Origin: Flavipsychrobacter sp.
GTDB lineage: Bacteria > Bacteroidota > Bacteroidia > Chitinophagales > Chitinophagaceae
DNA: 64,000 nt
NCBI GenBank assembly: GCA_016786615.1
Contig: JAEUVX010000002.1
Span: 1 to 64,000, forward strand
Direction: 5' to 3'
The notes under the pieces are model-generated. The model was not told the origin of the DNA and did no database searches. It was given only the letters and a program-made list of their open reading frames with translations. Positions 1 to 64,000 of the stretch are shown piece by piece. The stretch's first letter is position 1. Every line of letters starts with the position of its first letter. A program made the translations under genes and the position numbers.

Positions 1-762
1 GGAAGTAAACAAGGCACTGTTATTGAGTGTATAGGGTACTACGAAAGTATCACCCGCACATATCATACTATCCGTGTACAGGTTGTTGATGCCGGAGGCT
101 GCTTTCACTACTACTGAATCGTAGTAGTAGTAGGCAGCACCGGTGCCTGTAAATGACATACTACTACCTGGCATAAATTTGCCAATAACAATATTATCAT
201 AAGCAGAATCTGCAGTGAAGTATTGTGTTACCCTTACCCAGTTTTGTGTGTCAGCCAGAATACCATAACTGGCATAGCTAACCTGTGGAACAAGAGATGT
301 AACTGTACCTGAGGTACCAGTAAGAGTCGCAGTTGGCCCATTGTCGTAAAACAAAATACCCAGACAATTACAAGCACTTTGCGAGTTATTAGATCTGTTA
401 ACAGACATAGATACTTCGTAAGTAGTACCTATAAGCATTGGTGTTATTGGTGCAGTAATATATTCAGTGTAAGAATCCGGAAAACCGGTTGAAGTATAGG
501 CGTATCCACCCATATAGGCATTGCCACTTGCAGCATGTTGATATCCGAAAAGATTCGCAGGCACACTTACTGTAGTTGCAGCACAACCATTTAAATAATC
601 GGACGTGGCAACATGGTATTGGCGCCATGGTGGAGCTAAAGTAACCTGGCTGGCAGTAGTCGGACAAGTCGTATATGTTTCAAAATCACCATTTGGTACC
701 AGGTTTTGTGCATTTGCACAAATAGTTACCAGTAGCATGAACATGCTCAAAATATTTTTCAT
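1..762 (-). CDS. Secreted protein, N-terminal part (runs off the window)
   Basis: This minus-strand reading frame stays open from an ATG to the edge of the window, giving 254 residues without a stop. The first 19 residues (a lysine, a hydrophobic run, then ANAQ) are a clear Sec signal peptide. The mature protein begins LVPNGDFE, an opening often seen in secreted Bacteroidota proteins that later carry a C-terminal T9SS or gliding-type signal. The visible part is rich in Thr, Ser, Gly, Asn and Tyr and looks like a beta-sandwich that may bind a surface or carbohydrate. The C-terminus, which would tell the sorting type, is outside the window. I do not recognise a specific family, so no function is given. 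Confidence 0.8.
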   Translation of the reverse strand, partial: MKNILSMFMLLVTICANAQNLVPNGDFETYTTCPTTASQVTLAPPWRQYHVATSDYLNGCAATTVSVPANLFGYQHAASGNAYMGGYAYTSTGFPDSYTEYITAPITPMLIGTTYEVSMSVNRSNNSQSACNCLGILFYDNGPTATLTGTSGTVTSLVPQVSYASYGILADTQNWVRVTQYFTADSAYDNIVIGKFMPGSSMSFTGTGAAYYYYDSVVVKAASGINNLYTDSMICAGDTFVVPYTLNNSALFTS

Positions 763-776
763 AAGACTGTATCTGC

Positions 777-809
777 GAAATATAGTGGCTAAAGTTAATA
801 TTAATCAAA
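777..809 (-). promoter_or_regulatory. Candidate Bacteroidota sigma-A promoter of the secreted-protein gene
   Basis: Read on the minus strand there is TTTG, 21 bases, then TATATTTC. This fits the Bacteroidota -33 TTTG / -7 TAnnTTTG pattern except for the last base. The predicted start would leave a 5' leader of only about 8-10 nt, which is short, so the call is tentative. Confidence 0.4.
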
Positions 810-832
810 TGGCAGTTTATTAAAGCCCTATT

Positions 833-859
833 AAAAAAGCGGCTCATTGCCGCTTTTTT
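833..859 (-). terminator. Rho-independent terminator after the prolyl oligopeptidase gene
   Basis: A GCGGC / GCCGC stem with a 5-nt loop is flanked by six A and six T. It lies 9 nt beyond the stop of the downstream-pointing peptidase gene. The symmetric A/T flanks mean it could work in both directions. Confidence 0.8.
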
Positions 860-868
860 AACTTCAAG

Positions 869-3031
869 TTATTTGCCTTTGTACGTAAGCCCCATATTGT
901 GGAGCATAAAGGCCCATTTATCGGCGTGTTCCTGAATTATCATTGCCGTTGGTTTGCCCGCACCATGCCCTGCTTTTGTTTCAATACGTATCAGCATCGG
1001 TTTAGCAGTTGTTTCTCTCTGAACCGCCTGCATAGCTGCAGCAAATTTAAACGAATGCGCAGGCACTACCCTGTCATCATGGTCTGCTGTCATAATCATA
1101 GTAGCAGGATAAGCAGTACCCGGTTTTGCATTATGAACAGGTGAATATTTCAATAGATATTCAAACATTTCTTTACTATCATCAGCAGTACCATAATCGT
1201 ATGACCATCCGGCACCGGCTGTAAACTTGTGATAACGCAACATATCCAGTACGCCAACCGCAGGAAATGCTACAGCATATAAATCAGGGCGTTGTGTGAT
1301 GCAGGCACCTACCAATAGTCCGCCGTTGCTGCCACCTGATATTGCCAAGTATTCGCTTGATGTATATTTTTCTGCAATAAGGTATTCCGCAGCAGCAATA
1401 AAATCATCAAATACATTTTGCTTTTTTGTCTTTATGCCACCGTTATGCCATTCATCGCCATACTCGCCACCACCACGTAAATTGGCAACTGCATACACAC
1501 CACCATTCTCCATAAATACAAGGTTGCTGATACTGAAAGAAGGTGTAAGGCTGACATTGAAACCACCATAACCATATAACATGGTTGCATTCTTACCATT
1601 TTTCAACATGCCTTTTTTGTATGTGATAATCATAGGCACTTTCGTACCATCTTTAGAGGTATAAAAAACCTGCTTGCTTTCATACAATGAAGGATCAAAC
1701 TTTACCCCCGGTTTTTTATACAATGTTGATTTGCCTGTTGCTATGTCATACTTAAAAATCGTAGTAGGATAAACATAAGAAGTATAGCTGTAATACAGTT
1801 CTTTCTCCTCTTTTTTACCACCAAAACCACCTGCAGAACCAAGGCCGGGCAACTGTATAGTACGTTCCTGTTTGCCATCGAGGCTGTATTGATACACCTG
1901 AGAAACAGCGTCTTTCAGATACTGCGCGAAAAACTTTCTGCCACAGGTACTTACAGTTAGCGGAAATTTAGTTTCAGGAATTACATCTGTCCATGTTGTT
2001 ATATCTTTATTATCCGCATTGGTAACTATAAGTTTCCTGTTTGGAGCATTCAGGTTGGTAAGTATATACAGCTTTCCGTTTTCGGCATATACCACATCGT
2101 GCTCGTTTTCAAAACCTGTGATGATTGCCTCAATCCTCGAGTCTTTTTTTGAAAGGTCTTTAATATAAAGCTCATTACCATAAGTAGCATTTGCGGCTGA
2201 TATGATAAGATACTGCTGGTCTTCAGTAACACCGCCGCCTACATACCTGCGTGGCTGTGCATCTCCACCAAACACTAATACATCCGCGCTTTGCGGAGTA
2301 CCCATTTTGTGATAATACAATTTATGGTTCTGTGTCATACCAGAGAGTTGGCTACCAGCCTTGGGCTTGTCGTAGCTGCTGTAGTAGAAGCCATCATTGC
2401 CATACCATGAAAGCCCGCTGAACTTAACATCCATCAGGGTATCACCAATCTGTTTTTTTGTCTTTGTATCCAGCACTATTACCTTGCGCCAGTCGCTGCC
2501 ACCCTCAGAAATCTGGAAAGCACACATTGAACCATCTTTGGTAAAATCTATCCCTGCAAGCGATGTTGTTCCGTCTTTCGAAAAATCATTCGGGTTCAGA
2601 AATACCTCTGCCACACCATTGGCTGACTGCCTGTATAATACAGACTGATTTTGCAGTCCGTCATTTTTATAATAATAAGTATATCCGCCTTCTTTAAACG
2701 GAGCGCCGTATTTTTCATAATTCCATAATTCCGTAAGGCGTGCTTTTATTTTGTCGCGAAACTTAATGCTATCGAGATAAGCATTGGTTGTTGTATTCTG
2801 GCGTTTAACCCAGTCTTTGGTTTCTTCAGACATATCATCTTCCAACCAACGATAGGGGTCTTTAACAGTAGTACCGAAAAAAGTATCGGCTACCGTACCT
2901 TTTTTAGTTTCCGGATATTTATCGGCCGATATGCCCGCATTATACGCTTTTGCCACTGACAATGCAGTAACCTGAGCCTGAGTTTTCTGTACCATGAAAA
3001 TAACAGAGAAGAAAATCAAATACTTTTTCAT
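869..3031 (-). CDS. Prolyl oligopeptidase family serine peptidase (S9A)
   Basis: The protein has about 720 residues, the usual length of prolyl endopeptidase (EC 3.4.21.26), which cleaves short peptides after proline. An N-terminal seven-bladed propeller (roughly residues 70-430) is followed by an alpha/beta hydrolase domain. The nucleophile motif GGSNGG places the catalytic Ser near residue 568. ADHDDRVVP supplies the Asp and ETKAGHGAG the His. A signal peptide (KKYLIFFSVIFMVQKTQAQ) predicts export, probably to the periplasm. I start at the ATG directly before KKYL; an in-frame TTG three codons upstream is a weaker choice. It is a single gene, divergent from the TamB-like gene and closed by a strong terminator. 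Confidence 0.93.
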   Translation of the reverse strand: MKKYLIFFSVIFMVQKTQAQVTALSVAKAYNAGISADKYPETKKGTVADTFFGTTVKDPYRWLEDDMSEETKDWVKRQNTTTNAYLDSIKFRDKIKARLTELWNYEKYGAPFKEGGYTYYYKNDGLQNQSVLYRQSANGVAEVFLNPNDFSKDGTTSLAGIDFTKDGSMCAFQISEGGSDWRKVIVLDTKTKKQIGDTLMDVKFSGLSWYGNDGFYYSSYDKPKAGSQLSGMTQNHKLYYHKMGTPQSADVLVFGGDAQPRRYVGGGVTEDQQYLIISAANATYGNELYIKDLSKKDSRIEAIITGFENEHDVVYAENGKLYILTNLNAPNRKLIVTNADNKDITTWTDVIPETKFPLTVSTCGRKFFAQYLKDAVSQVYQYSLDGKQERTIQLPGLGSAGGFGGKKEEKELYYSYTSYVYPTTIFKYDIATGKSTLYKKPGVKFDPSLYESKQVFYTSKDGTKVPMIITYKKGMLKNGKNATMLYGYGGFNVSLTPSFSISNLVFMENGGVYAVANLRGGGEYGDEWHNGGIKTKKQNVFDDFIAAAEYLIAEKYTSSEYLAISGGSNGGLLVGACITQRPDLYAVAFPAVGVLDMLRYHKFTAGAGWSYDYGTADDSKEMFEYLLKYSPVHNAKPGTAYPATMIMTADHDDRVVPAHSFKFAAAMQAVQRETTAKPMLIRIETKAGHGAGKPTAMIIQEHADKWAFMLHNMGLTYKGK

Positions 3032-3160
3032 ATTTATCAAATAGTATATGGTTGTAAGATAATACAGTTAATCGATATGAAAATCCCCATATCCGTTCAC
3101 CCTATCCAATATTACATGCATGATTAACAAACCTTATAATAATTTATGGAATATGGTTGT

Positions 3161-3168
3161 TATTTTTG
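3161..3168 (+). promoter_or_regulatory. Possible -7 element before the TamB-like gene
   Basis: TATTTTTG matches the Bacteroidota -7 consensus TAnnTTTG and lies about 46 nt before the predicted start. No clear TTTG is found 19-21 nt upstream, so the support is partial. Confidence 0.3.
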
Positions 3169-3214
3169 TAGCTTATATTAAAGTACATCTTATCTGAAAC
3201 GGCTGCTAAAAATA

Positions 3215-6200
3215 TTGCGTAATACTATCCTGATTATCATTGGGTTAGTAATATGCACTATTCTATCCTTAAACTTCACACCAGTTCAAAATTTCGTTGT
3301 AACGAAAGCAACGCAGATTTTAGGAAATAAGCTTGGCACAAAAGTAGCCATACAGCATGTGAGGATAGATTTCCTGAACCATGTATTAATACAGGGATTA
3401 TACATCGAAGACAAATCTCAGGATACACTGGCATACATAGGTGAAGCGAGGGTACGTATTACAGATTGGTTTTTCTTGAAAAAAGGTACCCCTGTGCTGA
3501 AATACGCCGGACTGAAAAATACATACGCACACCTGTACCGCACAAAAACCAGCGAAGACTGGAACTACCAGTTTATCATAGATGCATTTGACACAGGGCC
3601 TTCTACCAAGAAAAAGAAAAAAGGCGGTAACGATTTTGAGATAGACCTTAAAAAGGTAGAACTGGAAAATGTCCGCTTTCACATGGATGATGCATGGGTG
3701 GGCAGTGATATGGATTTTGATGTAGGGGATGCACTAATAGATGCGGAGGAAATAAACTTCAAGGAAAAGCTCATAGACCTGAACAAAATCAGTTTCGGGG
3801 AAGTAGCCATCGTTATGCGCGACTATGATGGCGGACGCCCTCCCCGCCCAAAGAAACCAAAAATCAAAACAATTGACACTACGGCATTTAATAAAGACAA
3901 CTGGAAGATAGTATTAAACTCGTTGCAGTTAGAGGATTGCTACTTTGGCATGGAAATGAGTGAACGCGCACCATCTGCCAATGAGTTTGACACAGACCAT
4001 ATGCGCATCAGCAATATAAATATTGATGCGGAGGAATTAAGTATTACAGGCGATACGTTAAAGGCGAAACTCAACAACCTGAGTGCAAAAGAACGTTGCG
4101 GGTTGATTGTAAAACAATTCAAGGGTGATGTAACGGTATCTCCTAATGCCAGTATTGTAAAGAAACTATTGCTTGAAACAAACCATAGCAAATTGCAACG
4201 CTATTATGCAATGCACTATACCCGTTTTCCTGACTTCGAAGACTATATAAATAAAGTGCGCATGGTAGCGAAACTGGATGATTCGTACCTAGATGTGAAA
4301 GACGTAGCCTACTTTGCACCTGTTTTAAGGCAGTACCCATCCGTTATACAATTATCTGGTAAAATAGATGGTACAGTAGCAGATATTACAGGTAAGAACC
4401 TGTATATATCAGACGGTATTTCTACCGTAAAAGGCAACCTGCGGATGAAAGGGTTACCTGATATTGAAAAGACTTTCATTGATTACCAGAACGGTGAACT
4501 GTATACAAATGCAAAAGGCATATTCCGCTATGCACCCGATTTGAAGAACAATAATGATATTGCAATCGACCAATTAACGAATGTATCTTTTAAAGGAAAC
4601 TTCACAGGTTATATCAACAATTTTGCTTGTACCGGCATATTGGCTACTAACCTTGGTACGATACAGAGCGATGTGAAAATGAAAATACCTGATGGCAAAA
4701 ACAGCAATGCCATTTATAGTGGTACCATTTCAGCAGACAACTTCAATATCGGAGCCCTGCTGAAACAAAGCACATTAGGTACAGTTACATTCAACACAAA
4801 AGTAGATGGCAATTCGTTTGACCCTGCAATTGCCCTTATCAATGTAGATGCATCTGTAAAACACATTGATTTTAACGGGTACAGGTATCAAAACATAACG
4901 CTTGACGGCGCGGTAGAAAAGAATAAATTCGGCGGCAATCTATTAATAGACGACCCAAACCTTGCATTAGCATTTTATGGCAACATTGACCTGAGCCAAA
5001 AGCTTGTACGCATCAATGCCAAAGCCAATTTGCTAAAAAGCAATTTTGCAGCATTGAACCTGTTGAAGGATAGCATTACTGCCACAGCCGATTTCGACCT
5101 TGACTGTGTTGGCAGCAGTATCGATAATTTCTCGGGCTATGCAAAGCTATATAACATCAATATGGTACGCAGCGGGCACAGGCTGGATATAGATTCAGTA
5201 TATGTAAACGCATCAGAAGACGATGGACAAAAACTGATAGTAATAGAAAGTAATGCCCTTACTGCACGTATAAAGGGGCAATATGAATTGAGCAAGCTTC
5301 CCTACTCTTTCCAATATTATTTATCGGGGTATTTGCCAAACTACATCAACAAGCCTACGCAAGAAGCACCACCACAGGATATCAGTTTCAATATAGTAAC
5401 AAAAGAGATAGACAGTCTTTTAGGTATTGTTATCCCTAAAATAAAAGGCTTCAGCGGAGCTACTATTGACGGGAAGCTCAATACATCAAGCCAGCAACTA
5501 CAGCTGAATGCGTTAGTACCTTACGGAGAAGTGAATGGTATAATTTTGAGAGATGTCAGCATTAACGGGACAGGAGATTTTAACAAACTGGCAGTAGATG
5601 CTAAAACACAACGCATTGTAATTGGCGACAGTATATTATCCGGCGCATTGGAAGTAAACACTACACTTGCCAATAATGACCTGAACTTCAGAATAGCAAC
5701 TACATCTGCAGATAAGTATGGAACAGCAACATTGAAAGGAACTGCACACACAAGCAGCGACTCTGTTTGGCTGAACCTGCAACCATCGGAACTATACCTT
5801 AACGACACTAAATGGGATATACCTACGGCTTCACTACTTTATAGCAGTAACTATTTATTCATTAATAAATTTGAGCTGAGCTCCGGAATACAAAGCATCA
5901 ACGTATATTCTAAAAACAGTTTCAGCAACGGCAGTACACCTCCGGTATTTGCAGACATCAAAAACATTGACGTATCGCAAATAGGCAACCTGATAGGATT
6001 CTCAGATTATCAGCTTGACGGACGTATTAATGGCGAACTGAAAGTTGAAGACCTGTTTGGGAACATGCTCATAACAAGCAACATCAGGGCAACGGATGTA
6101 AAAATTGGCACTGATACATTAGGCAACATCATAGTAGCAGGAGGTTATGATGCAGCGAAACAAAAAATACACCTTGATAATACCAGTGGTGTATATCGTG

Positions 6201-8038
6201 GCAATGCATCTATCACTGCATCCGGCGACATGTCTTTTGACAGCACCAGTAAAGAACCACTGAATGGGAAAATACAATTCAACAGTACGCCTATGTCGTG
6301 GTTAAATCCTGTATTGGCAGGGTTTGTAAGTAAAATCAGCGGTACTATCAATGGAGAAATCACTATTGGCGGCAGTGCGGTAAAACCTGACGTTGACGGA
6401 TCGCTTAAGCTTATGGATGCTGCTATGCGTATTGACTTCCTTGGCACTTATTATAACATACCTGCTGCTACTATCGCAATCAACAATACTAAGATAGACC
6501 TCGGTAAAATAACCTTATATGATGTTTATAAAAACACAGCAACATTGTCGGGGCAAATAAAACATGACCGCTTTCAAAAAATGAATCTTGGTATCAATAT
6601 GACTTCGAAAAAGTTTGAAGTGATTAACCTTGAAGAATCTGAAAGTGAATTATTTTACGGGAACCTTATAGCCAGTATTAAATCCTTATCCGTATCAGGA
6701 GATTTAGATAAAATTATATCAATCAACATACTTGGCGCTACCCCGGTTGAAAAATCACATCTGTACCTGCCACTGAGCAGCAGCAGTGGATTAGGCACAT
6801 ATAACTATGTTACCTTCAAAAGCTACGGCACAGAACAACAGATAAAAAAGAAAAGCAGCAGCAAATTATCAATCAGTATAGAAGCATTGGTAAAAGACCT
6901 GTGCGAAGTAAGCCTTGTAATGGACCCTGCAACAGGTGATGCCATCAACGCCAGTGGAAACGGTACACTACGCATAGAAATGCCCGCAGGTAATGATATG
7001 CGTATGAGCGGTGTTTATACCATCAAAGAGGGCGACTATACATTCACCCTAAAACAACTGGCTTTCAAACGAAACTTCAAACTGAACAGCGGCAGTAAGA
7101 TATACTTCAACGGACCTATTGATAATACACAACTTGAAGTAACAGGTAAATACACTACAAAAGCAAGGTTATTTGACCTGCTGAATAACAATGAGAAAAA
7201 ACTTATAGAAAATAATGACAGAGAGCTGGAAGAAGCAAGAGTGACGCAAGATGTAAACATCCTGTTGTTTATGAAAGGGTCGATGGGTACGCCGAGGCTT
7301 ACGTTCCAGTTAGAGCTTCCCAACAGTGGCAGTGTAGGTACTGTTGGTTACAACAAACTGATGTACCTGAACCAAAACGACAGGGAATTGAATAATCAGG
7401 TTGCGTCATTATTACTTATCAATACATTTATACCGGATGACGGTGGACTAGGCAATATCAGTGGAGGAGCTGTATCAGGTGGCATCAGCAATATCAGCCA
7501 GATGCTTTCCGGCCAGGTATCTTCTCAACTTACCAATGTATTGAATAAACTAACAGGAGATGAAAGCCTGAGCATCGACTTTAAGTATAAGAGTTATAGC
7601 CTGAATGAAAAAGGAACTGATGCTTCAAGCCGTAACGAAGTATCACTCGGAGTAAAGAAAAACCTGTTCCGCAATCTTGTAAACGACAGGCTGACACTGG
7701 AAGTAGGTAGCTCTTACGACTGGGGCAAACCGACATCAAACAGGAGCGCAAGCAACTTCAACCCTGTGGGTGATTTCCGTTTACAATACCAGTTTCGCGA
7801 AGGAGGCAACCTGAGAGGTTATATATTCCGTACCAATAACTACGACGTAGTAGATAATCGAAACATAGCACGTGGCGGTGTGGGTATTAACTGGCACAAA
7901 TCATTTAATGCCTTAGGCGAATTCTTCAGAGGCCGAAACTATTTCATAAAGAAACAACAGGAGGAAGCTGAACTGCAACGACAGGAAGACTCTACAAGAG
8001 AAAGTTTACAAAATCAAACAAGGGGTACACAACCATAA
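3215..8038 (+). CDS. TamB-like translocation/assembly module protein (DUF490/AsmA-like)
   Basis: This is a very long envelope protein of 1607 residues. One N-terminal hydrophobic helix (residues 4-22, RNTILIIIG...) anchors it in the inner membrane. The rest is a repetitive beta-rich region of the AsmA/TamB kind, ending in a DUF490-type C-terminal domain (roughly 1180-1560), for example KEGDYTFTLKQLAFKRNF and later VGTVGYNKL. In this family TamB spans the periplasm and works with an Omp85 partner (TamA, or TamL in Bacteroidota), now linked to lipid transport and outer-membrane assembly. No Omp85 gene is adjacent here. The start is a TTG: the frame is open about 30 nt further upstream but contains no ATG. 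The C-terminus is charged and low in complexity (KKQQEEAELQRQEDSTRES). Confidence 0.88.
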   Translation: MRNTILIIIGLVICTILSLNFTPVQNFVVTKATQILGNKLGTKVAIQHVRIDFLNHVLIQGLYIEDKSQDTLAYIGEARVRITDWFFLKKGTPVLKYAGLKNTYAHLYRTKTSEDWNYQFIIDAFDTGPSTKKKKKGGNDFEIDLKKVELENVRFHMDDAWVGSDMDFDVGDALIDAEEINFKEKLIDLNKISFGEVAIVMRDYDGGRPPRPKKPKIKTIDTTAFNKDNWKIVLNSLQLEDCYFGMEMSERAPSANEFDTDHMRISNINIDAEELSITGDTLKAKLNNLSAKERCGLIVKQFKGDVTVSPNASIVKKLLLETNHSKLQRYYAMHYTRFPDFEDYINKVRMVAKLDDSYLDVKDVAYFAPVLRQYPSVIQLSGKIDGTVADITGKNLYISDGISTVKGNLRMKGLPDIEKTFIDYQNGELYTNAKGIFRYAPDLKNNNDIAIDQLTNVSFKGNFTGYINNFACTGILATNLGTIQSDVKMKIPDGKNSNAIYSGTISADNFNIGALLKQSTLGTVTFNTKVDGNSFDPAIALINVDASVKHIDFNGYRYQNITLDGAVEKNKFGGNLLIDDPNLALAFYGNIDLSQKLVRINAKANLLKSNFAALNLLKDSITATADFDLDCVGSSIDNFSGYAKLYNINMVRSGHRLDIDSVYVNASEDDGQKLIVIESNALTARIKGQYELSKLPYSFQYYLSGYLPNYINKPTQEAPPQDISFNIVTKEIDSLLGIVIPKIKGFSGATIDGKLNTSSQQLQLNALVPYGEVNGIILRDVSINGTGDFNKLAVDAKTQRIVIGDSILSGALEVNTTLANNDLNFRIATTSADKYGTATLKGTAHTSSDSVWLNLQPSELYLNDTKWDIPTASLLYSSNYLFINKFELSSGIQSINVYSKNSFSNGSTPPVFADIKNIDVSQIGNLIGFSDYQLDGRINGELKVEDLFGNMLITSNIRATDVKIGTDTLGNIIVAGGYDAAKQKIHLDNTSGVYRGNASITASGDMSFDSTSKEPLNGKIQFNSTPMSWLNPVLAGFVSKISGTINGEITIGGSAVKPDVDGSLKLMDAAMRIDFLGTYYNIPAATIAINNTKIDLGKITLYDVYKNTATLSGQIKHDRFQKMNLGINMTSKKFEVINLEESESELFYGNLIASIKSLSVSGDLDKIISINILGATPVEKSHLYLPLSSSSGLGTYNYVTFKSYGTEQQIKKKSSSKLSISIEALVKDLCEVSLVMDPATGDAINASGNGTLRIEMPAGNDMRMSGVYTIKEGDYTFTLKQLAFKRNFKLNSGSKIYFNGPIDNTQLEVTGKYTTKARLFDLLNNNEKKLIENNDRELEEARVTQDVNILLFMKGSMGTPRLTFQLELPNSGSVGTVGYNKLMYLNQNDRELNNQVASLLLINTFIPDDGGLGNISGGAVSGGISNISQMLSGQVSSQLTNVLNKLTGDESLSIDFKYKSYSLNEKGTDASSRNEVSLGVKKNLFRNLVNDRLTLEVGSSYDWGKPTSNRSASNFNPVGDFRLQYQFREGGNLRGYIFRTNNYDVVDNRNIARGGVGINWHKSFNALGEFFRGRNYFIKKQQEEAELQRQEDSTRESLQNQTRGTQP

Positions 8039-8046
8039 GCTGCAAC

Positions 8047-9225
8047 TCATGCAAGCTCCATAAGATATGCCTCTAATGTTTTTGCTACGCTATCCCAGCT
8101 AAAACACGACTGCATTACATGTATGCCTTTAGCACCTGTATCTTCGCGCAGTGATTGATTGTTTAATAACTCAATTACACTATTGGCAAAAGCCTGTGGT
8201 TCTGTTTGCATGATTGCCCCCTCCCCGCTTTCAATACCCAAGCCCTTAAAACCGATATTAGAACATACCACGGGCACACCCATTGCCATTGCTTCCAGTA
8301 CTTTATTTTGCGTACCCGCACCAAACCTTAGCGGAGCAACAACCACACTGGCCTGATTATATACTGCTGCAAGGTCTTTGATAAAACCTGTCACCTTTAC
8401 ACTATCACTTGCCAAATCCTGTACTTTTTTTACCGGTCTTTGTCCTGCAATAATAAACTGCACCTGCGGATGATATTGCTGAATAAGCGGTAACACATCT
8501 TGTACAAAATACTGCACCGCATCTACATTGGGGGCATAGTCCATATTGCCTGTAAACAACAATGTATGATTGTGGCTATAATCATGCCCACCTGCTTTGA
8601 AAGTATCTAAATCTACTCCATTGGGCAGCAACTTGATATTATCTATTTTATGTTTGTCCTTTAAATAAGCTAAATCTTCAGCAGAACAAACTAAGGACAT
8701 GTTGTATTGCTGCATTATCCTTTCATACTGCAATACACGCTTTTGTTCTATCGTTTCGAATAGTTTCAGGAATGGATTTTTCTGTGCTTTCATTCTCCGC
8801 TCCCAGTACAAAGAAAAAGCATCCGGCATATCCAATATACGAGGCAGTTCTTTATGTGCAGCAAGATAAGGGCTCATACGCAAGTGCTGCACATGTATTG
8901 CATCAAACTTATCTGCCTGTAATACTTCAGTAAGTTTTTGCTGCATGGCAGCCGATTTGAAATACAATACTTGCAGTGGTGTTTTATCCCACAATGCAGA
9001 CAAGCAATTGGCAGCAGAGCGCCATTTAGGAAGATATATGAAATGTACTTTGGTAAATATTTTTTCCAGTTCGGCTTTGTAAGTAAGGTCTTCTTCTGTT
9101 TGCGCAAATGTGAGCAAATGTAATTCATGAGATTTCGACAACCTTTTTGCGAGGTTATAAATCTTCAGTTTATCGCCCCTGTATGGAGGATATGGTACAC
9201 GATTGGCAAAAAAGAGAAACTTCAA
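8047..9225 (-). CDS. Glycosyltransferase, GT4 family (Stp1-like)
   Basis: The protein has 392 residues and a GT-B layout. The N-terminus FLFFANRVPYPPYRGDKLK is the signature of sugar transferases related to Stp1/TIGR03087, known from exopolysaccharide clusters. The C-terminal donor-binding part has FGAGTQNKVLEAMAMGVPVV, the GT4 pattern with E as the nucleotide-sugar contact. No signal peptide is seen, so it is a cytosolic or membrane-associated enzyme for surface polysaccharide or glycolipid. It meets the TamB-like gene tail to tail with only 8 nt between them and shares its direction with ribBA and another NRVPYP-type transferase. The sugar and acceptor cannot be read from the sequence. Confidence 0.85.
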   Translation of the reverse strand: MKFLFFANRVPYPPYRGDKLKIYNLAKRLSKSHELHLLTFAQTEEDLTYKAELEKIFTKVHFIYLPKWRSAANCLSALWDKTPLQVLYFKSAAMQQKLTEVLQADKFDAIHVQHLRMSPYLAAHKELPRILDMPDAFSLYWERRMKAQKNPFLKLFETIEQKRVLQYERIMQQYNMSLVCSAEDLAYLKDKHKIDNIKLLPNGVDLDTFKAGGHDYSHNHTLLFTGNMDYAPNVDAVQYFVQDVLPLIQQYHPQVQFIIAGQRPVKKVQDLASDSVKVTGFIKDLAAVYNQASVVVAPLRFGAGTQNKVLEAMAMGVPVVCSNIGFKGLGIESGEGAIMQTEPQAFANSVIELLNNQSLREDTGAKGIHVMQSCFSWDSVAKTLEAYLMELA

Positions 9226-9252
9226 AACGGCGTTGCAGTTTTGTGCAAAATA

Positions 9253-10452
9253 CTATTTTAATATTTCGTGTCCCAGTTTGTCGCGTTTTGTTTGCAGGTA
9301 AAACTCGTTATGCGGATTGGGTGCTATCTCAATAGCAACATTATCTACTATCTCTAAACCATAACCCAATAACCCTGCACGCTTGCGTGGATTATTGCTC
9401 ATCAGGCGTATTTTTGAAACACCCATGTATCGCAATATCTGTGCACCAACACCGTAATCGCGTTGGTCGTTTTTAAACCCTAATGCAAGATTAGCTTCTA
9501 CAGTGTCTTTACCTTCTTCCTGTAGTTTATATGCTTTCAGTTTGTTCAAAAGGCCTATTCCCCTGCCTTCCTGATTCATATATATTACTAACCCTTTACC
9601 TTCAGCCTCTACCATTTCCATGGCTTTTTGCAGTTGGTCGCCGCAATCGCAACGTAGCGAATGAAGGATATCACCCGTAAAGCAAGAACTATGCACACGT
9701 ACCAATACAGGTTCATCTTTAGTCCAATCACCTTTCTTCAATGCCAGATGTTGTTCACCGGTATTTGTCTGACGGAATGCTATTAATTCAAAATTGCCAT
9801 GCTTGGTAGGCATTTGTACACGCACTTCTTCTTCTATCAGGCTTTCAGTGCGTAGGCGGTATTCAATCAGGTCTTTTATCGAAATTATTTTAAGGTCGAA
9901 TTTCTTAGCTATCTCCAGCAATTCGGGCAGGCGTGCCATGGTACCATCATCATTCATGATTTCCACTAATACACCTGCAGGTTCGAAACCTGCAAGACGT
10001 GCTAAATCAACTGTAGCCTCGGTATGTCCAGAACGGCGCAAAACACCTTCACTCCTTGCCCTTAAAGGGAAAATATGGCCCGGGCGGCCTAAATCTTCCG
10101 GTTTTGTGTTTGGGTCTATCAAAGCCTGTACCGTTTTAGCACGGTCATGTGCAGATATACCTGTAGTACAACCATGCCCTATCAAATCAACAGATACAGT
10201 AAACGGTGTCTGATGCAATACTGTGTTGTTCTGTACCATCAGGTTCAGGTTCAGTTCTGCGCAACGCTCTTCTGTTATAGGTGCACATATCAAACCACGT
10301 CCGTGTTTTGACATGAAATTGATTATTTCGGGAGTAACATTGTGCGCGGCAGTAACAAAATCACCTTCATTCTCACGGTCCTCGTCGTCAACAACAATCA
10401 ATAATTTGCCATTACGGAGGTCTTCCAGCGCTGATTCAATAGTATCTAACAT
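9253..10452 (-). CDS. ribBA: Bifunctional 3,4-dihydroxy-2-butanone 4-phosphate synthase / GTP cyclohydrolase II
   Basis: The 399 residues match the fused riboflavin enzyme. The N-terminal RibB half (about 1-200) shows [10 protein letters not shown] and [13 protein letters not shown], and makes dihydroxybutanone phosphate from ribulose 5-phosphate. The C-terminal RibA half shows the zinc motif C-x10-C-x-C within [15 protein letters not shown] and the loop [13 protein letters not shown], and opens GTP to the pyrimidine precursor. Together they feed both branches of riboflavin synthesis in the cytosol. The gene stands alone among glycosyltransferases, with no other rib gene nearby. I looked for an FMN riboswitch in the short upstream region and saw none. 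All key motifs of both halves are present. Confidence 0.97.
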
Positions 10453-10499
10453 ATAATTATTTCAAGTGTACCTGATATCTTAAACAAAATATCAAGATG

Positions 10500-10507
10500 C
10501 AAAGTTA
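10500..10507 (-). promoter_or_regulatory. ribBA: Candidate -7 element before ribBA
   Basis: On the minus strand this is TAACTTTG, an exact match to TAnnTTTG, about 50 nt before the ribBA start. A TTTG at -33 is not evident. Confidence 0.4.
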
Positions 10508-10610
10508 CAATGTATTGCATGTAAATAGCGTATATAGCTATCAATAATGATAATGAAATAGACGAAACGGTAAAAATCTATACCCGAAACTGATACATAT
10601 TATAAGGCTT

Positions 10611-11822
10611 TTATCTATCGGCCAACATATTTAACAATCTATCAGACAAGGCTCGAGCCAGATGGTCGGAACTATATAAATCCCTGATTAATAAGCCGGC
10701 TTTTTGTGCAATACCTCCGGCGTCTGTTTTATTATCAACAGCCCATTTTATTGTTTCTGCAAATTGCAGGGGTGTATCGGCTAATAAATAGTGAATGCCG
10801 GGAACAGCATCAATACCCTGCATACCTATTGAAGTACTTATTACCAATTTTTCGGTTGCCATCGCTTCTAATATCTTTACCCTGATACCACCACCTGAAC
10901 GTAAAGGAACAATGAGAATCTTCTTATCCGCAATAAATGCCTTTGCATCGGCTACCTCGCCCATACAATGCATCCCGTCTGCATTGTATGCATTAAAACT
11001 ATCAGGCATGTTTCTGCCTGCAAAATAAAAATTGAATTCAGGTACTGTTTTATGAATGAACGGCCATACCTCATTTACGAACCATTCTATTGCATCCTGA
11101 TTTGGCAGCCAATCCATAGCGCCGATATGATAACCATTCCATGTTTCGTTATCAGACTTCTGAACATCATTAATATTGATACCGAATGGTGTAGTTTGTA
11201 TTTGTTTCGGACTGATTGAACTACGTACTACAAGTGCATCAGTTTCTGTAATAGGTATCAGCAAATCATACGCCTGCCATACCTGTTTTTCATATACTTT
11301 AATACGGCCAGATAAATTGTTCAGGTACCATTTTTTAACAGGGTTACTGACTGCTTCGGCCATTCGCTGCCATACCTGCCACTCAATATTGTGTAACCGT
11401 AATGATAGCAAAGCATCAGTCGCCTTGCGTATTGCAGGTATATAACCAGACATAAATACGCTTTCTACCTGTATTACATCAGGACTGAAAGATGTGATTG
11501 CATTTAAAATTGCAGACTGAAAAACAGGCAACTGAAAACGGGTAGCATGGTTGGGCAACGAGCTAAATAAGAGGTTTTTCAATGCCCCAAATACGGACAC
11601 ATCGTTGTTCACCTCTATTGTTTCAAACTTGTATATATCCTTATACAAGCCCGATAAAACATCTCCGCCCAGGTAATGCCTGCTGGTATTCATGGACAAC
11701 AGGTAAACCTGCCAGCCCTGAGATTGATACCCTTGAACCATTGCATGTGTAGCCATATTGCCACCATCATTCAGTGGGTACGGTACACGATTGGTCAATA
11801 TCAATATGCGTTTTGCCGGCAT
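10611..11822 (-). CDS. Glycosyltransferase, GT4 family
   Basis: I start at the ATG of PAKRILILTNRVPYPLNDGG because this is where family similarity begins. An ATG further upstream would add 27 unlikely residues and fill the short gap to the divergent neighbour. The result is 403 residues with a GT-B fold. The N-terminal NRVPYPLNDGG motif resembles the transferase before ribBA. The C-terminal SGGGIRVKILEAMA is the GT4 donor-site motif. It probably builds a surface polysaccharide or glycolipid. It is transcribed divergently from the next two transferases over an 86-nt gap, which likely holds both promoters. The substrate is unknown. Confidence 0.83.
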   Translation of the reverse strand: MPAKRILILTNRVPYPLNDGGNMATHAMVQGYQSQGWQVYLLSMNTSRHYLGGDVLSGLYKDIYKFETIEVNNDVSVFGALKNLLFSSLPNHATRFQLPVFQSAILNAITSFSPDVIQVESVFMSGYIPAIRKATDALLSLRLHNIEWQVWQRMAEAVSNPVKKWYLNNLSGRIKVYEKQVWQAYDLLIPITETDALVVRSSISPKQIQTTPFGININDVQKSDNETWNGYHIGAMDWLPNQDAIEWFVNEVWPFIHKTVPEFNFYFAGRNMPDSFNAYNADGMHCMGEVADAKAFIADKKILIVPLRSGGGIRVKILEAMATEKLVISTSIGMQGIDAVPGIHYLLADTPLQFAETIKWAVDNKTDAGGIAQKAGLLIRDLYSSDHLARALSDRLLNMLADR

Positions 11823-11908
11823 AATGCGAATTACCAAAATAAAACGCAACTTTAAAACGTTTATTTTTACACCATTGTGCAGAAAGCAGTATTTTACCTG
11901 CATACACG

Positions 11909-13009
11909 ATGAAAAAAGCCACCAGAATAGTTTTTACTGTTACAAACGACCTTAATTACGACCAGCGTATGATACGTATCTGTACTACACTGGCAGCAGC
12001 AGGTTATGATGTAACACTGGTAGGTTTTCTGAGAAAAGACAGCAAACCATTAATTGACAGACCGTACAAGCAAAAACGATTACCCATCATTGCAGAACAA
12101 GGCAAACTGATGTATGCAGATTTCTGGCTGAAACTTTTCTTCTTTCTATTATTCCACCCTGTGGATATAATCTGCTGTATAGACTTAGACACTATACTAC
12201 CTGTATATGTTGCATCAATAATCAGGCGCAAAAAACGTGTGCATGATGCACATGAATTATTTGTTGAACTGAAAGAAGTTATATCAAGACCATCTATAAG
12301 TAAAATGTGGAACGCCATTGCAAATTTTGCAATCCCACGTTTCCCGAATGGCTATACCGTTGGCAAAGGAATTGTAACCGAACTGAAAATACGTTATGGT
12401 GTTGACTATGCATTAGTCAGAAATATCACCGTCCTGAAGCCTGTAACTATACCTGAAAAGAAGAAGAAATACATATTATACCAAGGCGCTGTAAATGTAG
12501 GCAGAAGGTTTGAAGAACTTATACCTGCAATGCAGTATGTAGATGCCCCCTTAATAATATGCGGTGGCGGCAATTTCTTTGAAGAAACGAAAGCATTGAT
12601 ACAACAATACGGACTGGAGCATAAGATAACGCTGAAGGGGTACATTCCTCCGGAAGAACTGAAACAATATACTATCAATGCATGGGCCGGCATTACCCTG
12701 TTTGAAGAAACCAGCCTGAGCAACCGTTTATCGCTTGCAAATCGTTTCTTTGATTACATGCACAATGGTGTCCCTCAACTATGCATCAGATACGAAGAGT
12801 ATGAGCAAGTGAATGTAGAATATGAAGTAGCATCCCTGATTGACAACCCTACCCCTGAACGTATAGCAGAGGCACTGAATAAACTGTTGCAAGATGAAGC
12901 TTATCATCTACGGCTACAAAACAATTGCCTGAAAGCCAGAGAAAAATATTGCTGGCAGGAAGAAGCCAAAACTTTGCTTAATTTTTATAATAAACTTGCA
13001 GAAGCATAA
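11909..13009 (+). CDS. Glycosyltransferase (GT-B fold)
   Basis: The 366-residue protein opens with RIVFTVTNDLNYDQRMIRI, a pattern common in Bacteroidota GT4-like transferases, and has HDAHELFVELKEV near residue 113. The C-terminal half contains YILYQGAVNVGRRFEELI and LANRFFDYMHNGVPQLC, where a nucleotide sugar would bind. The classic E-x7-E spacing is not obvious, so family assignment within GT-B is uncertain. It is the first gene of a two-gene operon and overlaps the next by 14 nt. It likely acts in the same polysaccharide or lipid glycosylation pathway as its neighbours. Confidence 0.78.
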   Translation: MKKATRIVFTVTNDLNYDQRMIRICTTLAAAGYDVTLVGFLRKDSKPLIDRPYKQKRLPIIAEQGKLMYADFWLKLFFFLLFHPVDIICCIDLDTILPVYVASIIRRKKRVHDAHELFVELKEVISRPSISKMWNAIANFAIPRFPNGYTVGKGIVTELKIRYGVDYALVRNITVLKPVTIPEKKKKYILYQGAVNVGRRFEELIPAMQYVDAPLIICGGGNFFEETKALIQQYGLEHKITLKGYIPPEELKQYTINAWAGITLFEETSLSNRLSLANRFFDYMHNGVPQLCIRYEEYEQVNVEYEVASLIDNPTPERIAEALNKLLQDEAYHLRLQNNCLKAREKYCWQEEAKTLLNFYNKLAEA

Positions 13010-14120
13010 AATACATATCATATCATTTGACATTCCGTATCCGCCAGACTATGGCGGAGCAATAGATGTGTACTATAAAGTAAAAGCATTACATGATGCC
13101 GGTGCCGAGATATACCTGCATTGCTTTGCCTATGGCAGGCAGCCTGGTGATATGTTGGAAAAGTTATTCAAACAAGTTTGGTATTATCCTCGCAAAAAAG
13201 GCATAGCCGGACTATCTCCATACTTACCATACATCGTATATTCTCGCAGAGGTGACGAATTATTACAACGGCTTATTGACATTGATGCCCCTATACTATT
13301 TGAAGGGATACACAGCACTTATTACATCAATCATCCTAAACTATCGGACAGAATAAAAGCAGTACGTGCTCATAACATTGAGGGTGAATACTATAAGCAG
13401 TTAGCTAATAAAGAACCTAATTTACTAAAACGTATTTACTACCATACTGAAGCTGCATTAGCCAAACGATATGAGCACTCTCTGACCAATGCAAATGTAT
13501 GGATGCCATTATCAATGGCAGATGAGGAATATTTCAGAAAGATATATCCTAATGCTGAACATCAATTCATTGCACCATTTCATCCATACAATAATATAGA
13601 AAGCATTGCAGGCAATGGAAATTACTGCCTCTATCATGGAAATTTATCTCACCCGGAGAATATTGAAGCTGCTTTATTTCTTATTGAGGTGTTTAATGAT
13701 ATAAACATCCCATTTACCATAGCAGGGCGCAATCCTTCACAGAGTATTATTAATGCATGTAAGGCGAACAATTATTGTACTCTTATTGCGAACCCAGACC
13801 AAACTGTGATGCAACAACTGATAAGTGATGCACACATACATGTGCTGCCAACATTTCAAGAAAGTGGCATGAAATTAAAGTTGCTGTATGCACTCTTCAA
13901 TGGCAGACATATACTGGTTAATAAACAGATGCTTTATGGAACGGGGCTTGATGAACTATGTACTATAGCAACCACTGTAGCTGATTTCAAAAGCATGATA
14001 ACCCAATTAATGCAAAAAACGTTCTCTCCTGCTGATATTGAGAAAAGAACGTTCTTATTGAAGAAGCATTATAATAATACTGATAATGCAGCGAAGATAC
14101 TTACATTGCTGCAGGGGTAA
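12996..14120 (+). CDS. Glycosyltransferase-like protein
   Basis: The 374 residues begin HKIHIISFDIPYPPDYGGAID, which aligns by eye with the N-termini of the other transferases here (IPYPPDYGG against VPYPPYRGD). VRAHNIEGEYY near residue 125 is typical of this group, and FQESGMKLKLLYALFNGRHILVN occupies the donor-site region, with the Glu shifted relative to GT4. The start is a TTG inside the end of the upstream gene, and no ATG is available in this frame. The overlap implies translational coupling. The 3' end overlaps the convergent FtsE-like gene by 20 nt. Confidence 0.75.
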   Translation: MQKHKIHIISFDIPYPPDYGGAIDVYYKVKALHDAGAEIYLHCFAYGRQPGDMLEKLFKQVWYYPRKKGIAGLSPYLPYIVYSRRGDELLQRLIDIDAPILFEGIHSTYYINHPKLSDRIKAVRAHNIEGEYYKQLANKEPNLLKRIYYHTEAALAKRYEHSLTNANVWMPLSMADEEYFRKIYPNAEHQFIAPFHPYNNIESIAGNGNYCLYHGNLSHPENIEAALFLIEVFNDINIPFTIAGRNPSQSIINACKANNYCTLIANPDQTVMQQLISDAHIHVLPTFQESGMKLKLLYALFNGRHILVNKQMLYGTGLDELCTIATTVADFKSMITQLMQKTFSPADIEKRTFLLKKHYNNTDNAAKILTLLQG

Positions 14121-14790
14121 TTTCACGAATACCTCCATGCTCTATACGAACCACGCGAGCCGGATATTTTTGAATAATACCATAATCGTGTGTAGCCATA
14201 ATAAATGCTGTATGATAATCTCTGCAGATATTAAATAACAACTGCATTATCTCATCTGTTGTATCCGGGTCCAGGTTACCTGTAGGTTCGTCAGCGATTA
14301 TCAGCTTCGGGTTATTCAATAAGGCACGTGCTATATCCACACGTTGCTGCTCTCCGCCAGACATTTCATAAGGCATTTTAAACCCTTTACCCTTCAGGCC
14401 TACTTTATTCAATACATTCTCTATCTTTTCTTTCATCAGGGCTTTATCCTTCCACCCTGTTGCAGTTAATACAAACTCCAGATTATCATGTACATTTCTA
14501 TCAGTAAGCAGGCGAAAATCCTGGAATACGATACCCAGGTTACGACGCAATAAAGGTACTGTTTGCCAAGTAAGGCCTTTTAAGTCAAACCCGGCAACAC
14601 TGCCCTCACCTTCCTTCAAATACAAATCTCCGTATAATGTCTTCAACAGGCTAGATTTTCCACTGCCTGTTTTACCAATCATGTATACGAACTCACCCTT
14701 GCCTACTTCAAAGTTTACATTATTAAGGATAAGGCTTTTACCCTGATATATATTCCCGTTTCTTATTGAAACGATATTTGAATCATTCAT
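14101..14790 (-). CDS. ftsE: ABC transporter ATPase, FtsE-like
   Basis: This is a 229-residue ABC ATPase with Walker [10 protein letters not shown] (about 40-48), signature SGGEQQR, Walker B LIIADEP followed by TGNLDP, and the switch His in ATHDYGI. Size and motif wording fit FtsE, the cytosolic ATPase that with FtsX links the divisome to cell-wall hydrolases. The close relatives LolD and MacB share these motifs, but their permease genes are not here. Neither is ftsX, which in Bacteroidota is often unlinked. The gene converges on the glycosyltransferase operon with a 20-nt overlap. Confidence 0.8.
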
Positions 14791-14851
14791 TCGCAGTATT
14801 CGCTTTACAACAAAAATAACAGTTAAATCCAGTATGTAATCATAAAATTAC

Positions 14852-14888
14852 AAAAATGCGTAAGCCCCTTTAATAAGGGGCTTACGCA
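14852..14888 (-). terminator. Strong rho-independent terminator after the M43 metalloprotease gene
   Basis: There is a perfect 14-bp stem with a 4-nt loop, GC-rich in the middle. On the minus strand a run of T follows. It sits 25 nt beyond the metalloprotease stop codon. Confidence 0.9.
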
Positions 14889-14912
14889 AAATATTCAGGA
14901 ACTGAAATATGA

Positions 14913-17261
14913 TTAATTCACAACCAGTTTTTCTGTTTTAGATTGTGTACCGGAAAGAACATTTACTATGTAAACACCCCTTGCAGGAAGTGCATTAGCA
15001 GGAATTTCTATCTGGCTAACTTTTGAGTTCAATGTTTGCTGAGTACGATAAACTACTTTACCTGTAATATCAGTAACTGTAACATTAGCTACTGTACCTG
15101 CCATATCCCTTACCACAACAAATGCATTGCTGGTAGTTGGGTTTGGCATTACCGCAATAGTAGCACCATTACCTACCAGTGTGTTGATACCAGCAGGGAA
15201 AGAGCTGATGTTAATACGGTCGATATAATAATGATTACCTACACCCAGATTAAAGAATGTTGAGTTATCAGAGAATGGTTTATACCTGAAACGGAAATAA
15301 ACAGTTGACTGACGTGCATCTTCAGGAATTGACATACTCTTAAGATCCCAATCATTGGCAGACAATGGCTGGAATGCAATAGTCTGAGTACCTTTCATCA
15401 ATTGAGCTTTAGTCAACACTGACATTGTTTTCCAAGTACCACCACAATCTGTAGAATATGCTATCTCCATAGAATCCTTCATGTAGTTTACATTGGTTGT
15501 ACGCCACATACCAGCAGACATAAAGTTCAGGTTACACTCACCACCTTTCATACCACTTAAATCAAATGCAGGAGTGAAGAAATCATCAACATCACCACCA
15601 AGTTTTACACCTGTAGTAGGATGTAATATCGCAGGAGCACCTACAAAACCACCAGGATAGGTACGATAATCATAGCCTTTGTAAACAATACTGGTGTTAT
15701 CATAATAACCTGAAGATTTTGTCACTTCCCATTTATAATCATTATCATAATAGTTGAATATAGGCCATTTTTCAAGCTCGGCAGCATCATTAAACTCCTG
15801 ATAGAAGCCTGCACTTGCAGGATTAATTTTAGTACTGTTATCAGCAGCATAAACAGATTTACGCTCGATAGTAGTATCACCTGAATTGTTACCTGTAGCT
15901 TTCATTGTAATAGTAACCCAACCCGGTGTAGAGAATTTAGTACTGATTATACTGTTAAGTGTACCACCTGAAGAAGATATAGCTGCAGGGTTTGCACCAT
16001 TAGAGAAAGACCATTCTACAGCCGTAACTGTATCCCTCCAGCTTCTGTTTCTGAAGTTGAACAGTTTTACGTTATCAGCACACAAAAAGTATGTACCCTC
16101 GTTTGTAACACCGTTCCTCTCAATAGAAAAATCAGGGACAGGTTTTAAATCTTTACGATAATTAGTAATTGTTGTATCACCTACACCTGTTGCCTGTTGT
16201 GTAGTAGTTGTAATCAAATTATTCCTGTTAGCTACAGAATTATTCAAGGTATTGCGCATACGCATTACCTGCTGTTTAGTAAACATGTTTACGCAGTTTG
16301 AATAATCCATGATATTCTGTGTATTCGTTGTATCAGGATAGTTTTGTGTTACTTGTACTACTTTTAATGAATCTTTATCATAATACGAATATGTTTTCTT
16401 ATAACCAGAAGCACAGTTTGTATCGTATAAAGGACATGTACTGAAGTGGCCTTTTGTTGGCGGAGTATCGTCCACTTCATCATCACCACAAGATGCACCT
16501 ACTTCTGCACCACTGTTATTCCATGGGTGGTATAGGTTCAGATAGTGACCAACTTCGTGTTCGATAGTTTTATCACCACCTACCAGATAGTCGCTACCAG
16601 AAATAACACCATCATTGAATGGGTTACCTGCAGCACCTGCCGGTAATGTAGCATATGCAAGTATTGTACCACTTGCCGGAGAACGGCCAATCCTTCTGAT
16701 TACCCAAATGTTCAGGTAACGTTCGGGAGCCCAAAGGTCCATTTTAGCCTGATCATCACCACCGTTAGTAAGGTAAGACCTGCGACGTGTGATACCAATT
16801 GTAGCATTACCTGCCGGGTCTCTCTGCGCTAAACGGAATTCGATATTCGCTTTACCTACATAGCTTTTAAACGGAGCAATCACATTTGATAAATCTGCAT
16901 TTTGTGCAGCATATACCGTATTGAGGTTGCTGATCATCTGAAATATGGTATTATCCGCTACATAGTCTGAAGTACCATAATCGTGTATGACGTGTACAAC
17001 AACCGGGATAATAACTTTTTTACCCACTACAGAATCATACTCCTTTGTTTTGTCCTTGTCGAAATTCGCATTATCGGATGTTGTTTTGGCATACGCGTTG
17101 CCACCTTTCCATGCAAGGTCCAAAGCATCCTGAATTTCCTGGATGTGAGGGTATAGTTTTTTCAGCTCAGCATGTGCCTCATCAGTACCACATTTTTGAG
17201 CGTTGGCATTAACTCCCAGTGTGAATAATGCCGACAATAACAAAATAGACTTTTTTATCAT
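14913..17261 (-). CDS. Secreted M43-type zinc metalloprotease with T9SS type A sorting domain
   Basis: The 782-residue protein starts with a signal peptide (KKSILLLSALFTLGVNANAQ). The catalytic domain (about 60-350) carries HEVGHYLNLYH near residue 234, a metzincin-type zinc site of the pappalysin (M43) family in which the usual Gly is Asn. The Met-turn region NIMDYSNC follows. Next come a PKD-like domain (about 375-480, with VEWSFSNGANP) and a beta-sandwich. The last 80 residues (VMPNPTTSNAFVVV, then GVYIVNVLSGTQSKTEKLVVN) are a type A T9SS signal, so the protease is exported across the outer membrane and released or attached to the surface. It has its own promoter and terminator. Substrates are unknown; degradation of external protein is the usual role. 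Confidence 0.92.
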   Translation of the reverse strand: MIKKSILLLSALFTLGVNANAQKCGTDEAHAELKKLYPHIQEIQDALDLAWKGGNAYAKTTSDNANFDKDKTKEYDSVVGKKVIIPVVVHVIHDYGTSDYVADNTIFQMISNLNTVYAAQNADLSNVIAPFKSYVGKANIEFRLAQRDPAGNATIGITRRRSYLTNGGDDQAKMDLWAPERYLNIWVIRRIGRSPASGTILAYATLPAGAAGNPFNDGVISGSDYLVGGDKTIEHEVGHYLNLYHPWNNSGAEVGASCGDDEVDDTPPTKGHFSTCPLYDTNCASGYKKTYSYYDKDSLKVVQVTQNYPDTTNTQNIMDYSNCVNMFTKQQVMRMRNTLNNSVANRNNLITTTTQQATGVGDTTITNYRKDLKPVPDFSIERNGVTNEGTYFLCADNVKLFNFRNRSWRDTVTAVEWSFSNGANPAAISSSGGTLNSIISTKFSTPGWVTITMKATGNNSGDTTIERKSVYAADNSTKINPASAGFYQEFNDAAELEKWPIFNYYDNDYKWEVTKSSGYYDNTSIVYKGYDYRTYPGGFVGAPAILHPTTGVKLGGDVDDFFTPAFDLSGMKGGECNLNFMSAGMWRTTNVNYMKDSMEIAYSTDCGGTWKTMSVLTKAQLMKGTQTIAFQPLSANDWDLKSMSIPEDARQSTVYFRFRYKPFSDNSTFFNLGVGNHYYIDRINISSFPAGINTLVGNGATIAVMPNPTTSNAFVVVRDMAGTVANVTVTDITGKVVYRTQQTLNSKVSQIEIPANALPARGVYIVNVLSGTQSKTEKLVVN

Positions 17262-17296
17262 TTGTATATTATTATTATGCGAATAAATGATTGTTC

Positions 17297-17329
17297 CAAA
17301 GATAGCTATTCCTGTTAAAAAATTGCAAA
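17297..17329 (-). promoter_or_regulatory. Bacteroidota promoter of the metalloprotease gene
   Basis: The minus strand reads TTTG, 21 bases, TATCTTTG. Both elements match the Bacteroidota -33/-7 consensus exactly and the spacing is in range. The predicted leader is about 30 nt. This is the best promoter match I found in the window. Confidence 0.7.
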
Positions 17330-17421
17330 GTTTTTGTCACAGTAGTCTTATAATTCTGTCATATAATGCCAATTGAAAACCATTTTGACATTGGGATTAC
17401 AGTATTCACATAACTTATATA

Positions 17422-17463
17422 TTTAAGGCTGGTATATTGTTTTCACAACACACAAGCCTTAAA
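17422..17463 (-). terminator. Possible terminator of the giant surface-protein gene
   Basis: A perfect 9-bp inverted repeat (TTTAAGGCT / AGCCTTAAA) with a 24-nt loop lies 23 nt past the stop. The T-tract is poor, so termination is only suggested. Confidence 0.35.
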
Positions 17464-17485
17464 TATAATTGTAAAAAAAAGCGAA

Positions 17486-20400
17486 TTACCTGACAAGTAC
17501 TACCTGCCCTTTTTTCTCAATATTCTTACCATCGCTACATATATATTTAATATAGTAATGGTAGGTACCTATATCCTGAGGTACACCCTTGTAGTAACCA
17601 TCCCAGCCATCCTCTTCCCTATTGGTTTGGAAAACCTTTTCTCCCCACCTGTTTACAACTATGAAATTTTTGATGAAATGATGCCCCGGCGTAATAATCC
17701 TGAACTTATCATTTCTTCCGTCACCATTAGGAGAAAAAGCATCCGGCATACTTATATCGCAACAGGCATCCGCATCAATAAACACACTATCAGCAGCATT
17801 ACATCCGTAAATATTATTCACATTTACTTTTACAAAGCCTGAACCTGTTACTATCGCATCTGCTTTATTATATTCTGCATTATAGTATGCATTATTGCTG
17901 CGCCATTCGTACAAATGATTTTCAAAACCAACTGCAGATAATTTAATAGTATCACCTGAGCATATTTCCGTCTTACTTACCCAATCTATTTTTGCTATCG
18001 GATTCTCATATATATACGTTGTATCGTAAAAAAGAGGAGATGTACATCCGTTAGCAGAGGTAAGTTTTAACGAAACAATTTTCCGTCCTAAGCTATTCCA
18101 CTTTATGATTTTGCCTTCATTTTTCATTTTACCGACTACCGTAGCACCAGCCCAGTTCCATTCATACACGCAGTTATCTACTTTTTTAGGCATCACAATA
18201 GTTTCCTCTCCGTAACACAATGGATTTTCCAAACCAAAATGTACTTCCGGTACCGGTTTTACATGAATATATACACTGTCGTAACCATTGCATATATCTG
18301 TTGTAACTTTTAGTTTGATGAGTTTTCTGCCATCAGACGTCCATTTAATAGTATATGGCCCGCTGCTATCTCCCGCTGCTATTGTTCCTCCATCAAAACT
18401 CCAGTAATACATAGAAGGCTCCGTTCTTAAGGTGTTTTCAGAAACATTGAGACTATCGTACGCACACAAGGTGTCTTTATCTGTAATAATGTTCACTTTA
18501 ACCTCCGGCAAAACCCTGACCTCAATTGTATCCCTGTTACCCTCACAGCCATTTGTACCCGTCTGACTGACATACCAATAATAAGTACCTGCTACTGCAG
18601 ATGAAGGTATCGGTACGGTATAAGACATTGTGCCTCCGACAGGAGTAGTGTACCATTTTAAATTTCTGCCGCTTGCCTGCAACTCTGCTGTTGGCTCAAA
18701 CTGGCAATATTTTACAGGGCTCACTACAGTAGGCAATGGCGGCTTGGCATTAATGAATACTTTAATAGGCACTCTGGCACTTTCACAACCATTTGCCGTT
18801 TGGCTGACATACCAAGTGGTAGAGCCCGGTATATTTGTTGGTGGTGTAGGTGCAGTGCTGCTGCCTACTCCGCCAAATGGTGTAGTGTACCATCTTAAAT
18901 TATTACCAACTGCTGATAACGGAGAAGCAGCGGCATCCTGACAATAATTAATAAGTAACGCTCCTACCTGTGGTGGCATTGGTATTACATTTACATATAC
19001 TGCCAGACTGCCCGGTAACGAACTGCAACCATTGACAGTTGCTACTACAGAATATACCCCTGAATGAATAGGAGCAGAACCCAGAATTGCCTGATACTGA
19101 CCTGTACCTGTAAATGAATTAGGCCCTGTCCATGCATAGTTAGCACCAATTATGGCCGATGCATATAAATTGAGTGTTGAACCTTCACAAACAGGTGAAT
19201 TGCTTGTCACTACAGGGGTAGGTGGCGTAGGATAAACAACTACATTGGTTGACGCTGGCAATGAAACACAATTATTTTTTGTTGCAGTAAGATAATAAGT
19301 ACCTGCTTGCGACGGCAGTGCACCAGTTATTACCGGGTTTTGCACAGTTGAAGTAAACGATGCCGGGCCTACCCACGACCATGTTACACCAGACGAATCG
19401 CTGCTGCCATACAGGTTTATCACCCCTCCCTCACAAATAGGAGTACTGTTGCCGGCTGTAACTGTTGGCGGATTAGGATCATTAAGCGTTACAGGCCCAA
19501 TAAAATTGGATACACAATTATTAATTGTAACCCTGATATTATCATAAGTACCTGCAGTGAGGCTGGTAATTACAATTCTGCCGCTTAGATTGGCAACCAT
19601 CATAATTGTAGGTTGCACAATATTATTCTTAGAATAATCGATATTATATATCAAAGTTGCAGTAAGGCCTGAAAGAGTAATAGAGCCGTTAGAGCCTAAA
19701 CATGTTGTAGGGTTTGATTTACCATACAATGATATGGTTGGGGGTATCGGATCTGTAAGTGTTACGTCCGGTAATGGGTCAGACGAACAGCCATTAGCTG
19801 CAACAACCCTGATATCTGAATAAACACCTGCTGTAAGGCCAGCAAGCACAACCGAACCAATTATAGAAGATGTTGTGCTGACATTAGGTTGAGGTACACC
19901 ATTTTTTAAATAAGTAATTGTAAACGGCGAATTGGCTATCAACCCGCTGATGATAATACTACCATTAGAGCCTAAACATGTAGTAGGATTGCTTACAGCA
20001 AAATTGGATATAACAGGAGCAGGCAATGCATATACCGTTACATTAGTTGAGCCTGCTAAAGACACACAACCGTTTACCGTAACAGTAACACTATATATAC
20101 CCGAATATGATGGCTGAGCATTTGTCCTTACCGGGTTTTGAACATTATTTGTGAACCCTCCGGGGCCTGTCCAGCTATAGGTTGCATTCAATACTGTATC
20201 TGTTGTCAGTAAGAGTGTATTGCCTGTACAGATAGGCCCGTTGTTTCTGGCTACAGGAGTTGTTGGTGTCGGGTGAACAATAACGCTTGTGGTATCCGGA
20301 GCGGATATACAATTATTGAGTGTAGCAGTTACTATATAATTTCCAGAGTTTGCAGGAACTGCCCCTGTAATTACCGGGTTCTGTGCGCTGCTGCTATAGC

Positions 20401-23400
20401 TGCCCGGTCCTGTCCATGAATAAGTAACACCGGGTACAGATGTTGCAAACAGATTAATATTATACCCTTCGCAAATAGGGCTGTTATTGGTTGCACTCAC
20501 TGTAGGAGGGGTCGGGTCTGTAAGTGTAACCGGCCCGACAATATTTGAAATACAGTTATTAATTGTAGCCGTTATGTTTGCATACACACCAGCAGTTAAA
20601 TTACTTATTGTAACACGACCTGTAGCAGAAGCAGTCAGGGTCAATATAGCCTGTGGTGTACTGTTTTTAGTATAGCTGATTGTATAAGTGTTACCGGATA
20701 CCAGACCGGTTATTACTATATAACCCTCATTACCCAAACATGTCGTCGGATCTGCGGAATCGGCAAGTGCAATTACAGGTGGTGTCGGGTCAACAAGGAA
20801 GTACGGACCAACACTGTTGGAGATACAATTGTTTATGGTAACCGTTATATTATTGTAGATACCCGCCGACAACCCTGTTATCACTACTCTGCCAAAAGAA
20901 TTTGCAGTAAGGTTTAGTGTTGGTTGCGAAACAGAACCTTTGGTATAGTTAACAGCATAGGTGCTACCATTTATCAACCCTGAAATAGTAATAGTGCCTT
21001 CTGTACCAAGACAAGTAGTAGGATTTGTAAACGTCGCTGTAATCAAAGGTGGAGTCGGATCTACCAGTGTTATTGGCACAATCGTATCTGAAGTACAAAT
21101 ATTCAGTGTTGCTGTAATTTGAGCATAAACACCAGCAGACAAACCAGACATCAGAATACTACCATTAGCTGCAGCGGTAAGCGATAACGCAATTTGAGCA
21201 ACACCATTTTTAGTATAATTGATAGTGTACGTGGTATTAGGCTTCATCCCTTTCAAAGTAATAGACCCTTCATTACCACTACATGTAATAGGATGCGTAT
21301 AAGAGAAACTATCAATTGAAGGCACATGGTATATCACTACAGTTGTAGTATCAGGTATAGACGGACAACCATTTACATACGCTGTAACTATATAATCACC
21401 ATTGTTTGGTGTATCAATACTGGTAATTGAAGGATTTTGTAGTGTAGCCGTATAACTAAGCGGGCCAGTCCAAACATAATTTGCATTCGTGACATTAGAT
21501 GCTGTCAATAACAATGTACTTCCTGCACACAGTGGGCCATTATTTCCGGCAACCGGAGTAGCTGGTGTAGGCCTTACTAATACAGTTGTTGTTGCCGGGA
21601 GTGACGGGCAATTATTTTTAGTAGCAACTGCTGTGTACAACCCTGAATGTGAAGGCTGACCATTTAATATAATCGGGCTTTGCAATGTTGATGTATATCC
21701 ACCCGGGCCTGTCCATGACCATGCAACACCTAATGAATCACTTACTGCAAACAGCTTAATAGTATCCCCCTGACAAATTGGTGTATTATTATTTACAGAT
21801 ATAACAGGTGCGCTCGGATGATTAAGACCTATAACTGCTGGTATTGTGTCAGAAGTACAATTATTAAGCATTGCATTAATCCCTGAATACAAACCCATAC
21901 CAAGCCCGCCGATTACCACACTGCCATTGCCCGCGGAGGTTAATGATACTGTAGGTTGTACAGCACCGTTCTTTTTATAATTGATAGTATAAGTAGTGTT
22001 TGGCTTCATGCCCTTGAGGGTGATGCTGCCATCTGTACCCAAGCAAGTAGTAGGATGCGAAAATGCATAGCTATCTATTGACGGCACATGATAAATGATA
22101 GCCAATGTGGTATCCGGTAATGACACACAACCATTGAGCGTTACCGTTACTATATAATTACCGCTGTTTGGCGTATCTGCATTTACAATGCTCGGGTTCT
22201 GCAATACAGAAGTAAAGCTTAACGGACCTGTCCAACTATAATTGCCTCCAACTAGTGTATCGGAAGTAAGCAATAGCGTGCTACCGGTACAAATCGGGCT
22301 ATTATTATTAGCTACAGGAGTAGCAGGTGTTGGTTTTACTAAAACTACAGTCGTGTCAGGTATTGATGTACAATTATTTTTAGTAGCTGTTAAGATATAG
22401 TTGCCCGAATTTGTCGGGATAGCATTTACTATTACAGGATTTTGCTGAGCAGATGAAAAACTTAACGGACCAGTCCAAGACCATACTACCCCAGAGGAAT
22501 CGCTTGTTGCAAATAGCTTAACAGTATCTCCCTGACAAATGGGTGTATTATTTGTAGCATTTATTACCGGGGCTAATGGGTCTGATAAAATCAATGGAGC
22601 AGTAGTATCCGAGGTACATCCGTTTAATGCTGCAGTAATCCTTGAATAAACGCCTGCACTTAAATTAGACATTACTACCTTACCATTTGCGTCGGCAGTT
22701 ATGAATAATACTGTTTGTGCGACTCCATTTTTTCTATGGTTGACAGAATATGAAGTATTAGGCTTCAGCCCCCATAATGTAATACTACCATTTGTTGCAG
22801 CACAAGCATTCGGGTGAATAATAGTTGCACTATCTATGTGCGGCACGTGATACACGGTTACTAATACAGTGTCTGGAATCGACAGGCAACCATTGATGTG
22901 AGCTGTAACAATATAATTACCGGTATGAGGTGTATCTACATTAGCTATAGACGGATTTTGTATCAATGAAACAAAACTCAATGGCCCGAACCAGGAATAT
23001 GTTGCACCCGGAACTGTACTTGCTGTTAATAACAATGTATTACCCGTACACAACGGGCTATTGCTACTTGCAATAGGTGTTCCCGGTCTTGGTTTAACCA
23101 ATACCTGAACTGTATCTTGCAGTGACGTACAATTGTTTTTAGTTGCCGTTACACTGTAAATACCTGAATTGGCAGGTGTGGCTCCTGCAATAAATGGATT
23201 TTGAGATGTGGACGAAAAAGACGCCGGACCAGTCCACTGCCAAGTAACCCCGACAGAATCTGAAGTAGCAAACAATTTCAACGTATCGCCTTCGCATATC
23301 GGTGTATTACTACTGGCAACAGGCGATGGAGCAACAGGATTATTCAATACAACAGTAGCAGCATTATCCGAGGTACATCCTAATGATGTGATATTAATTT

Positions 23401-26365
23401 CGGAATATATACCTGCAGTCAATGGCGATATTGTAATGGTACCTGTACTACCGGAGTTTGCAGTTACCGCAGTCTGCCAGATATTATTCTTCTTATAATT
23501 AACTGTGTAATTAATATTTGTTGTAAGCCCTATTAAGGTAATGCTGCCATTTGTACCGCCGCAAGTTGTAGGGTTTACAAATGTTGTACCGCCAATAACC
23601 GGTTTAGGATTGATAACAACTGTAGTTGTTGGTGTGGTTGTAGAATTACAGCCATTAGATGTTGTAAAAACGGAATAAACGCCTGCATTTACCAATTGCA
23701 CATTAGAGATACCCGGGTTCTGCAACATAGATGAAAAACCATTAGGCCCCGACCATGTGTAAGTTGCACCTGCTATTGTAGTTGCCGATAAGTTTAACGA
23801 ACTGCCTGTACATAGTGGCCCGTTATTCGATAACACGGGGGCTGCAGGCCTTGCATTAACAACTACTGATACTGTATCGGGTAAAGACAGACAACTATTC
23901 TTTGTTGCAGTCAGTATATAATTACCCGACATTGCAGTTGTAGCATTAAGCCTTACAGGATTCTGAACAGATGATGTATAGCCGGAAGGCCCGCTCCATG
24001 CCCAGGTAACACCAGAAGAATCGCTGGCACCAAATAGTTTCAATGTATCACCTTCACAAACAGGGCTGTTACTTGTTGCATTCACAATCGGAGCAGCAGG
24101 ATTAAGCAGTAAAATCGGAGCAATAGTATCAGACCTGCACGTAGATGTACGAAGGGTAATCTGCGAATATGTACCTGCACCTAACCCGCCAAAAACTACA
24201 ACACCTGAAGAAGATGAGGTAACAGAAACCGGCGTTTGCACAACTGCATTCTTTTCATACTCGAGTGTGTAACCTGTACTATTAGACAATCCGTTTAAAG
24301 TAATAGTACCATTTGTGGCACCACATGCGGTAGGATGTGTATAACTATAAGAACTGATTACAGGCTTGAGATTAACAACAACATTTGTATTAGACGGTAA
24401 AGAATTACAACCATCAAACGTAGATACTACAGTATATGTACCTGCATTCAATAATTGCACATTCGTAATACTCGGATTTTGAGTAGATGAAGTAAAACTA
24501 TTAGGGCCAGTCCATGCGTATGTGGCACCCGCAGTAGAACTTGCTGTCAGGTTTAATGTTGAACCTGTACATAACGGGCCATTATTAGCCACCACCGGCA
24601 AAGTGGGCCTTGGCTTTATAAACACATTAGTAGTATCCGGCAATGACGCGCATCCGCTTTTTGTAGATGTTAGTATATAGTTGCCGGAATTGGCAGCAGG
24701 TGCATTTGCCAGTAATGGATTTTGCAATGTTGAATTAAAACCATTCGGGCCAGTCCACCTATATCCATAACCCGAAAGTGCTGTCGTTGCAAACAGCTTC
24801 AAAGTATCTCCCTCACAAATTGGAGTCAGCCCGGTTGCAGAGAGTGTATCATTCTGGATGTTCACTACATTAATAGTAACCGTATCACTATTCTTACTGC
24901 AATATTGTGTTGAGCTATTGACGACCTGATATTGTGTATTTATCGTTGGCTTTGCTACGGGTTGCTTACATGATGTACAACTCAAAGATGTAATAGGGGA
25001 ACCACCCGGTAATACTGACCATGTAAAACTAGAACCACCTACAGCAAGAAGCATTACCGAATCTCTGTAACATATAGTAGTGTCTTTTATGATATCCGTA
25101 ATCGGCCATATATAAATTGGCAGTACAAAAGTTTGGGCTACTATCACACCGGGACTAACACAGGTTGAATCTTTAGCAGTAACAGAAAAAATCCTGAGCC
25201 CGGTATCCAATGTACCCGGCACCCATGAGAAACACCCGCGGACTGAGTCTGTTCTTTGCCCGACGTACGAAACTGTAGAGCCGGGCGTTGCTGAAGCTGA
25301 GTTATCTGATGCTACTATAATTGCGGCAGTGTCTGTTGATTTTAAATCGAAACAAAAACCTAATGGTACACCCGCACATGCCTCTACTCGTCCGTTTACA
25401 TAAGTTCCCCCGGTTATGGTACTTGACACAGTATTCACAATAGGAGCAGTAACACTACAGTTTATTACCTGCACCTGAATATCACGCATAACAGTCCCTA
25501 TCTGCACACCATTTCTGTATTCTTTAATTCGCACAGTCAGTGTACTAGCACCTGTAAGTGTAGGTGTAAATGTCAATTGGCCTGTAGCTACATTTATACC
25601 GAAGCTGTTATTAGTTTGAAGAGGGTTGGTAGTTAAATTATATGTTGGTGAACCTGTTGCGAATGTGAGGTTTGATGTAGTTGGCGGACAACTGCCATTT
25701 GTTTGTTGCGGCATTACCAACTCAAACGATAATGAATCTGAATTCGGATCAACCCCACCGTTGTTATATGTATAGGGTTGATTAATACAAATTGACGGTA
25801 CTGGCTTAACCGAAAAATATGGTGAGGAGTTACCCTGTGCTACAAGGTTATTCAATGTCGCTTCAGCATAAAATACTGTACTTGCAGCATTTACAAGATT
25901 AATACTCGTATTTCTGTTAGAAATGGCAACACTAAACCTCCAGAAATTACACCTTGATGGTAATGTTACTGTATTAGCATACCACCATTCCCTGTAACCG
26001 GGAACTGCAGAAGTAGTGTTTGTACATTTTGTACCTGTACCTGGACAACCCAATGTTACAGGAGAACCATTCAATGTACTATCGGGTAATTTTGTAATTT
26101 TTGTGAGTGTTATGGTACCGCCCTGACCATTACAGGTATTTCTATAACACAGGGGGATATTCGCAGGCTCTGCCGCTCCTGAACAATCCCTGTAAAATTT
26201 AAAAAACACCCTGTAAGTAGAATCGCTAACCCATTGATATGCAATCTCGCCACCGGCAGCATGTGTTGCGTATGACTTATTCGGGGTGTATAGGAATAGC
26301 ATCGTAGCAATAATAACTACGATCCTATGGAGTACGTTTTTGCTTGTACACAACATGTTCGGCAA
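17486..26365 (-). CDS. Giant cell-surface repeat protein with gliding-type (T9SS type B) C-terminal domain
   Basis: This is a 2959-residue exported protein. A hydrophobic signal region (about 10-33) ends near SYATHAAGGE. The first 450 residues form a non-repeated head. Then two module types alternate. About 14 Ig-like modules carry W-x-W-x-GP and a conserved CxSLPDT-like strand. About 9 other modules are built on NPTTCLGxxGSITLxGL. The last 85 residues (SMPDAFSPNGDGRNDKF, then WGEKVFQTN and GWDGYY) are the gliding motility-associated C-terminal signal used as a type B T9SS signal. It is expected to be displayed on the cell surface as an adhesin-like fibre, similar in idea to SprB but with different repeats. 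Neighbouring repeats are very alike, so recombination or assembly error is possible. Either ATG at residue 1 or 4 could be the start. Confidence 0.9.
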   Translation of the reverse strand: MPNMLCTSKNVLHRIVVIIATMLFLYTPNKSYATHAAGGEIAYQWVSDSTYRVFFKFYRDCSGAAEPANIPLCYRNTCNGQGGTITLTKITKLPDSTLNGSPVTLGCPGTGTKCTNTTSAVPGYREWWYANTVTLPSRCNFWRFSVAISNRNTSINLVNAASTVFYAEATLNNLVAQGNSSPYFSVKPVPSICINQPYTYNNGGVDPNSDSLSFELVMPQQTNGSCPPTTSNLTFATGSPTYNLTTNPLQTNNSFGINVATGQLTFTPTLTGASTLTVRIKEYRNGVQIGTVMRDIQVQVINCSVTAPIVNTVSSTITGGTYVNGRVEACAGVPLGFCFDLKSTDTAAIIVASDNSASATPGSTVSYVGQRTDSVRGCFSWVPGTLDTGLRIFSVTAKDSTCVSPGVIVAQTFVLPIYIWPITDIIKDTTICYRDSVMLLAVGGSSFTWSVLPGGSPITSLSCTSCKQPVAKPTINTQYQVVNSSTQYCSKNSDTVTINVVNIQNDTLSATGLTPICEGDTLKLFATTALSGYGYRWTGPNGFNSTLQNPLLANAPAANSGNYILTSTKSGCASLPDTTNVFIKPRPTLPVVANNGPLCTGSTLNLTASSTAGATYAWTGPNSFTSSTQNPSITNVQLLNAGTYTVVSTFDGCNSLPSNTNVVVNLKPVISSYSYTHPTACGATNGTITLNGLSNSTGYTLEYEKNAVVQTPVSVTSSSSGVVVFGGLGAGTYSQITLRTSTCRSDTIAPILLLNPAAPIVNATSNSPVCEGDTLKLFGASDSSGVTWAWSGPSGYTSSVQNPVRLNATTAMSGNYILTATKNSCLSLPDTVSVVVNARPAAPVLSNNGPLCTGSSLNLSATTIAGATYTWSGPNGFSSMLQNPGISNVQLVNAGVYSVFTTSNGCNSTTTPTTTVVINPKPVIGGTTFVNPTTCGGTNGSITLIGLTTNINYTVNYKKNNIWQTAVTANSGSTGTITISPLTAGIYSEINITSLGCTSDNAATVVLNNPVAPSPVASSNTPICEGDTLKLFATSDSVGVTWQWTGPASFSSTSQNPFIAGATPANSGIYSVTATKNNCTSLQDTVQVLVKPRPGTPIASSNSPLCTGNTLLLTASTVPGATYSWFGPLSFVSLIQNPSIANVDTPHTGNYIVTAHINGCLSIPDTVLVTVYHVPHIDSATIIHPNACAATNGSITLWGLKPNTSYSVNHRKNGVAQTVLFITADANGKVVMSNLSAGVYSRITAALNGCTSDTTAPLILSDPLAPVINATNNTPICQGDTVKLFATSDSSGVVWSWTGPLSFSSAQQNPVIVNAIPTNSGNYILTATKNNCTSIPDTTVVLVKPTPATPVANNNSPICTGSTLLLTSDTLVGGNYSWTGPLSFTSVLQNPSIVNADTPNSGNYIVTVTLNGCVSLPDTTLAIIYHVPSIDSYAFSHPTTCLGTDGSITLKGMKPNTTYTINYKKNGAVQPTVSLTSAGNGSVVIGGLGMGLYSGINAMLNNCTSDTIPAVIGLNHPSAPVISVNNNTPICQGDTIKLFAVSDSLGVAWSWTGPGGYTSTLQSPIILNGQPSHSGLYTAVATKNNCPSLPATTTVLVRPTPATPVAGNNGPLCAGSTLLLTASNVTNANYVWTGPLSYTATLQNPSITSIDTPNNGDYIVTAYVNGCPSIPDTTTVVIYHVPSIDSFSYTHPITCSGNEGSITLKGMKPNTTYTINYTKNGVAQIALSLTAAANGSILMSGLSAGVYAQITATLNICTSDTIVPITLVDPTPPLITATFTNPTTCLGTEGTITISGLINGSTYAVNYTKGSVSQPTLNLTANSFGRVVITGLSAGIYNNITVTINNCISNSVGPYFLVDPTPPVIALADSADPTTCLGNEGYIVITGLVSGNTYTISYTKNSTPQAILTLTASATGRVTISNLTAGVYANITATINNCISNIVGPVTLTDPTPPTVSATNNSPICEGYNINLFATSVPGVTYSWTGPGSYSSSAQNPVITGAVPANSGNYIVTATLNNCISAPDTTSVIVHPTPTTPVARNNGPICTGNTLLLTTDTVLNATYSWTGPGGFTNNVQNPVRTNAQPSYSGIYSVTVTVNGCVSLAGSTNVTVYALPAPVISNFAVSNPTTCLGSNGSIIISGLIANSPFTITYLKNGVPQPNVSTTSSIIGSVVLAGLTAGVYSDIRVVAANGCSSDPLPDVTLTDPIPPTISLYGKSNPTTCLGSNGSITLSGLTATLIYNIDYSKNNIVQPTIMMVANLSGRIVITSLTAGTYDNIRVTINNCVSNFIGPVTLNDPNPPTVTAGNSTPICEGGVINLYGSSDSSGVTWSWVGPASFTSTVQNPVITGALPSQAGTYYLTATKNNCVSLPASTNVVVYPTPPTPVVTSNSPVCEGSTLNLYASAIIGANYAWTGPNSFTGTGQYQAILGSAPIHSGVYSVVATVNGCSSLPGSLAVYVNVIPMPPQVGALLINYCQDAAASPLSAVGNNLRWYTTPFGGVGSSTAPTPPTNIPGSTTWYVSQTANGCESARVPIKVFINAKPPLPTVVSPVKYCQFEPTAELQASGRNLKWYTTPVGGTMSYTVPIPSSAVAGTYYWYVSQTGTNGCEGNRDTIEVRVLPEVKVNIITDKDTLCAYDSLNVSENTLRTEPSMYYWSFDGGTIAAGDSSGPYTIKWTSDGRKLIKLKVTTDICNGYDSVYIHVKPVPEVHFGLENPLCYGEETIVMPKKVDNCVYEWNWAGATVVGKMKNEGKIIKWNSLGRKIVSLKLTSANGCTSPLFYDTTYIYENPIAKIDWVSKTEICSGDTIKLSAVGFENHLYEWRSNNAYYNAEYNKADAIVTGSGFVKVNVNNIYGCNAADSVFIDADACCDISMPDAFSPNGDGRNDKFRIITPGHHFIKNFIVVNRWGEKVFQTNREEDGWDGYYKGVPQDIGTYHYYIKYICSDGKNIEKKGQVVLVR

Positions 26366-26551
26366 TCTTTTACTATATAAAGACGTATAAATATACCATT
26401 TTGCAGGCGTTTGTTAAAGTTTTTAACACCTTATATAGCAAAGATTTCATATAACAGGCAAGCTTTTGAACTTGCAATAACTATTAGTTAACAAAGTTGC
26501 CGCGATTTATACTTTATTAAGCCTTTCAACAGAACAAATACATAAATACAG

Positions 26552-27025
26552 CTATGTATTAATTGCCGATTTAAACCATGAAAATAACAATACGAACAAT
26601 GCCGTACAGGTAAATACACCCCGTATTACTATCATCTTTAACCAGCTAATTTGTAATAAACGCCAATCTGCTCCACCCTCATCAGGGTAATTAAGGAAAG
26701 CTTTATTTATAGGTATGTTGAATTTTACAGCAAGAACCACATCGGTTACAATGAGTACCGTTGCGATAGTTGTAATAATAAACAATCTCCAATCCGCACT
26801 TTTTGCAGATAGCACCATAATTGCAAAACCAATAATAATGGCAGCGTAATAAAGTATTTGCAACCTTGTGCCTATTACCAAATCCACAGCTTTTCTTTGT
26901 TCTGCAAATGTTGGAACTGATACATTTCTCAGGGCTTCGGCACCTGCAAGAAAATAAAACATGCCCTGTGATGCAAGGATGATAAATACAATTAGTTGTA
27001 CAACTCTTAATTTTTCTGTGATCAT
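26552..27025 (-). CDS. Four-helix membrane protein of unknown function
   Basis: About 157 residues with four hydrophobic segments (near residues 8-28, 55-75, 80-102 and 128-150) point to an inner-membrane protein. I use the ATG before ITEKLRVVQ; an upstream in-frame TTG is less likely. The arrangement of helices recalls DUF1772/anthrone-oxygenase-like small membrane proteins, but no diagnostic residue can be claimed. It is divergent from the Crp/Fnr-type regulator, and the region between them holds an FNR-type palindrome. Control by that regulator is therefore a reasonable inference. Confidence 0.65.
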   Translation of the reverse strand: MITEKLRVVQLIVFIILASQGMFYFLAGAEALRNVSVPTFAEQRKAVDLVIGTRLQILYYAAIIIGFAIMVLSAKSADWRLFIITTIATVLIVTDVVLAVKFNIPINKAFLNYPDEGGADWRLLQISWLKMIVIRGVFTCTALFVLLFSWFKSAINT

Positions 27026-27073
27026 ATATTTAATTTCAGGTCGCAAAACTGAGATTGCTTTACAATAGAATTC

Positions 27074-27087
27074 TTGATGGGAATCAA
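27074..27087. promoter_or_regulatory. FNR-type operator, TTGAT-N4-ATCAA
   Basis: The 14-bp site matches the FNR/FixK consensus exactly. It sits 20 nt before the regulator ATG and 49 nt before the divergent membrane-protein ATG. The position suits autorepression or shared control. Confidence 0.65.
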
Positions 27088-27106
27088 TAATTTCTAAACA
27101 AATAAT

Positions 27107-27676
27107 ATGAATACAGACTCTTTGCGCGCAGTTTTATCTCAGTCGGTAAATATGGACGATGAAGCATGGGATGCTTCACTACACTTGTTTAAACCTAAAA
27201 CACTTAATAAAAAAGAACATTTTTTGAAACAAGGTGAAACATGCAAGCACATAGGGTTTATTGTATCGGGGTATGTAAGGCTATACTACGATATAGGAGA
27301 CACTGAAATAACAAAAGACTTCAACACTGAACATACATTTTGCGGGTCGTACGCCAGTTTCATCAGTGAGAAACCTTCGCATTTTAATGTTGTAGCAATG
27401 GAGCCACTTGAATTACTAATCATTAATCGCAATAACCTGATTTTGCTGACAGAGCAGTATATGGCATGGCAAAAATTTCTGCGTATCGCTATGGAACGAA
27501 TGTTTATCACGAAAGAAAACAGGGAAGCATTTTTCCTTACAACGACACCTGAAGAAAGGTATTCAATTCTATTATCAGAAACCCCTGAATGGGTTAATAG
27601 GATTCCGCTCAAATACCTGGCATCCTACCTTGGAATGACTGCAGAAACGCTCAGCAGAATAAGGGCAAAGAAATAG
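27107..27676 (+). CDS. Crp/Fnr family transcription regulator
   Basis: The 189-residue protein has a cyclic-nucleotide-binding-type beta-barrel (about 25-115, with FLKQGETCKHIGFIVSGYVRLYY) and a C-terminal winged-helix part with YLASYLGMTAETLSRIRAKK. The recognition helix has E-x-x-S-R, the combination that reads TTGAT half-sites in FNR, and such a site lies directly upstream. The four N-terminal cysteines of FNR's iron-sulfur cluster are missing, so it is not an FNR-like oxygen sensor. The residues that would bind cAMP are not clearly conserved either. The protein stops soon after the recognition helix, as in many short Bacteroidota members of this family. The signal is unknown. Confidence 0.85.
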   Translation: MNTDSLRAVLSQSVNMDDEAWDASLHLFKPKTLNKKEHFLKQGETCKHIGFIVSGYVRLYYDIGDTEITKDFNTEHTFCGSYASFISEKPSHFNVVAMEPLELLIINRNNLILLTEQYMAWQKFLRIAMERMFITKENREAFFLTTTPEERYSILLSETPEWVNRIPLKYLASYLGMTAETLSRIRAKK

Positions 27677-27679
27677 CTC

Positions 27680-27714
27680 AAAAAAGAATAGCCGCTCTTA
27701 TTCAGAACGGCTAT
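27680..27714 (-). terminator. Terminator downstream of the truncated tRNA-Leu
   Basis: On the minus strand a 7-bp ATAGCCG / CGGCTAT stem is followed by TTCTTTTTT. It lies just beyond the 3' end of the tRNA sequence and after the regulator's stop codon on the other strand. It was presumably the terminator of the original tRNA gene. Confidence 0.75.
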
Positions 27715-27721
27715 CGATTCG

Positions 27722-27780
27722 TGCCCCGGGCGGGACTTGAACCCGCACACGCATTGCTGCATACAGGATTTTAAGTCCTG
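27722..27780 (-). tRNA. 3' part of tRNA-Leu(UAA), truncated; left attachment site (attL)
   Basis: On the minus strand the sequence folds into an anticodon arm (CAGGA / TCCTG stem, loop CTTAAAA with anticodon TAA), a long variable arm as in class II tRNAs, a T arm (GCGGG / CCCGC, loop TTCAAGT), the 3' acceptor strand CCGGGGC and discriminator A, with no encoded CCA. Where the D arm and 5' acceptor strand should be, unrelated sequence begins. Integration within the anticodon arm explains this: the 5' half and a replacement 3' half should lie at the far end of the element. That copy is not in this window. Confidence 0.85.
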
Positions 27781-27881
27781 TAAAAAATGGTGTCACCTGT
27801 ATTCACATGGCTTGAAAGTATTGATTTTACTGAATTGTTGAAAAATAAAGACTCAATAAAATGCAGCAAAAACAGGCAAAT

Positions 27882-27917
27882 GTTGTAGTATTGTTGTAGG
27901 ATAAATTTTGCTACAAC
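27882..27917. repeat. Three GTTGTAG sites before the integrase start
   Basis: GTTGTAG occurs twice in direct orientation 11 bp apart, and CTACAAC, its inverse, abuts the integrase ATG. With attL about 100 bp away they could be arm-type integrase or directionality-factor sites, or an operator for the integrase gene. Function is inferred only from position. Confidence 0.45.
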
Positions 27918-29120
27918 ATGGCGAACGTAAAAATAATACTTCGCAAAGAAGTTAAGAAAGACGGTACTTCCCCACTTGCTATTCGTATTACGAAGGATAG
28001 AAAATCTTCTTATATTTATCTCGAATATAGCATCAAGGAATCTGATTGGGATAAAGAGAACCAACGTGTGCGAAAATCTCACGTAAATTCTGCACGGCTA
28101 AACAACTATCTCATAAAAAAAAGAGCGGAAGCTGTAGACAGTTCCATCGATGTTGAATCAACAAAAAAAACAGCCAGTGCAAAAAACATTAGGCAGAAAA
28201 TAAAGCCTACAACAGGGGGAACTGTTTTTGAACAGGCAGATTTGTATATCCGACGGCTGGAAGAAGATGGAAAATATAATCAGTACAGTGCTGGAAAACC
28301 GAGAGTAAAGCATCTAAAGGCATATCTTAAAACTGATATTGCGTTCCAGGATTTCACCATTCAGATGATTGAACGGTTCAAGGCATGGTTAAAATCTACA
28401 TATAAAATGTCGGAAAGAACGGCAGTTAACCACTTGGTCATTCTGCGGTCTATATTCAGCCAGGCAATAAAGGAGGGCGCTTGTGAAGAAAAATACTACC
28501 CTTTCGGCAAAGGAAAAATTAAAATCAAGTTTCCTGACTCAACAAAAATAGGACTCACAATTGAAGACATCGCTAACCTTGAAGCTGTCAAATTAGAACA
28601 ACCGGCGAACCATGCACGTAATCTTTGGCTGTTGTCGTTTTATTTTGCCGGGATGCGGATTTCCGATGTCTTGCTTCTCAAATGGTCTGACTTTCAAGAT
28701 GGGCGGCTGTATTATACAATGGGTAAGAATGATAAAGGTGGCTCATTAAAAATTCCTGACAAGGCAATTGCCATTCTCAAACAATATGAGCATTTAAAAG
28801 AAAAGAAAACCGATTTGGTTTTTCCTGATTTGAAAGGTATTAATCTTCAAAATAGGTTTGAAACACAAAAACGCATTGCTAGTCGAACTAATACCATCGA
28901 TCAACTCTTACGTGATGATGTTTCTGTTGCTGCTAAAGTAGATAAGAAATTGACCATGCATATTGCCCGGCATACCTTCGGGAATCTGTCAGGAGATAAG
29001 ATACCTATTCAAATGCTTCAAAAGTTATATCGCCACTCGTCTATTACAACTACCATCGGCTACCAGGCAAACTTCATTCATAAGGATGTTGATGATGCGT
29101 TGAATAGCGTCGTGGGGTGA
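27918..29120 (+). CDS. Tyrosine recombinase (element integrase)
   Basis: The 400-residue protein has the layout of Bacteroidota element integrases: an arm-binding N-terminal domain (about 1-60, VKIILRKEVKKDGTSPLAIR), a SAM-like core-binding domain (about 85-175) and a catalytic domain. The catalytic residues read as R247 (in AGMRISD), H348-x-x-R351 (HIARH), H373 (YRHSS) and nucleophile Y382 (TTIGYQ). It lies right next to the truncated tRNA-Leu and faces away from it, the usual place for the enzyme that made the insertion. It should catalyse integration and, with a helper, excision. Its stop is 2 nt from the end of the convergent ATPase gene. Confidence 0.93.
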   Translation: MANVKIILRKEVKKDGTSPLAIRITKDRKSSYIYLEYSIKESDWDKENQRVRKSHVNSARLNNYLIKKRAEAVDSSIDVESTKKTASAKNIRQKIKPTTGGTVFEQADLYIRRLEEDGKYNQYSAGKPRVKHLKAYLKTDIAFQDFTIQMIERFKAWLKSTYKMSERTAVNHLVILRSIFSQAIKEGACEEKYYPFGKGKIKIKFPDSTKIGLTIEDIANLEAVKLEQPANHARNLWLLSFYFAGMRISDVLLLKWSDFQDGRLYYTMGKNDKGGSLKIPDKAIAILKQYEHLKEKKTDLVFPDLKGINLQNRFETQKRIASRTNTIDQLLRDDVSVAAKVDKKLTMHIARHTFGNLSGDKIPIQMLQKLYRHSSITTTIGYQANFIHKDVDDALNSVVG

Positions 29121-29122
29121 CA

Positions 29123-30850
29123 CTATACTTTTAAGTGTTCTTTCAAGTCTTTTACTTTATCGATAGCATCCTTCAACTCCGCCCTATGTAAAGGGTTATC
29201 AGAGTGGTGCGAGGCGGGGTTCAATATTCGGTCTAAAATCTCGTCGATGTCTTCAAGGACTTTCTCCTTAATTAGGTTTTTGCCAGACATTTCAACAAAA
29301 AGGTTAAGCATATATCTCTTATATGAGTTGAGCCGTGCAATTTCTCCGGGTAATAATGTCGCATCACTTTCAAAATCTGTTGTGATTTTTCTTACTTTTT
29401 CGATATCCCAATCTTTAATAAAGGTTCTTTTAAATTTAGCGTAGTTCTCGGCCACAACCAGGTTATAAGCCTCGCTTATTTTTTGTTTAAGGCTAACAAA
29501 GCCTCTCGCAGTATTCTTCATTTCAGGATCGACAAAAGAAGCCAGAATAGCTTCGGCCTCCAACCTGAGATTGTTACCAGCGTTTTCAAACTCATTTTGT
29601 TCAAAATTCTTTATGGCTGTTTGTAACGGTGTAAGATTTTCCTGGACGCTGGGGGCTTTGTTCTGATTTTCGTCCCTGTGGAAATCAAAATACACCCAAT
29701 CTTCATCATTTGTATTGCGTCGAATTAGATTAAAAAAGCCCTTATCATGCGTTAATATAAATTTCTGAAACTGGTCAAAAAACCGTAAGTCTTCTTTCTC
29801 CTCTTTGTTCAAAAAGAGCCGAACGATATCCATTCGATTTGATAAATCTAAGCTAATCAACATATCGTCAAGAACCAGAATTTTGAACTTTGATTCAGCA
29901 AGCGGTCGAGTTCTAAGGGCTCCGATACGCACCCCAATCGCAATGCGTGTAAGTTGGGCTTCATTCAAGAAAGATTGGACGCGTTCAAGCCTGTGCCAGT
30001 TTCCAACTTTGTTTTCGTCATACAACTCGACATCAAGTTTGATTTGCAACTGATCATGTCTATATCCCTGTTTTTGCACGTCCCATATTCTCGCTCTCAC
30101 AAGTTCGAAAGTGAACTTTTTTGCAAACTTTAGAGAAATTCGTACGACATCCTTACCGTCAAAAAAGTGATCCTTTAAAAATGCGTTAGCGTTGGTTGTT
30201 ATCTCATCCAACAAATTTTGAATTTTATCATTTAGATTACCGAGCTGCGTTTCATAATTACTGCGCCTTCCAGAAGATACAGCGTATCCCCTCGGAGTTT
30301 TGGGAATATCGGTGGTAGGCTTAACTATAATATCATCGAGCCAATTCTGCGTACCGTCTGTCAAGAACGGGAAAATATCGCGTTCAAAAACAGGCCATAA
30401 ATTGACCTCCTCCTTATGTGATGCGCGGTAAAAATTATGCAGTAGCTTATAATTGATGAAATCACTGGATAGATTCAACTCCTGAATAAGAGTGTCTGTT
30501 GATTTATTTGTATTGATGGTACCATGTGAGATTGTATAGACGTCCTCCTTACTTGTTTCTTCATCAATGGCAATCAATTTCAAAAATGAATCGTCTGTTT
30601 CCGGTAGAAATACATTTCTTAGCGTCTGATGGGTGGCCGTGTCAGAAGTAACATAGTTTTTAAAGTATTTTTGTATTTCATCATTCTTCTTTATACTACT
30701 TTGAAGCAGTGTATAAAGTGCCCAAAAGAACGAAGATTTTCCCGAACCGTTGTTCCCGTAAACTAAAACGTTCTTCCTATTTATTGGAAACACTTCTTCT
30801 TTCTGAAATGCTTTGAAATTCTGTATTCTAATTTCTTTTATGCGCTTCAT
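29123..30850 (-). CDS. RecF/SMC-like AAA ATPase, third gene of a defence-like operon
   Basis: The 575-residue protein begins RIKEIRIQNFKAFQKEEVF, the typical start of RecF/OLD/SMC-type ATPases. It has Walker A GNNGSGKSS (32-40) and a distal Walker B with ILVLDDMLISLD near residue 330, separated by a helical insert. No TOPRIM or HNH nuclease domain is evident. The C-terminus contains RILNPASHHSDNPLHRAEL, a His-rich motif seen in ATPases of restriction and abortive-infection loci. Its ATG overlaps the stop of the methylase gene (ATGA), which indicates translational coupling. In this setting it may sense DNA ends or phage intermediates; that is inference. It is the last gene of the operon. Confidence 0.8.
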   Translation of the reverse strand: MKRIKEIRIQNFKAFQKEEVFPINRKNVLVYGNNGSGKSSFFWALYTLLQSSIKKNDEIQKYFKNYVTSDTATHQTLRNVFLPETDDSFLKLIAIDEETSKEDVYTISHGTINTNKSTDTLIQELNLSSDFINYKLLHNFYRASHKEEVNLWPVFERDIFPFLTDGTQNWLDDIIVKPTTDIPKTPRGYAVSSGRRSNYETQLGNLNDKIQNLLDEITTNANAFLKDHFFDGKDVVRISLKFAKKFTFELVRARIWDVQKQGYRHDQLQIKLDVELYDENKVGNWHRLERVQSFLNEAQLTRIAIGVRIGALRTRPLAESKFKILVLDDMLISLDLSNRMDIVRLFLNKEEKEDLRFFDQFQKFILTHDKGFFNLIRRNTNDEDWVYFDFHRDENQNKAPSVQENLTPLQTAIKNFEQNEFENAGNNLRLEAEAILASFVDPEMKNTARGFVSLKQKISEAYNLVVAENYAKFKRTFIKDWDIEKVRKITTDFESDATLLPGEIARLNSYKRYMLNLFVEMSGKNLIKEKVLEDIDEILDRILNPASHHSDNPLHRAELKDAIDKVKDLKEHLKV

Positions 30851-33800
30851 ATCGTTTCAAGAATTGTTTTTAGTATTTCAGGGCTTCTGACAGAAAATAG
30901 TTTAATGCGGTCGCGAACTTTATTGTCTGGGCTTGACCATTTCGCATGAAGATAATTAGCAAGTAAACCCAAATTGTCAAAATCTTCGCTGGAAAGACTC
31001 CTTTGGGTGTTTTCGACGTCAGATTTAACAAATTCAAAAATGTTTATTTCCTCTTCGAACATGTGCTCGCCAAAGTAAAGCTCAAAAAACAAACCGTTAG
31101 CAACTTCATCAAAGAGCTGGAACTTAGAAGAACCTGCAGTCGCTGACAAAAGACCGTGAAAAATTCTAAAGAGGTCCTCATACTCAGGTCCAGGCTTTTT
31201 TATAAACGTGCTTTTTAGATTGGGAGCAGAGTACAGCAAATAACCACCTGCCATTCGTAGTCCATCAAAAAAGCAGCTAAATACAAAATGAAATAGTTTC
31301 GAATTAACCCAGACTGCTACATACTCCGGGCGAAAGCCCTTTTTAAACGAGTGAATACAATTTGTGTTGATTGAAGCATATTCGCCATTCTTGTCATAAA
31401 AGGCTTCAAGCTTTAATGCAATTTTAGCAACTATAATTTTAGGACTACGGTAGAGCTTAAGTCGTTGCTGGGAAACGCGCTTTATGTCTTCGCGCAAATA
31501 TGGCATCAGATACGTTTCGCCTTTGTCGGTTAGCTTTTCCTTGCCCCATAGCGGAAGATAGCTGTCAATCGTGCCCGTATTGACTAGTTTAAGTCCTGAT
31601 TCTTCATTTATCAGCTTGTGGTAGTCATCTGCCTCCTTAGCTGTGGAGGTTGCATTTATTACGCCGCAATCTGATAAGGGCACAGCCTGGGTGAGCATCC
31701 TTTTTACAATGCTGATTTTGCTATTTAGAAGGAAGCCCCATATTTTTCCAGGCAATAGTTCTAAATCTGCAACATCGTTAAACCAAGAATCGACCACCGA
31801 GAACTTTTTGTCGAACTTCTTAACCTCTATAAAATCGTTCAACGCATCCCTACGGGCAATAAGAGTGACAATCGGGTAAGTTGATGCAGCCTCAAAAACC
31901 TGTACGGAAGAAAAATCAGAGATTGATCTGATAGAATATTCACGATGAATGAATTCTCTGAGCGCTTCACCGTAGCTTGCGGACAAAAACCTATTAGGCG
32001 TAATGTAACAAAGAGATCCGTCACGGCTGAGAGCTTTAAGACCAAATTCAATGAAAAGAATATAGATATCAATAGTACCTTTTGCAGACTCGTACCCTTC
32101 TTTTAGCTTTTCATATTTATCACCAAGCTTCTTTTTTAATTCATTGGCATTAATATATGGTGGGTTACCGATGACGATATCGAAACCTTCAGTTACATCA
32201 AACATCCACTCACCATCGAAGAACACAGAGGAGGCGTTTTGATCGTACGGGTCCCAGCCAGATAGCTTTTCCGCTGTGTCAGTAGCCCAACCTGCCTTCT
32301 GGAGTTCAACCGCTATGCCTGCACGCAGCTCCTGGTCAAGCTGTCGATACTTGAGCTTGGTTTCTTTGCTTTTGGCACTAAATAGCTTATGTCGAACAGC
32401 TTTTAGCTTAGCCTCTAGCACCTTTACTTCGTCAGTTTCATATAAGCTTAACTGAACATCGGGCTTTTCTATCCCTATAAGTGTATTCGCTGCAACAAAT
32501 TTGGTCTCAAGGTTCGGTAATGGACGGATACCAAAGTTCGGCTTATTGCTGTCAACCTTCTGTTCCACTACCAAGGAAATAAAAAACCGCAGCTTTGAAA
32601 TTTGCGTCGCTATTGGCTGAATATCGACTCCGTATATGCAGTTCTCTATTAAAAACAATTTACGTGCATAGTCAGGATCATTAATACTCTGGTCAAATGC
32701 CTCATTGATTTCGAGCAGTCGTTCCGTACGAGCATCCTTGTTTTCTATTTCGAACGCAGCTTTCGACTCTTGTTCAGCTTTCTTTAGTTGTACGTCTTTC
32801 CAAATTTTATTATCCGGGTCGAGTTTTTGCAAAACATGAACCATTTTCTGCAAAGCCCCCATAGGAAAGGCGCCCGAGCCACAAGCTGGATCAAGAATTG
32901 TACATTCACTCAAAGCCTTTATGATTTCATGTTTTATCTCGCGAGTGTCGCCGAACGGTACCCGCTTATCAAATGAAGTCAAAACGCGCAAATCGTTCTC
33001 TAAATTATTCGCATCGAGGCCGGTTTGCGAAAGCCGCTTTTTAAGAAAAGCGATAAGGCTTTCATCAACCATGTAGTTAACAATCTCACGCGGGGTATAA
33101 TAAGACCCCGTTTGTTTGCGAGCAGTACTTTTGGTTTCAGGGTTGTAACTCGCTAGCAGATTTTCAAATACCTTTCCCAAAAGTTCGGGGTCTAAGGCAA
33201 CATCTTCTTCAATTGGCGTGTTCTCGGTTATCGTAAACTTATAGGACTTAAGAATGTTAATAAGCCCTTTAACTGCGGCATTCTTGTACTTTTTATCTGC
33301 AATCCCGACGATGTCGCTCAGGTCTGCATGTTCCTCTAGTCCAAAGAACAGATAATCAGGGACAATTAGCTGCTCACCCTTTATCATTTGGTCCGAGAAG
33401 CCATCAATGTAAACATTGTTGAATTTGTCGTCCAAACATTCAAAGAGGCCACCATTCAAGAACGGCACAGTACTGTTTAATTTCTCCAGGAATTTCTCTG
33501 GCTGTTTAAAGTACTGCCTGTAGCGCATGAGATAGTCAATTCCTCTATGCGTCCCGTACCCTTCACCGCGGAAATCACGTTTCCGCTTGTCCAGATTGTC
33601 ACTCTCAATTGGACAGTTCAAGGTGGCAAAAAACAAATTCTGCAATATTGCTTTATAGTAGACACTGTGTTTGTTCGAATCCTTAAACATCCCTTCGTCA
33701 TGAAAAGGAGATATTTCTTTAAGAATATCTTTCTGCAATGTGTCTAACTCAAACAGGTCTTCAGGAATTAATTTCTTTTCTTTAATAAACCAAACAAATA

Positions 33801-34587
33801 GCAAACGTGTCAGCAATCGAATAACATTAGTCGCATTGTGTTCGTGTACTAAGTCGTCCAGTTTCATCTTTTTTACAAAAGCATCATGCGATGTTGGAGC
33901 ACCTGGAAAACTAACATTTTGAATTGCCCAAAAGTACCATGACGATAGCTCTTGATAGAACTTCTTATTCAGGACATTGACACTAAAGACTTGCTGCCAG
34001 TATTCGTATAGTTTTGAAAACGAATTAATCTTCAAGCTCCCGGAAGTTGGAATCTTTAATCCAGACAAAATCCTTTCGTGACCGGAATGTGGCTGATCGA
34101 CATCAACATCTCTGAGCAATGTGACCTTTCCAGCCTTTTCACCCTCCCTCCATTCTTGCCTATACTTCAGACGTTCTGTATTCGCAAAAGCTATGTAGTG
34201 TTCATACTTAAAAACCACGATAACCGGCGTATAATAAAATTCGCGATTAAATGATCTTGCTATTTCTGCAAGTTGAGCGCGTGTCGGAAGCAGCCCATTC
34301 GCACGTGCCTTTAGGGTAATGCCAAAAATCAGTATGCCGTCGTAGTCTGATTTAATCTGTTCAATATGAAGGCTTGTTCCACCACTAAAGGCGCTGTCAT
34401 CCACCATCCCGACAAAGTACACGTCGTCAATTAATGCAAAGGCATCGCTTTCCTTATAGGTATCTTTAAGTATTTCCTGAACAGTAGTAGAGTCTTGGGT
34501 AACGTAATTGACAGGCACGTTTAGATCGCTAAAGAACATTTTTAGCGCTTCAACAAAATTGCTCTGCTTAAAAGCCGAAAGTCTCAT
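30847..34587 (-). CDS. Large Eco57I-like adenine-specific DNA methylase (PglX/DrmMI/type IIG-like)
   Basis: This is a 1246-residue protein. The SAM-binding motif DPACGSGAFPMG begins at residue 566 and the catalytic motif NPPY at 808-811, in the order of N6-adenine methylases of the Eco57I, PglX and DrmMI type. Residues 1-180 form a separate alpha/beta region (FALIDDVYFVGMVDD, then TPVIVVFKYEHYIAF) that could be a nuclease-like or recognition module; I cannot identify catalytic residues. A C-terminal part (about 960-1150) would recognise the target sequence. It is the middle gene, 3 nt after the helicase and overlapping the ATPase. Expected role: host DNA marking, possibly combined with restriction of unmodified DNA. 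Confidence 0.88.
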   Translation of the reverse strand: MRLSAFKQSNFVEALKMFFSDLNVPVNYVTQDSTTVQEILKDTYKESDAFALIDDVYFVGMVDDSAFSGGTSLHIEQIKSDYDGILIFGITLKARANGLLPTRAQLAEIARSFNREFYYTPVIVVFKYEHYIAFANTERLKYRQEWREGEKAGKVTLLRDVDVDQPHSGHERILSGLKIPTSGSLKINSFSKLYEYWQQVFSVNVLNKKFYQELSSWYFWAIQNVSFPGAPTSHDAFVKKMKLDDLVHEHNATNVIRLLTRLLFVWFIKEKKLIPEDLFELDTLQKDILKEISPFHDEGMFKDSNKHSVYYKAILQNLFFATLNCPIESDNLDKRKRDFRGEGYGTHRGIDYLMRYRQYFKQPEKFLEKLNSTVPFLNGGLFECLDDKFNNVYIDGFSDQMIKGEQLIVPDYLFFGLEEHADLSDIVGIADKKYKNAAVKGLINILKSYKFTITENTPIEEDVALDPELLGKVFENLLASYNPETKSTARKQTGSYYTPREIVNYMVDESLIAFLKKRLSQTGLDANNLENDLRVLTSFDKRVPFGDTREIKHEIIKALSECTILDPACGSGAFPMGALQKMVHVLQKLDPDNKIWKDVQLKKAEQESKAAFEIENKDARTERLLEINEAFDQSINDPDYARKLFLIENCIYGVDIQPIATQISKLRFFISLVVEQKVDSNKPNFGIRPLPNLETKFVAANTLIGIEKPDVQLSLYETDEVKVLEAKLKAVRHKLFSAKSKETKLKYRQLDQELRAGIAVELQKAGWATDTAEKLSGWDPYDQNASSVFFDGEWMFDVTEGFDIVIGNPPYINANELKKKLGDKYEKLKEGYESAKGTIDIYILFIEFGLKALSRDGSLCYITPNRFLSASYGEALREFIHREYSIRSISDFSSVQVFEAASTYPIVTLIARRDALNDFIEVKKFDKKFSVVDSWFNDVADLELLPGKIWGFLLNSKISIVKRMLTQAVPLSDCGVINATSTAKEADDYHKLINEESGLKLVNTGTIDSYLPLWGKEKLTDKGETYLMPYLREDIKRVSQQRLKLYRSPKIIVAKIALKLEAFYDKNGEYASINTNCIHSFKKGFRPEYVAVWVNSKLFHFVFSCFFDGLRMAGGYLLYSAPNLKSTFIKKPGPEYEDLFRIFHGLLSATAGSSKFQLFDEVANGLFFELYFGEHMFEEEINIFEFVKSDVENTQRSLSSEDFDNLGLLANYLHAKWSSPDNKVRDRIKLFSVRSPEILKTILETI

Positions 34588-34590
34588 ATT

Positions 34591-37500
34591 CTAAACCGTT
34601 ACTAAAAACCAAGTTATTAAATCAAAGTTGCCAATTTGAAATTTCTCTTCAACAGACTTATTCTCACGTATTCGAGAAACCGCACCTTTGTCACCCTTTC
34701 TAAGTTTTGACAGGATGTCTTTGGCTTCAAAGCCCATTGTCTTTTTCGTTGAGCCATCCTCAAGCGCATGCTCTTCTGATATTTGGCGATTAAGCCATCC
34801 CTGAATAGCAGAGGCAAGTTTCTGTATAGCAATTGGGTCTCCCTTATCAATCTCATCAGGAATAAAGCGCTGCTCACCCTTATGGTTCGCCAAGGCATCT
34901 AATACGTCTTTTTGATTAAGCAATACCTGTTTGCCATTGGTATCTATATACACTAAATCGAAGATTTGATACTTGTGATCCTTGGCTTTTGGTGGCTTTG
35001 TTGGATAGCCAAGTAAAGCAATAAGCCCGTTCGCGCTGCATAATTCATTACTTGTTTGAAAACCCGTATAAACGGCGTTAGGCATTTTCAAATATTTGTC
35101 TTTGTCCCGGTTAAGTTCGTCCATTAAATCCTGGCGGTACTGCTCCAAAGACAAGTTGTCAAATCCAAATGTCTCTTCACCTTCTAAATCGTCAAATGTT
35201 AACTGCATTTGCTCCAGCATGCGGTTCTTCATCCGTTGGTCTAGCGATTCATCACGAACCATTTCCTGGAATGTATCAGAAAAATCATGGTCAACCTCGG
35301 CACCGGCAAGTTTCATCGCTGCCATTCGATGTTCAATCCGGCCTTGAAGGTTCAGATAAGAATTGATATTGTTTGAGGGCCAAAAATTGATTCCGAATAT
35401 TTGCTTGTTAGGGCTGCCAAGTCGATCAATTCGCCCCATACGTTGGATTATTCGGACCGGGTTCCAATGAATATCGTAGTTAATCACCATATCCGCATCC
35501 TGTAGATTCTGCCCTTCACTCAAGGCATCAGTAGCTATGAGTATGTCAAATGGATTTTGCAATTTTTCTAACACCTTTGGATGCTTCTCTGCAATCCATT
35601 CCAGCCATTCCTGATAGCCATCCAAGCCCTTGTTACTAGTCTTAAAATCCCACTCACACTCCCTGAATAGTTTTGTGTAAGGAGCAAAACGTTCGAGAAT
35701 AGGCTCAAAGTTGTTCGTCTCCTCTTTTGAATCACTCGTTAGTGAACCTGAACCAGATACCATCGCTAACTTATCGAACCCTCTCGATTTTAACTGAGTG
35801 AACAAATATTGAGCGGTGTCACGGTAGACTGTAAAAATTACGACCTTCGGATTATTATTGTTAGCCCCAAGGTTTCTTTTTTTATTAATTTCTTTAATTA
35901 AAGTCTGAACCTTATCGTCCTCAGAACGTAGATTTCCAGGCCTGATAAGTTCTGCGTTTATTTTGCTTTCGAATTTCTGCAGATTGACAAAAATATTGTC
36001 CAATGCGTCCAAGTCTCTTTTAAGATCCCTTTTAAAAATATCCAGATTGCCTGCGGCGTCTATTTCCAAAAGTTGAATTTTTCGCTTTTTGCCTAGTGTT
36101 AAATCAACCAAATCATCCTGAAAATCGTCGTCCTCAAATAGGTCTGAATTCTCGTTTGTTGAAAGACTAGTTGGTCGTCCATCCTGATAGACTTTGATTT
36201 TATCAAGGGCATCTTGATGGTGGTCTTTAATCTTCTTAACAGTCGCATAGAATGAATACCAAGAAGACTCCAACCTCTTTACCATTAAGATGTAAATCAT
36301 TTTTACAAGAAAGCGGTCCCTTTGCCGTTCATCATGTAAGACATCGTGATCGGCCAGACTTTCATCATTCAAGTAAAAGGATGGCTGATAAGCTGATAAC
36401 ATCGGAGGGAAATGGTCGAATAATTCTTCGAACGATTCAAAGTTTCCCAATTGGCTCGGTGTAACAAAAAGATTTACTGGTTTTGACTTGACTGGAAATG
36501 AAAGATTAGATTGCTCTCCCTCAATCATTTTCCGGGTCCTTGCAACAATCAGTGAGTCTGTCAGCGTGAAAAAATTCGCAGGTAATTTTTTGATGAAGTC
36601 GCCGATTTGAGGTGAAGGCTGTTCACGCCAGTCGTTGAATGCCTTTTGTGCAGTTCTAAAGGAATAATCAATGTTTTTAACACCTAAAGTTTCATCAAAA
36701 GCTTTAGCGTCGCCCTTTGCAATCAATTTGAACTGATTGCGAATGTCGTTAAGTGAATTGTTTATTGGTGTAGCAGAAAGTAAGAGCACTTTTACGTCGT
36801 CGTTCTTCTTCAGAATTTCATCGAGCAAGAACTTGTACCGGTTCGACTTGTCGTTTCTCAGGTTATGGCTCTCATCTATCACTACAAGCTTTGGCTTATA
36901 GTTTGTAAATGATTTATCCGCCCGGTCAAAATACTTTTCGAGCCGCTCATTATTCATATCGGTATGAAAACGGAGAAAAAAATCGAATTGATCCTTTTCG
37001 AATTTTGAACCGTGGTGCTTTAGGTAGCGTCTCCAATTATGCTCCAACTTCTTAGGACACAAAAGAATGATTTCGCGACCTTGTAACTGAAAGAACTTAA
37101 TTACGGCTAGAGCACTCCACGTCTTGCCAAGGCCAACGGCGTCTGCCAGTATCGCGCCATTATACTTCTGGAGCATACGGATAAGGCTCAATACACCTTT
37201 CTTTTGAAACTCATACAGAGAATTGTAGACAACCGAATTTTCTAACCGGCCTATTTGACGATTGAACTCAGGATCGTTTTCGGCATCCAACAGTTGCCCA
37301 CCAAACAGTTCAAACAACACTTTGTAATAGAGCTCACGAGGGGTATACTTAACGAATATCCGTTCTATTTCCTCAATCAGATATTGCTTAAAGTCAATTT
37401 TTCGCTTTGTACCATCGTTACTGACGATGGTCTTTTCTTTATGGGCCTGTGGTCGTCGCCATAAATTCTCAAACCAGTCTACAAGCTCTTTATATTGGCT

Positions 37501-37977
37501 GTTGTTTCCCGTTTCAGCAATATTGAGTTCAACGTTACTTGTTGATTTCAGTCCAATGCCTGCTTCGGTCAAATTCGAACTACCGGTGACGAAGTACTTA
37601 TTTCTGTCGTCATTTTTTTCCGGAGTGAATAAGTAACATTTAGCATGACAGAAGTTTGGTTCGAGAGTTTTAGCTGTAACTTTATCTTGTTTCAAAAAAC
37701 GCACGGCCTCCTGTGAAAGGTGGCTTAACTTCAATGCAGCTTCAATGCTGATATTTTCGTTCAGTAAATCTAAAGGACGGCTTTCTTCGCTGTCGATATT
37801 AACTATATCACCTAATACAAGCCTGATTTCTGATATCTTGTCATTTACCTCTTTTGATAGCCAGGCAAGAGCACCTACCGTAAAATACCCCGTAACAATA
37901 TCTATTTTCCCGGCCTCGGTGTAAGAAGAAATCCATTCGTGTACTTTAAGATTATCATTTTCATTATCTATTAACAT
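34591..37977 (-). CDS. SNF2-family helicase with N-terminal phospholipase-D-like domain
   Basis: The 1128-residue protein fuses two units. Residues 1-175 are PLD-like: H111-x-K113 and GSSN at 132-135 form one HKD-type half-site, as in PLD nucleases that act as dimers. Residues 250-920 are a SNF2-type ATPase with Walker A DAVGLGKTWS (K285), DESH (368-371), SATPINN, and a second RecA lobe with SEGQNLQDADMVINYD and QRMGRIDRLG. The C-terminal 200 residues are uncharacterised. The combination matches a DrmD-like translocase carrying its own DrmC-like PLD domain. It is the first gene of the operon, preceded by a TATATTTG promoter element. Confidence 0.88.
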   Translation of the reverse strand: MLIDNENDNLKVHEWISSYTEAGKIDIVTGYFTVGALAWLSKEVNDKISEIRLVLGDIVNIDSEESRPLDLLNENISIEAALKLSHLSQEAVRFLKQDKVTAKTLEPNFCHAKCYLFTPEKNDDRNKYFVTGSSNLTEAGIGLKSTSNVELNIAETGNNSQYKELVDWFENLWRRPQAHKEKTIVSNDGTKRKIDFKQYLIEEIERIFVKYTPRELYYKVLFELFGGQLLDAENDPEFNRQIGRLENSVVYNSLYEFQKKGVLSLIRMLQKYNGAILADAVGLGKTWSALAVIKFFQLQGREIILLCPKKLEHNWRRYLKHHGSKFEKDQFDFFLRFHTDMNNERLEKYFDRADKSFTNYKPKLVVIDESHNLRNDKSNRYKFLLDEILKKNDDVKVLLLSATPINNSLNDIRNQFKLIAKGDAKAFDETLGVKNIDYSFRTAQKAFNDWREQPSPQIGDFIKKLPANFFTLTDSLIVARTRKMIEGEQSNLSFPVKSKPVNLFVTPSQLGNFESFEELFDHFPPMLSAYQPSFYLNDESLADHDVLHDERQRDRFLVKMIYILMVKRLESSWYSFYATVKKIKDHHQDALDKIKVYQDGRPTSLSTNENSDLFEDDDFQDDLVDLTLGKKRKIQLLEIDAAGNLDIFKRDLKRDLDALDNIFVNLQKFESKINAELIRPGNLRSEDDKVQTLIKEINKKRNLGANNNNPKVVIFTVYRDTAQYLFTQLKSRGFDKLAMVSGSGSLTSDSKEETNNFEPILERFAPYTKLFRECEWDFKTSNKGLDGYQEWLEWIAEKHPKVLEKLQNPFDILIATDALSEGQNLQDADMVINYDIHWNPVRIIQRMGRIDRLGSPNKQIFGINFWPSNNINSYLNLQGRIEHRMAAMKLAGAEVDHDFSDTFQEMVRDESLDQRMKNRMLEQMQLTFDDLEGEETFGFDNLSLEQYRQDLMDELNRDKDKYLKMPNAVYTGFQTSNELCSANGLIALLGYPTKPPKAKDHKYQIFDLVYIDTNGKQVLLNQKDVLDALANHKGEQRFIPDEIDKGDPIAIQKLASAIQGWLNRQISEEHALEDGSTKKTMGFEAKDILSKLRKGDKGAVSRIRENKSVEEKFQIGNFDLITWFLVTV

Positions 37978-38036
37978 CGAAGCGCCCGATTAGGTGTTTT
38001 TAAAAGGATGATTTAATTCCATCTTTTGATTACGCA

Positions 38037-38044
38037 CAAATATA
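38037..38044 (-). promoter_or_regulatory. Candidate -7 element of the helicase-methylase-ATPase operon
   Basis: The minus strand reads TATATTTG, an exact TAnnTTTG match, about 60 nt before the helicase ATG. No TTTG is present at the proper distance upstream. Confidence 0.45.
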
Positions 38045-38198
38045 GCAATACAGAATAATTAACTCTTTGTAATAGAGATTCATTTACTCGCTCTAATATT
38101 TCAATGCTGCTGTAAACGGTAGGTAAAAGACTATCCCGCTTTTTGCTCAATACCAAATCAAATCCATAGTTAATTAGTGCTTGTTATTTGCCCTTTTC

Positions 38199-38338
38199 AT
38201 TCGGTTTGCGAAGCGGGAGGACGAATGCAACCTGGTAACTCAGGTTGGACATGAGGATGGGAGTGAGTAAACGGAATGCCAGTACATTATTCGTCAAATA
38301 ATCCAAGAGGGGTAAGGCGATAGCCTTTTGCCTCTTGC
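38199..38338. ncRNA. Run of three stem-loops, candidate structured RNA or DNA element
   Basis: CATTCG pairs with CGAATG across 18 nt. AACCTG pairs with CAGGTT across 6 nt. CAAGAGG pairs with CCTCTTG and encloses AAGGC-gata-GCCTT, giving a two-part stem with a 3x3 internal loop. The loops follow each other within 140 nt in a region without a gene. Which strand would be transcribed is unclear, and it could be an origin or recombination site rather than RNA. Confidence 0.4.
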
Positions 38339-38374
38339 AATTGAGAGCTTGATTTGCGTTCAAAAGCCATCGTT

Positions 38375-38477
38375 TTACGACAATATAATCAATTTTTTAT
38401 GTCGCAATATTGAATTACGACATAAAATGTGCTTTAATTGTCGTTATTGTGTCGTAATTTGCAATTATATGTCGTAA
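38375..38477 (+). promoter_or_regulatory. Operator array: six TGTCGTAA-type sites before the Fic gene
   Basis: TTACGACA lies at 38375 and 38415 (inverse orientation). TGTCGCAA is at 38400, TGTCGTTA at 38439, and TGTCGTAA at 38450 and 38470. Each copy has at most one mismatch. The last ends 10 nt before the Fic ATG. Such density just upstream of a protein with an N-terminal winged-helix region suggests autoregulation. Confidence 0.7.
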
Positions 38478-38487
38478 TAGTTAATTC

Positions 38488-39870
38488 ATGAAAATAAGCA
38501 ACGAAATCATAAAACAGGAGTTAGAAGCTATTGAGAACGCACTGCTCCAATTAAGGGACGGGGCAACGATAGATGATATTCGGTCTGCTTCAGGACTTGA
38601 AATAGAGCTACGCACCTTGCAAAGACGGTTAGCGGCGCTTGAAGAGAAGGGAATAATTACCAGTACGGGTAAAACAAAGAAAAAGCTATACTTCCATTCC
38701 CAAATAAGAAAACAAGTCGAAGTTCACGAGGTTAAATCTGATTTACTGCCCTTGTCAAAAAAGAGCAGAGAAATCCAAGCCGTAGTTTCGCAACCGATAC
38801 AAAAACGTAAACCAGTAGGTTATAACCGGGATTTTCTTGTGCAATACCGTCCCAATCGGGATAGTTATCTCACAAAAAAAGAATTGGACAATCTTGCGAA
38901 AATCGGCACGACCAACAACCCTGACCAGCCTGCCGGAACGTATGCCAAGGAAATACTAAACAGGTTACTGATTGATCTGTCCTGGAACTCCAGCCGTCTT
39001 GAGGGCAATACATACTCGTTGCTCGACACACAAAGGCTCATATCCTTCGGCGAGTCTGCGAATGACAAATCTGCCACCGAGGCACAAATGATATTAAACC
39101 ACAAGGACGCTATCGAATTCCTTGTGCAATCTGATGAGAATATCGGATTTAATCGTTACACGATTTTAAACCTCCATGCGCTGCTATCAAACAACCTGCT
39201 GCCGGACCCGGCTGCCTCAGGGCGACTGCGCACTCATGGCGTAGGTATTCATCAATCCGTGTACGAGCCGCTGGCCGTTCCGCAGCAAATCGAAGAGTTT
39301 TTTGAACTCATTCTTGATAAAGCCTCACAGATAGAAGACCCGTTTGAGCAGGCATTTTTTGTTATGGTGCAACTGCCCTACCTGCAACCCTTCGATGATG
39401 TGAACAAGCGCGTATCAAGGCTTGCGGCAAATATCTCCTTCAACCGTCACAACCTTGCTCCGCTTTCATTTATTGACGTGCCCGGCGATTTATACATTCA
39501 GGGTATGATTGGCGTTTACGAGTTAGGGAGGATTGATTTATTAAAGGACGTATTTCTGTGGGCTTATGAACGTTCAGCGGCACGCTATGCTGCTGTACGC
39601 CAGTCTCTTGGCGAACCCGACCCGTTCCGGCTTAAATACAGGGAACAAATGCGCAGCCTCATAGCTCATATAGTGTCCGGGGGATTATCGCCTAAAGAAG
39701 CCATAGTCGAAATCAAAGAAGATACTCAACAAATACCAATAAATGATCAGAGCCAATTTATGGAAGCCGTTGAAACAGAACTGTTGGCATTGCATGAGGG
39801 GAATTTTGCCAGATACCGTATTACACCAGCCGAATTCAAGAAATGGTCTGCCATTTGGCAGGCCAAGTAG
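38488..39870 (+). CDS. Fic-domain protein with N-terminal winged helix and degenerate active-site motif
   Basis: In this 460-residue protein, residues 1-75 resemble a winged-helix DNA-binding domain (IDDIRSASGLEIELRTLQRRL). A Fic_N-like segment (RNRDSYLTKKELDN, then SWNSSRLEGNTYSL) precedes the Fic core. The S/TxxxEG-like inhibitory motif S-SRLEGN is present. The catalytic motif HPFxxGNGR reads QPFDDVNKR at 300-308: His is Gln and both Gly are changed, while Phe, Asn and Arg remain. Classical AMP transfer needs that His, so the enzyme may be inactive or do other chemistry. DVNKR-type variants exist as a recurring subgroup. Together with the upstream site array, a mainly regulatory role is plausible. 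Confidence 0.85.
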   Translation: MKISNEIIKQELEAIENALLQLRDGATIDDIRSASGLEIELRTLQRRLAALEEKGIITSTGKTKKKLYFHSQIRKQVEVHEVKSDLLPLSKKSREIQAVVSQPIQKRKPVGYNRDFLVQYRPNRDSYLTKKELDNLAKIGTTNNPDQPAGTYAKEILNRLLIDLSWNSSRLEGNTYSLLDTQRLISFGESANDKSATEAQMILNHKDAIEFLVQSDENIGFNRYTILNLHALLSNNLLPDPAASGRLRTHGVGIHQSVYEPLAVPQQIEEFFELILDKASQIEDPFEQAFFVMVQLPYLQPFDDVNKRVSRLAANISFNRHNLAPLSFIDVPGDLYIQGMIGVYELGRIDLLKDVFLWAYERSAARYAAVRQSLGEPDPFRLKYREQMRSLIAHIVSGGLSPKEAIVEIKEDTQQIPINDQSQFMEAVETELLALHEGNFARYRITPAEFKKWSAIWQAK

Positions 39871-40076
39871 CGGTTTAAATAATCCTAAAATGTACTTATA
39901 GTGCATTTTTAGACGCTGAATAAACCCATGAGTATTTTTTTTACGGCATTAAAGCTAATAACAGCGAAGCACTAAAAGCTAATTTTGACAAATCCTACAA
40001 TCAAGCAGGCGGCAACTTTATAATTCGGTATATTTGAATTGTATAAAGAATTTTCATGGTGATAGGGTTTATAGGG

Positions 40077-40110
40077 GCTGACCTGTTCTCGGGTCGGCTT
40101 TTTATTTTTT
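40077..40110 (+). terminator. Rho-independent terminator
   Basis: GCTGACC pairs with GGTCGGC (one G-T pair) around an 8-nt loop, and TTTTTATTTTTT follows. It lies about 200 nt after the Fic gene and may end a longer transcript. Confidence 0.75.
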
Positions 40111-40134
40111 GCCCCATCAAATTTGTTCATATGC

Positions 40135-40297
40135 AAACCAACGTCTGTCTGTGAACGATTATTCCCCTCACCGATATTTTTAAAGAACTACTTACCCCTC
40201 CCCCAATCTTGCGCCAGCAAAAGCATTTCATTAAAATCATTTTCGCTCTGCATTCCCGTAAGACCAAGTAAAGCTGTTCAAAGATAAACGTTGGTTT
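40135..40297. repeat. Inverted repeat AAACCAACGT / ACGTTGGTTT, possible recombinase site
   Basis: Two exact 10-bp inverse copies are 143 nt apart, and each is followed within 6-7 nt by GTGAAC in the same orientation. They sit 60-220 nt upstream of a serine recombinase gene, where a res or att site would be expected. No proof of function. Confidence 0.35.
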
Positions 40298-40355
40298 ACC
40301 CGTGAACAGTCGTTGAATGCAAAGGCTTAAACCCTTGCAGTAAAAACGGCTACGG

Positions 40356-41012
40356 ATGAAGAAAGCGATAGCGTATTACCGGGTATCAACAAAGCGACAA
40401 GGACATAGTGGATTGGGCCTTGATGCACAAAAGAAAGTCATCAAGGACTTTGCAGATGCGCATGGCTATATCGTTGTTCGTGAGTTCGTTGAGATTGAAA
40501 GCGGCAAGAAGAATAATCGGGCAAAGCTTATACAGGCTTTGGAGATGTGCGCAACAGAGGATGCAACGCTCCTGGTTGCCAACATTGACCGGCTAAGCCG
40601 GAACCTCGCTTTTGTTGCGGGGCTGATGGATGCACGAACGGATTTTATTGCGGTTGACGATCCTCATGCGTCTGAATTGATAACCCATATCAAAGCAGCG
40701 ATAGCGCAGGACGAGCGAAAACGGATAAGCGCAAGGACTATTGCCGCATTGCAGGCGGCCAAGGCTAAAGGTGTGGAGCTGGGCTATAATGGCAGATACG
40801 TGCTTTCGCAAAAGAACAAAGACCAAGCGATGCAATTTGCCCAAACCATGAAGCCGGTTATCGAGAAGTTGAAGAGCAGGGGGATAACCAGCATCAGGAA
40901 AATAGCAAAGGAACTCAACAGGTTAAAAGTACCCACCTATCAGAATGACGGCAGCAAATGGCATGTTAATTCCGTGCATAAGCTGCTCCAGAGAATAAAG
41001 GAACAAGAATAG
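40356..41012 (+). CDS. Serine recombinase / resolvase family protein
   Basis: The 218-residue protein starts KKAIAYYRVSTKRQG, with nucleophile Ser11 in the RVST motif. It continues with LGLDAQ and ANIDRLSRN, the catalytic-domain signatures of resolvases and invertases. The C-terminal part (TSIRKIAKELNRLKVPT, then WHVNSVHKLLQRI) is a helix-turn-helix for site binding. It is slightly longer than Tn3 resolvases and far shorter than large serine integrases, so resolution or inversion is more likely than phage-type integration. A 10-bp inverted repeat lies upstream. It may be the remnant driver of the 40-44.5 kb segment. Confidence 0.88.
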   Translation: MKKAIAYYRVSTKRQGHSGLGLDAQKKVIKDFADAHGYIVVREFVEIESGKKNNRAKLIQALEMCATEDATLLVANIDRLSRNLAFVAGLMDARTDFIAVDDPHASELITHIKAAIAQDERKRISARTIAALQAAKAKGVELGYNGRYVLSQKNKDQAMQFAQTMKPVIEKLKSRGITSIRKIAKELNRLKVPTYQNDGSKWHVNSVHKLLQRIKEQE

Positions 41013-41103
41013 TTAACGTATTAACATTCAGAATATGCAGCCAAACTTGATAAAACAGGTGGGATATGATAAAGTTCCCCACGAAACTAGAAGGATTACG
41101 CTC

Positions 41104-41598
41104 ATGCGTGGTGGATTAAAAGCAATAGCAGTCGGCGCTCTCGCAACGGTCTTTACCGTAGCGAACGATGTACGCGCGTTTGCACAGGCTGGTCCTAATC
41201 CAGGGGATAATCCGAAGAGCGGCACTAAAACAGAATATGTTGTAAACGGCAAAGAATACCCCGATGCCGGAGTTGCGGGATTAGCAAATTCAGAAGGCGG
41301 CAATTCAATGAGCGTCGTTGTTTTTCGAGGGAAACAGGATTTCGACAGATCTGAAGAACAGTTAAAAGCGCTCTATGAGAAGTACATGTCAAAGCAGGGT
41401 GTGAATGGCAAATGCTTTGTCGAAACCTTTGAAAAAAACGCCTATACGATGTATATGCTGTATGTTAACGGCAACTCGGCTACACCTAATGCAATGAGTG
41501 GGGATCAGTTCATCGAACTGTTCCCTAAAATGATTGCGAAACAGAAAGAAACATCTTCTAAAGTGGCCGCGGTTGATGGGCTTTCTTACGCTAAGTAA
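41104..41598 (+). CDS. Exported protein of unknown function
   Basis: I choose the ATG preceded by AAGGATT, since it begins directly with a signal-peptide-like stretch (RGGLKAIAVGALATVFTVAN, then ends in AFAQA). An upstream ATG would add 23 polar residues. The mature protein has about 140 residues with one Cys, many charged residues and a FVETFEKNAYTMYMLYVNG core. I do not recognise it. The composition differs from the chromosomal Bacteroidota exports (AQA rather than a NAQ-type end, more Ala and Gly). This hints at a foreign origin together with its neighbours. Confidence 0.6.
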   Translation: MRGGLKAIAVGALATVFTVANDVRAFAQAGPNPGDNPKSGTKTEYVVNGKEYPDAGVAGLANSEGGNSMSVVVFRGKQDFDRSEEQLKALYEKYMSKQGVNGKCFVETFEKNAYTMYMLYVNGNSATPNAMSGDQFIELFPKMIAKQKETSSKVAAVDGLSYAK

Positions 41599-42648
41599 TT
41601 AGCTAGGCGCAAAAGATATCGGCTTCATTGTCGTTGTGGTAACCATATTCTCAGGCTCATCGTCTGCAAACAAGTCACTGGCCTTAGAACTGGAAACAGA
41701 TTCAACTTTATCTTTTCTGGCTTCGTCTGTCATAGACACTTTGTCAGGATTCTCAATGCGGAATTTCGTTACGGTAGCATAATCGTACTTCTCGATCGTT
41801 TCGCGTGATTGACGTTCAACCTCTGCATGATCAATCAGACCTTTCTTTTGTCTGTTAAGAATATCTTGTAATTCTGTATTAAGCGCACGAGCTTTGGCAT
41901 CCTCGTTATTTACGTCGTCTAAGAATTCCTGCTTCTTCTCATCCGAGGCGTTCTCGATACCTTCGCCTTTCTGAGCAAGATCATCACAGGTGTTCTTATG
42001 GCCTTTCAAAGATTTAACGACCATTTCCTGTGTCTTGATTGATTTCTCAAGCTGTTGCTCAGTCGGCATAGCGGGAAGTTCTTTATTGATGATTGCCAAT
42101 ATCAAAGCGTCATCATCAACATTTTCTGCGCCTGTCTTCTTTTGCCAGCGTTCCACCACTCGTTTTAGATTAGGGTCTTTGATCTGGCCGTTTTCATCAC
42201 GCTCTATAACACCGCCGTCTTCCAGCAATGCCTTGGCTGCGTCCATCGCGCGGCGCTCAGCCAAAATTTCTTTGAGTTCCTGAAGGTATTTCTCAGCCTG
42301 GCTCAACGTCCTGTCAATATCACGCCCCAAATCGGCAAGAGTTGATTTGGCGTTGCGAAGCATCGTCATCCAGTCATTGAACGAACGTTCCTTCTTACGC
42401 TTCTTTTCCTCCTCGGCTTTAGTCTCAATCGGCGCTGCGTTTGTCACTATTAGACCCGCCCGTTCAGCACGTCCGTCCTGGTTTAAATTAAAAAGGACTG
42501 TTTCGTTTTCCCGTTGCGCTTCGCGCAGAATAATGTCTTCGGGATTGATTGGCTCTGCGCCATTGTCCTGCAAAAGCTGCGGAGTAACCGGCGCCTGCCC
42601 TACGGCAGGCACGTTGGCCTTTGGATTAAATAAGGCTGTTAAATTCAT
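41599..42648 (-). CDS. Coiled-coil protein of unknown function
   Basis: Starting at the ATG with AAGGGAC 4 nt upstream, the protein has 349 residues. It is almost entirely charged and helical, with Lys/Glu-rich stretches (ETKAEEEKKRKKERSFNDW, then LSQAEKYLQELKEILAERRAM) that predict coiled coils between about 70 and 290. Low-complexity ends flank it. There is no signal peptide or membrane segment. It converges exactly on the exported protein: the two stop codons abut. No family is recognised. Such proteins occur as structural or effector-type products of mobile elements, but nothing specific can be said. Confidence 0.6.
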   Translation of the reverse strand: MNLTALFNPKANVPAVGQAPVTPQLLQDNGAEPINPEDIILREAQRENETVLFNLNQDGRAERAGLIVTNAAPIETKAEEEKKRKKERSFNDWMTMLRNAKSTLADLGRDIDRTLSQAEKYLQELKEILAERRAMDAAKALLEDGGVIERDENGQIKDPNLKRVVERWQKKTGAENVDDDALILAIINKELPAMPTEQQLEKSIKTQEMVVKSLKGHKNTCDDLAQKGEGIENASDEKKQEFLDDVNNEDAKARALNTELQDILNRQKKGLIDHAEVERQSRETIEKYDYATVTKFRIENPDKVSMTDEARKDKVESVSSSKASDLFADDEPENMVTTTTMKPISFAPS

Positions 42649-42878
42649 GTCCCTTAGTCCCTGTTTATTGTGCATCTGCGTTCTGCGGCAGACAGTATCA
42701 TTCTACGTGGCGTGGTTTTACAGACAGTGAATTTTGCCATCAATTTAGCTCAAATTATATCTATTTCGACGCTGGCAAAATGGAGAATGTCTTTATAAAT
42801 CAATGTGATAGAAAAGCGGCGGTACATGCGCAAACGGAGGGCTATAGAATTTTTTTTCATTCCCTGTAAAATAGTTCC

Positions 42879-44048
42879 ATGCCATTTGAGGAAACGAAGC
42901 CTGAAAACCCTAAAATTGACAAAACACGACGTGTTCCACTCACCGAAGAGATAGTCGGGCAAATAAAGGCGGAAATATTGAGAACCGGAATTGGCGTATC
43001 CCCGCTTCTCGAACAAGAGGCAGAGAACTGCCCTCCTGGTTTAAACGCGGCAATCGTCTATAATTGGCTGCGTAGCAGAAACAGAAAAATAACCACCGCT
43101 CGTGAAGACTACCTGAAATTCTTGCTTTCCGCATGGAATCAATATTCCGATGCGCCGTTTGTCATTGATAAACAGATTAAGGAACGACATGCTCGTACAG
43201 CTTTATCGCGGGATATCATCCGAAAACTGCAAGCTGAAATGTCGCGGACTGGCATTCATATTACTTCTCTGCTTAAAATGGAGGGCGAAAGATGCCCCGA
43301 TGGCCTGAGTGCCGAAACCATATACATGTGGTTTAAAGGCCCTGAAAGCGGTATTAAAAACGCGCGGACTGATTATCTTGAATTTGTCCTTCACGCCTTT
43401 CAAAGTTATCCGAACAAGGAAACCAGGAATAGACAAACCGATAGCAACGGTCCAACCTACGTTCCTGTTACCAGGCATATCGTTGCCTCTATCCTTGCCC
43501 ACCAAAGACGCACCGGCATTTCTCCGCCGAAGCTTTTAAGGACACAAGACAACATCCCGGAAGGACTTACTGTAAAAGAGATAGCAAATTGGCTGAATGC
43601 TAAGGACAATCCCAAAGTCGCATTAAAACCTCATGTGGAGTATATTCTTAATCGCTATCAAGCATTGCCCAACTTAGCAAACGTTAAGCACGCGCAGCCT
43701 AGGGACAACACTAATACTCAGATGACCGGGGGCAATACAAACAAAGCACCTTCCAAAGAAAAAAGACTTTCAAAGAAAGCTAAAACAGCAGAGCGCAATG
43801 ACCTGCGATATCGAACTTATGTTGATATTTCGGAGAAAGACTTAACTGCGCTTAGGTTTCATCGCACCAGCAAACTACTTCCGGGTAAAATCTTCACATT
43901 GTCCCAGGTACGACCACCATCGGGGTTGAACGCATATATGGTCAGTCGATGGTTAAATGAAAGCACGAAGCGGGCTGACCCCGAGCATTTAAGCTGGGTG
44001 TTAAAGCAATGCGATTCTTATCAAATGGCAAACCGTTCCAAGGCATAA
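42879..44048 (+). CDS. Protein of four tandem HTH-like repeats
   Basis: The 389-residue protein consists of four diverged copies of a 75-80 residue unit, starting near residues 12, 92, 178 and 305. Each has a basic helix, a conserved (R)TGI-xx-xxLL step, then P-x-GL-x-x-x-x-I-x-x-W(L/F), and a final helix ending in the pattern YL-x-(F/W)-(V/L)L. The GL...V/I...WL part reads like a helix-turn-helix. I infer a modular DNA-binding protein; it is not a TALE-type 33-34 residue repeat. The linker between units 3 and 4 is long and basic. There is no close functional neighbour. I do not recognise the family. Confidence 0.65.
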   Translation: MPFEETKPENPKIDKTRRVPLTEEIVGQIKAEILRTGIGVSPLLEQEAENCPPGLNAAIVYNWLRSRNRKITTAREDYLKFLLSAWNQYSDAPFVIDKQIKERHARTALSRDIIRKLQAEMSRTGIHITSLLKMEGERCPDGLSAETIYMWFKGPESGIKNARTDYLEFVLHAFQSYPNKETRNRQTDSNGPTYVPVTRHIVASILAHQRRTGISPPKLLRTQDNIPEGLTVKEIANWLNAKDNPKVALKPHVEYILNRYQALPNLANVKHAQPRDNTNTQMTGGNTNKAPSKEKRLSKKAKTAERNDLRYRTYVDISEKDLTALRFHRTSKLLPGKIFTLSQVRPPSGLNAYMVSRWLNESTKRADPEHLSWVLKQCDSYQMANRSKA

Positions 44049-44050
44049 AA

Positions 44051-44093
44051 GCGCTCCTCTCCCATTGTGTGATGAGAAGAGGGAAAGGAGCGC
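44051..44093. terminator. Stem-loop after the four-repeat protein gene
   Basis: GCGCTCCT pairs with AGGAGCGC, and the inner CTCCC / GAGGG-like part can extend the stem. It starts 3 nt after the stop codon. No T-tract follows, so it may stabilise the mRNA end or terminate weakly. Confidence 0.4.
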
Positions 44094-44127
44094 CCATTCC
44101 GCGGTCATAAACAGGGGGATTGCGGAA

Positions 44128-44445
44128 TTAACCTGGAGTTTCTTTTGGTAGGCCGTATATCTTTTGCAAACGTTTATTCAAAAGGTTGTTGTGCTTAATA
44201 AATATCCTGGCTGCGGACATTTTTATAGCGTCTGATAAATGGCCTGGTACCAGCAGCAATTTTTCCGCCTGTCGAAACTCAGCGGCAATGTCATTAGCGA
44301 TGTACCCGATGTAAATTTCAGCAGTTTCTACGAGGATGTTATCCAGCCGGGATTCAGTCTGTTTAAGCCAGAGACGGTCGATAACGTCTTGTGCACGTTC
44401 TATCGCCTTCTGCTCTCTTGCTTGAGTTCTTTTATTCCTGTTCAT
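44128..44445 (-). CDS. Small helical protein of unknown function
   Basis: The protein has 105 residues from the ATG before NRNKRTQAREQ, which has a GGGGT ribosome site; an upstream GTG is less likely. It is charged at the N-terminus, mostly helical, with no cysteines and no membrane segment. I do not recognise a family. It lies alone between the four-repeat gene and the XRE regulator and is read toward the former. Confidence 0.5.
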   Translation of the reverse strand: MNRNKRTQAREQKAIERAQDVIDRLWLKQTESRLDNILVETAEIYIGYIANDIAAEFRQAEKLLLVPGHLSDAIKMSAARIFIKHNNLLNKRLQKIYGLPKETPG

Positions 44446-44588
44446 TTTACCCCACACAGTTCATTACTCAGTAATTCATAACGATGCACAGATAACAATA
44501 CAATGTATGCACCTGTCAAATAAAATCTTTACTCAATCACGTTCTTCGTGTATTCGGTAATAAATAATGCACAATAAGGTATTAATTT

Positions 44589-45230
44589 ATGAAAATAACC
44601 CGCCACGCGTTTAAAGCCGCAAGAGCCCTTCTTGACCTGGAGCAAAAAGATATTGAAATCGCTACTGGTATTCCCCGCCAGCGTATATCAAGCTTTGAAA
44701 CAGGGAACATAGAAATTGGAAAGAAGACGTATGATACATTGCGGCTTTTCTTTGAAAGCAGGGGAATTGAGTTTCTTGAACATGAGGGCGTGCGCAAAAA
44801 GCCTGAACTTCAATACACGATACTAAATGGCACCCAAGGATTCCGTGCTTTAATGGATGAGGTGTATGAGTCGGCAAGGAACAGCGATGGACGCATAGAA
44901 ATCATGAACGGGCAGCCGGAGCTGTTCTTAAAATGGCTGGGGGAAGAATGGTATTCAAACCATGCAGCACGGATGGAAGCATTAAAGGCCAAAATCAACT
45001 TCCGTATCATCACCAATGAAAAGCAAAAAAAGCTGATTGCAAAGAAGTTTGCTACCTACCGTCATATCAACAATGAAATATTCAATACTCAAACGATTTA
45101 TATCTACGACGAGTCAGTCGCATTTTTCACGTTCACCAATGATGATGTGACCATTATTGTGATGAGGCAGCCCAACCTGATAAAAACTCTAAGAATGATG
45201 TTTGATTTGGTTTGGGAGCAAGCGAAGTGA
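44589..45230 (+). CDS. XRE-type HTH protein with TrmB/PLD-like C-terminal domain
   Basis: In this 213-residue protein, residues 8-60 form a Cro/CI-type HTH (ARALLDLEQKDIEIATGIP, then RQRISSFETGNI). The C-terminal 130 residues (EVYESARNSDGRIEIMNGQ through TFTNDDVTIIVMRQPNLIKTL) resemble the sensor domain of TrmB-like regulators, which derives from the PLD fold without the catalytic HKD residues. It is likely a transcription regulator responding to an unknown ligand. Its TGA overlaps the GTG start of the following acetyltransferase-like gene, so the two are made together. Confidence 0.75.
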   Translation: MKITRHAFKAARALLDLEQKDIEIATGIPRQRISSFETGNIEIGKKTYDTLRLFFESRGIEFLEHEGVRKKPELQYTILNGTQGFRALMDEVYESARNSDGRIEIMNGQPELFLKWLGEEWYSNHAARMEALKAKINFRIITNEKQKKLIAKKFATYRHINNEIFNTQTIYIYDESVAFFTFTNDDVTIIVMRQPNLIKTLRMMFDLVWEQAK

Positions 45231-45754
45231 GCTATACAAAAATTCACCTAAAACTGGAAGAGAAGAATTTTAAACCTGCCCCCTGGGGTGCGATCAGCGA
45301 GGAGCAGGCAAACTACGATAGATTTTATGAGCTGATGAAACGTGTAGGCGAAGGCTCCAACTGGCACAGGCGGAAGATGTTTAATGAAGCCGCTTCAATC
45401 AACCGACTAAAAGAGTTGTTCATTAAGCCAGGTGCTCATTTATGGGTGTTCAGGCAAGGTGAAAATGACGTGGGTTTTTGCCAGGCGGCTAATGTAGAAG
45501 ACCTATCAACGCTGTTTAACAAGCAATCGGGCGTGGGCGAAATATTCAAGATTGGTATGTTCCCGGAATATGTCGGAAAAGGTTTGGCAGCAGGCTATGT
45601 CTCCTCCGTTGTCTGGGAGTTATTTAAAGAATTTCAAACAATATACCTGAATACAAGGGATACGAATTCAGTCAACTCTGTTCCATTTTACGAACGGTTA
45701 GGTTTTGAGGTGCTGAATAAGCAGGTATGCCCTGACGATTACGTTTCTTTATAA
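45227..45754 (+). CDS. GNAT-family acetyltransferase-like protein
   Basis: I place the start at the GTG overlapping the upstream TGA, with GGAG 8 nt before it; an upstream TTG would add five residues. The 175-residue product has the GNAT order: a beta strand with HLWVFRQGENDVGFCQAA, then FKIGMFPEYVGKGLAAGYV matching acetyl-CoA-binding motif A (Q/RxxGxG/A), and a C-terminal strand with NSVNSVPFYERLGFEVL. The substrate is unknown. Coupling to an HTH gene recalls regulator-enzyme or toxin-antitoxin pairs, but size and motifs do not identify a known toxin family. Confidence 0.75.
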   Translation: MSYTKIHLKLEEKNFKPAPWGAISEEQANYDRFYELMKRVGEGSNWHRRKMFNEAASINRLKELFIKPGAHLWVFRQGENDVGFCQAANVEDLSTLFNKQSGVGEIFKIGMFPEYVGKGLAAGYVSSVVWELFKEFQTIYLNTRDTNSVNSVPFYERLGFEVLNKQVCPDDYVSL

Positions 45755-45772
45755 TTATTCTTAAATTGCAAT

Positions 45773-46042
45773 ATGGAAGTGATTTGTCTTGAAGATAAAG
45801 CGTTTTATGTGCTCATCGAGGAGGTATTCCAACGCCTCCAGGAAAAGAATAGTCAGAAGCGCGAAAGGTGGGTAGATACGGATGAAGCCATGCAAATCCT
45901 GAAAATAAAATCAAAAACCACACTGCAACAGCTCCGAGATGAAGGAAAGATTGTTTTCTCCCAGCCTCAAAAAAGAATAATTCTCTACGATAGGGACTCT
46001 CTTGAAAAATATATCGAAGCACACAGCCACAAAACTTTTTAA
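45773..46042 (+). CDS. Helix-turn-helix protein (HTH_17/excisionase-like)
   Basis: The 89-residue protein contains RWVDTDEAMQILKIKSKTT, then LQQLRDEGKI and LYDRDSLEKYIEAH. This is the winged-helix pattern of the small HTH_17 proteins that accompany Bacteroidota integrative elements, some of which act as excision factors or regulators of transfer. It lies 18 nt after the GNAT gene and 2 nt before the next small gene, in one operon. The role in excision or control is inferred. Confidence 0.8.
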   Translation: MEVICLEDKAFYVLIEEVFQRLQEKNSQKRERWVDTDEAMQILKIKSKTTLQQLRDEGKIVFSQPQKRIILYDRDSLEKYIEAHSHKTF

Positions 46043-46044
46043 GG

Positions 46045-46305
46045 ATGGAAGACAAAGAATATATCGATTGGTTTAATAAGGGGTACTCACTATCGGCGTA
46101 TAAACCTGAGCTTGCTAAGGCTATTCGAGAGGCTATGCGAAACGAAACTTCAGATAAAGCGCAAGGATTTATTGAGGGTGCTAAGCAATACGAAACAGAA
46201 ATAACAGCCGAAAAATCCCGGATTAAGAGGCATCAAAATTACAAGCTACCTGCAGCCAATTCTAAGCAAGAACCAACTAAAGATAAAATTCAAAAAGAAA
46301 AATAG
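46045..46305 (+). CDS. Small polar protein of unknown function
   Basis: The protein has 86 residues, starting 2 nt after the HTH gene with GG before the ATG. EDKEYIDWFNKGYSLSAYKPELA and an acidic middle lead to a Lys-rich tail. Similar short proteins are often found next to the HTH_17 gene in Bacteroidota mobile elements. No function is known to me. Its stop abuts the end of a convergent gene. Confidence 0.65.
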   Translation: MEDKEYIDWFNKGYSLSAYKPELAKAIREAMRNETSDKAQGFIEGAKQYETEITAEKSRIKRHQNYKLPAANSKQEPTKDKIQKEK

Positions 46306-46689
46306 CTATTTATAAGATAGCTCAGGTGGATTGTAGCTTTGTGTAACTCTTATATTCTCGTATTGCAACGTTTTCAAAACCAATTTTACTTCTTCACTTG
46401 ATATGATGGGTAATGCTGCCATCATTTTGTCAACTACTTCCAATGGTAAATGTTCATGAAAAGACACTCCCATATCCTCACCTGGGCGTTCATACACTTC
46501 TTTATAGAAACCAACCGTATTTTCAACACTCCATTGAAACTGAAATACGAGCCTGAAAATAGCTTCTGTCATAAATTCATTGTAGGGTCTGTCCTCTGCC
46601 GTTTCAGGCCTTATTCTGTCGAGCAATTCAATAATTAAAGCCAGAGCGTTTCCTGGCGGTTCATAATTAATATCATCAGCGATGTGCAT
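46306..46689 (-). CDS. Small acidic protein of unknown function
   Basis: The protein has 127 residues, acidic and helical, with YNEFMTEAIFRLVFQFQWSVE in the middle. There is no signal peptide or membrane helix. It follows the 512-residue gene by 19 nt in the same direction, against the surrounding plus-strand mobilisation genes, so the two look like one cargo unit. It could be a partner or immunity protein, but nothing in the sequence shows this. Confidence 0.55.
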   Translation of the reverse strand: MHIADDINYEPPGNALALIIELLDRIRPETAEDRPYNEFMTEAIFRLVFQFQWSVENTVGFYKEVYERPGEDMGVSFHEHLPLEVVDKMMAALPIISSEEVKLVLKTLQYENIRVTQSYNPPELSYK

Positions 46690-46708
46690 GTTCTCATACC
46701 CCTACTAT

Positions 46709-48247
46709 TTAATGGACATAACTATACGATGAATCCATGTATCCGTCAAGGTTTTTTGGCAAATTATCTTTAAGTTCAGATATGAGGTCCGATTTTAACG
46801 ATGAGTCCTGTTCATCCCATTCTTTAAAGAAATCATCTTTAAAGTAAATCATTTTAACTAAGCGATTGTTTCGCAGTTCCTTAATTGTTTTAGAGATCAA
46901 GTCGGGTTTACATACTACAATTACATGTTTGCAATAAGCCAGGGCAAGGCCTAACTGGATATGACTAAAACTTAACTTATTCACTTCCGTCAAAATAATA
47001 ATAAAGAACCTTTTTGTTCTCAGCTTTTTAAGATTGGCCAGGGGATTGGGCCTTTCATTTTCATCAAAGATCTTATCGGTTGTAAAGGTTACTTTTCCCT
47101 GAAAGCACTTTCCCAAATCATCAACCACTCGCGCTAAAGTTTCATCATTCATACTACTATTTGAAGATGCAACCATCGCTTCCGGAACAGATTTCTCTAA
47201 GAAATTGGATCTCTTATTGTCGAAACGATTGTGACTATCAATTTTTGCCTGAAGTTTATCTAAAGTATCTACGTTTTGAAAAACCTGCTGGTAGTTGTAA
47301 TTTTTAAGTGAGAAAAAATTCTTTATTGTAGGATGAATAAGATTAAATTCATCTTGGTTATTGACAAAAGAAAAAACGCCTTTGGTTTTTGGCCTTTCAC
47401 CCGGCATAATTTTTTCAAATAGTAAATCTCCCATTGCTATTCTGCTATTTTCGTACGTGCAGTATTGGCCCACCATGATTTCCTGAGTTCTCCCCATGCA
47501 ATGTACCTTTATGTGTAGCCGTCTGCCTTTTTCATCACTTTCGAGATTAAAAGTTGTTATCCCGTTACTCATGTCATTGTCTGGTATATACCTGCCATTA
47601 TAATCAACGCTTGAATCCTGGCTTGTATTTGTCAACAGAACCTTATTTTCTTTATTTATTGTCAAAGTTCCTCTTCCGATTAAAGGTTCATTTTTATCCT
47701 TACCATCTCTGAAATATAAGAAATAGATATTCCAGGAACAGGCGGAGAGATCATTCTTGGAAGAAGCGTAAGGATTATTTGGCAGTGCGAGGAATGCCTC
47801 AATTTCGCTTTTAATGGAATTCGCATGTTCGATCTCTTTTCTGAATTCAATTAGCCAGTTCTGTGCTATCTCGGGGCTGAATCGTTCATCAACATGAGAG
47901 GAACATATCCTTTCCAGGCTCGCAATTATTCCATAAATAGTAGTTCTTCCTACCCCTGGTTTTGAAGGTTTTCCTTCTCGTCGCTTCCAATCATGAATCG
48001 TTAAGTTGATACTCTCTTCGTGTTTCTTTATTTCTTTCAAAATATAGTCACGAGCATCTTCTAATGCTTTTTCAGGGCCATCTTCATTTATGATGTCACT
48101 ATGATACTCATCTTCGTTCAATACAATATCATTATTGTCTTCGTCTTTAGATAAAGCGGATGATTTAGGATGGAAGAACTTCAAACAGATTTTCGCATCT
48201 TCAATTAATTCTAATATCTGTTTTACTGTCTCTGGAGAAGTTGCCAT
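46709..48247 (-). CDS. Multidomain protein with possible TIR/deoxyribosyltransferase-like C-terminal domain
   Basis: This is a 512-residue protein. The first 165 residues are helical and charged. A beta-rich middle (about 170-290, SWNIYFLYFRDGK, then GRGTLTINKEN and KVHCMGRTQEIMVGQY) resembles sensor or carrier domains of signalling proteins. The end (about 410-490) has KRFFIIILTEVNKLSFSH followed by GLALAYCKHVIVVC, the alternating pattern of a TIR or nucleoside deoxyribosyltransferase fold, where a conserved acidic residue would precede the helix (TEVNKLSFSHIQLG). Catalytic identity is unproven. If correct it would be an NAD-degrading effector in a cargo defence unit with the small downstream gene. 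Confidence 0.55.
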   Translation of the reverse strand: MATSPETVKQILELIEDAKICLKFFHPKSSALSKDEDNNDIVLNEDEYHSDIINEDGPEKALEDARDYILKEIKKHEESINLTIHDWKRREGKPSKPGVGRTTIYGIIASLERICSSHVDERFSPEIAQNWLIEFRKEIEHANSIKSEIEAFLALPNNPYASSKNDLSACSWNIYFLYFRDGKDKNEPLIGRGTLTINKENKVLLTNTSQDSSVDYNGRYIPDNDMSNGITTFNLESDEKGRRLHIKVHCMGRTQEIMVGQYCTYENSRIAMGDLLFEKIMPGERPKTKGVFSFVNNQDEFNLIHPTIKNFFSLKNYNYQQVFQNVDTLDKLQAKIDSHNRFDNKRSNFLEKSVPEAMVASSNSSMNDETLARVVDDLGKCFQGKVTFTTDKIFDENERPNPLANLKKLRTKRFFIIILTEVNKLSFSHIQLGLALAYCKHVIVVCKPDLISKTIKELRNNRLVKMIYFKDDFFKEWDEQDSSLKSDLISELKDNLPKNLDGYMDSSYSYVH

Positions 48248-48466
48248 AAACTATTTTATTCATACAAGGTAATTTTTTTCCCGAATCCAACCGAATTCAA
48301 CCGGAAAATCAATCCAAAGATTGGAAAAATAATATTCCGACCGTAACAGACTTAATACAGCTAACCCGTTTATAATCCTATCAATCAACTTATTACAAAA
48401 TTTTTTCGTTGGCATTTAGGCTCCATATTTGGATTACTCATCAGATAAAATCAAAAGCAAAATAGA

Positions 48467-49222
48467 ATGAAAAAAACTTTACAAAAGCCGGAGCCTCTAC
48501 CCGTTAAAGTCATTGACCTGACAGAGTATCAGGACAGCATTAAACATCTTCAGCAAAGTGCTGATAAATTCGAAATCAAAGCCAGGACCTGTGCTTTGAG
48601 CGGTAATATTCTCGCCAACACCGTCCATGAAGTCGATACTGTTTGTGATGCCCTGAAATCACATATACAGGCTGGTATAGCCCTAGAGATATCACAACTA
48701 AAAGAGGATGAGCGAGCACTCTGCGAAAGCCTGAATACCACTTACGAAGATGTCGTAAAGCATTTCAGAGACCGGTTAGCCCCGGCTAAAGAACAAGAAC
48801 TTATCAAGGTCAGGGAGAACACAACTGATAAGGTTCCTGCTATTGATAAGGAGTTAATTGAACTGAAATTGCAGGAGGCAGAAGAACAAGCCAGGTTCGA
48901 CTTTATTGTTGTAAATAAATACCACAGGCAACCTCCAAAGAAATCCATTTACGACCACAAATCCCTGTACCTGGTGATACTTGTCCTTTTCGGCATTATT
49001 GAGTGGAAACTCAGCCGGGACGCTTTTGCCAGTTACGGAGGGTTTGACCGGGCGGCAGCGGCATTCTTCTCTGTTGTAATGGGTGCAACGATGAGCCTTT
49101 GCACGCACATGTTTGGAAAAGCGTGTTACGAAAAGAACAGAACCGGACAAATTGCATTTGGCATTGTTGGGGCAATCATCTGTATTACCATCATTTTATT
49201 ACGCACTAAAACTATTCAATAA
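48467..49222 (+). CDS. Membrane protein with N-terminal coiled coil, mobilisation operon
   Basis: In this 251-residue protein, a charged helical part (about 20-150) likely forms a coiled coil. Three hydrophobic segments follow (167-181, 197-215, 228-245). It is the first gene of a plus-strand series: its stop overlaps the start of the VWA-like gene by 1 nt, and the coupling ATPase comes next. This context suggests an inner-membrane part of the DNA-transfer machinery, perhaps holding the coupling ATPase. No family is recognised. Confidence 0.6.
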   Translation: MKKTLQKPEPLPVKVIDLTEYQDSIKHLQQSADKFEIKARTCALSGNILANTVHEVDTVCDALKSHIQAGIALEISQLKEDERALCESLNTTYEDVVKHFRDRLAPAKEQELIKVRENTTDKVPAIDKELIELKLQEAEEQARFDFIVVNKYHRQPPKKSIYDHKSLYLVILVLFGIIEWKLSRDAFASYGGFDRAAAAFFSVVMGATMSLCTHMFGKACYEKNRTGQIAFGIVGAIICITIILLRTKTIQ

Positions 49223-50391
49223 TGAACGGTCAGTTTATTCTTCTAAACGCATCTGCGCATTGGCTGCTTCCTGTAGCAATGAACCTTGTATTTGTATCCC
49301 TGGCTACCGCAATGGCCTATCTCCGCTCTAAACACAGCCCCTACTTCAGCAAAGTAGAAAGTCTGGCGAAAATCAGAAAAAAAATTGCACTGCAAGAAAA
49401 GAGCAAGGATGAAAAGAACAAACATTTCAGGGATGAGCAGATAAGGATTAACGCCGAGTTGGCACAACAATCGGAAGATGCAGCAACGGAAACAACCAAA
49501 ACTGCCCAGGCCTCCCTATGCAACACACGTAAATCCATAGCAAGCCTGGAGGTGCAATCCCAAGCCTTGCTGGGCAAAGTTGATTTTACACGTGAAGTAA
49601 TAACAGCAAGGCTTAGGAGCGCGTTTGCTGATTCCGCAAATAGAAAAGGAAATATAGGATTAAAAGGTCTCATGTCGGTCATGCTGTTGGTGTTGACCAT
49701 AGTGAGTTGCAGCAGTACCCAGCCAGTAGTTCACAAAAAAGCATCGCTCATAGATGTATCTGGAAGCATGGTTTTGAAAGCACAAGCTGAGGACATAGCT
49801 GATTTCATCTTGGGCGAGACATTCAAAACTACAGAAGTATATGAGGACGGTATAGAACTATCTATTTCTCTCATCGGCAATCAGTCACAAAGCCGGAAAG
49901 TGTGTTTTAATTTACCTGCAGTATCATCCTATTGGTCTGTTGACGAACATCAACGAAAGGAAGAGGTTATAAAATTTTACAATGATGTTGTAGCCTCCAT
50001 CAAATCAGTAATAGCAGACACAGTAAAGAAACCGGCTACCTATATAAACCGTTCTATAGCTCATATCCTGGACGGGTGGGACCATAATACACATGGTGAA
50101 CTGTTCATTTATTCAGATATGCTGGAAGACAATCCTTATAGTGTTTCATTTCGAGACTATATGACTGGTTCTGATCCAAGCCTGCTGAAACATTATGACG
50201 AAATATCAACGCAGTTCAAAAAGGATGCTCCTTACACACTCGCCAACATGGATGTATATATTATCTACCTGCCAACAAGTGATGATGAGCTATTCAGGCA
50301 TTGCAGGCAATTCTGGGCGCGTTTCATTACTGACCTGGGAGGACAGACAACATTTGTTTCAAATATTGACCATTCATTAACAGGAGAATAA
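49222..50391 (+). CDS. Membrane-anchored protein with VWA-like domain
   Basis: In this 389-residue protein, a transmembrane helix (13-33) is followed by a coiled coil (45-115), a second hydrophobic stretch (149-162) ending in VSCSS, and then ASLIDVSGSM (DxSGS at 178-182). The last is the metal-site motif of von Willebrand A domains. About 200 residues with the Rossmann-like pattern follow (HGELFIYSDMLED, then NMDVYIIYLP). VWA domains mediate metal-dependent protein contacts. Genes before and after encode a membrane protein and the coupling ATPase, so a role in the transfer complex or surface contact is inferred. Confidence 0.65.
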   Translation: MNGQFILLNASAHWLLPVAMNLVFVSLATAMAYLRSKHSPYFSKVESLAKIRKKIALQEKSKDEKNKHFRDEQIRINAELAQQSEDAATETTKTAQASLCNTRKSIASLEVQSQALLGKVDFTREVITARLRSAFADSANRKGNIGLKGLMSVMLLVLTIVSCSSTQPVVHKKASLIDVSGSMVLKAQAEDIADFILGETFKTTEVYEDGIELSISLIGNQSQSRKVCFNLPAVSSYWSVDEHQRKEEVIKFYNDVVASIKSVIADTVKKPATYINRSIAHILDGWDHNTHGELFIYSDMLEDNPYSVSFRDYMTGSDPSLLKHYDEISTQFKKDAPYTLANMDVYIIYLPTSDDELFRHCRQFWARFITDLGGQTTFVSNIDHSLTGE

Positions 50392-50420
50392 TTAAAGTAA
50401 AAACACAAAAAAAATACACA

Positions 50421-51965
50421 ATGAGCATAGCTAGAACTATTAAGCGCTACCTGGCCGGAAAAACCAAACTAGAGCAAACACTATCAACAGTCCTATGCCG
50501 GCTTGGTCCTTATGGAGATACATTTACGGTTCGGGAAGCTTGTCAGGGACTACTTTGTTTCGGGGAAATCGGCAGTGGAAAAAGCTGTTTAATGAACTCT
50601 TTATTTCTGGAATCTTTCCTGCGTTGCGGCATGAATGGAATAATAAGTGTCGTGAAATCCGGGGAAGGAGCTGAGATTGCCAGGATTGCAAAAGCCTGCG
50701 GCCGGGAGAAAGATCTGATCGTGTTCAACGAAGAAACCAATCTGTCATTTTCGCTACTGGAATATGTATTGAACCGGAAAGATAGCAGCGCAAAGGAGAT
50801 AACGAACTTATCCAACCTGCTGATGCGTATTTACCGCATTACAAAAAGTTACCGTGAAAACAGCCAGACAGGAAGCAACGACCACTATTGGGAGGATAGT
50901 CTGGAATCACTGATACAATTCATCATCCAATTGCTCATCCTTGCCAAAGAACCTGTAAACATCATTAATATGCAGCAAGTCATTTTAGACCTGCTGACGG
51001 AAGATGAACTTAAACGATATAACACTATATGGGCTGATTTAAACAACCCTCATATCCCCGCAGAGCGCCAGGATGAAATATGGACGGACTACATGAAGTG
51101 GGCGAATAGCAATGCTTTTCTACGCGCCTTCCAGAAAGTTAATGAAAGAAATGATTTGGCTGAAGATGAAATGCAAATGCTCAAACAGGTTGGCGATTTC
51201 TTTCTTAAAATTTTTCCCAAACTCAGCGAAAAGACCACGTCAGTCATTGTCCAAAGTTTTATAACGCTGACCCAGCCTTTTCAGTCGGGTATGCTCCGTA
51301 AACACTTCACCGAAGGTGTCAGTGATGAACTTCGCCCGGAAAATTGTTTTGAAAACAATAAGATCATTATAATAGATTTCCCTGTTAAATCGTGGGGTTT
51401 ACCTGGCATTTACGCAGCTTCAATTTGTAAAGAGGCGTTCCAGTTAGCAGCAGAAAGAAGAATTATTGATGATGACTCAGCGGGCAAGGCATCGTTTATC
51501 TGGATAGACGAAGCTCATCATCTGCTGACTAATAATGATACCAGTTTCCAGCTAACTGCAAGATCAAAGAATATCGCTTGTGTCTATATAACCCAGACAT
51601 TGCCCTCCATTAAAGCTACCCTCGGAGAAAGTGCCGGTCAGGAAAGGGTCAAAAGCCTGGTGTCCAATCTGGGATTAAAAATTTTTCTCGCTAATTCCTG
51701 CACGGATACTAACTCCTGGGCAAGCAAATTGATCGGCCAATACAGAGCGGAAACGGTGTCGTCTGTTATCGGAGGTGACAGATCAGGTAGCCGCACCTAC
51801 AGCGAAACTTTGAGAGACATCGTTCCGCCTGAAGAATTTGCAAAGCTTAGGACAGGAGGACCACCCCAATACAAGATAGAAGCGATCATGTTTAAAGCAG
51901 GAAAAAAATGGAAATCGGGAGAGAACTTTAACAGGGTAATATTCGATCAAAAAATTAAACGTTAA
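50421..51965 (+). CDS. Type IV coupling protein-like ATPase (VirD4/TraD type) without membrane anchor
   Basis: The 514-residue protein has Walker A GEIGSGKS (48-55, K54) and Walker B FIWIDEAHHLL (about 360-370), followed by ARSKNIACVYITQTLPS, the arginine/glutamine-rich motif of VirD4-type ATPases. This family pumps relaxase-bound DNA into the transfer channel. Family members usually carry two N-terminal membrane helices; here the nucleotide site starts within 50 residues and no helix is present. The flanking membrane proteins may supply the anchor. It lies 16 nt before a polytopic membrane gene and upstream of the MobF relaxase. Confidence 0.85.
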   Translation: MSIARTIKRYLAGKTKLEQTLSTVLCRLGPYGDTFTVREACQGLLCFGEIGSGKSCLMNSLFLESFLRCGMNGIISVVKSGEGAEIARIAKACGREKDLIVFNEETNLSFSLLEYVLNRKDSSAKEITNLSNLLMRIYRITKSYRENSQTGSNDHYWEDSLESLIQFIIQLLILAKEPVNIINMQQVILDLLTEDELKRYNTIWADLNNPHIPAERQDEIWTDYMKWANSNAFLRAFQKVNERNDLAEDEMQMLKQVGDFFLKIFPKLSEKTTSVIVQSFITLTQPFQSGMLRKHFTEGVSDELRPENCFENNKIIIIDFPVKSWGLPGIYAASICKEAFQLAAERRIIDDDSAGKASFIWIDEAHHLLTNNDTSFQLTARSKNIACVYITQTLPSIKATLGESAGQERVKSLVSNLGLKIFLANSCTDTNSWASKLIGQYRAETVSSVIGGDRSGSRTYSETLRDIVPPEEFAKLRTGGPPQYKIEAIMFKAGKKWKSGENFNRVIFDQKIKR

Positions 51966-51981
51966 CGTCAAAACTAAAAAT

Positions 51982-52689
51982 ATGTACGTTCAAAAAGACC
52001 ATCACATTCGCGTCGCCCCGTTATATGGTGACGGAGAAATTTTGTTGTCCCTGGCTCAATCCAAGTTTTGGTCGAGCCTGATGAACAAGAACGAGAAATC
52101 ATGGCTCATATTGGTCAGGGAATTATTCAGGATTAAATTCGCTATACTGGCCTTCTTGACGGGAGCCATTTTTCGTTATGGTTATGGTAGCCGGACTATT
52201 GGTTTTATCCTTTCCATTTTATCTACGCTAATGTTGATAGGATATAACAGTACCTACCTTTTCTGGGTCGCTAAACCATTTTTCCCTTTTACAGCAGCCT
52301 TCTTTATCCCTTTTGTTGATCTGAAATTTTGGCAGGAACTGGTAGTGACGGATATTCATTCAACTGGCTTGTTTTACTACACATGCCTGTTTGCAGCAGT
52401 ATCGCTGTTCCATAGTCTGTCCATTTATTTAGGGTTTGGTAATAGCAACGACCCTACTAAAAGAGGCAATAGCATCATCTACATGCTGTTCTTCAGATAC
52501 ACAAGGGTTCCAGAGTATCTTGTCCAGGGCATCATGGAGCCAGTTATAATCGGTATAACCGCACTGTTGTGCTGGCATATACTGGACGATAAGCACTTTT
52601 CGATATTCCTGATTATATCCGGTTCAAGCCTTTTTATGCAGGAAACTTTAGATAAAGCCAACCTGATAAAACACCGTGTTGCCCGATGA
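51982..52689 (+). CDS. Polytopic membrane protein of the mobilisation operon
   Basis: The 235-residue protein has at least five hydrophobic stretches (FAILAFLTGAIFR, GFILSILSTLMLI, FFPFTAAFFIPFV, VIIGITALLCWHI and FSIFLIISGSSLF). There is a short cytosolic N-terminus and no recognised motif. It follows the coupling ATPase by 16 nt and likely belongs to the same transcript. A membrane platform for the anchorless ATPase is a sensible guess, not a shown fact. Confidence 0.6.
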   Translation: MYVQKDHHIRVAPLYGDGEILLSLAQSKFWSSLMNKNEKSWLILVRELFRIKFAILAFLTGAIFRYGYGSRTIGFILSILSTLMLIGYNSTYLFWVAKPFFPFTAAFFIPFVDLKFWQELVVTDIHSTGLFYYTCLFAAVSLFHSLSIYLGFGNSNDPTKRGNSIIYMLFFRYTRVPEYLVQGIMEPVIIGITALLCWHILDDKHFSIFLIISGSSLFMQETLDKANLIKHRVAR

Positions 52690-52930
52690 CTACATTGGCT
52701 CTTCCAACCCGTTGCGCTAACCAGTGCGTGATGTCTGTAACAAACACTTTAAATAAATTAACACATGATTTTATTGACAAAATTCCCATCCTATGATAGG
52801 AATATATCCCTCAGCAAAAATCAAAATCCGTCAGCATTTAATGCTTCAGCAAGAGCCAGAAAATGAGTTCTTGTCAGCTTAAAGCTTTTAGTAACCATAC
52901 ATTAAATATGGATATAACAAATCAAAATGC
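52690..52930. other. Non-coding gap before the MobF relaxase, candidate oriT region
   Basis: This 241-nt region contains the 11-bp palindromes CCTATGATAGG (at 52790) and AGCTTAAAGCT. In MobF systems such as R388 the transfer origin is close to the relaxase genes, so it is one of two oriT candidates in the window. No nic consensus can be proven. Confidence 0.3.
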
Positions 52931-55687
52931 ATGTTAGGAATAACGAAAAGTCCACCGCCTGTAGCACTCACAAATTACTTGGTGAACAACCTGCAGAAAG
53001 ATGACTACTATTTCTCCGGCGAGCCAGTTACTGCCATTTGGGCAGGAAAGGCGGCAAAACATTTAGGCTTATCTGGTGAGGTTAATAAAAAGGATTTTTC
53101 ATCTGTCGCCAAGGGTATTCATCCTGTTACGGGGAAAAGTTTTATCCTTCGAGACGATGACAAACGCAGGACTGGTCAGGAGTTCTGCTTTTCTGCTCCA
53201 AAATCTACATCGCTAATCTATGCAATTACAAAAGACCAGGAAATACTGTCGGCTCATCGGGCAGGTGTAGCCGCTGCGATGTCAGCGATTGAAGAAGATA
53301 TGCACACAAAAAACAGGGTATCAGGCCACATAGAATACGAACGGACTGGTAACCTGGTCTATGCGAGTTTTGATCACTTCACGACTCGCCCGAACAAAGA
53401 AATACTTGACGGCAAGAAGATATATGTTCCCGACTGCCAACTGCACAGTCACGCAGTCGTGTTCAACGTTACATACAGTCCGCTACGGCAAAGACTACAA
53501 AGTATAGAAACATTTCATATCCATTCCCAGGCGAACTACTATGAGGCAATCTATCATGCGACATTCAGCCGGATATTAGCGGAAAAGGGCTATCCCATTC
53601 AAAGGACCGCAGAACGTTGGGAAATTGCCGGAGTCAGTAGAACAGTAATTGAGAAATTCAGCAGGCGGACGCAACACATAGAACAAGTAGCAAGGGAAAA
53701 GGGCATTACTAACGCGAAGATAAAGGGTGAGCTAGGAGCCAAGACAAGGGTGAATAAGAACAAAAGCGTTGCTGAAAAGGACCTATACCACTTATGGGAG
53801 CAACGGCTAACAGCAAAGGAACTTTTCCAGTTAAGGTCTGTAAAAGGGACCGCCAACCTGCAAATTGCTCAAACCATCACACCTGAAGAAGCGATCGAGC
53901 GCTCCCTTAATAATTTCCTGGAGCGAAAATCTGTCGTTGCAGAAAAAAGAGTGATGGGTGATGCCCTGGCACTAGGCTATGGCATATTGCTTCCTGAGCA
54001 AGTTAAAAAAGCAATGGCAGAAAGAAGCGACATTTTATCCGCCACGCAGCAGACCATTAAATACATCACAACCAAGCAGTCTGTTCGGCTTGAAGACAAA
54101 CTTTTGGAAATAGCTGTTGAGGGTAAAGGTACTCTGCCACCCCTACACCCCAACTATTCGATCAGGCAGGAGTTTTTGAGCGAGGAACAGAAAGAAGCTG
54201 TGCAAACGCTGCTTAATTCCAGGGATTTTGTAACAGTACTGGAAGGGGCTGCCGGTACAGGTAAAAGCAGCCTGCTTTCTGAAATCCAGTTTGCCGCAAA
54301 CCAAGCAGGGAAAGAAATAGTCGCGACAGCACCATCCGCTAATGCGAGTAGGTCTGTTTTGAGAGAGAAGGGGTTTTCGGACAGCGACACCATAGCCACG
54401 CTATTGCAGAATACTGACCTACAGGAAAAGTTGAAAAACAACATTTTGGTGTTGGACGAAGCAAGCCTGGTGGGAAACAAAACAATGCTTGAAGTCCTGA
54501 AATTGGCTAAAGAAAAAAACGCCCGTGTTATCCTATCCGGTGATGCCAAGCAACATGCTTCCGTGGAAGCAGGTGACGCTTTGAGACTTTTGCAGGAACG
54601 TGGACAATTAAAAACCGCTACGGTCAGGACTGTCATACGCCAGCAGAAAAACCATGCTTACCGTGACGCAATACAGTCCCTTGCTGTAGGCCAGACTTTG
54701 AAGGCGTTCAATCAACTTGACAGGATGAATGCCGTTGTTGAAATCGAAGACACTGAAAAACGAGAGACCAGGATCGCTAGCGACTATGTCACTTCATTAA
54801 GATCCGGAAGATCTGCGTCAGTAGTAGCGCCAACTCATGCGGAAGGGCGTTCCATTACCGATGCTATCCGGCAAAAGCTGAAGAAAGAGAAAATCATTAC
54901 GGGGAAGGAACGAAGCTTTGAGACGCTGCGGAGCCTTTCCATGACGGAAGTGCAAAAACAGGATATTGCGCAATACGAAACGGGAATGCAAATTCGTTTC
55001 CACCAGAATATACCTGGAGGTTTTAAAGCCGGGCAAAATTTCAAAATAATAAAGGACGAAAAGACAGGGCAATGTAAACTTCATTCCGATGCGGACAACA
55101 AAGCATACCCGTTGCCAGTAGAGCACGCCGCAAAATTTGAAGTATTCAGGGAACAGCAAACCAAAATAGCCAAAGGTGACCTGATTGGTATCCGCGTAAA
55201 TGGAAAAACGATTGAAGGCAGCCGGATACATAACCAGCAAACCTATACCGTCCGGGGATTTACAAAGAATGGCGATATACAGTTATCAAATGGGAAGACA
55301 CTGGACAGAAACTTCCGTCATTTTTCCCATGCCCATGTAATAACGAGTTACGCCTCCCAGGGCAAAGATGTTGATGATGTATTCCTTGCACAAGGTTCCC
55401 TGTCTATACCCGGTACAAACATGCAGCAATTTTATGTTGCCGCATCCAGAGGCCGCGAACGCTGCACTATTTACTGTGATGATAAAGCAGAACTAAAAAA
55501 GGCCATTATGCGCAGCGCTGACCGCATGACGGCAAAAGAAGTAGCGGACCAACATCATCATCGGGTAAGCCGGGCGAACAGGCTGAAATATTACTTACAA
55601 GAGATAAAACGAAATTATGAAAAGACAATTTCCAGAGAACCTGAGCCAGGCATTTCAAGGCAGGGAAGGTCTATCGAAAGAGAATAA
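52931..55687 (+). CDS. MobF-family relaxase-helicase (TrwC/TraI-like)
   Basis: This is a 918-residue protein. Its N-terminal relaxase domain (1-300) has candidate nucleophile tyrosines Y16, Y26 and Y27, the motif FDHFTTR, and the metal-binding His motif LHSHAVVFN with H172 and H174. The C-terminal helicase of the RecD/TraI type has Walker A GAAGTGKSS (K445) and VLDEAS near residue 507. It ends with HAHVITSYASQGKD and YVAASRGRE, motifs V/VI of this helicase group. It should nick oriT, stay bound to the 5' end and unwind the strand during transfer. MobF is less familiar in Bacteroidota elements than MobP- or MobB-type relaxases. A charged tail follows the helicase. Confidence 0.93.
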   Translation: MLGITKSPPPVALTNYLVNNLQKDDYYFSGEPVTAIWAGKAAKHLGLSGEVNKKDFSSVAKGIHPVTGKSFILRDDDKRRTGQEFCFSAPKSTSLIYAITKDQEILSAHRAGVAAAMSAIEEDMHTKNRVSGHIEYERTGNLVYASFDHFTTRPNKEILDGKKIYVPDCQLHSHAVVFNVTYSPLRQRLQSIETFHIHSQANYYEAIYHATFSRILAEKGYPIQRTAERWEIAGVSRTVIEKFSRRTQHIEQVAREKGITNAKIKGELGAKTRVNKNKSVAEKDLYHLWEQRLTAKELFQLRSVKGTANLQIAQTITPEEAIERSLNNFLERKSVVAEKRVMGDALALGYGILLPEQVKKAMAERSDILSATQQTIKYITTKQSVRLEDKLLEIAVEGKGTLPPLHPNYSIRQEFLSEEQKEAVQTLLNSRDFVTVLEGAAGTGKSSLLSEIQFAANQAGKEIVATAPSANASRSVLREKGFSDSDTIATLLQNTDLQEKLKNNILVLDEASLVGNKTMLEVLKLAKEKNARVILSGDAKQHASVEAGDALRLLQERGQLKTATVRTVIRQQKNHAYRDAIQSLAVGQTLKAFNQLDRMNAVVEIEDTEKRETRIASDYVTSLRSGRSASVVAPTHAEGRSITDAIRQKLKKEKIITGKERSFETLRSLSMTEVQKQDIAQYETGMQIRFHQNIPGGFKAGQNFKIIKDEKTGQCKLHSDADNKAYPLPVEHAAKFEVFREQQTKIAKGDLIGIRVNGKTIEGSRIHNQQTYTVRGFTKNGDIQLSNGKTLDRNFRHFSHAHVITSYASQGKDVDDVFLAQGSLSIPGTNMQQFYVAASRGRERCTIYCDDKAELKKAIMRSADRMTAKEVADQHHHRVSRANRLKYYLQEIKRNYEKTISREPEPGISRQGRSIERE

Positions 55688-56009
55688 TAATGATAACACC
55701 AAGCCTTATTACGCGGCAGAAACCGGCACTGCCTTTATAAAAAGGTTCAAGCTGATTTTACGAACGGGGAAGGTTGTTAGTATCCCATACGCCTTTCTGC
55801 CTGTTATTACCCTCACGGCAGAAAAGGATCTGATTATCAGTACGCATGACCTTGAGATTTTTATCAGGGGCAGGAAGCTTCATAAAATATCTGAAGCATT
55901 GAGCGAAGAACGGGTTGTTTGGATCAGGGAGAGCAACACAAGTATAGACACCGGGGATGATGACGTTTACGTGTCGGATATTTTAATCAAAGGGGAATGG
56001 ATACAATAG
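55617..56009 (+). CDS. Small protein of unknown function after the relaxase
   Basis: The 130-residue protein starts at an ATG inside the relaxase 3' end, overlapping by 71 nt in another frame. The core (SIPYAFLPVITLTAEKDLI, then ISTHDLEIFIRGRKLHKI) is beta-rich and resembles small PH-like or Hfq-like folds by eye only. Overlap and order suggest co-translation with the relaxase. The function is unknown. Confidence 0.6.
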   Translation: MKRQFPENLSQAFQGREGLSKENNNDNTKPYYAAETGTAFIKRFKLILRTGKVVSIPYAFLPVITLTAEKDLIISTHDLEIFIRGRKLHKISEALSEERVVWIRESNTSIDTGDDDVYVSDILIKGEWIQ

Positions 56010-56017
56010 CTCATTAT

Positions 56018-56353
56018 TTAGGATTTCCCGCCTTGCACAACTGCAAAAGGCAGGAACAGGTAAGCACGGGCAAAGGTATCAATACACAAAGGCGTTGCTT
56101 CGGGATTGCCGATGCGTTGTTGATGCAGCATAGAGCTTATGAGCAGGTGTGCGGTTTCCAGGCCGGGGCTATCATAATACCGGTCCGCTACTTCGGCTTT
56201 GAAAACACGGAGGCGGTACCGGTCGTAACGCGAGAGGTAGTCCACGATCATGTTGTACGCATCTTCCACCTCATCAGGATAGGCTTCCCTGATAAACTCA
56301 TACGAGTGTTTGGCACGTTCCTGGTTATCCCTGTAATCCGTGAAGATCGCCAT
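56018..56353 (-). CDS. Small protein of unknown function, leading-region block
   Basis: I use the ATG with GGAGGG just upstream, giving 111 residues; an upstream ATG lacks a good ribosome site. The sequence is mainly helical (AKHSYEFIREAYPDEVEDAY, then IVDYLSRYDRYR). No motif is recognised. It is read toward the relaxase end and converges with it. An antisense frame of similar length exists but has poor composition. Confidence 0.6.
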   Translation of the reverse strand: MAIFTDYRDNQERAKHSYEFIREAYPDEVEDAYNMIVDYLSRYDRYRLRVFKAEVADRYYDSPGLETAHLLISSMLHQQRIGNPEATPLCIDTFARAYLFLPFAVVQGGKS

Positions 56354-56412
56354 TTTCCCTCCCTGAAAGATATATTCTATCATACATTTTTTAACGCTTA
56401 AAATCAAGGTTT

Positions 56413-56811
56413 ATGGATGGTAAACCAACGCCGGACAAGGAACAGTCCAAGAGCATCACAGAGGAGCAACTACACAAAAAGCTGGATACCTACGAACAAT
56501 TAGCTGATAAACCGGAAGACAAATTCAGCATCATGCGTTTCAGGAATAATTATATGGAACTGAAACAAAAAGCGGATGCTATTAATGGTATTCAGCGGGA
56601 ACATTTTCAGCAGGGCGTCCAAAAGGGTATCCACCAGGATAAAGACATCGACAAACAACTACAGGCTGAGCAATACAGGGAGCAAACATTGAGAAAAGGA
56701 ACACTGGAAAAAGCAAAAAGTCATTACCAGCAGAATTACAGCCTGACGGTTACTTTTACTGAATCCAGCATTCCGAAGGGAAAAAATAAGCCCCTGGACA
56801 AAGGTAAATAA
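56413..56811 (+). CDS. Small charged protein of unknown function
   Basis: The protein has 132 residues, Lys/Glu/Gln-rich and mostly helical (TEEQLHKKLDTYEQL, then MRFRNNYMELKQKADA), with a basic Pro-containing tail. A weak CAAGG site precedes the ATG. It diverges from the previous gene over 60 nt. No family is recognised. It may be a DNA- or relaxase-associated accessory, but this is only from position. Confidence 0.5.
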   Translation: MDGKPTPDKEQSKSITEEQLHKKLDTYEQLADKPEDKFSIMRFRNNYMELKQKADAINGIQREHFQQGVQKGIHQDKDIDKQLQAEQYREQTLRKGTLEKAKSHYQQNYSLTVTFTESSIPKGKNKPLDKGK

Positions 56812-56840
56812 GCAATATTTGCAACTGTTCAGGAAGTCAT

Positions 56841-57131
56841 TCAAAAGAGATTTAATTGTGCTTGTTCCGCCTGGAGCTTTTGCCAGTCGGCACCAAGAGC
56901 TGCTTCATTTAACAGGGTAATTACAAATTCAGTAACCAGTCCAAATTCCGCGACCAGCGGTTCTGCAATAAATTGGGATTTATAGCCGGTGGATGTAATC
57001 GGTAACGGCCTGTCAGCTTTGATCCCGATGTGCGCCAACGCATAGCCGTTGAATTCCATATATGCCTTGGAATAGTCGGGATTGTATTCAATTTCTATCG
57101 GGATGTTGTTCCAGGTGATGCTGTAGCGCAT
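56841..57131 (-). CDS. Small protein of unknown function
   Basis: The 96-residue protein starts MRYSITWNNIPIEIEYNPDYS, which predicts beta strands, followed by helices near the C-terminus. An AGAAAGG ribosome site precedes the ATG. Short proteins of this type are common between ardC, ssb and relaxase genes in Bacteroidota plasmids and elements. The function is unknown. Confidence 0.6.
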   Translation of the reverse strand: MRYSITWNNIPIEIEYNPDYSKAYMEFNGYALAHIGIKADRPLPITSTGYKSQFIAEPLVAEFGLVTEFVITLLNEAALGADWQKLQAEQAQLNLF

Positions 57132-57198
57132 AATTATCCTTTCTGTTGGTTGAAAGTGGTGAGGAAGAAGGCGGGGCTATCGCCCCGCCCGGATATAT

Positions 57199-57384
57199 TT
57201 AACTGTCAATGTGTTCACTGTCAGCTTGACTTTCCAGGAGTACCAGTTTCATGTTCGGAAAATTGATTCCAATACGACCTGTTTTAGTTTTAAAGATGAA
57301 TGCACCTCCTACTTCATTCCAGAAATCAGGTTTGTCTTTCTGGCTGGTGACGTTGTAAACGGTATAGTTCGGCTTATTGCTCAT
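57199..57384 (-). CDS. Small protein of unknown function
   Basis: The protein has 61 residues from the ATG preceded by AAAGGAGC; a longer start ten codons upstream lacks a ribosome site. It contains YTVYNVTSQKDKPDFWNEVG and FIFKTKTGRIGINF, which resembles the short beta-rich products found near single-strand DNA-binding genes in mobile elements. The function is unknown. Confidence 0.6.
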   Translation of the reverse strand: MSNKPNYTVYNVTSQKDKPDFWNEVGGAFIFKTKTGRIGINFPNMKLVLLESQADSEHIDS

Positions 57385-57459
57385 ATTCAGCTCCTTTTGT
57401 TGTTCAGTCCGCAACCAATGCGGTCTTCATGGGATTGCCAATCTGAGCAGCGACAAGAA

Positions 57460-57534
57460 CGGTTTTGCATAGGATTTTGTTTCGCGATGGAATACCGCTA
57501 TAGCGGCACCGGAAAACTCCGTCATTGCAAAACG
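57460..57534. repeat. Nested inverted repeats between a small gene and the second integrase
   Basis: GTTTTGCA (57462) and TGCAAAAC (57526) flank a perfect 12-bp palindrome CCGCTATAGCGG (57495). The cluster lies downstream of the second integrase gene. It could be a recombination site or a control element; the sequence alone does not decide. Confidence 0.35.
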
Positions 57535-57652
57535 GTTCGGCTGCTCAAAAATCCCAAGCTAAAAGACTGCTTTGGTTTCAGCGTGATTTAAAGGAACTTG
57601 AATATGCAATGGCTTCGCAGCATATCGTACCTGATACGAGTATTAGGCATAC

Positions 57653-58924
57653 TTATGGAATGCGATAGGCAATTTTATTGAGCCATTTAAATTTGGTTTC
57701 CAGTTTGTGACCGCGACCGTACTTAGGGCCGCTCACCTGATGTCCCATTAAATTATGGATGATTTCTTCCGGTGCCTCAATATCCCGCAGCCTGTCTTTA
57801 AACGTGTGCCTCAAGGAATAGATACTGTGCTGGGGTGTCGGTCTTAAAGCATGTTCCGTCAGAAATTTATTAGTGCGGGTTGAGAAAACGTCGGGGTTCC
57901 CACGTTGTAAAAATCCTTTAGGAGACTGCCTGAACGCATCCAGAGCAGCGCCGACCAGTGGAATTTGCCTTTCTGATGTTGAGGTTTTCAAGCTGTAACC
58001 TTCCCGTGGTTTGATCCAAATAAACGGAATATCCGTATCCAAAAATATTTCATCTTCCGTCAAACCAAATATCTCTGATGGACGTGCGCCGGTATCCGCA
58101 AGGGCAAAAACCACCAACCTGTCTCTTTCATTTAACTGGCCTAAACTTTGCAGCAAAACATCCTGGACATATTTTGCATCAAATGCCGGTCTTGAAATTA
58201 TTTCTGATTTGAACTTAGCCTTTGAGAATATCAAATCAATGTCTATATCCACTTCGTTGTGAAAGGCGGTAGTCTGCAAAATGTCTTTAATCTGCTGTAG
58301 CTGTTTGTTGGCTGTTGACGGACTATGGCCATTGACGATTTTAGGCCGCCACATATTTTTAAATGCCAGAACGTCAGTTTTGGTTATATCAGCCAGATAC
58401 TTATCACCCACGACTTCAATAAAACTTAAAAAAGCTGCCCGCCTCGGATTTTTCCATTTCGATATTTTAAAAGGCGTTTTATTCACCAGCCTGTCAACTG
58501 TTAAATCCCAGTATTGCTTTTCACAGTCTGACAATTTGAGCGTGGGTCTATCTACTCCCCCAATTACAGCCTCCATAATTTCAGGTGTATCCAGTCCCGT
58601 TTCCGCTACCCTGTTTATAACCTCTTCAAGAGGAGCTTCGGCCAGCTCATAGGAAGTTTTATAAGCAAACCCATAAGCCTTGGCGAGTTTTACCGCAGAC
58701 TTGTATTTGGAATTCGCTTCGTCCGGCTTCCCCGTCTTGATAAGCGATCTCCAGAAAGCGTCTATATGTTCATTGTAAATATGGGCCTTGCTAAGAGCGG
58801 CATTCAGCTCTTTTGTTTTCAGGGCAATTTTGACTTCTTTTCTTTTATCCAGATGCGCCACATAGGATGGCACTCTGCGTCTGAAATAATACCAATCCCC
58901 GATTTTAAAAATGTATTTCAGCAA
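57653..58924 (-). CDS. Second tyrosine recombinase (DUF6538-type integrase)
   Basis: In this 423-residue protein, the N-terminus IFKIGDWYYFRRRVPSYVAH is the DUF6538 domain, typical of integrases found mostly in Proteobacteria and unlike the first integrase here. The catalytic domain shows Arg in DTGARPSEI, SLRHTFKDR, a distal LMGHQ and a Tyr in KYGRGH. It lies inside the block of leading-region genes rather than at an element end. It may belong to a second element, or be the original integrase of the mobilisation module before that entered the larger element. Activity cannot be judged; no frameshift is seen. Confidence 0.9.
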   Translation of the reverse strand: MLKYIFKIGDWYYFRRRVPSYVAHLDKRKEVKIALKTKELNAALSKAHIYNEHIDAFWRSLIKTGKPDEANSKYKSAVKLAKAYGFAYKTSYELAEAPLEEVINRVAETGLDTPEIMEAVIGGVDRPTLKLSDCEKQYWDLTVDRLVNKTPFKISKWKNPRRAAFLSFIEVVGDKYLADITKTDVLAFKNMWRPKIVNGHSPSTANKQLQQIKDILQTTAFHNEVDIDIDLIFSKAKFKSEIISRPAFDAKYVQDVLLQSLGQLNERDRLVVFALADTGARPSEIFGLTEDEIFLDTDIPFIWIKPREGYSLKTSTSERQIPLVGAALDAFRQSPKGFLQRGNPDVFSTRTNKFLTEHALRPTPQHSIYSLRHTFKDRLRDIEAPEEIIHNLMGHQVSGPKYGRGHKLETKFKWLNKIAYRIP

Positions 58925-59160
58925 ATTTCAATTCCCGGTTTGTGTTCCAAAACGTGTACTGAATAGTGTACCATTTTGTGTACAAAAAGGGAAGATAATT
59001 TTTACAGATAATCGAAGGCAGACTGAATTTTATTAACTAAGTCAGCGCATTAGTCGAATATGGATTTAGATTTTTTGAGGGGAAAGTGGTGGCCGGGGGC
59101 AGCGCAACCCTATAAAAACGAGTTTGCCAACCTATTGAATTACCTGATATTTTTAAATTA

Positions 59161-59376
59161 TCATAAGTCATGGTGGTCATTTTGTGTACCGATTTGTGTA
59201 TCAATTTGTGTACTAATTTCCAATGCCTTTTGAAACAACTTCTCTTGCGCTTCACGTATGGCAATCTCTTTTTCCAGCCGTTCGAAAATCGGCAAATATC
59301 TTATACCATATTTAGCAACAATACGGGCACATTTATCCCTGGCCTTCTTAATCTCGCTTAGTTTAATCTCGGTCAT
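59161..59376 (-). CDS. Small protein of unknown function, coupled to ardC
   Basis: The protein has 71 residues from the ATG with GAGG upstream; a GTG four codons earlier is less likely. It is helical and charged (LSEIKKARDKCARIVAKYG). It starts 12 nt after the ArdC stop and is probably on the same transcript. A tail of alternating TQI repeats is low in complexity. No family is recognised. Confidence 0.55.
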   Translation of the reverse strand: MTEIKLSEIKKARDKCARIVAKYGIRYLPIFERLEKEIAIREAQEKLFQKALEISTQIDTQIGTQNDHHDL

Positions 59377-59388
59377 AATGCGCCTCAC

Positions 59389-60300
59389 TTATTCGGGCTG
59401 TAAGCTGTTTAAATACTCAACGGCCCGCGCTGCCTCAGCAGATGCCCTGAATATAAATTTCGTGTCATTGCGCAATGCGGCAAGCCAGCTTTTGATATAA
59501 GCCGCGTGGTTATGCGGAGCCTGGGCGATGTTGAATTGAGCACACAGAAAAGCGCTGCCAAGTTCTGCGACTAATTCCTCCTGCGCATATTTTTGCCGTT
59601 CGGCACCATTCTTTGCCTTATCCCTGTTTAGGCGGTGAGGGGCACCTGACCAGTGTACAAGCTCATGGAAGAGTGTGCTGACATACCCTTCTGTGGCCGT
59701 TGAACGTTCGGTTGGAATAAAAAATATCGGATCGGGTAACTGAATATAATCCCCGGTAGGGTTATAATAAGCCTGGTTTCTGCCGTTATCACGAATATCC
59801 GCTCCAGTGTTTGCGCAGAACTTATCTATCGCCTCTACCGGGGTTACAAGGCTGTTGGCATTCGGAGCGGGATTTTCGTCGTGTTCATACCCATCCACCT
59901 GGCTGGCATTGAATACTGTATATAGCCGCAGCATCGGAATTTTTGAGGTTTCTTCTTCCCCTTGTTCATTCTCTTCGGATTTAAGCAGGGTTTTATAAAA
60001 GACCACTTGAGAGCCGCGCTCATTCTTACGTACTTTTGCGCCCTTACTCTGCCACTGCTTGAAGCTAGCCCATTGATTTGAGCGGAAAGCCTTCTCCTGC
60101 TGATAGAACCACAAGAAAGGAATATTAACTCCCTGGTAGTAGTTCCCGGTTACCGGGTTATAAGGAATGCCCTGTGCTGCCAAATCTGCAAAAGGGGCTT
60201 GCCAGTCTTTAACGTTGACTTCTTCCAGCAAGCTGATGATTTTGTCGGTAATGGATTTGTAAATGTCGGTTTTAGCCTTGATGTTCTGCTCAATATTCAT
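59389..60300 (-). CDS. ArdC-like antirestriction protein (ssDNA-binding and zincin domains)
   Basis: In this 303-residue protein, the N-terminal half (about 1-150) is the ArdC ssDNA-binding domain with GIPYNPVTGNYYQGVN and a Trp-rich run. The C-terminal half is zincin-like with HELVH at 212-216 and a downstream ELVAELGSAFL helix carrying the third ligand. Plasmid ArdC proteins protect the incoming strand from host restriction during conjugation and are carried in the leading region. It fits next to ssb and small leading genes here. That some members cut the ssDNA-binding or host proteins is an idea from family structure only. Confidence 0.88.
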   Translation of the reverse strand: MNIEQNIKAKTDIYKSITDKIISLLEEVNVKDWQAPFADLAAQGIPYNPVTGNYYQGVNIPFLWFYQQEKAFRSNQWASFKQWQSKGAKVRKNERGSQVVFYKTLLKSEENEQGEEETSKIPMLRLYTVFNASQVDGYEHDENPAPNANSLVTPVEAIDKFCANTGADIRDNGRNQAYYNPTGDYIQLPDPIFFIPTERSTATEGYVSTLFHELVHWSGAPHRLNRDKAKNGAERQKYAQEELVAELGSAFLCAQFNIAQAPHNHAAYIKSWLAALRNDTKFIFRASAEAARAVEYLNSLQPE

Positions 60301-60584
60301 TTTAAGAATCTCCGTCAGGAAAGGGGTTGCACATGCAACCCGATGGAAGCCCTAAAAAAACAGGGGATGTAGGCTGCAATCCTTGGGGTATCACCCGGCC
60401 TGCACAAACGAAGTGCGGAAGGTTGGGGAAAAACGGATTGTGGCCTGAAGGGGCAACGCCCCTTAAAAATTTTAAACTGCCGGAAATATTTCCAGGATCA
60501 GGTGACGACCATTTCTGGCGCTCATTTTAGTATAGCGTTGGGAGCCCTATAAGTGGTCGCCACCTTTACCCGTAAATGGAAAAG
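60301..60584. other. Non-coding stretch with two strong stem-loops between ardC and ssb
   Basis: GGGTTGCA-ca-TGCAACCC (60324-60341) lies 23 nt before the ArdC ATG and would hide nothing of the start but could stall readthrough. AAGGGGC-aac-GCCCCTT (60448-60464) is followed by A/T-rich sequence on both sides and looks like a terminator. A 67-codon frame across the region has poor composition and is not called. Confidence 0.5.
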
Positions 60585-60941
60585 CTATGAATGAGTGGCT
60601 GCCGGAAGCGGGGCATATTCAATCGTTTCCGCGATGACAGACGCTTCATTCTTTTTTGTAGCCTGACCATCCACTACAGCATCAAAGCTGCGATAAGAAA
60701 GAGAGCCAGTCAGTTTAATCCGCGTCCCTTTGCTCAGCTTCTGAGCAGTCTCAATCAGGCTGCTATTAAAAACTAAGACCTGGTTCCAGACAGTTGGCTT
60801 GTTTTGCCAATTTCCATCCTTATCCTTATAGCGGTCCTGGGTTGCCAAAGAAAAAGCAACGAAGGGGCGTTTTTCGTGCGCGATAAATTTAGGTTCAGCC
60901 CCCAGGTTGCCTATTAAAAGAACATGGTTATTCGCAGTCAT
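60585..60941 (-). CDS. ssb: Single-stranded DNA-binding protein
   Basis: The 118-residue protein has one OB fold: NHVLLIGNLGAEPKFIAHE, then FVAFSLATQDRYKDKDG and WNQVLVFNSSLIETAQKLSKG. The wording matches plasmid/element-type SSB. It lacks the acidic C-terminal tip used by chromosomal SSB to recruit partners. AAGGAG precedes the ATG. It coats the incoming strand after transfer and belongs with ArdC in a leading region. Confidence 0.92.
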   Translation of the reverse strand: MTANNHVLLIGNLGAEPKFIAHEKRPFVAFSLATQDRYKDKDGNWQNKPTVWNQVLVFNSSLIETAQKLSKGTRIKLTGSLSYRSFDAVVDGQATKKNEASVIAETIEYAPLPAATHS

Positions 60942-60992
60942 TAAGATACTCCTTGTTAATTGTGGGATGGTGTCGATGAGGAGAAGCAGGTA

Positions 60993-61319
60993 TTATGCGG
61001 CTGCTAGATGCATGGTGCGTTTGGGTTCCGCCCATTTCACTTCGGTGCGGGTATTGGAAGGGAAAGGCTCTTTGGTGAGGATAAAGCCCAGCCTGTCGTC
61101 ATAATGGTATCCGCTGTAAAGCCAGACCCCGCCGTCATAACCGATAACCAGTGTCCAAACACAGGCGGGATCATGGCAGCGGACAAACCCGAGTTCTTCG
61201 CCTTCAGGTGCGAAACAAATATCGTCCTTACTGGCAAGATCACTAAATGGGTTCTTGATTATCGTGTAGTTTGTGGTAAACTCATTCCTATTCATTTGAA
61301 TGTAGCGCTTTTCTATCAT
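60993..61319 (-). CDS. Small protein of unknown function, leading-region block
   Basis: I start at the ATG with AAAGGA 7 nt upstream, giving 108 residues. The sequence has GFVRCHDPACVWTLVIGYD and WLYSGYHYDDRLGF, a beta-rich pattern with two Cys that may be structural. Similar proteins accompany ssb in Bacteroidota elements. The function is unknown. Confidence 0.6.
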   Translation of the reverse strand: MIEKRYIQMNRNEFTTNYTIIKNPFSDLASKDDICFAPEGEELGFVRCHDPACVWTLVIGYDGGVWLYSGYHYDDRLGFILTKEPFPSNTRTEVKWAEPKRTMHLAAA

Positions 61320-61368
61320 CTGTTTTCCTTTGCAGAGGTGAATTGAGAAGAGATAAACCTGCATTCCA

Positions 61369-61394
61369 CAGGGGCGTTCTCACGAACGTCCCTG
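61369..61394. terminator. Stem-loop upstream of the small leading gene
   Basis: An 11-bp stem with one G-T pair and loop TCAC lies about 50 nt before the next minus-strand gene. On the plus strand it is followed by TTTCATTT. It may be an attenuator or terminator. Confidence 0.45.
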
Positions 61395-61438
61395 TTTCAT
61401 TTCAGGTTCATACCCATAAATAAATTGCAGGATTATAG

Positions 61439-61474
61439 CTATTTGATGGCGGGAATCGGGACGTGCTTGGTCAT
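61439..61474 (-). CDS. Possible 11-codon open reading frame with ribosome site
   Basis: ATG with AAAAGGAAAA upstream begins a frame reading TKHVPIPAIK then stop. The leader (CTCTGCAAA, then AGGAAAA) is nearly the same as that of the next gene downstream, which suggests a duplicated start region or a leader peptide. Very short, so tentative. Confidence 0.25.
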   Translation of the reverse strand: MTKHVPIPAIK

Positions 61475-61645
61475 GAAGTTTTTCCTTTTAATTTTGCAGA
61501 GGTTTAGAAGTCGGGGAATAAATACCATCCGACCAAAAAAGTCAATGACGTGTATGAACGTATGCAGCTTATTAAGCAGCATTGGTTTGCCAAAATAGCT
61601 ATCAAGCCAGCGAGAACTAAGATTTCAGCAGTAAAGAACGAACGT

Positions 61646-61676
61646 AAAAAAACTCCGAGGATTAACCCCAGAGTTT
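61646..61676 (-). terminator. Rho-independent terminator after the first leading-region gene
   Basis: On the minus strand an 11-bp stem (two G-T pairs, 5-nt loop) is followed by seven T. It lies 24 nt past the stop codon of the gene at 61.7 kb. Confidence 0.85.
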
Positions 61677-61699
61677 CCTACCACTCAATGCCGTTGCTG

Positions 61700-62089
61700 C
61701 TAAATTTTGAAATTCAGGATTTCATCGTCTAAAGCAGAAACTTTATCACCAAGCGTAGCTTCCAGATAACCCTTGAGCATGGATACCAGGTTTGAATTGC
61801 CGGTTTGAAATTTATGACCCTGGCTGTCTTGTACCATCAGGACGCAGCTATCATCAGCGCCGAAGTTAAAAGTGCGCAGATTATTGAGCGTTTCAAGTGT
61901 ACGATGACGCTTACCAGTGAGCGACCGCAGTTCTTCAACCTTTTGTATCCTGTCTTCGATGCTCGGCTTTACAGCCTCAGTTGGTTTCGCAGTCTGTTGC
62001 GGCTGAGGTACTTGCACAGGCGCTTTTACATCAGGCATTCCCGGCTTTGCAATTCCATTCTGTTGTCCATTTTTCAACTTGTTATTCAT
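61700..62089 (-). CDS. Small protein of unknown function, first gene of the leading-region block
   Basis: The 129-residue protein has a Pro/Gln/Lys-rich N-terminal half (VKAPVQVPQPQQTAKPTEAVK) that is likely disordered. The folded C-terminal half has TLETLNNLRTFNFGADDSCVL and LVSMLKGYLEATLGDKV. A terminator closes it. A bipartite inverted repeat lies 115-180 nt upstream. It may be an early-expressed transfer gene, which position alone suggests. Confidence 0.65.
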   Translation of the reverse strand: MNNKLKNGQQNGIAKPGMPDVKAPVQVPQPQQTAKPTEAVKPSIEDRIQKVEELRSLTGKRHRTLETLNNLRTFNFGADDSCVLMVQDSQGHKFQTGNSNLVSMLKGYLEATLGDKVSALDDEILNFKI

Positions 62090-62434
62090 AAATTTTTTCT
62101 GTTTGTGCCTGCCTGCAAGTGCTGGCCTTTCAACGTGCAGACAGGCTGTTAATAATAAATTCCCGGAATAAGCTTTAATCCAGGCAAGGAATCAGCCGAA
62201 GACACCTGTTGCCACAATGGAGGAACTCGCAGAGGCAAATCCATTGTGGTTTATTTCACAACAGGTTCAAGGCTACCTTAGCCGCAGATTAATAGCTGTA
62301 TGAGGGGAATATCAGAAGAGACAGCCAACTGAAAAAATGCCTGCACGACACACGCAGACAGCAGAATAAGTAGTAAAATGAATAAAGAATTAAACCTAAC
62401 TGCTCAAGGCAGGATGATTCCAGCTGCTTTGTGA
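62090..62434. other. 345-nt non-coding region with a bipartite inverted repeat
   Basis: It holds the two-part stem described separately and no convincing reading frame. It separates the leading-region genes from the oxidoreductase/HxlR pair and might hold an element boundary or transfer origin. Confidence 0.5.
62204..62266. repeat. Bipartite inverted repeat, candidate oriT or single-strand promoter
   Basis: ACCTGTTG then CCACAATGGA pair exactly with TCCATTGTGG and, after a 9-nt bulge, CAACAGGT. This gives an 18-bp stem in two parts with an 18-nt loop. It sits before the leading-region genes and has no T-tract for termination. Confidence 0.55.
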
Positions 62435-63295
62435 TTACAAAGAATAAATACTTGCTAGGAAGTCTTTTAAGTCAAGCGGCTTGTGTTCAATTAATGTAGA
62501 TAATGTATTATCAGCATAATCAAATTCGCCGTCTCTCATAGAAGCTGCAATGCTAGTAAGCATTTCAGCAACCTCAACAGGAATACCATGTTGTAGCATG
62601 CCATTATTCAAATCGTTCAAAGGGATATCAATATAAGTTATAGGTTTTTTTACAATGGATGTTAACATTCCCGCAATATCATTGAACGAATAGGTAGCAG
62701 AGGATGTAATATTATAAACTTTGTTACGATGGGCAGAGGGATCGGCGAGTACGTTTGCATTTGCTTCGGCCATATCTGCGCGAAGGGCAAAATTTATTTT
62801 AGCATCTCCCGCACTATAAAACACCTGACCACTGTCCCTAAAATCACCTAAGATCATGGGCAAAAAATCACTGTAATAAGTATTGCGCATAATCGTGTAA
62901 TCGATGCCCGAGTTTTCAATATCGGCTTCTGTATTGACATGGTCTAATCCTGCAGCGAATTTTGTGTTTGGGCTTGCCTTTAAAATACTGCTGTACACAA
63001 TGTGCCGTACACCAGCCTCTTTTGCCGCATTAATTGCATTAGCATGTTGCTGATAGCGGTCCTTTACTGAGCTGGCGGAAACAAGCATCAATGTATCTAT
63101 GCCTTTCATGGCTGATGCTAGTGATTGAGAATTGAAATAATCCCCTAAAGCAATTTCAATTCCTTTCTCTTTTAACGTTATACCCTTTTCTTCGCTACGT
63201 ACTAAAGCTCTTATGTTTTCGGCCGGTATTTTTTTCAAAAGAAAATTGATGGTTGCTGCACCTAAATTACCATTGGCACCGGTAACTAATATCAT
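62435..63295 (-). CDS. NmrA/QOR2-like NAD(P)-binding oxidoreductase
   Basis: The 286-residue protein has the Rossmann signature TGANGNLG at residues 5-12, NADPH-type residues after strand 2 (LVRSEEKG), and the atypical short-chain dehydrogenase layout of E. coli QorB (YtfG). It likely reduces quinones or senses redox state with NADPH in the cytosol. The Tyr-x3-Lys site of classical SDRs is not evident, as in NmrA types. It is divergent from an HxlR regulator, the same pairing as qorB/ytfH in E. coli. Confidence 0.85.
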   Translation of the reverse strand: MILVTGANGNLGAATINFLLKKIPAENIRALVRSEEKGITLKEKGIEIALGDYFNSQSLASAMKGIDTLMLVSASSVKDRYQQHANAINAAKEAGVRHIVYSSILKASPNTKFAAGLDHVNTEADIENSGIDYTIMRNTYYSDFLPMILGDFRDSGQVFYSAGDAKINFALRADMAEANANVLADPSAHRNKVYNITSSATYSFNDIAGMLTSIVKKPITYIDIPLNDLNNGMLQHGIPVEVAEMLTSIAASMRDGEFDYADNTLSTLIEHKPLDLKDFLASIYSL

Positions 63296-63350
63296 TGTAT
63301 TTTATTTTTGATAAGTAAAATTACCTGAATTTGATTTATATTCGTTGCCG

Positions 63351-63375
63351 GTTTACTTTTGTAAACTAAGTTTAC
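63351..63375. promoter_or_regulatory. Palindromic HxlR-type operator
   Basis: GTTTAC-tttt-GTAAACTaAGTTTAC gives three half-sites. The last 15 bp form a perfect palindrome. It lies 33 nt before the HxlR ATG and about 56 nt before the divergent oxidoreductase ATG. Confidence 0.7.
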
Positions 63376-63407
63376 TATTCGTTTAATGACAGTATCATTA
63401 GTAAAAC

Positions 63408-63761
63408 ATGGCTTATAAGCGACCTGCTATTAAAAAAAAGGAATGTGGTCAATATATGCTTCCTCTTCGTGATGCACTTAATGTTCTGAATGGAAAATGG
63501 AAGATTATAATATTGCTGGCATTGTCAGTGAAAGAGTACAGATTTAAAGAACTGCAAAATGAAATTCATGGAATCGCCGGCAAGATGCTGTCTAAAGAGT
63601 TAAAGGAATTAGTGCAAAATGACTTAGTAAAGCGAACTGTTCATGACACAATGCCAATCTCTATTGTGTATAGCATAACCGCTTATGGAAGGTCTTTGGA
63701 AAATGTTATTGAAGAATTACGAAAATGGGGCATTAAGCACAGGAACCGAATGATAAAGTAA
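63408..63761 (+). CDS. HxlR-family transcription regulator
   Basis: The 117-residue winged-helix protein has LRDALNVLNGKWKIIILLAL, the family opening, then YRFKELQNEIHGIAGKMLSKE as the recognition region and LVKRTVHDTMPISIVYSITAYG as the wing. There is one Cys near residue 10 (KKECGQY), as in redox-sensing members such as HypR or QorR, so thiol-based sensing of electrophiles is possible. It probably represses the divergent oxidoreductase gene through the palindrome between them. Confidence 0.9.
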   Translation: MAYKRPAIKKKECGQYMLPLRDALNVLNGKWKIIILLALSVKEYRFKELQNEIHGIAGKMLSKELKELVQNDLVKRTVHDTMPISIVYSITAYGRSLENVIEELRKWGIKHRNRMIK

Positions 63762-63875
63762 GATATAGAAGAGTTATTAGACAATTTGAACCTTTTTTAG
63801 CCAAAATAGCTAGATTGTGAATTACTCGCAGAACAAAGAATTGTTTGTTAACAAAATTTATTTTAAAGTCTTGCT

Positions 63876-64000
63876 ATGGATTATACGGAACTTTCGCACT
63901 TCGAAGGTAAGGAACCTGAAGTGAAAGACATATACATCAAAATAATGAAGGGAATTCATGAATTTGGTGCGGTAAAAATTGAACCTAAAAAAACAAGTAT
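63876..64000 (+). CDS. DUF5655-like protein, N-terminal part (runs off the window)
   Basis: Forty-one codons are visible from an ATG to the window edge. LSHFEGKEPEVKDIYIKIMK and then VKIEPKKTS match the pattern of DUF5655 proteins (GK-P-V-x-x-L/IY ... VEPKKTYI). This domain occurs alone or in restriction-linked proteins. The function is unknown. Confidence 0.55.
   Translation, partial: MDYTELSHFEGKEPEVKDIYIKIMKGIHEFGAVKIEPKKTS

What the first reader, a model, noticed from the sequence alone, without database searches (positions are those of the whole stretch)
29123..37977. Three-gene defence-like operon: PLD-SNF2 helicase, giant Eco57I-like methylase, RecF/SMC-like ATPase
The genes are coupled (3-nt gap, then ATGA overlap) and sit beside the integrase, the usual cargo position. 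Helicase plus large adenine methylase resembles the drmD-drmMI pair of class 1 DISARM. However, drmA, drmB and a separate drmC are missing, a PLD unit is fused to the helicase, and an SMC-like ATPase is added. The methylase also has an unexplained 180-residue N-terminal domain that could be a nuclease. I cannot exclude that this layout has already been named.
Basis: partly seen in the sequence, partly recalled or inferred. Interest (0 to 1): 0.8.

Follow-up and report, generated by a model that had tools for sequence, protein, structure and literature searches.

The report
Predicted restriction operon with RNase-like guard
A three-gene bacterial cassette pairs a probable DNA-cutting motor and a DNA-marking enzyme with a third ATPase whose tail looks like an RNA-cutting toxin; if the prediction holds, it is a restriction system with a built-in suicide back-up.

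Summary
The three genes are real and coupled as described: PLD-SNF2 helicase (34591-37977), Eco57I-type N6-adenine methylase (30847-34587) and RecF/SMC-like ATPase (29123-30850), minus strand. They form a unit: a related MAG carries exactly these 8850 bp at 89% identity, with no other blastn match to the window. The ATPase profile hit 14 of 395 same-phylum genomes; in 13 it lies downstream of the methylase. It is not DISARM (no MZB/DUF1998 gene in the genome) and not BREX-related Type-2 (no DUF499, other methylase family). The helicase-methylase pair was already noted in 2018 as a putative restriction-modification system (PMC6098607). New here is the third gene: its C-terminus carries R-x3-E and N-x3-H in 24 of 24 homologues with a complete C-terminus, like the RloC/PrrC tRNase triad, and aligns, weakly, over its whole length with DUF4145, a HEPN family. 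Some relatives carry RloC, Schlafen, Gabija-like or PDDEXK genes beside the pair instead. Best reading: a restriction core with an exchangeable back-up nuclease. The methylase N-terminus shows no nuclease motif. Nothing was tested at the bench.

The parts
34591..37977 (-). PLD (HKD)-SNF2 helicase, 1128 aa, first gene of the operon; predicted nuclease-translocase
   Evidence: best PADLOC model C3a139 'HKD+Snf2' 4.7e-78
30847..34587 (-). Eco57I/type IIG-like N6-adenine methylase with TaqI-like specificity domain, 1246 aa
33898..34587 (-). Methylase N-terminal region (residues 1-230), conserved alpha/beta domain without a recognisable nuclease motif
   Evidence: (pLDDT 83.6)
29123..30850 (-). RecF/SMC/Rad50-like ABC ATPase with HEPN-like C-terminus, 575 aa, third gene
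29123..29710 (-). C-terminal helical region of the ATPase (residues 381-575) with R429-x3-E433 and N544-x2-S547-H548; predicted HEPN-type RNase domain
27918..29120 (+). Tyrosine integrase of the island, next to the operon (carrier, not part of the mechanism)
27721..27780 (-). 60-nt copy of the 3' part of tRNA-Leu(TAA), left attachment site of the island; the intact tRNA is at contig position 99104-99190

Best explanation
The first two genes form an ATP-dependent restriction-modification pair. The methylase marks host DNA by N6-adenine methylation at a site read by its TaqI-like domain. The PLD-SNF2 protein moves on unmarked invading DNA and cuts it with its PLD domain. The third protein is a back-up effector: an SMC/RecF-type ABC ATPase head controlling a C-terminal HEPN-type RNase domain. 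It is probably held silent by the core proteins and released when the core is inhibited or overwhelmed, cutting RNA (perhaps tRNA) and stopping growth, as PrrC does beside its type I enzyme. The back-up slot is exchangeable between operons. Shown by computation: gene set, motifs, linkage, separate exchange of the ATPase, weak HEPN similarity. Inferred: all activities, the silencing and the trigger.
For: Pair: 42 of 53 methylase stretches also hold the helicase; helicase and methylase distance matrices correlate at r=0.966 over 18 loci, 0 of 999 permutations reach it. Third gene tied to the methylase: 13 of 14 same-phylum genomes and 3 of 3 plasmid hits, two of them behind only a C-terminal piece of the methylase (profile positions 929-1108 and 935-1187 of 1192). 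Unit: homology with L054 runs 29128-37977 and stops. HEPN: R-x3-E and N-x3-H in 24 of 24 homologues with a complete C-terminus, Ser before His in 22 of 24, as in the RloC/PrrC triad, where Ala at any triad residue of RloC abolished tRNA cleavage (PMC2610378, passages). DUF4145 subthreshold in 3 of 16 pieces, best E 1.9e-4. Profile match to DUF4145 over 100 columns, score 19.4, reached by 0 of 199 shuffles, while an accepted HEPN pair (DUF4145 versus AAA_13) scores 18.3 in the same set-up. Slot: AAA_13/RloC (7.1e-160), Schlafen AlbA_2, OLD-TOPRIM plus UvrD, YhcG PDDEXK beside the pair in other loci. Exchange: L034 ATPase 61% identical to the window's, but helicase 32% and methylase 41%.
Against: The DUF4145 profile match has P 0.014 and an hhalign probability of only 3%. 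The C-terminus does not match the AAA_13 (PrrC/RloC) C-terminus by profile (P 0.31; 41 of 200 shuffles score as high). The window's own C-terminal piece hits no HEPN model, and the NCBIfam scan of the 16 pieces names no HEPN family. The window, L034 and L054 carry an insertion: 114 residues from E to H against 56-64 in the other 17, and 36-52 in RloC. The canonical HEPN Rx4-6H arginine is not conserved. The 20 proteins had been cut at an NxxSH match, so the motif count there is partly by choice; of four more checked, two have Cys or Ala in place of Ser. No structure test of the C-terminus alone was made. Close core relatives (Planktothrix L003, L073) show no ATPase, so the core does not need it. 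Nothing shows anti-phage activity.
Confidence: 0.55

Rival explanations
1. The ATPase is an SMC/RecF-like DNA sensor or looping subunit of the restriction complex, as proposed for the CxC ABC ATPase with DndE (PMC10853773, passages), and its helical C-terminus is only an interaction or nucleic-acid-binding domain.
Against: In 16 C-terminal pieces only P, R, E, N, S and H are invariant, a pattern more like an active site than a binding tail; nuclease genes sit beside the pair in some loci without it; the ATPase is missing in 27 of 40 stretches found through the methylase, some of them cut.
Confidence: 0.27
2. A reduced or rearranged class 1 DISARM system.
For: DrmD and DrmMI models hit at 3.2e-32 and 4.5e-18; PMC6098607 (section 10 read) made the same comparison for the Lactococcus pair, adding that the organisation differs.
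Against: No MZB/DUF1998 match in the genome; other models fit much better. DISARM genes were not searched for in the relatives.
Confidence: 0.04
3. A BREX-related Type-2 (DUF499) system that has lost DUF499 and DUF3780 and gained another ATPase.
For: Both have an HKD-Snf2 helicase and an N6-methylase (PMC12839542, section 30 read).
Against: DUF499 absent in 19 of 23 genomes that hold the ATPase; in the other 4 the match lies at positions outside the operon stretches. The 2 BR-2 methylases fetched are DUF1156_MTase and gave no hit to our methylase profile at 1e-5. BR-2 helicases match PLD_Helicase (0 and 1.2e-228), ours at 3.7e-16.
Confidence: 0.03
4. Three defence genes adjacent by chance in an island hot spot, working separately.
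For: Defence genes cluster in islands; L054 has a type IIG-like gene next to the cassette.
Against: Same order in Bacteroidota and Alphaproteobacteria loci, mostly with gaps or overlaps under about 130 nt (exceptions among 17 loci: L060 328, L090 624, L094 1308 nt), and a homology boundary exactly at the three genes.
Confidence: 0.04

Closest known systems
PLD-SNF2 plus type IIG-like methylase on Lactococcus plasmid pLd8 (orf33-orf34), PMC6098607
   Different: orf35 is named as part of the operon but its domains are not given in that section; no ABC-HEPN ATPase is mentioned. The Lactococcus plasmid pair that I fetched (L004) is remote from ours (methylase 26%); whether it equals the pLd8 pair was not tested.
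PADLOC model C3a139 'HKD+Snf2'
   Same: Best model for the helicase, 4.7e-78
   Different: One-protein model; the meaning of the label is unknown to me, and no paper in the library holds it
PrrC/RloC (Pfam AAA_13)
   Same: ABC ATPase plus C-terminal R-x3-E...H; PrrC sits beside a restriction enzyme (PMC2610378 and PMC3710099, passages); an AAA_13 protein follows the methylase in L061
   Different: No AAA_13 match for the full-length window protein at E<=0.1, no significant C-terminal profile match, FLNEA in place of the LS[ED]GE seen in the fetched AAA_13 proteins
BREX-related Type-2 (DUF499) systems, PMC12839542
   Same: HKD-Snf2 effector and N6-methylase; back-up RNases are proposed there too (section 30, and section 35 part 1 of 2, read)
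   Different: DUF499 and DUF3780 absent from the own genome, other methylase family
Class 1 DISARM
   Same: SNF2 helicase and large adenine methylase (remote model hits)
   Different: No MZB/DUF1998 match in the genome, PLD fused to the helicase
PbeABCD (CxC ABC ATPase), PMC10853773
   Same: HKD-helicase fusion with an ABC ATPase (passages)
   Different: Pbe has DndE, a small protein, a zinc-hook ATPase and, in some loci, cytosine methylases; the operon here has three genes and none of these by its domains

Membership tests
Class 1 DISARM | DUF1998/MZB protein (DrmB; name recalled) | tested here: not met
   PF09369 (MZB) 0 matches in the genome (91% complete); 8 of 14 control genomes ring
Class 1 DISARM | DrmD and DrmMI homologues | tested here: inconclusive
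   3.2e-32 and 4.5e-18, weaker than other models
BREX-related Type-2 | DUF499 ATPase | tested here: not met
   0 in own genome; 4 of 23 ATPase-bearing genomes have one, outside the operon stretches
BREX-related Type-2 | DUF3780 protein | tested here: not met
   PF12635 no match in own genome; 2 of 296 genomes in all
BREX-related Type-2 | HKD fused to Snf2 helicase | tested here: met
ATP-dependent restriction-modification pair (RM-like) | N6-methylase with catalytic and specificity domains beside a nuclease-translocase | tested here: met
   sequence motifs only:
ATP-dependent restriction-modification pair (RM-like) | Site-specific methylation and cleavage of unmethylated DNA | not testable with these tools
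   needs m6A mapping and phage plating
PrrC/RloC (AAA_13) | Match to the AAA_13 model or C-terminal profile | tested here: not met
   no AAA_13 hit for the full-length window protein at E<=0.1; hhalign P 0.31. One of 16 pieces hit AAA_13 at 0.0021; its position was not checked
PrrC/RloC (AAA_13) | Arg-x3-Glu...His triad | tested here: met
   24 of 24 with a complete C-terminus; Glu-His spacing 56-64 or 114 residues in the 20, against 36-52 in RloC
PrrC/RloC (AAA_13) | tRNA anticodon nuclease activity | not testable with these tools
   -
HEPN superfamily | Profile similarity to a HEPN family over the whole domain | tested here: inconclusive
   DUF4145: score 19.4, P 0.014, hhalign probability 3%, 100 columns, 0 of 199 shuffles; Pfam subthreshold 1.9e-4
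HEPN superfamily | Rx4-6H motif | tested here: not met
   the H is invariant; the R before it is present in the window (R541) but not conserved; PMC3710099 (passages) notes a family with H but without the R
ARMADA | YprA-like helicase | tested here: inconclusive
   no MZB match in own genome; the YprA helicase itself was not searched

The most novel reading that the evidence does not exclude
The PLD-SNF2/methylase pair is a restriction chassis that guards a plug-in slot for suicide nucleases. The commonest plug-in identified here is a new family of ABC-HEPN RNases that, in the hits found, occurs almost only behind this methylase: a guard system analogous to PrrC with its type I enzyme but built from other parts, in which the same core can hold RloC, Schlafen, Gabija-like or PDDEXK effectors.
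Probability: 0.4. Interest if true: 0.75.

Novelty: new variant of a known kind. Interest (0 to 1): 0.6.

Why it matters
If right, it shows that coupling restriction to a translation-stopping RNase, known best from PrrC and a type I enzyme, recurs on another restriction core in at least Bacteroidota and Alphaproteobacteria, with the RNase as an exchangeable module. It would give a further testable case of how a restriction complex silences and releases a suicide nuclease, and a new family of candidate RNases.

Full report
What is there. Three minus-strand genes, in the order PLD-SNF2 helicase (34591-37977), methylase (30847-34587), ATPase (29123-30850), with a 3-nt gap and a 4-nt overlap. Pfam sees PLDc_2 + SNF2 + Helicase_C; Eco57I + TaqI_C; and an SMC_N/AAA_15/AAA_23 head. 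The catalytic motifs are intact in the window. No NCBIfam model reaches its cut-off for these three.

Carrier. A 60-nt copy of the 3' part of tRNA-Leu(TAA) lies at 27721-27780, and the intact tRNA at contig position 99104-99190. In two same-genus genomes (L136, L137) the left chromosomal flank and the right flank (from 99104) lie on either side of the tRNA without the insert of about 71 kb; four others (L138-L141) show the tRNA with the right flank only, and L135 a tRNA copy with the left flank and a related integrase end. The operon is therefore the first cargo beside the integrase of a tRNA-Leu island that also carries TrwC relaxase, TraG-like and ArdC genes.

The trio is a unit. In a Bacteroidetes MAG (L054) one block of 8850 bp at 89.3% identity covers window 29128-37977, the three genes and nothing else; it is the only blastn match (E<=1e-5) between the 64-kb window and the 23.7-kb locus. 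Protein identities are 94, 93 and 90% for helicase, methylase and ATPase.

Distribution. The methylase (E<=1e-60) was found in 22 of 395 genomes of the phylum, the own one included, and in 20 loci of the genome collection, among them Alphaproteobacteria, Ignavibacteriaceae, Nitrospinae, Thermodesulfovibrionia and Cloacimonadota. Of 53 stretches with a methylase, 42 also hold the helicase, not always adjacent (L005, L042). In the 40 stretches found through the methylase (L034-L073), 13 have the ATPase downstream (L069 is a contig end). Searched independently, the ATPase profile hit 14 of 395 genomes. In 13 it lies downstream of the methylase, in one of these after a 101-aa ORF (L090); 10 have the helicase on the same stretch and 3 are cut by contig ends; the fourteenth (L097) is an isolated remnant. 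All 3 plasmid hits also follow a methylase (L148) or its C-terminal piece (L147, L149). The one viral-contig hit (L146) starts at a contig end.

Core and plug-in. Over 18 complete trios, helicase and methylase distances correlate at r=0.966, while the ATPase correlates at 0.747 and 0.795 (0 of 999 permutations each). L034 has an ATPase 61% identical to the window's, but a helicase at 32% and a methylase at 41%. Close core relatives L003 (helicase 67%) and L073 (47%) show no ATPase. The ATPase therefore moves partly on its own. In other loci the pair has beside it AAA_13/RloC (L061), Schlafen AlbA_2 (L002), OLD-TOPRIM + UvrD (L068), YhcG PDDEXK (L044, L045) or AAA_14/DUF4143 (L042). These come from ten proteins chosen by eye in nine... 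of the mapped loci, so no frequency can be given; three of the ten showed no nuclease match (L073 DUF4062/HATPase, L002 304-aa without a family, L043 a secretion-tail protein), and neither does AAA_14/DUF4143.

Mechanism. Most likely a restriction-modification core with an ABC-HEPN back-up effector (0.55 for the whole; higher for the RM-like core, lower for the release step). That HEPN RNases serve as back-ups of restriction systems is a published proposal (PMC3710099, passages; PMC12839542, section 30 and section 35 part 1).

Known and new. The helicase-methylase pair was described in 2018 as a putative RM system on a Lactococcus plasmid and likened to DISARM (PMC6098607, section 10). I saw no description of the third gene or of an exchangeable slot on this core in ten library searches (listed in Tried and rejected). 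It is not DISARM and not BR Type-2. Verdict: new variant of a known kind.

Noticed in passing
window 27721-27780 and contig position 99104-99190 (L145 15104-15190): tRNA-Leu(TAA) attachment copy and intact tRNA bounding an island of about 71 kb; two same-genus genomes show the site without it.
   Followed up: yes
window 38488-39870 (+): Fic protein (PDC-S04 1.2e-15, SoFic 5.6e-12), divergent from the operon; no Fic match in the 44 other loci. PMC3710099 (passages) notes Fic/Doc toxins with RloC-like genes.
   Followed up: partly
window 50421-60941: TraG-like, TrwC relaxase, ArdC anti-restriction and SSB genes: mobile-element genes on the island.
   Followed up: no
window 17486-26365 (-): 2959-aa repeat-rich ORF left of the island whose C-terminus reads like a gliding/secretion-type domain (by eye).
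   Followed up: no
L061 13213-15426: Full RloC-type AAA_13 gene (also PDC-S06, 2.1e-241) 14 nt after the methylase, in the place of the ATPase.
   Followed up: partly
L054 2729-5824: Type IIG-like methylase gene upstream of the cassette in the MAG, with a 208-aa ORF between.
   Followed up: no
L091, L097, L098: ATPase copies broken by a stop, reduced to a remnant or split, as might be expected of a costly or toxic gene.
   Followed up: no
ATPase residues 294-298 (window 29957-29971): FLNEA, invariant in 13 homologues, where an ABC signature would be expected; FFNEA in L148.
   Followed up: no
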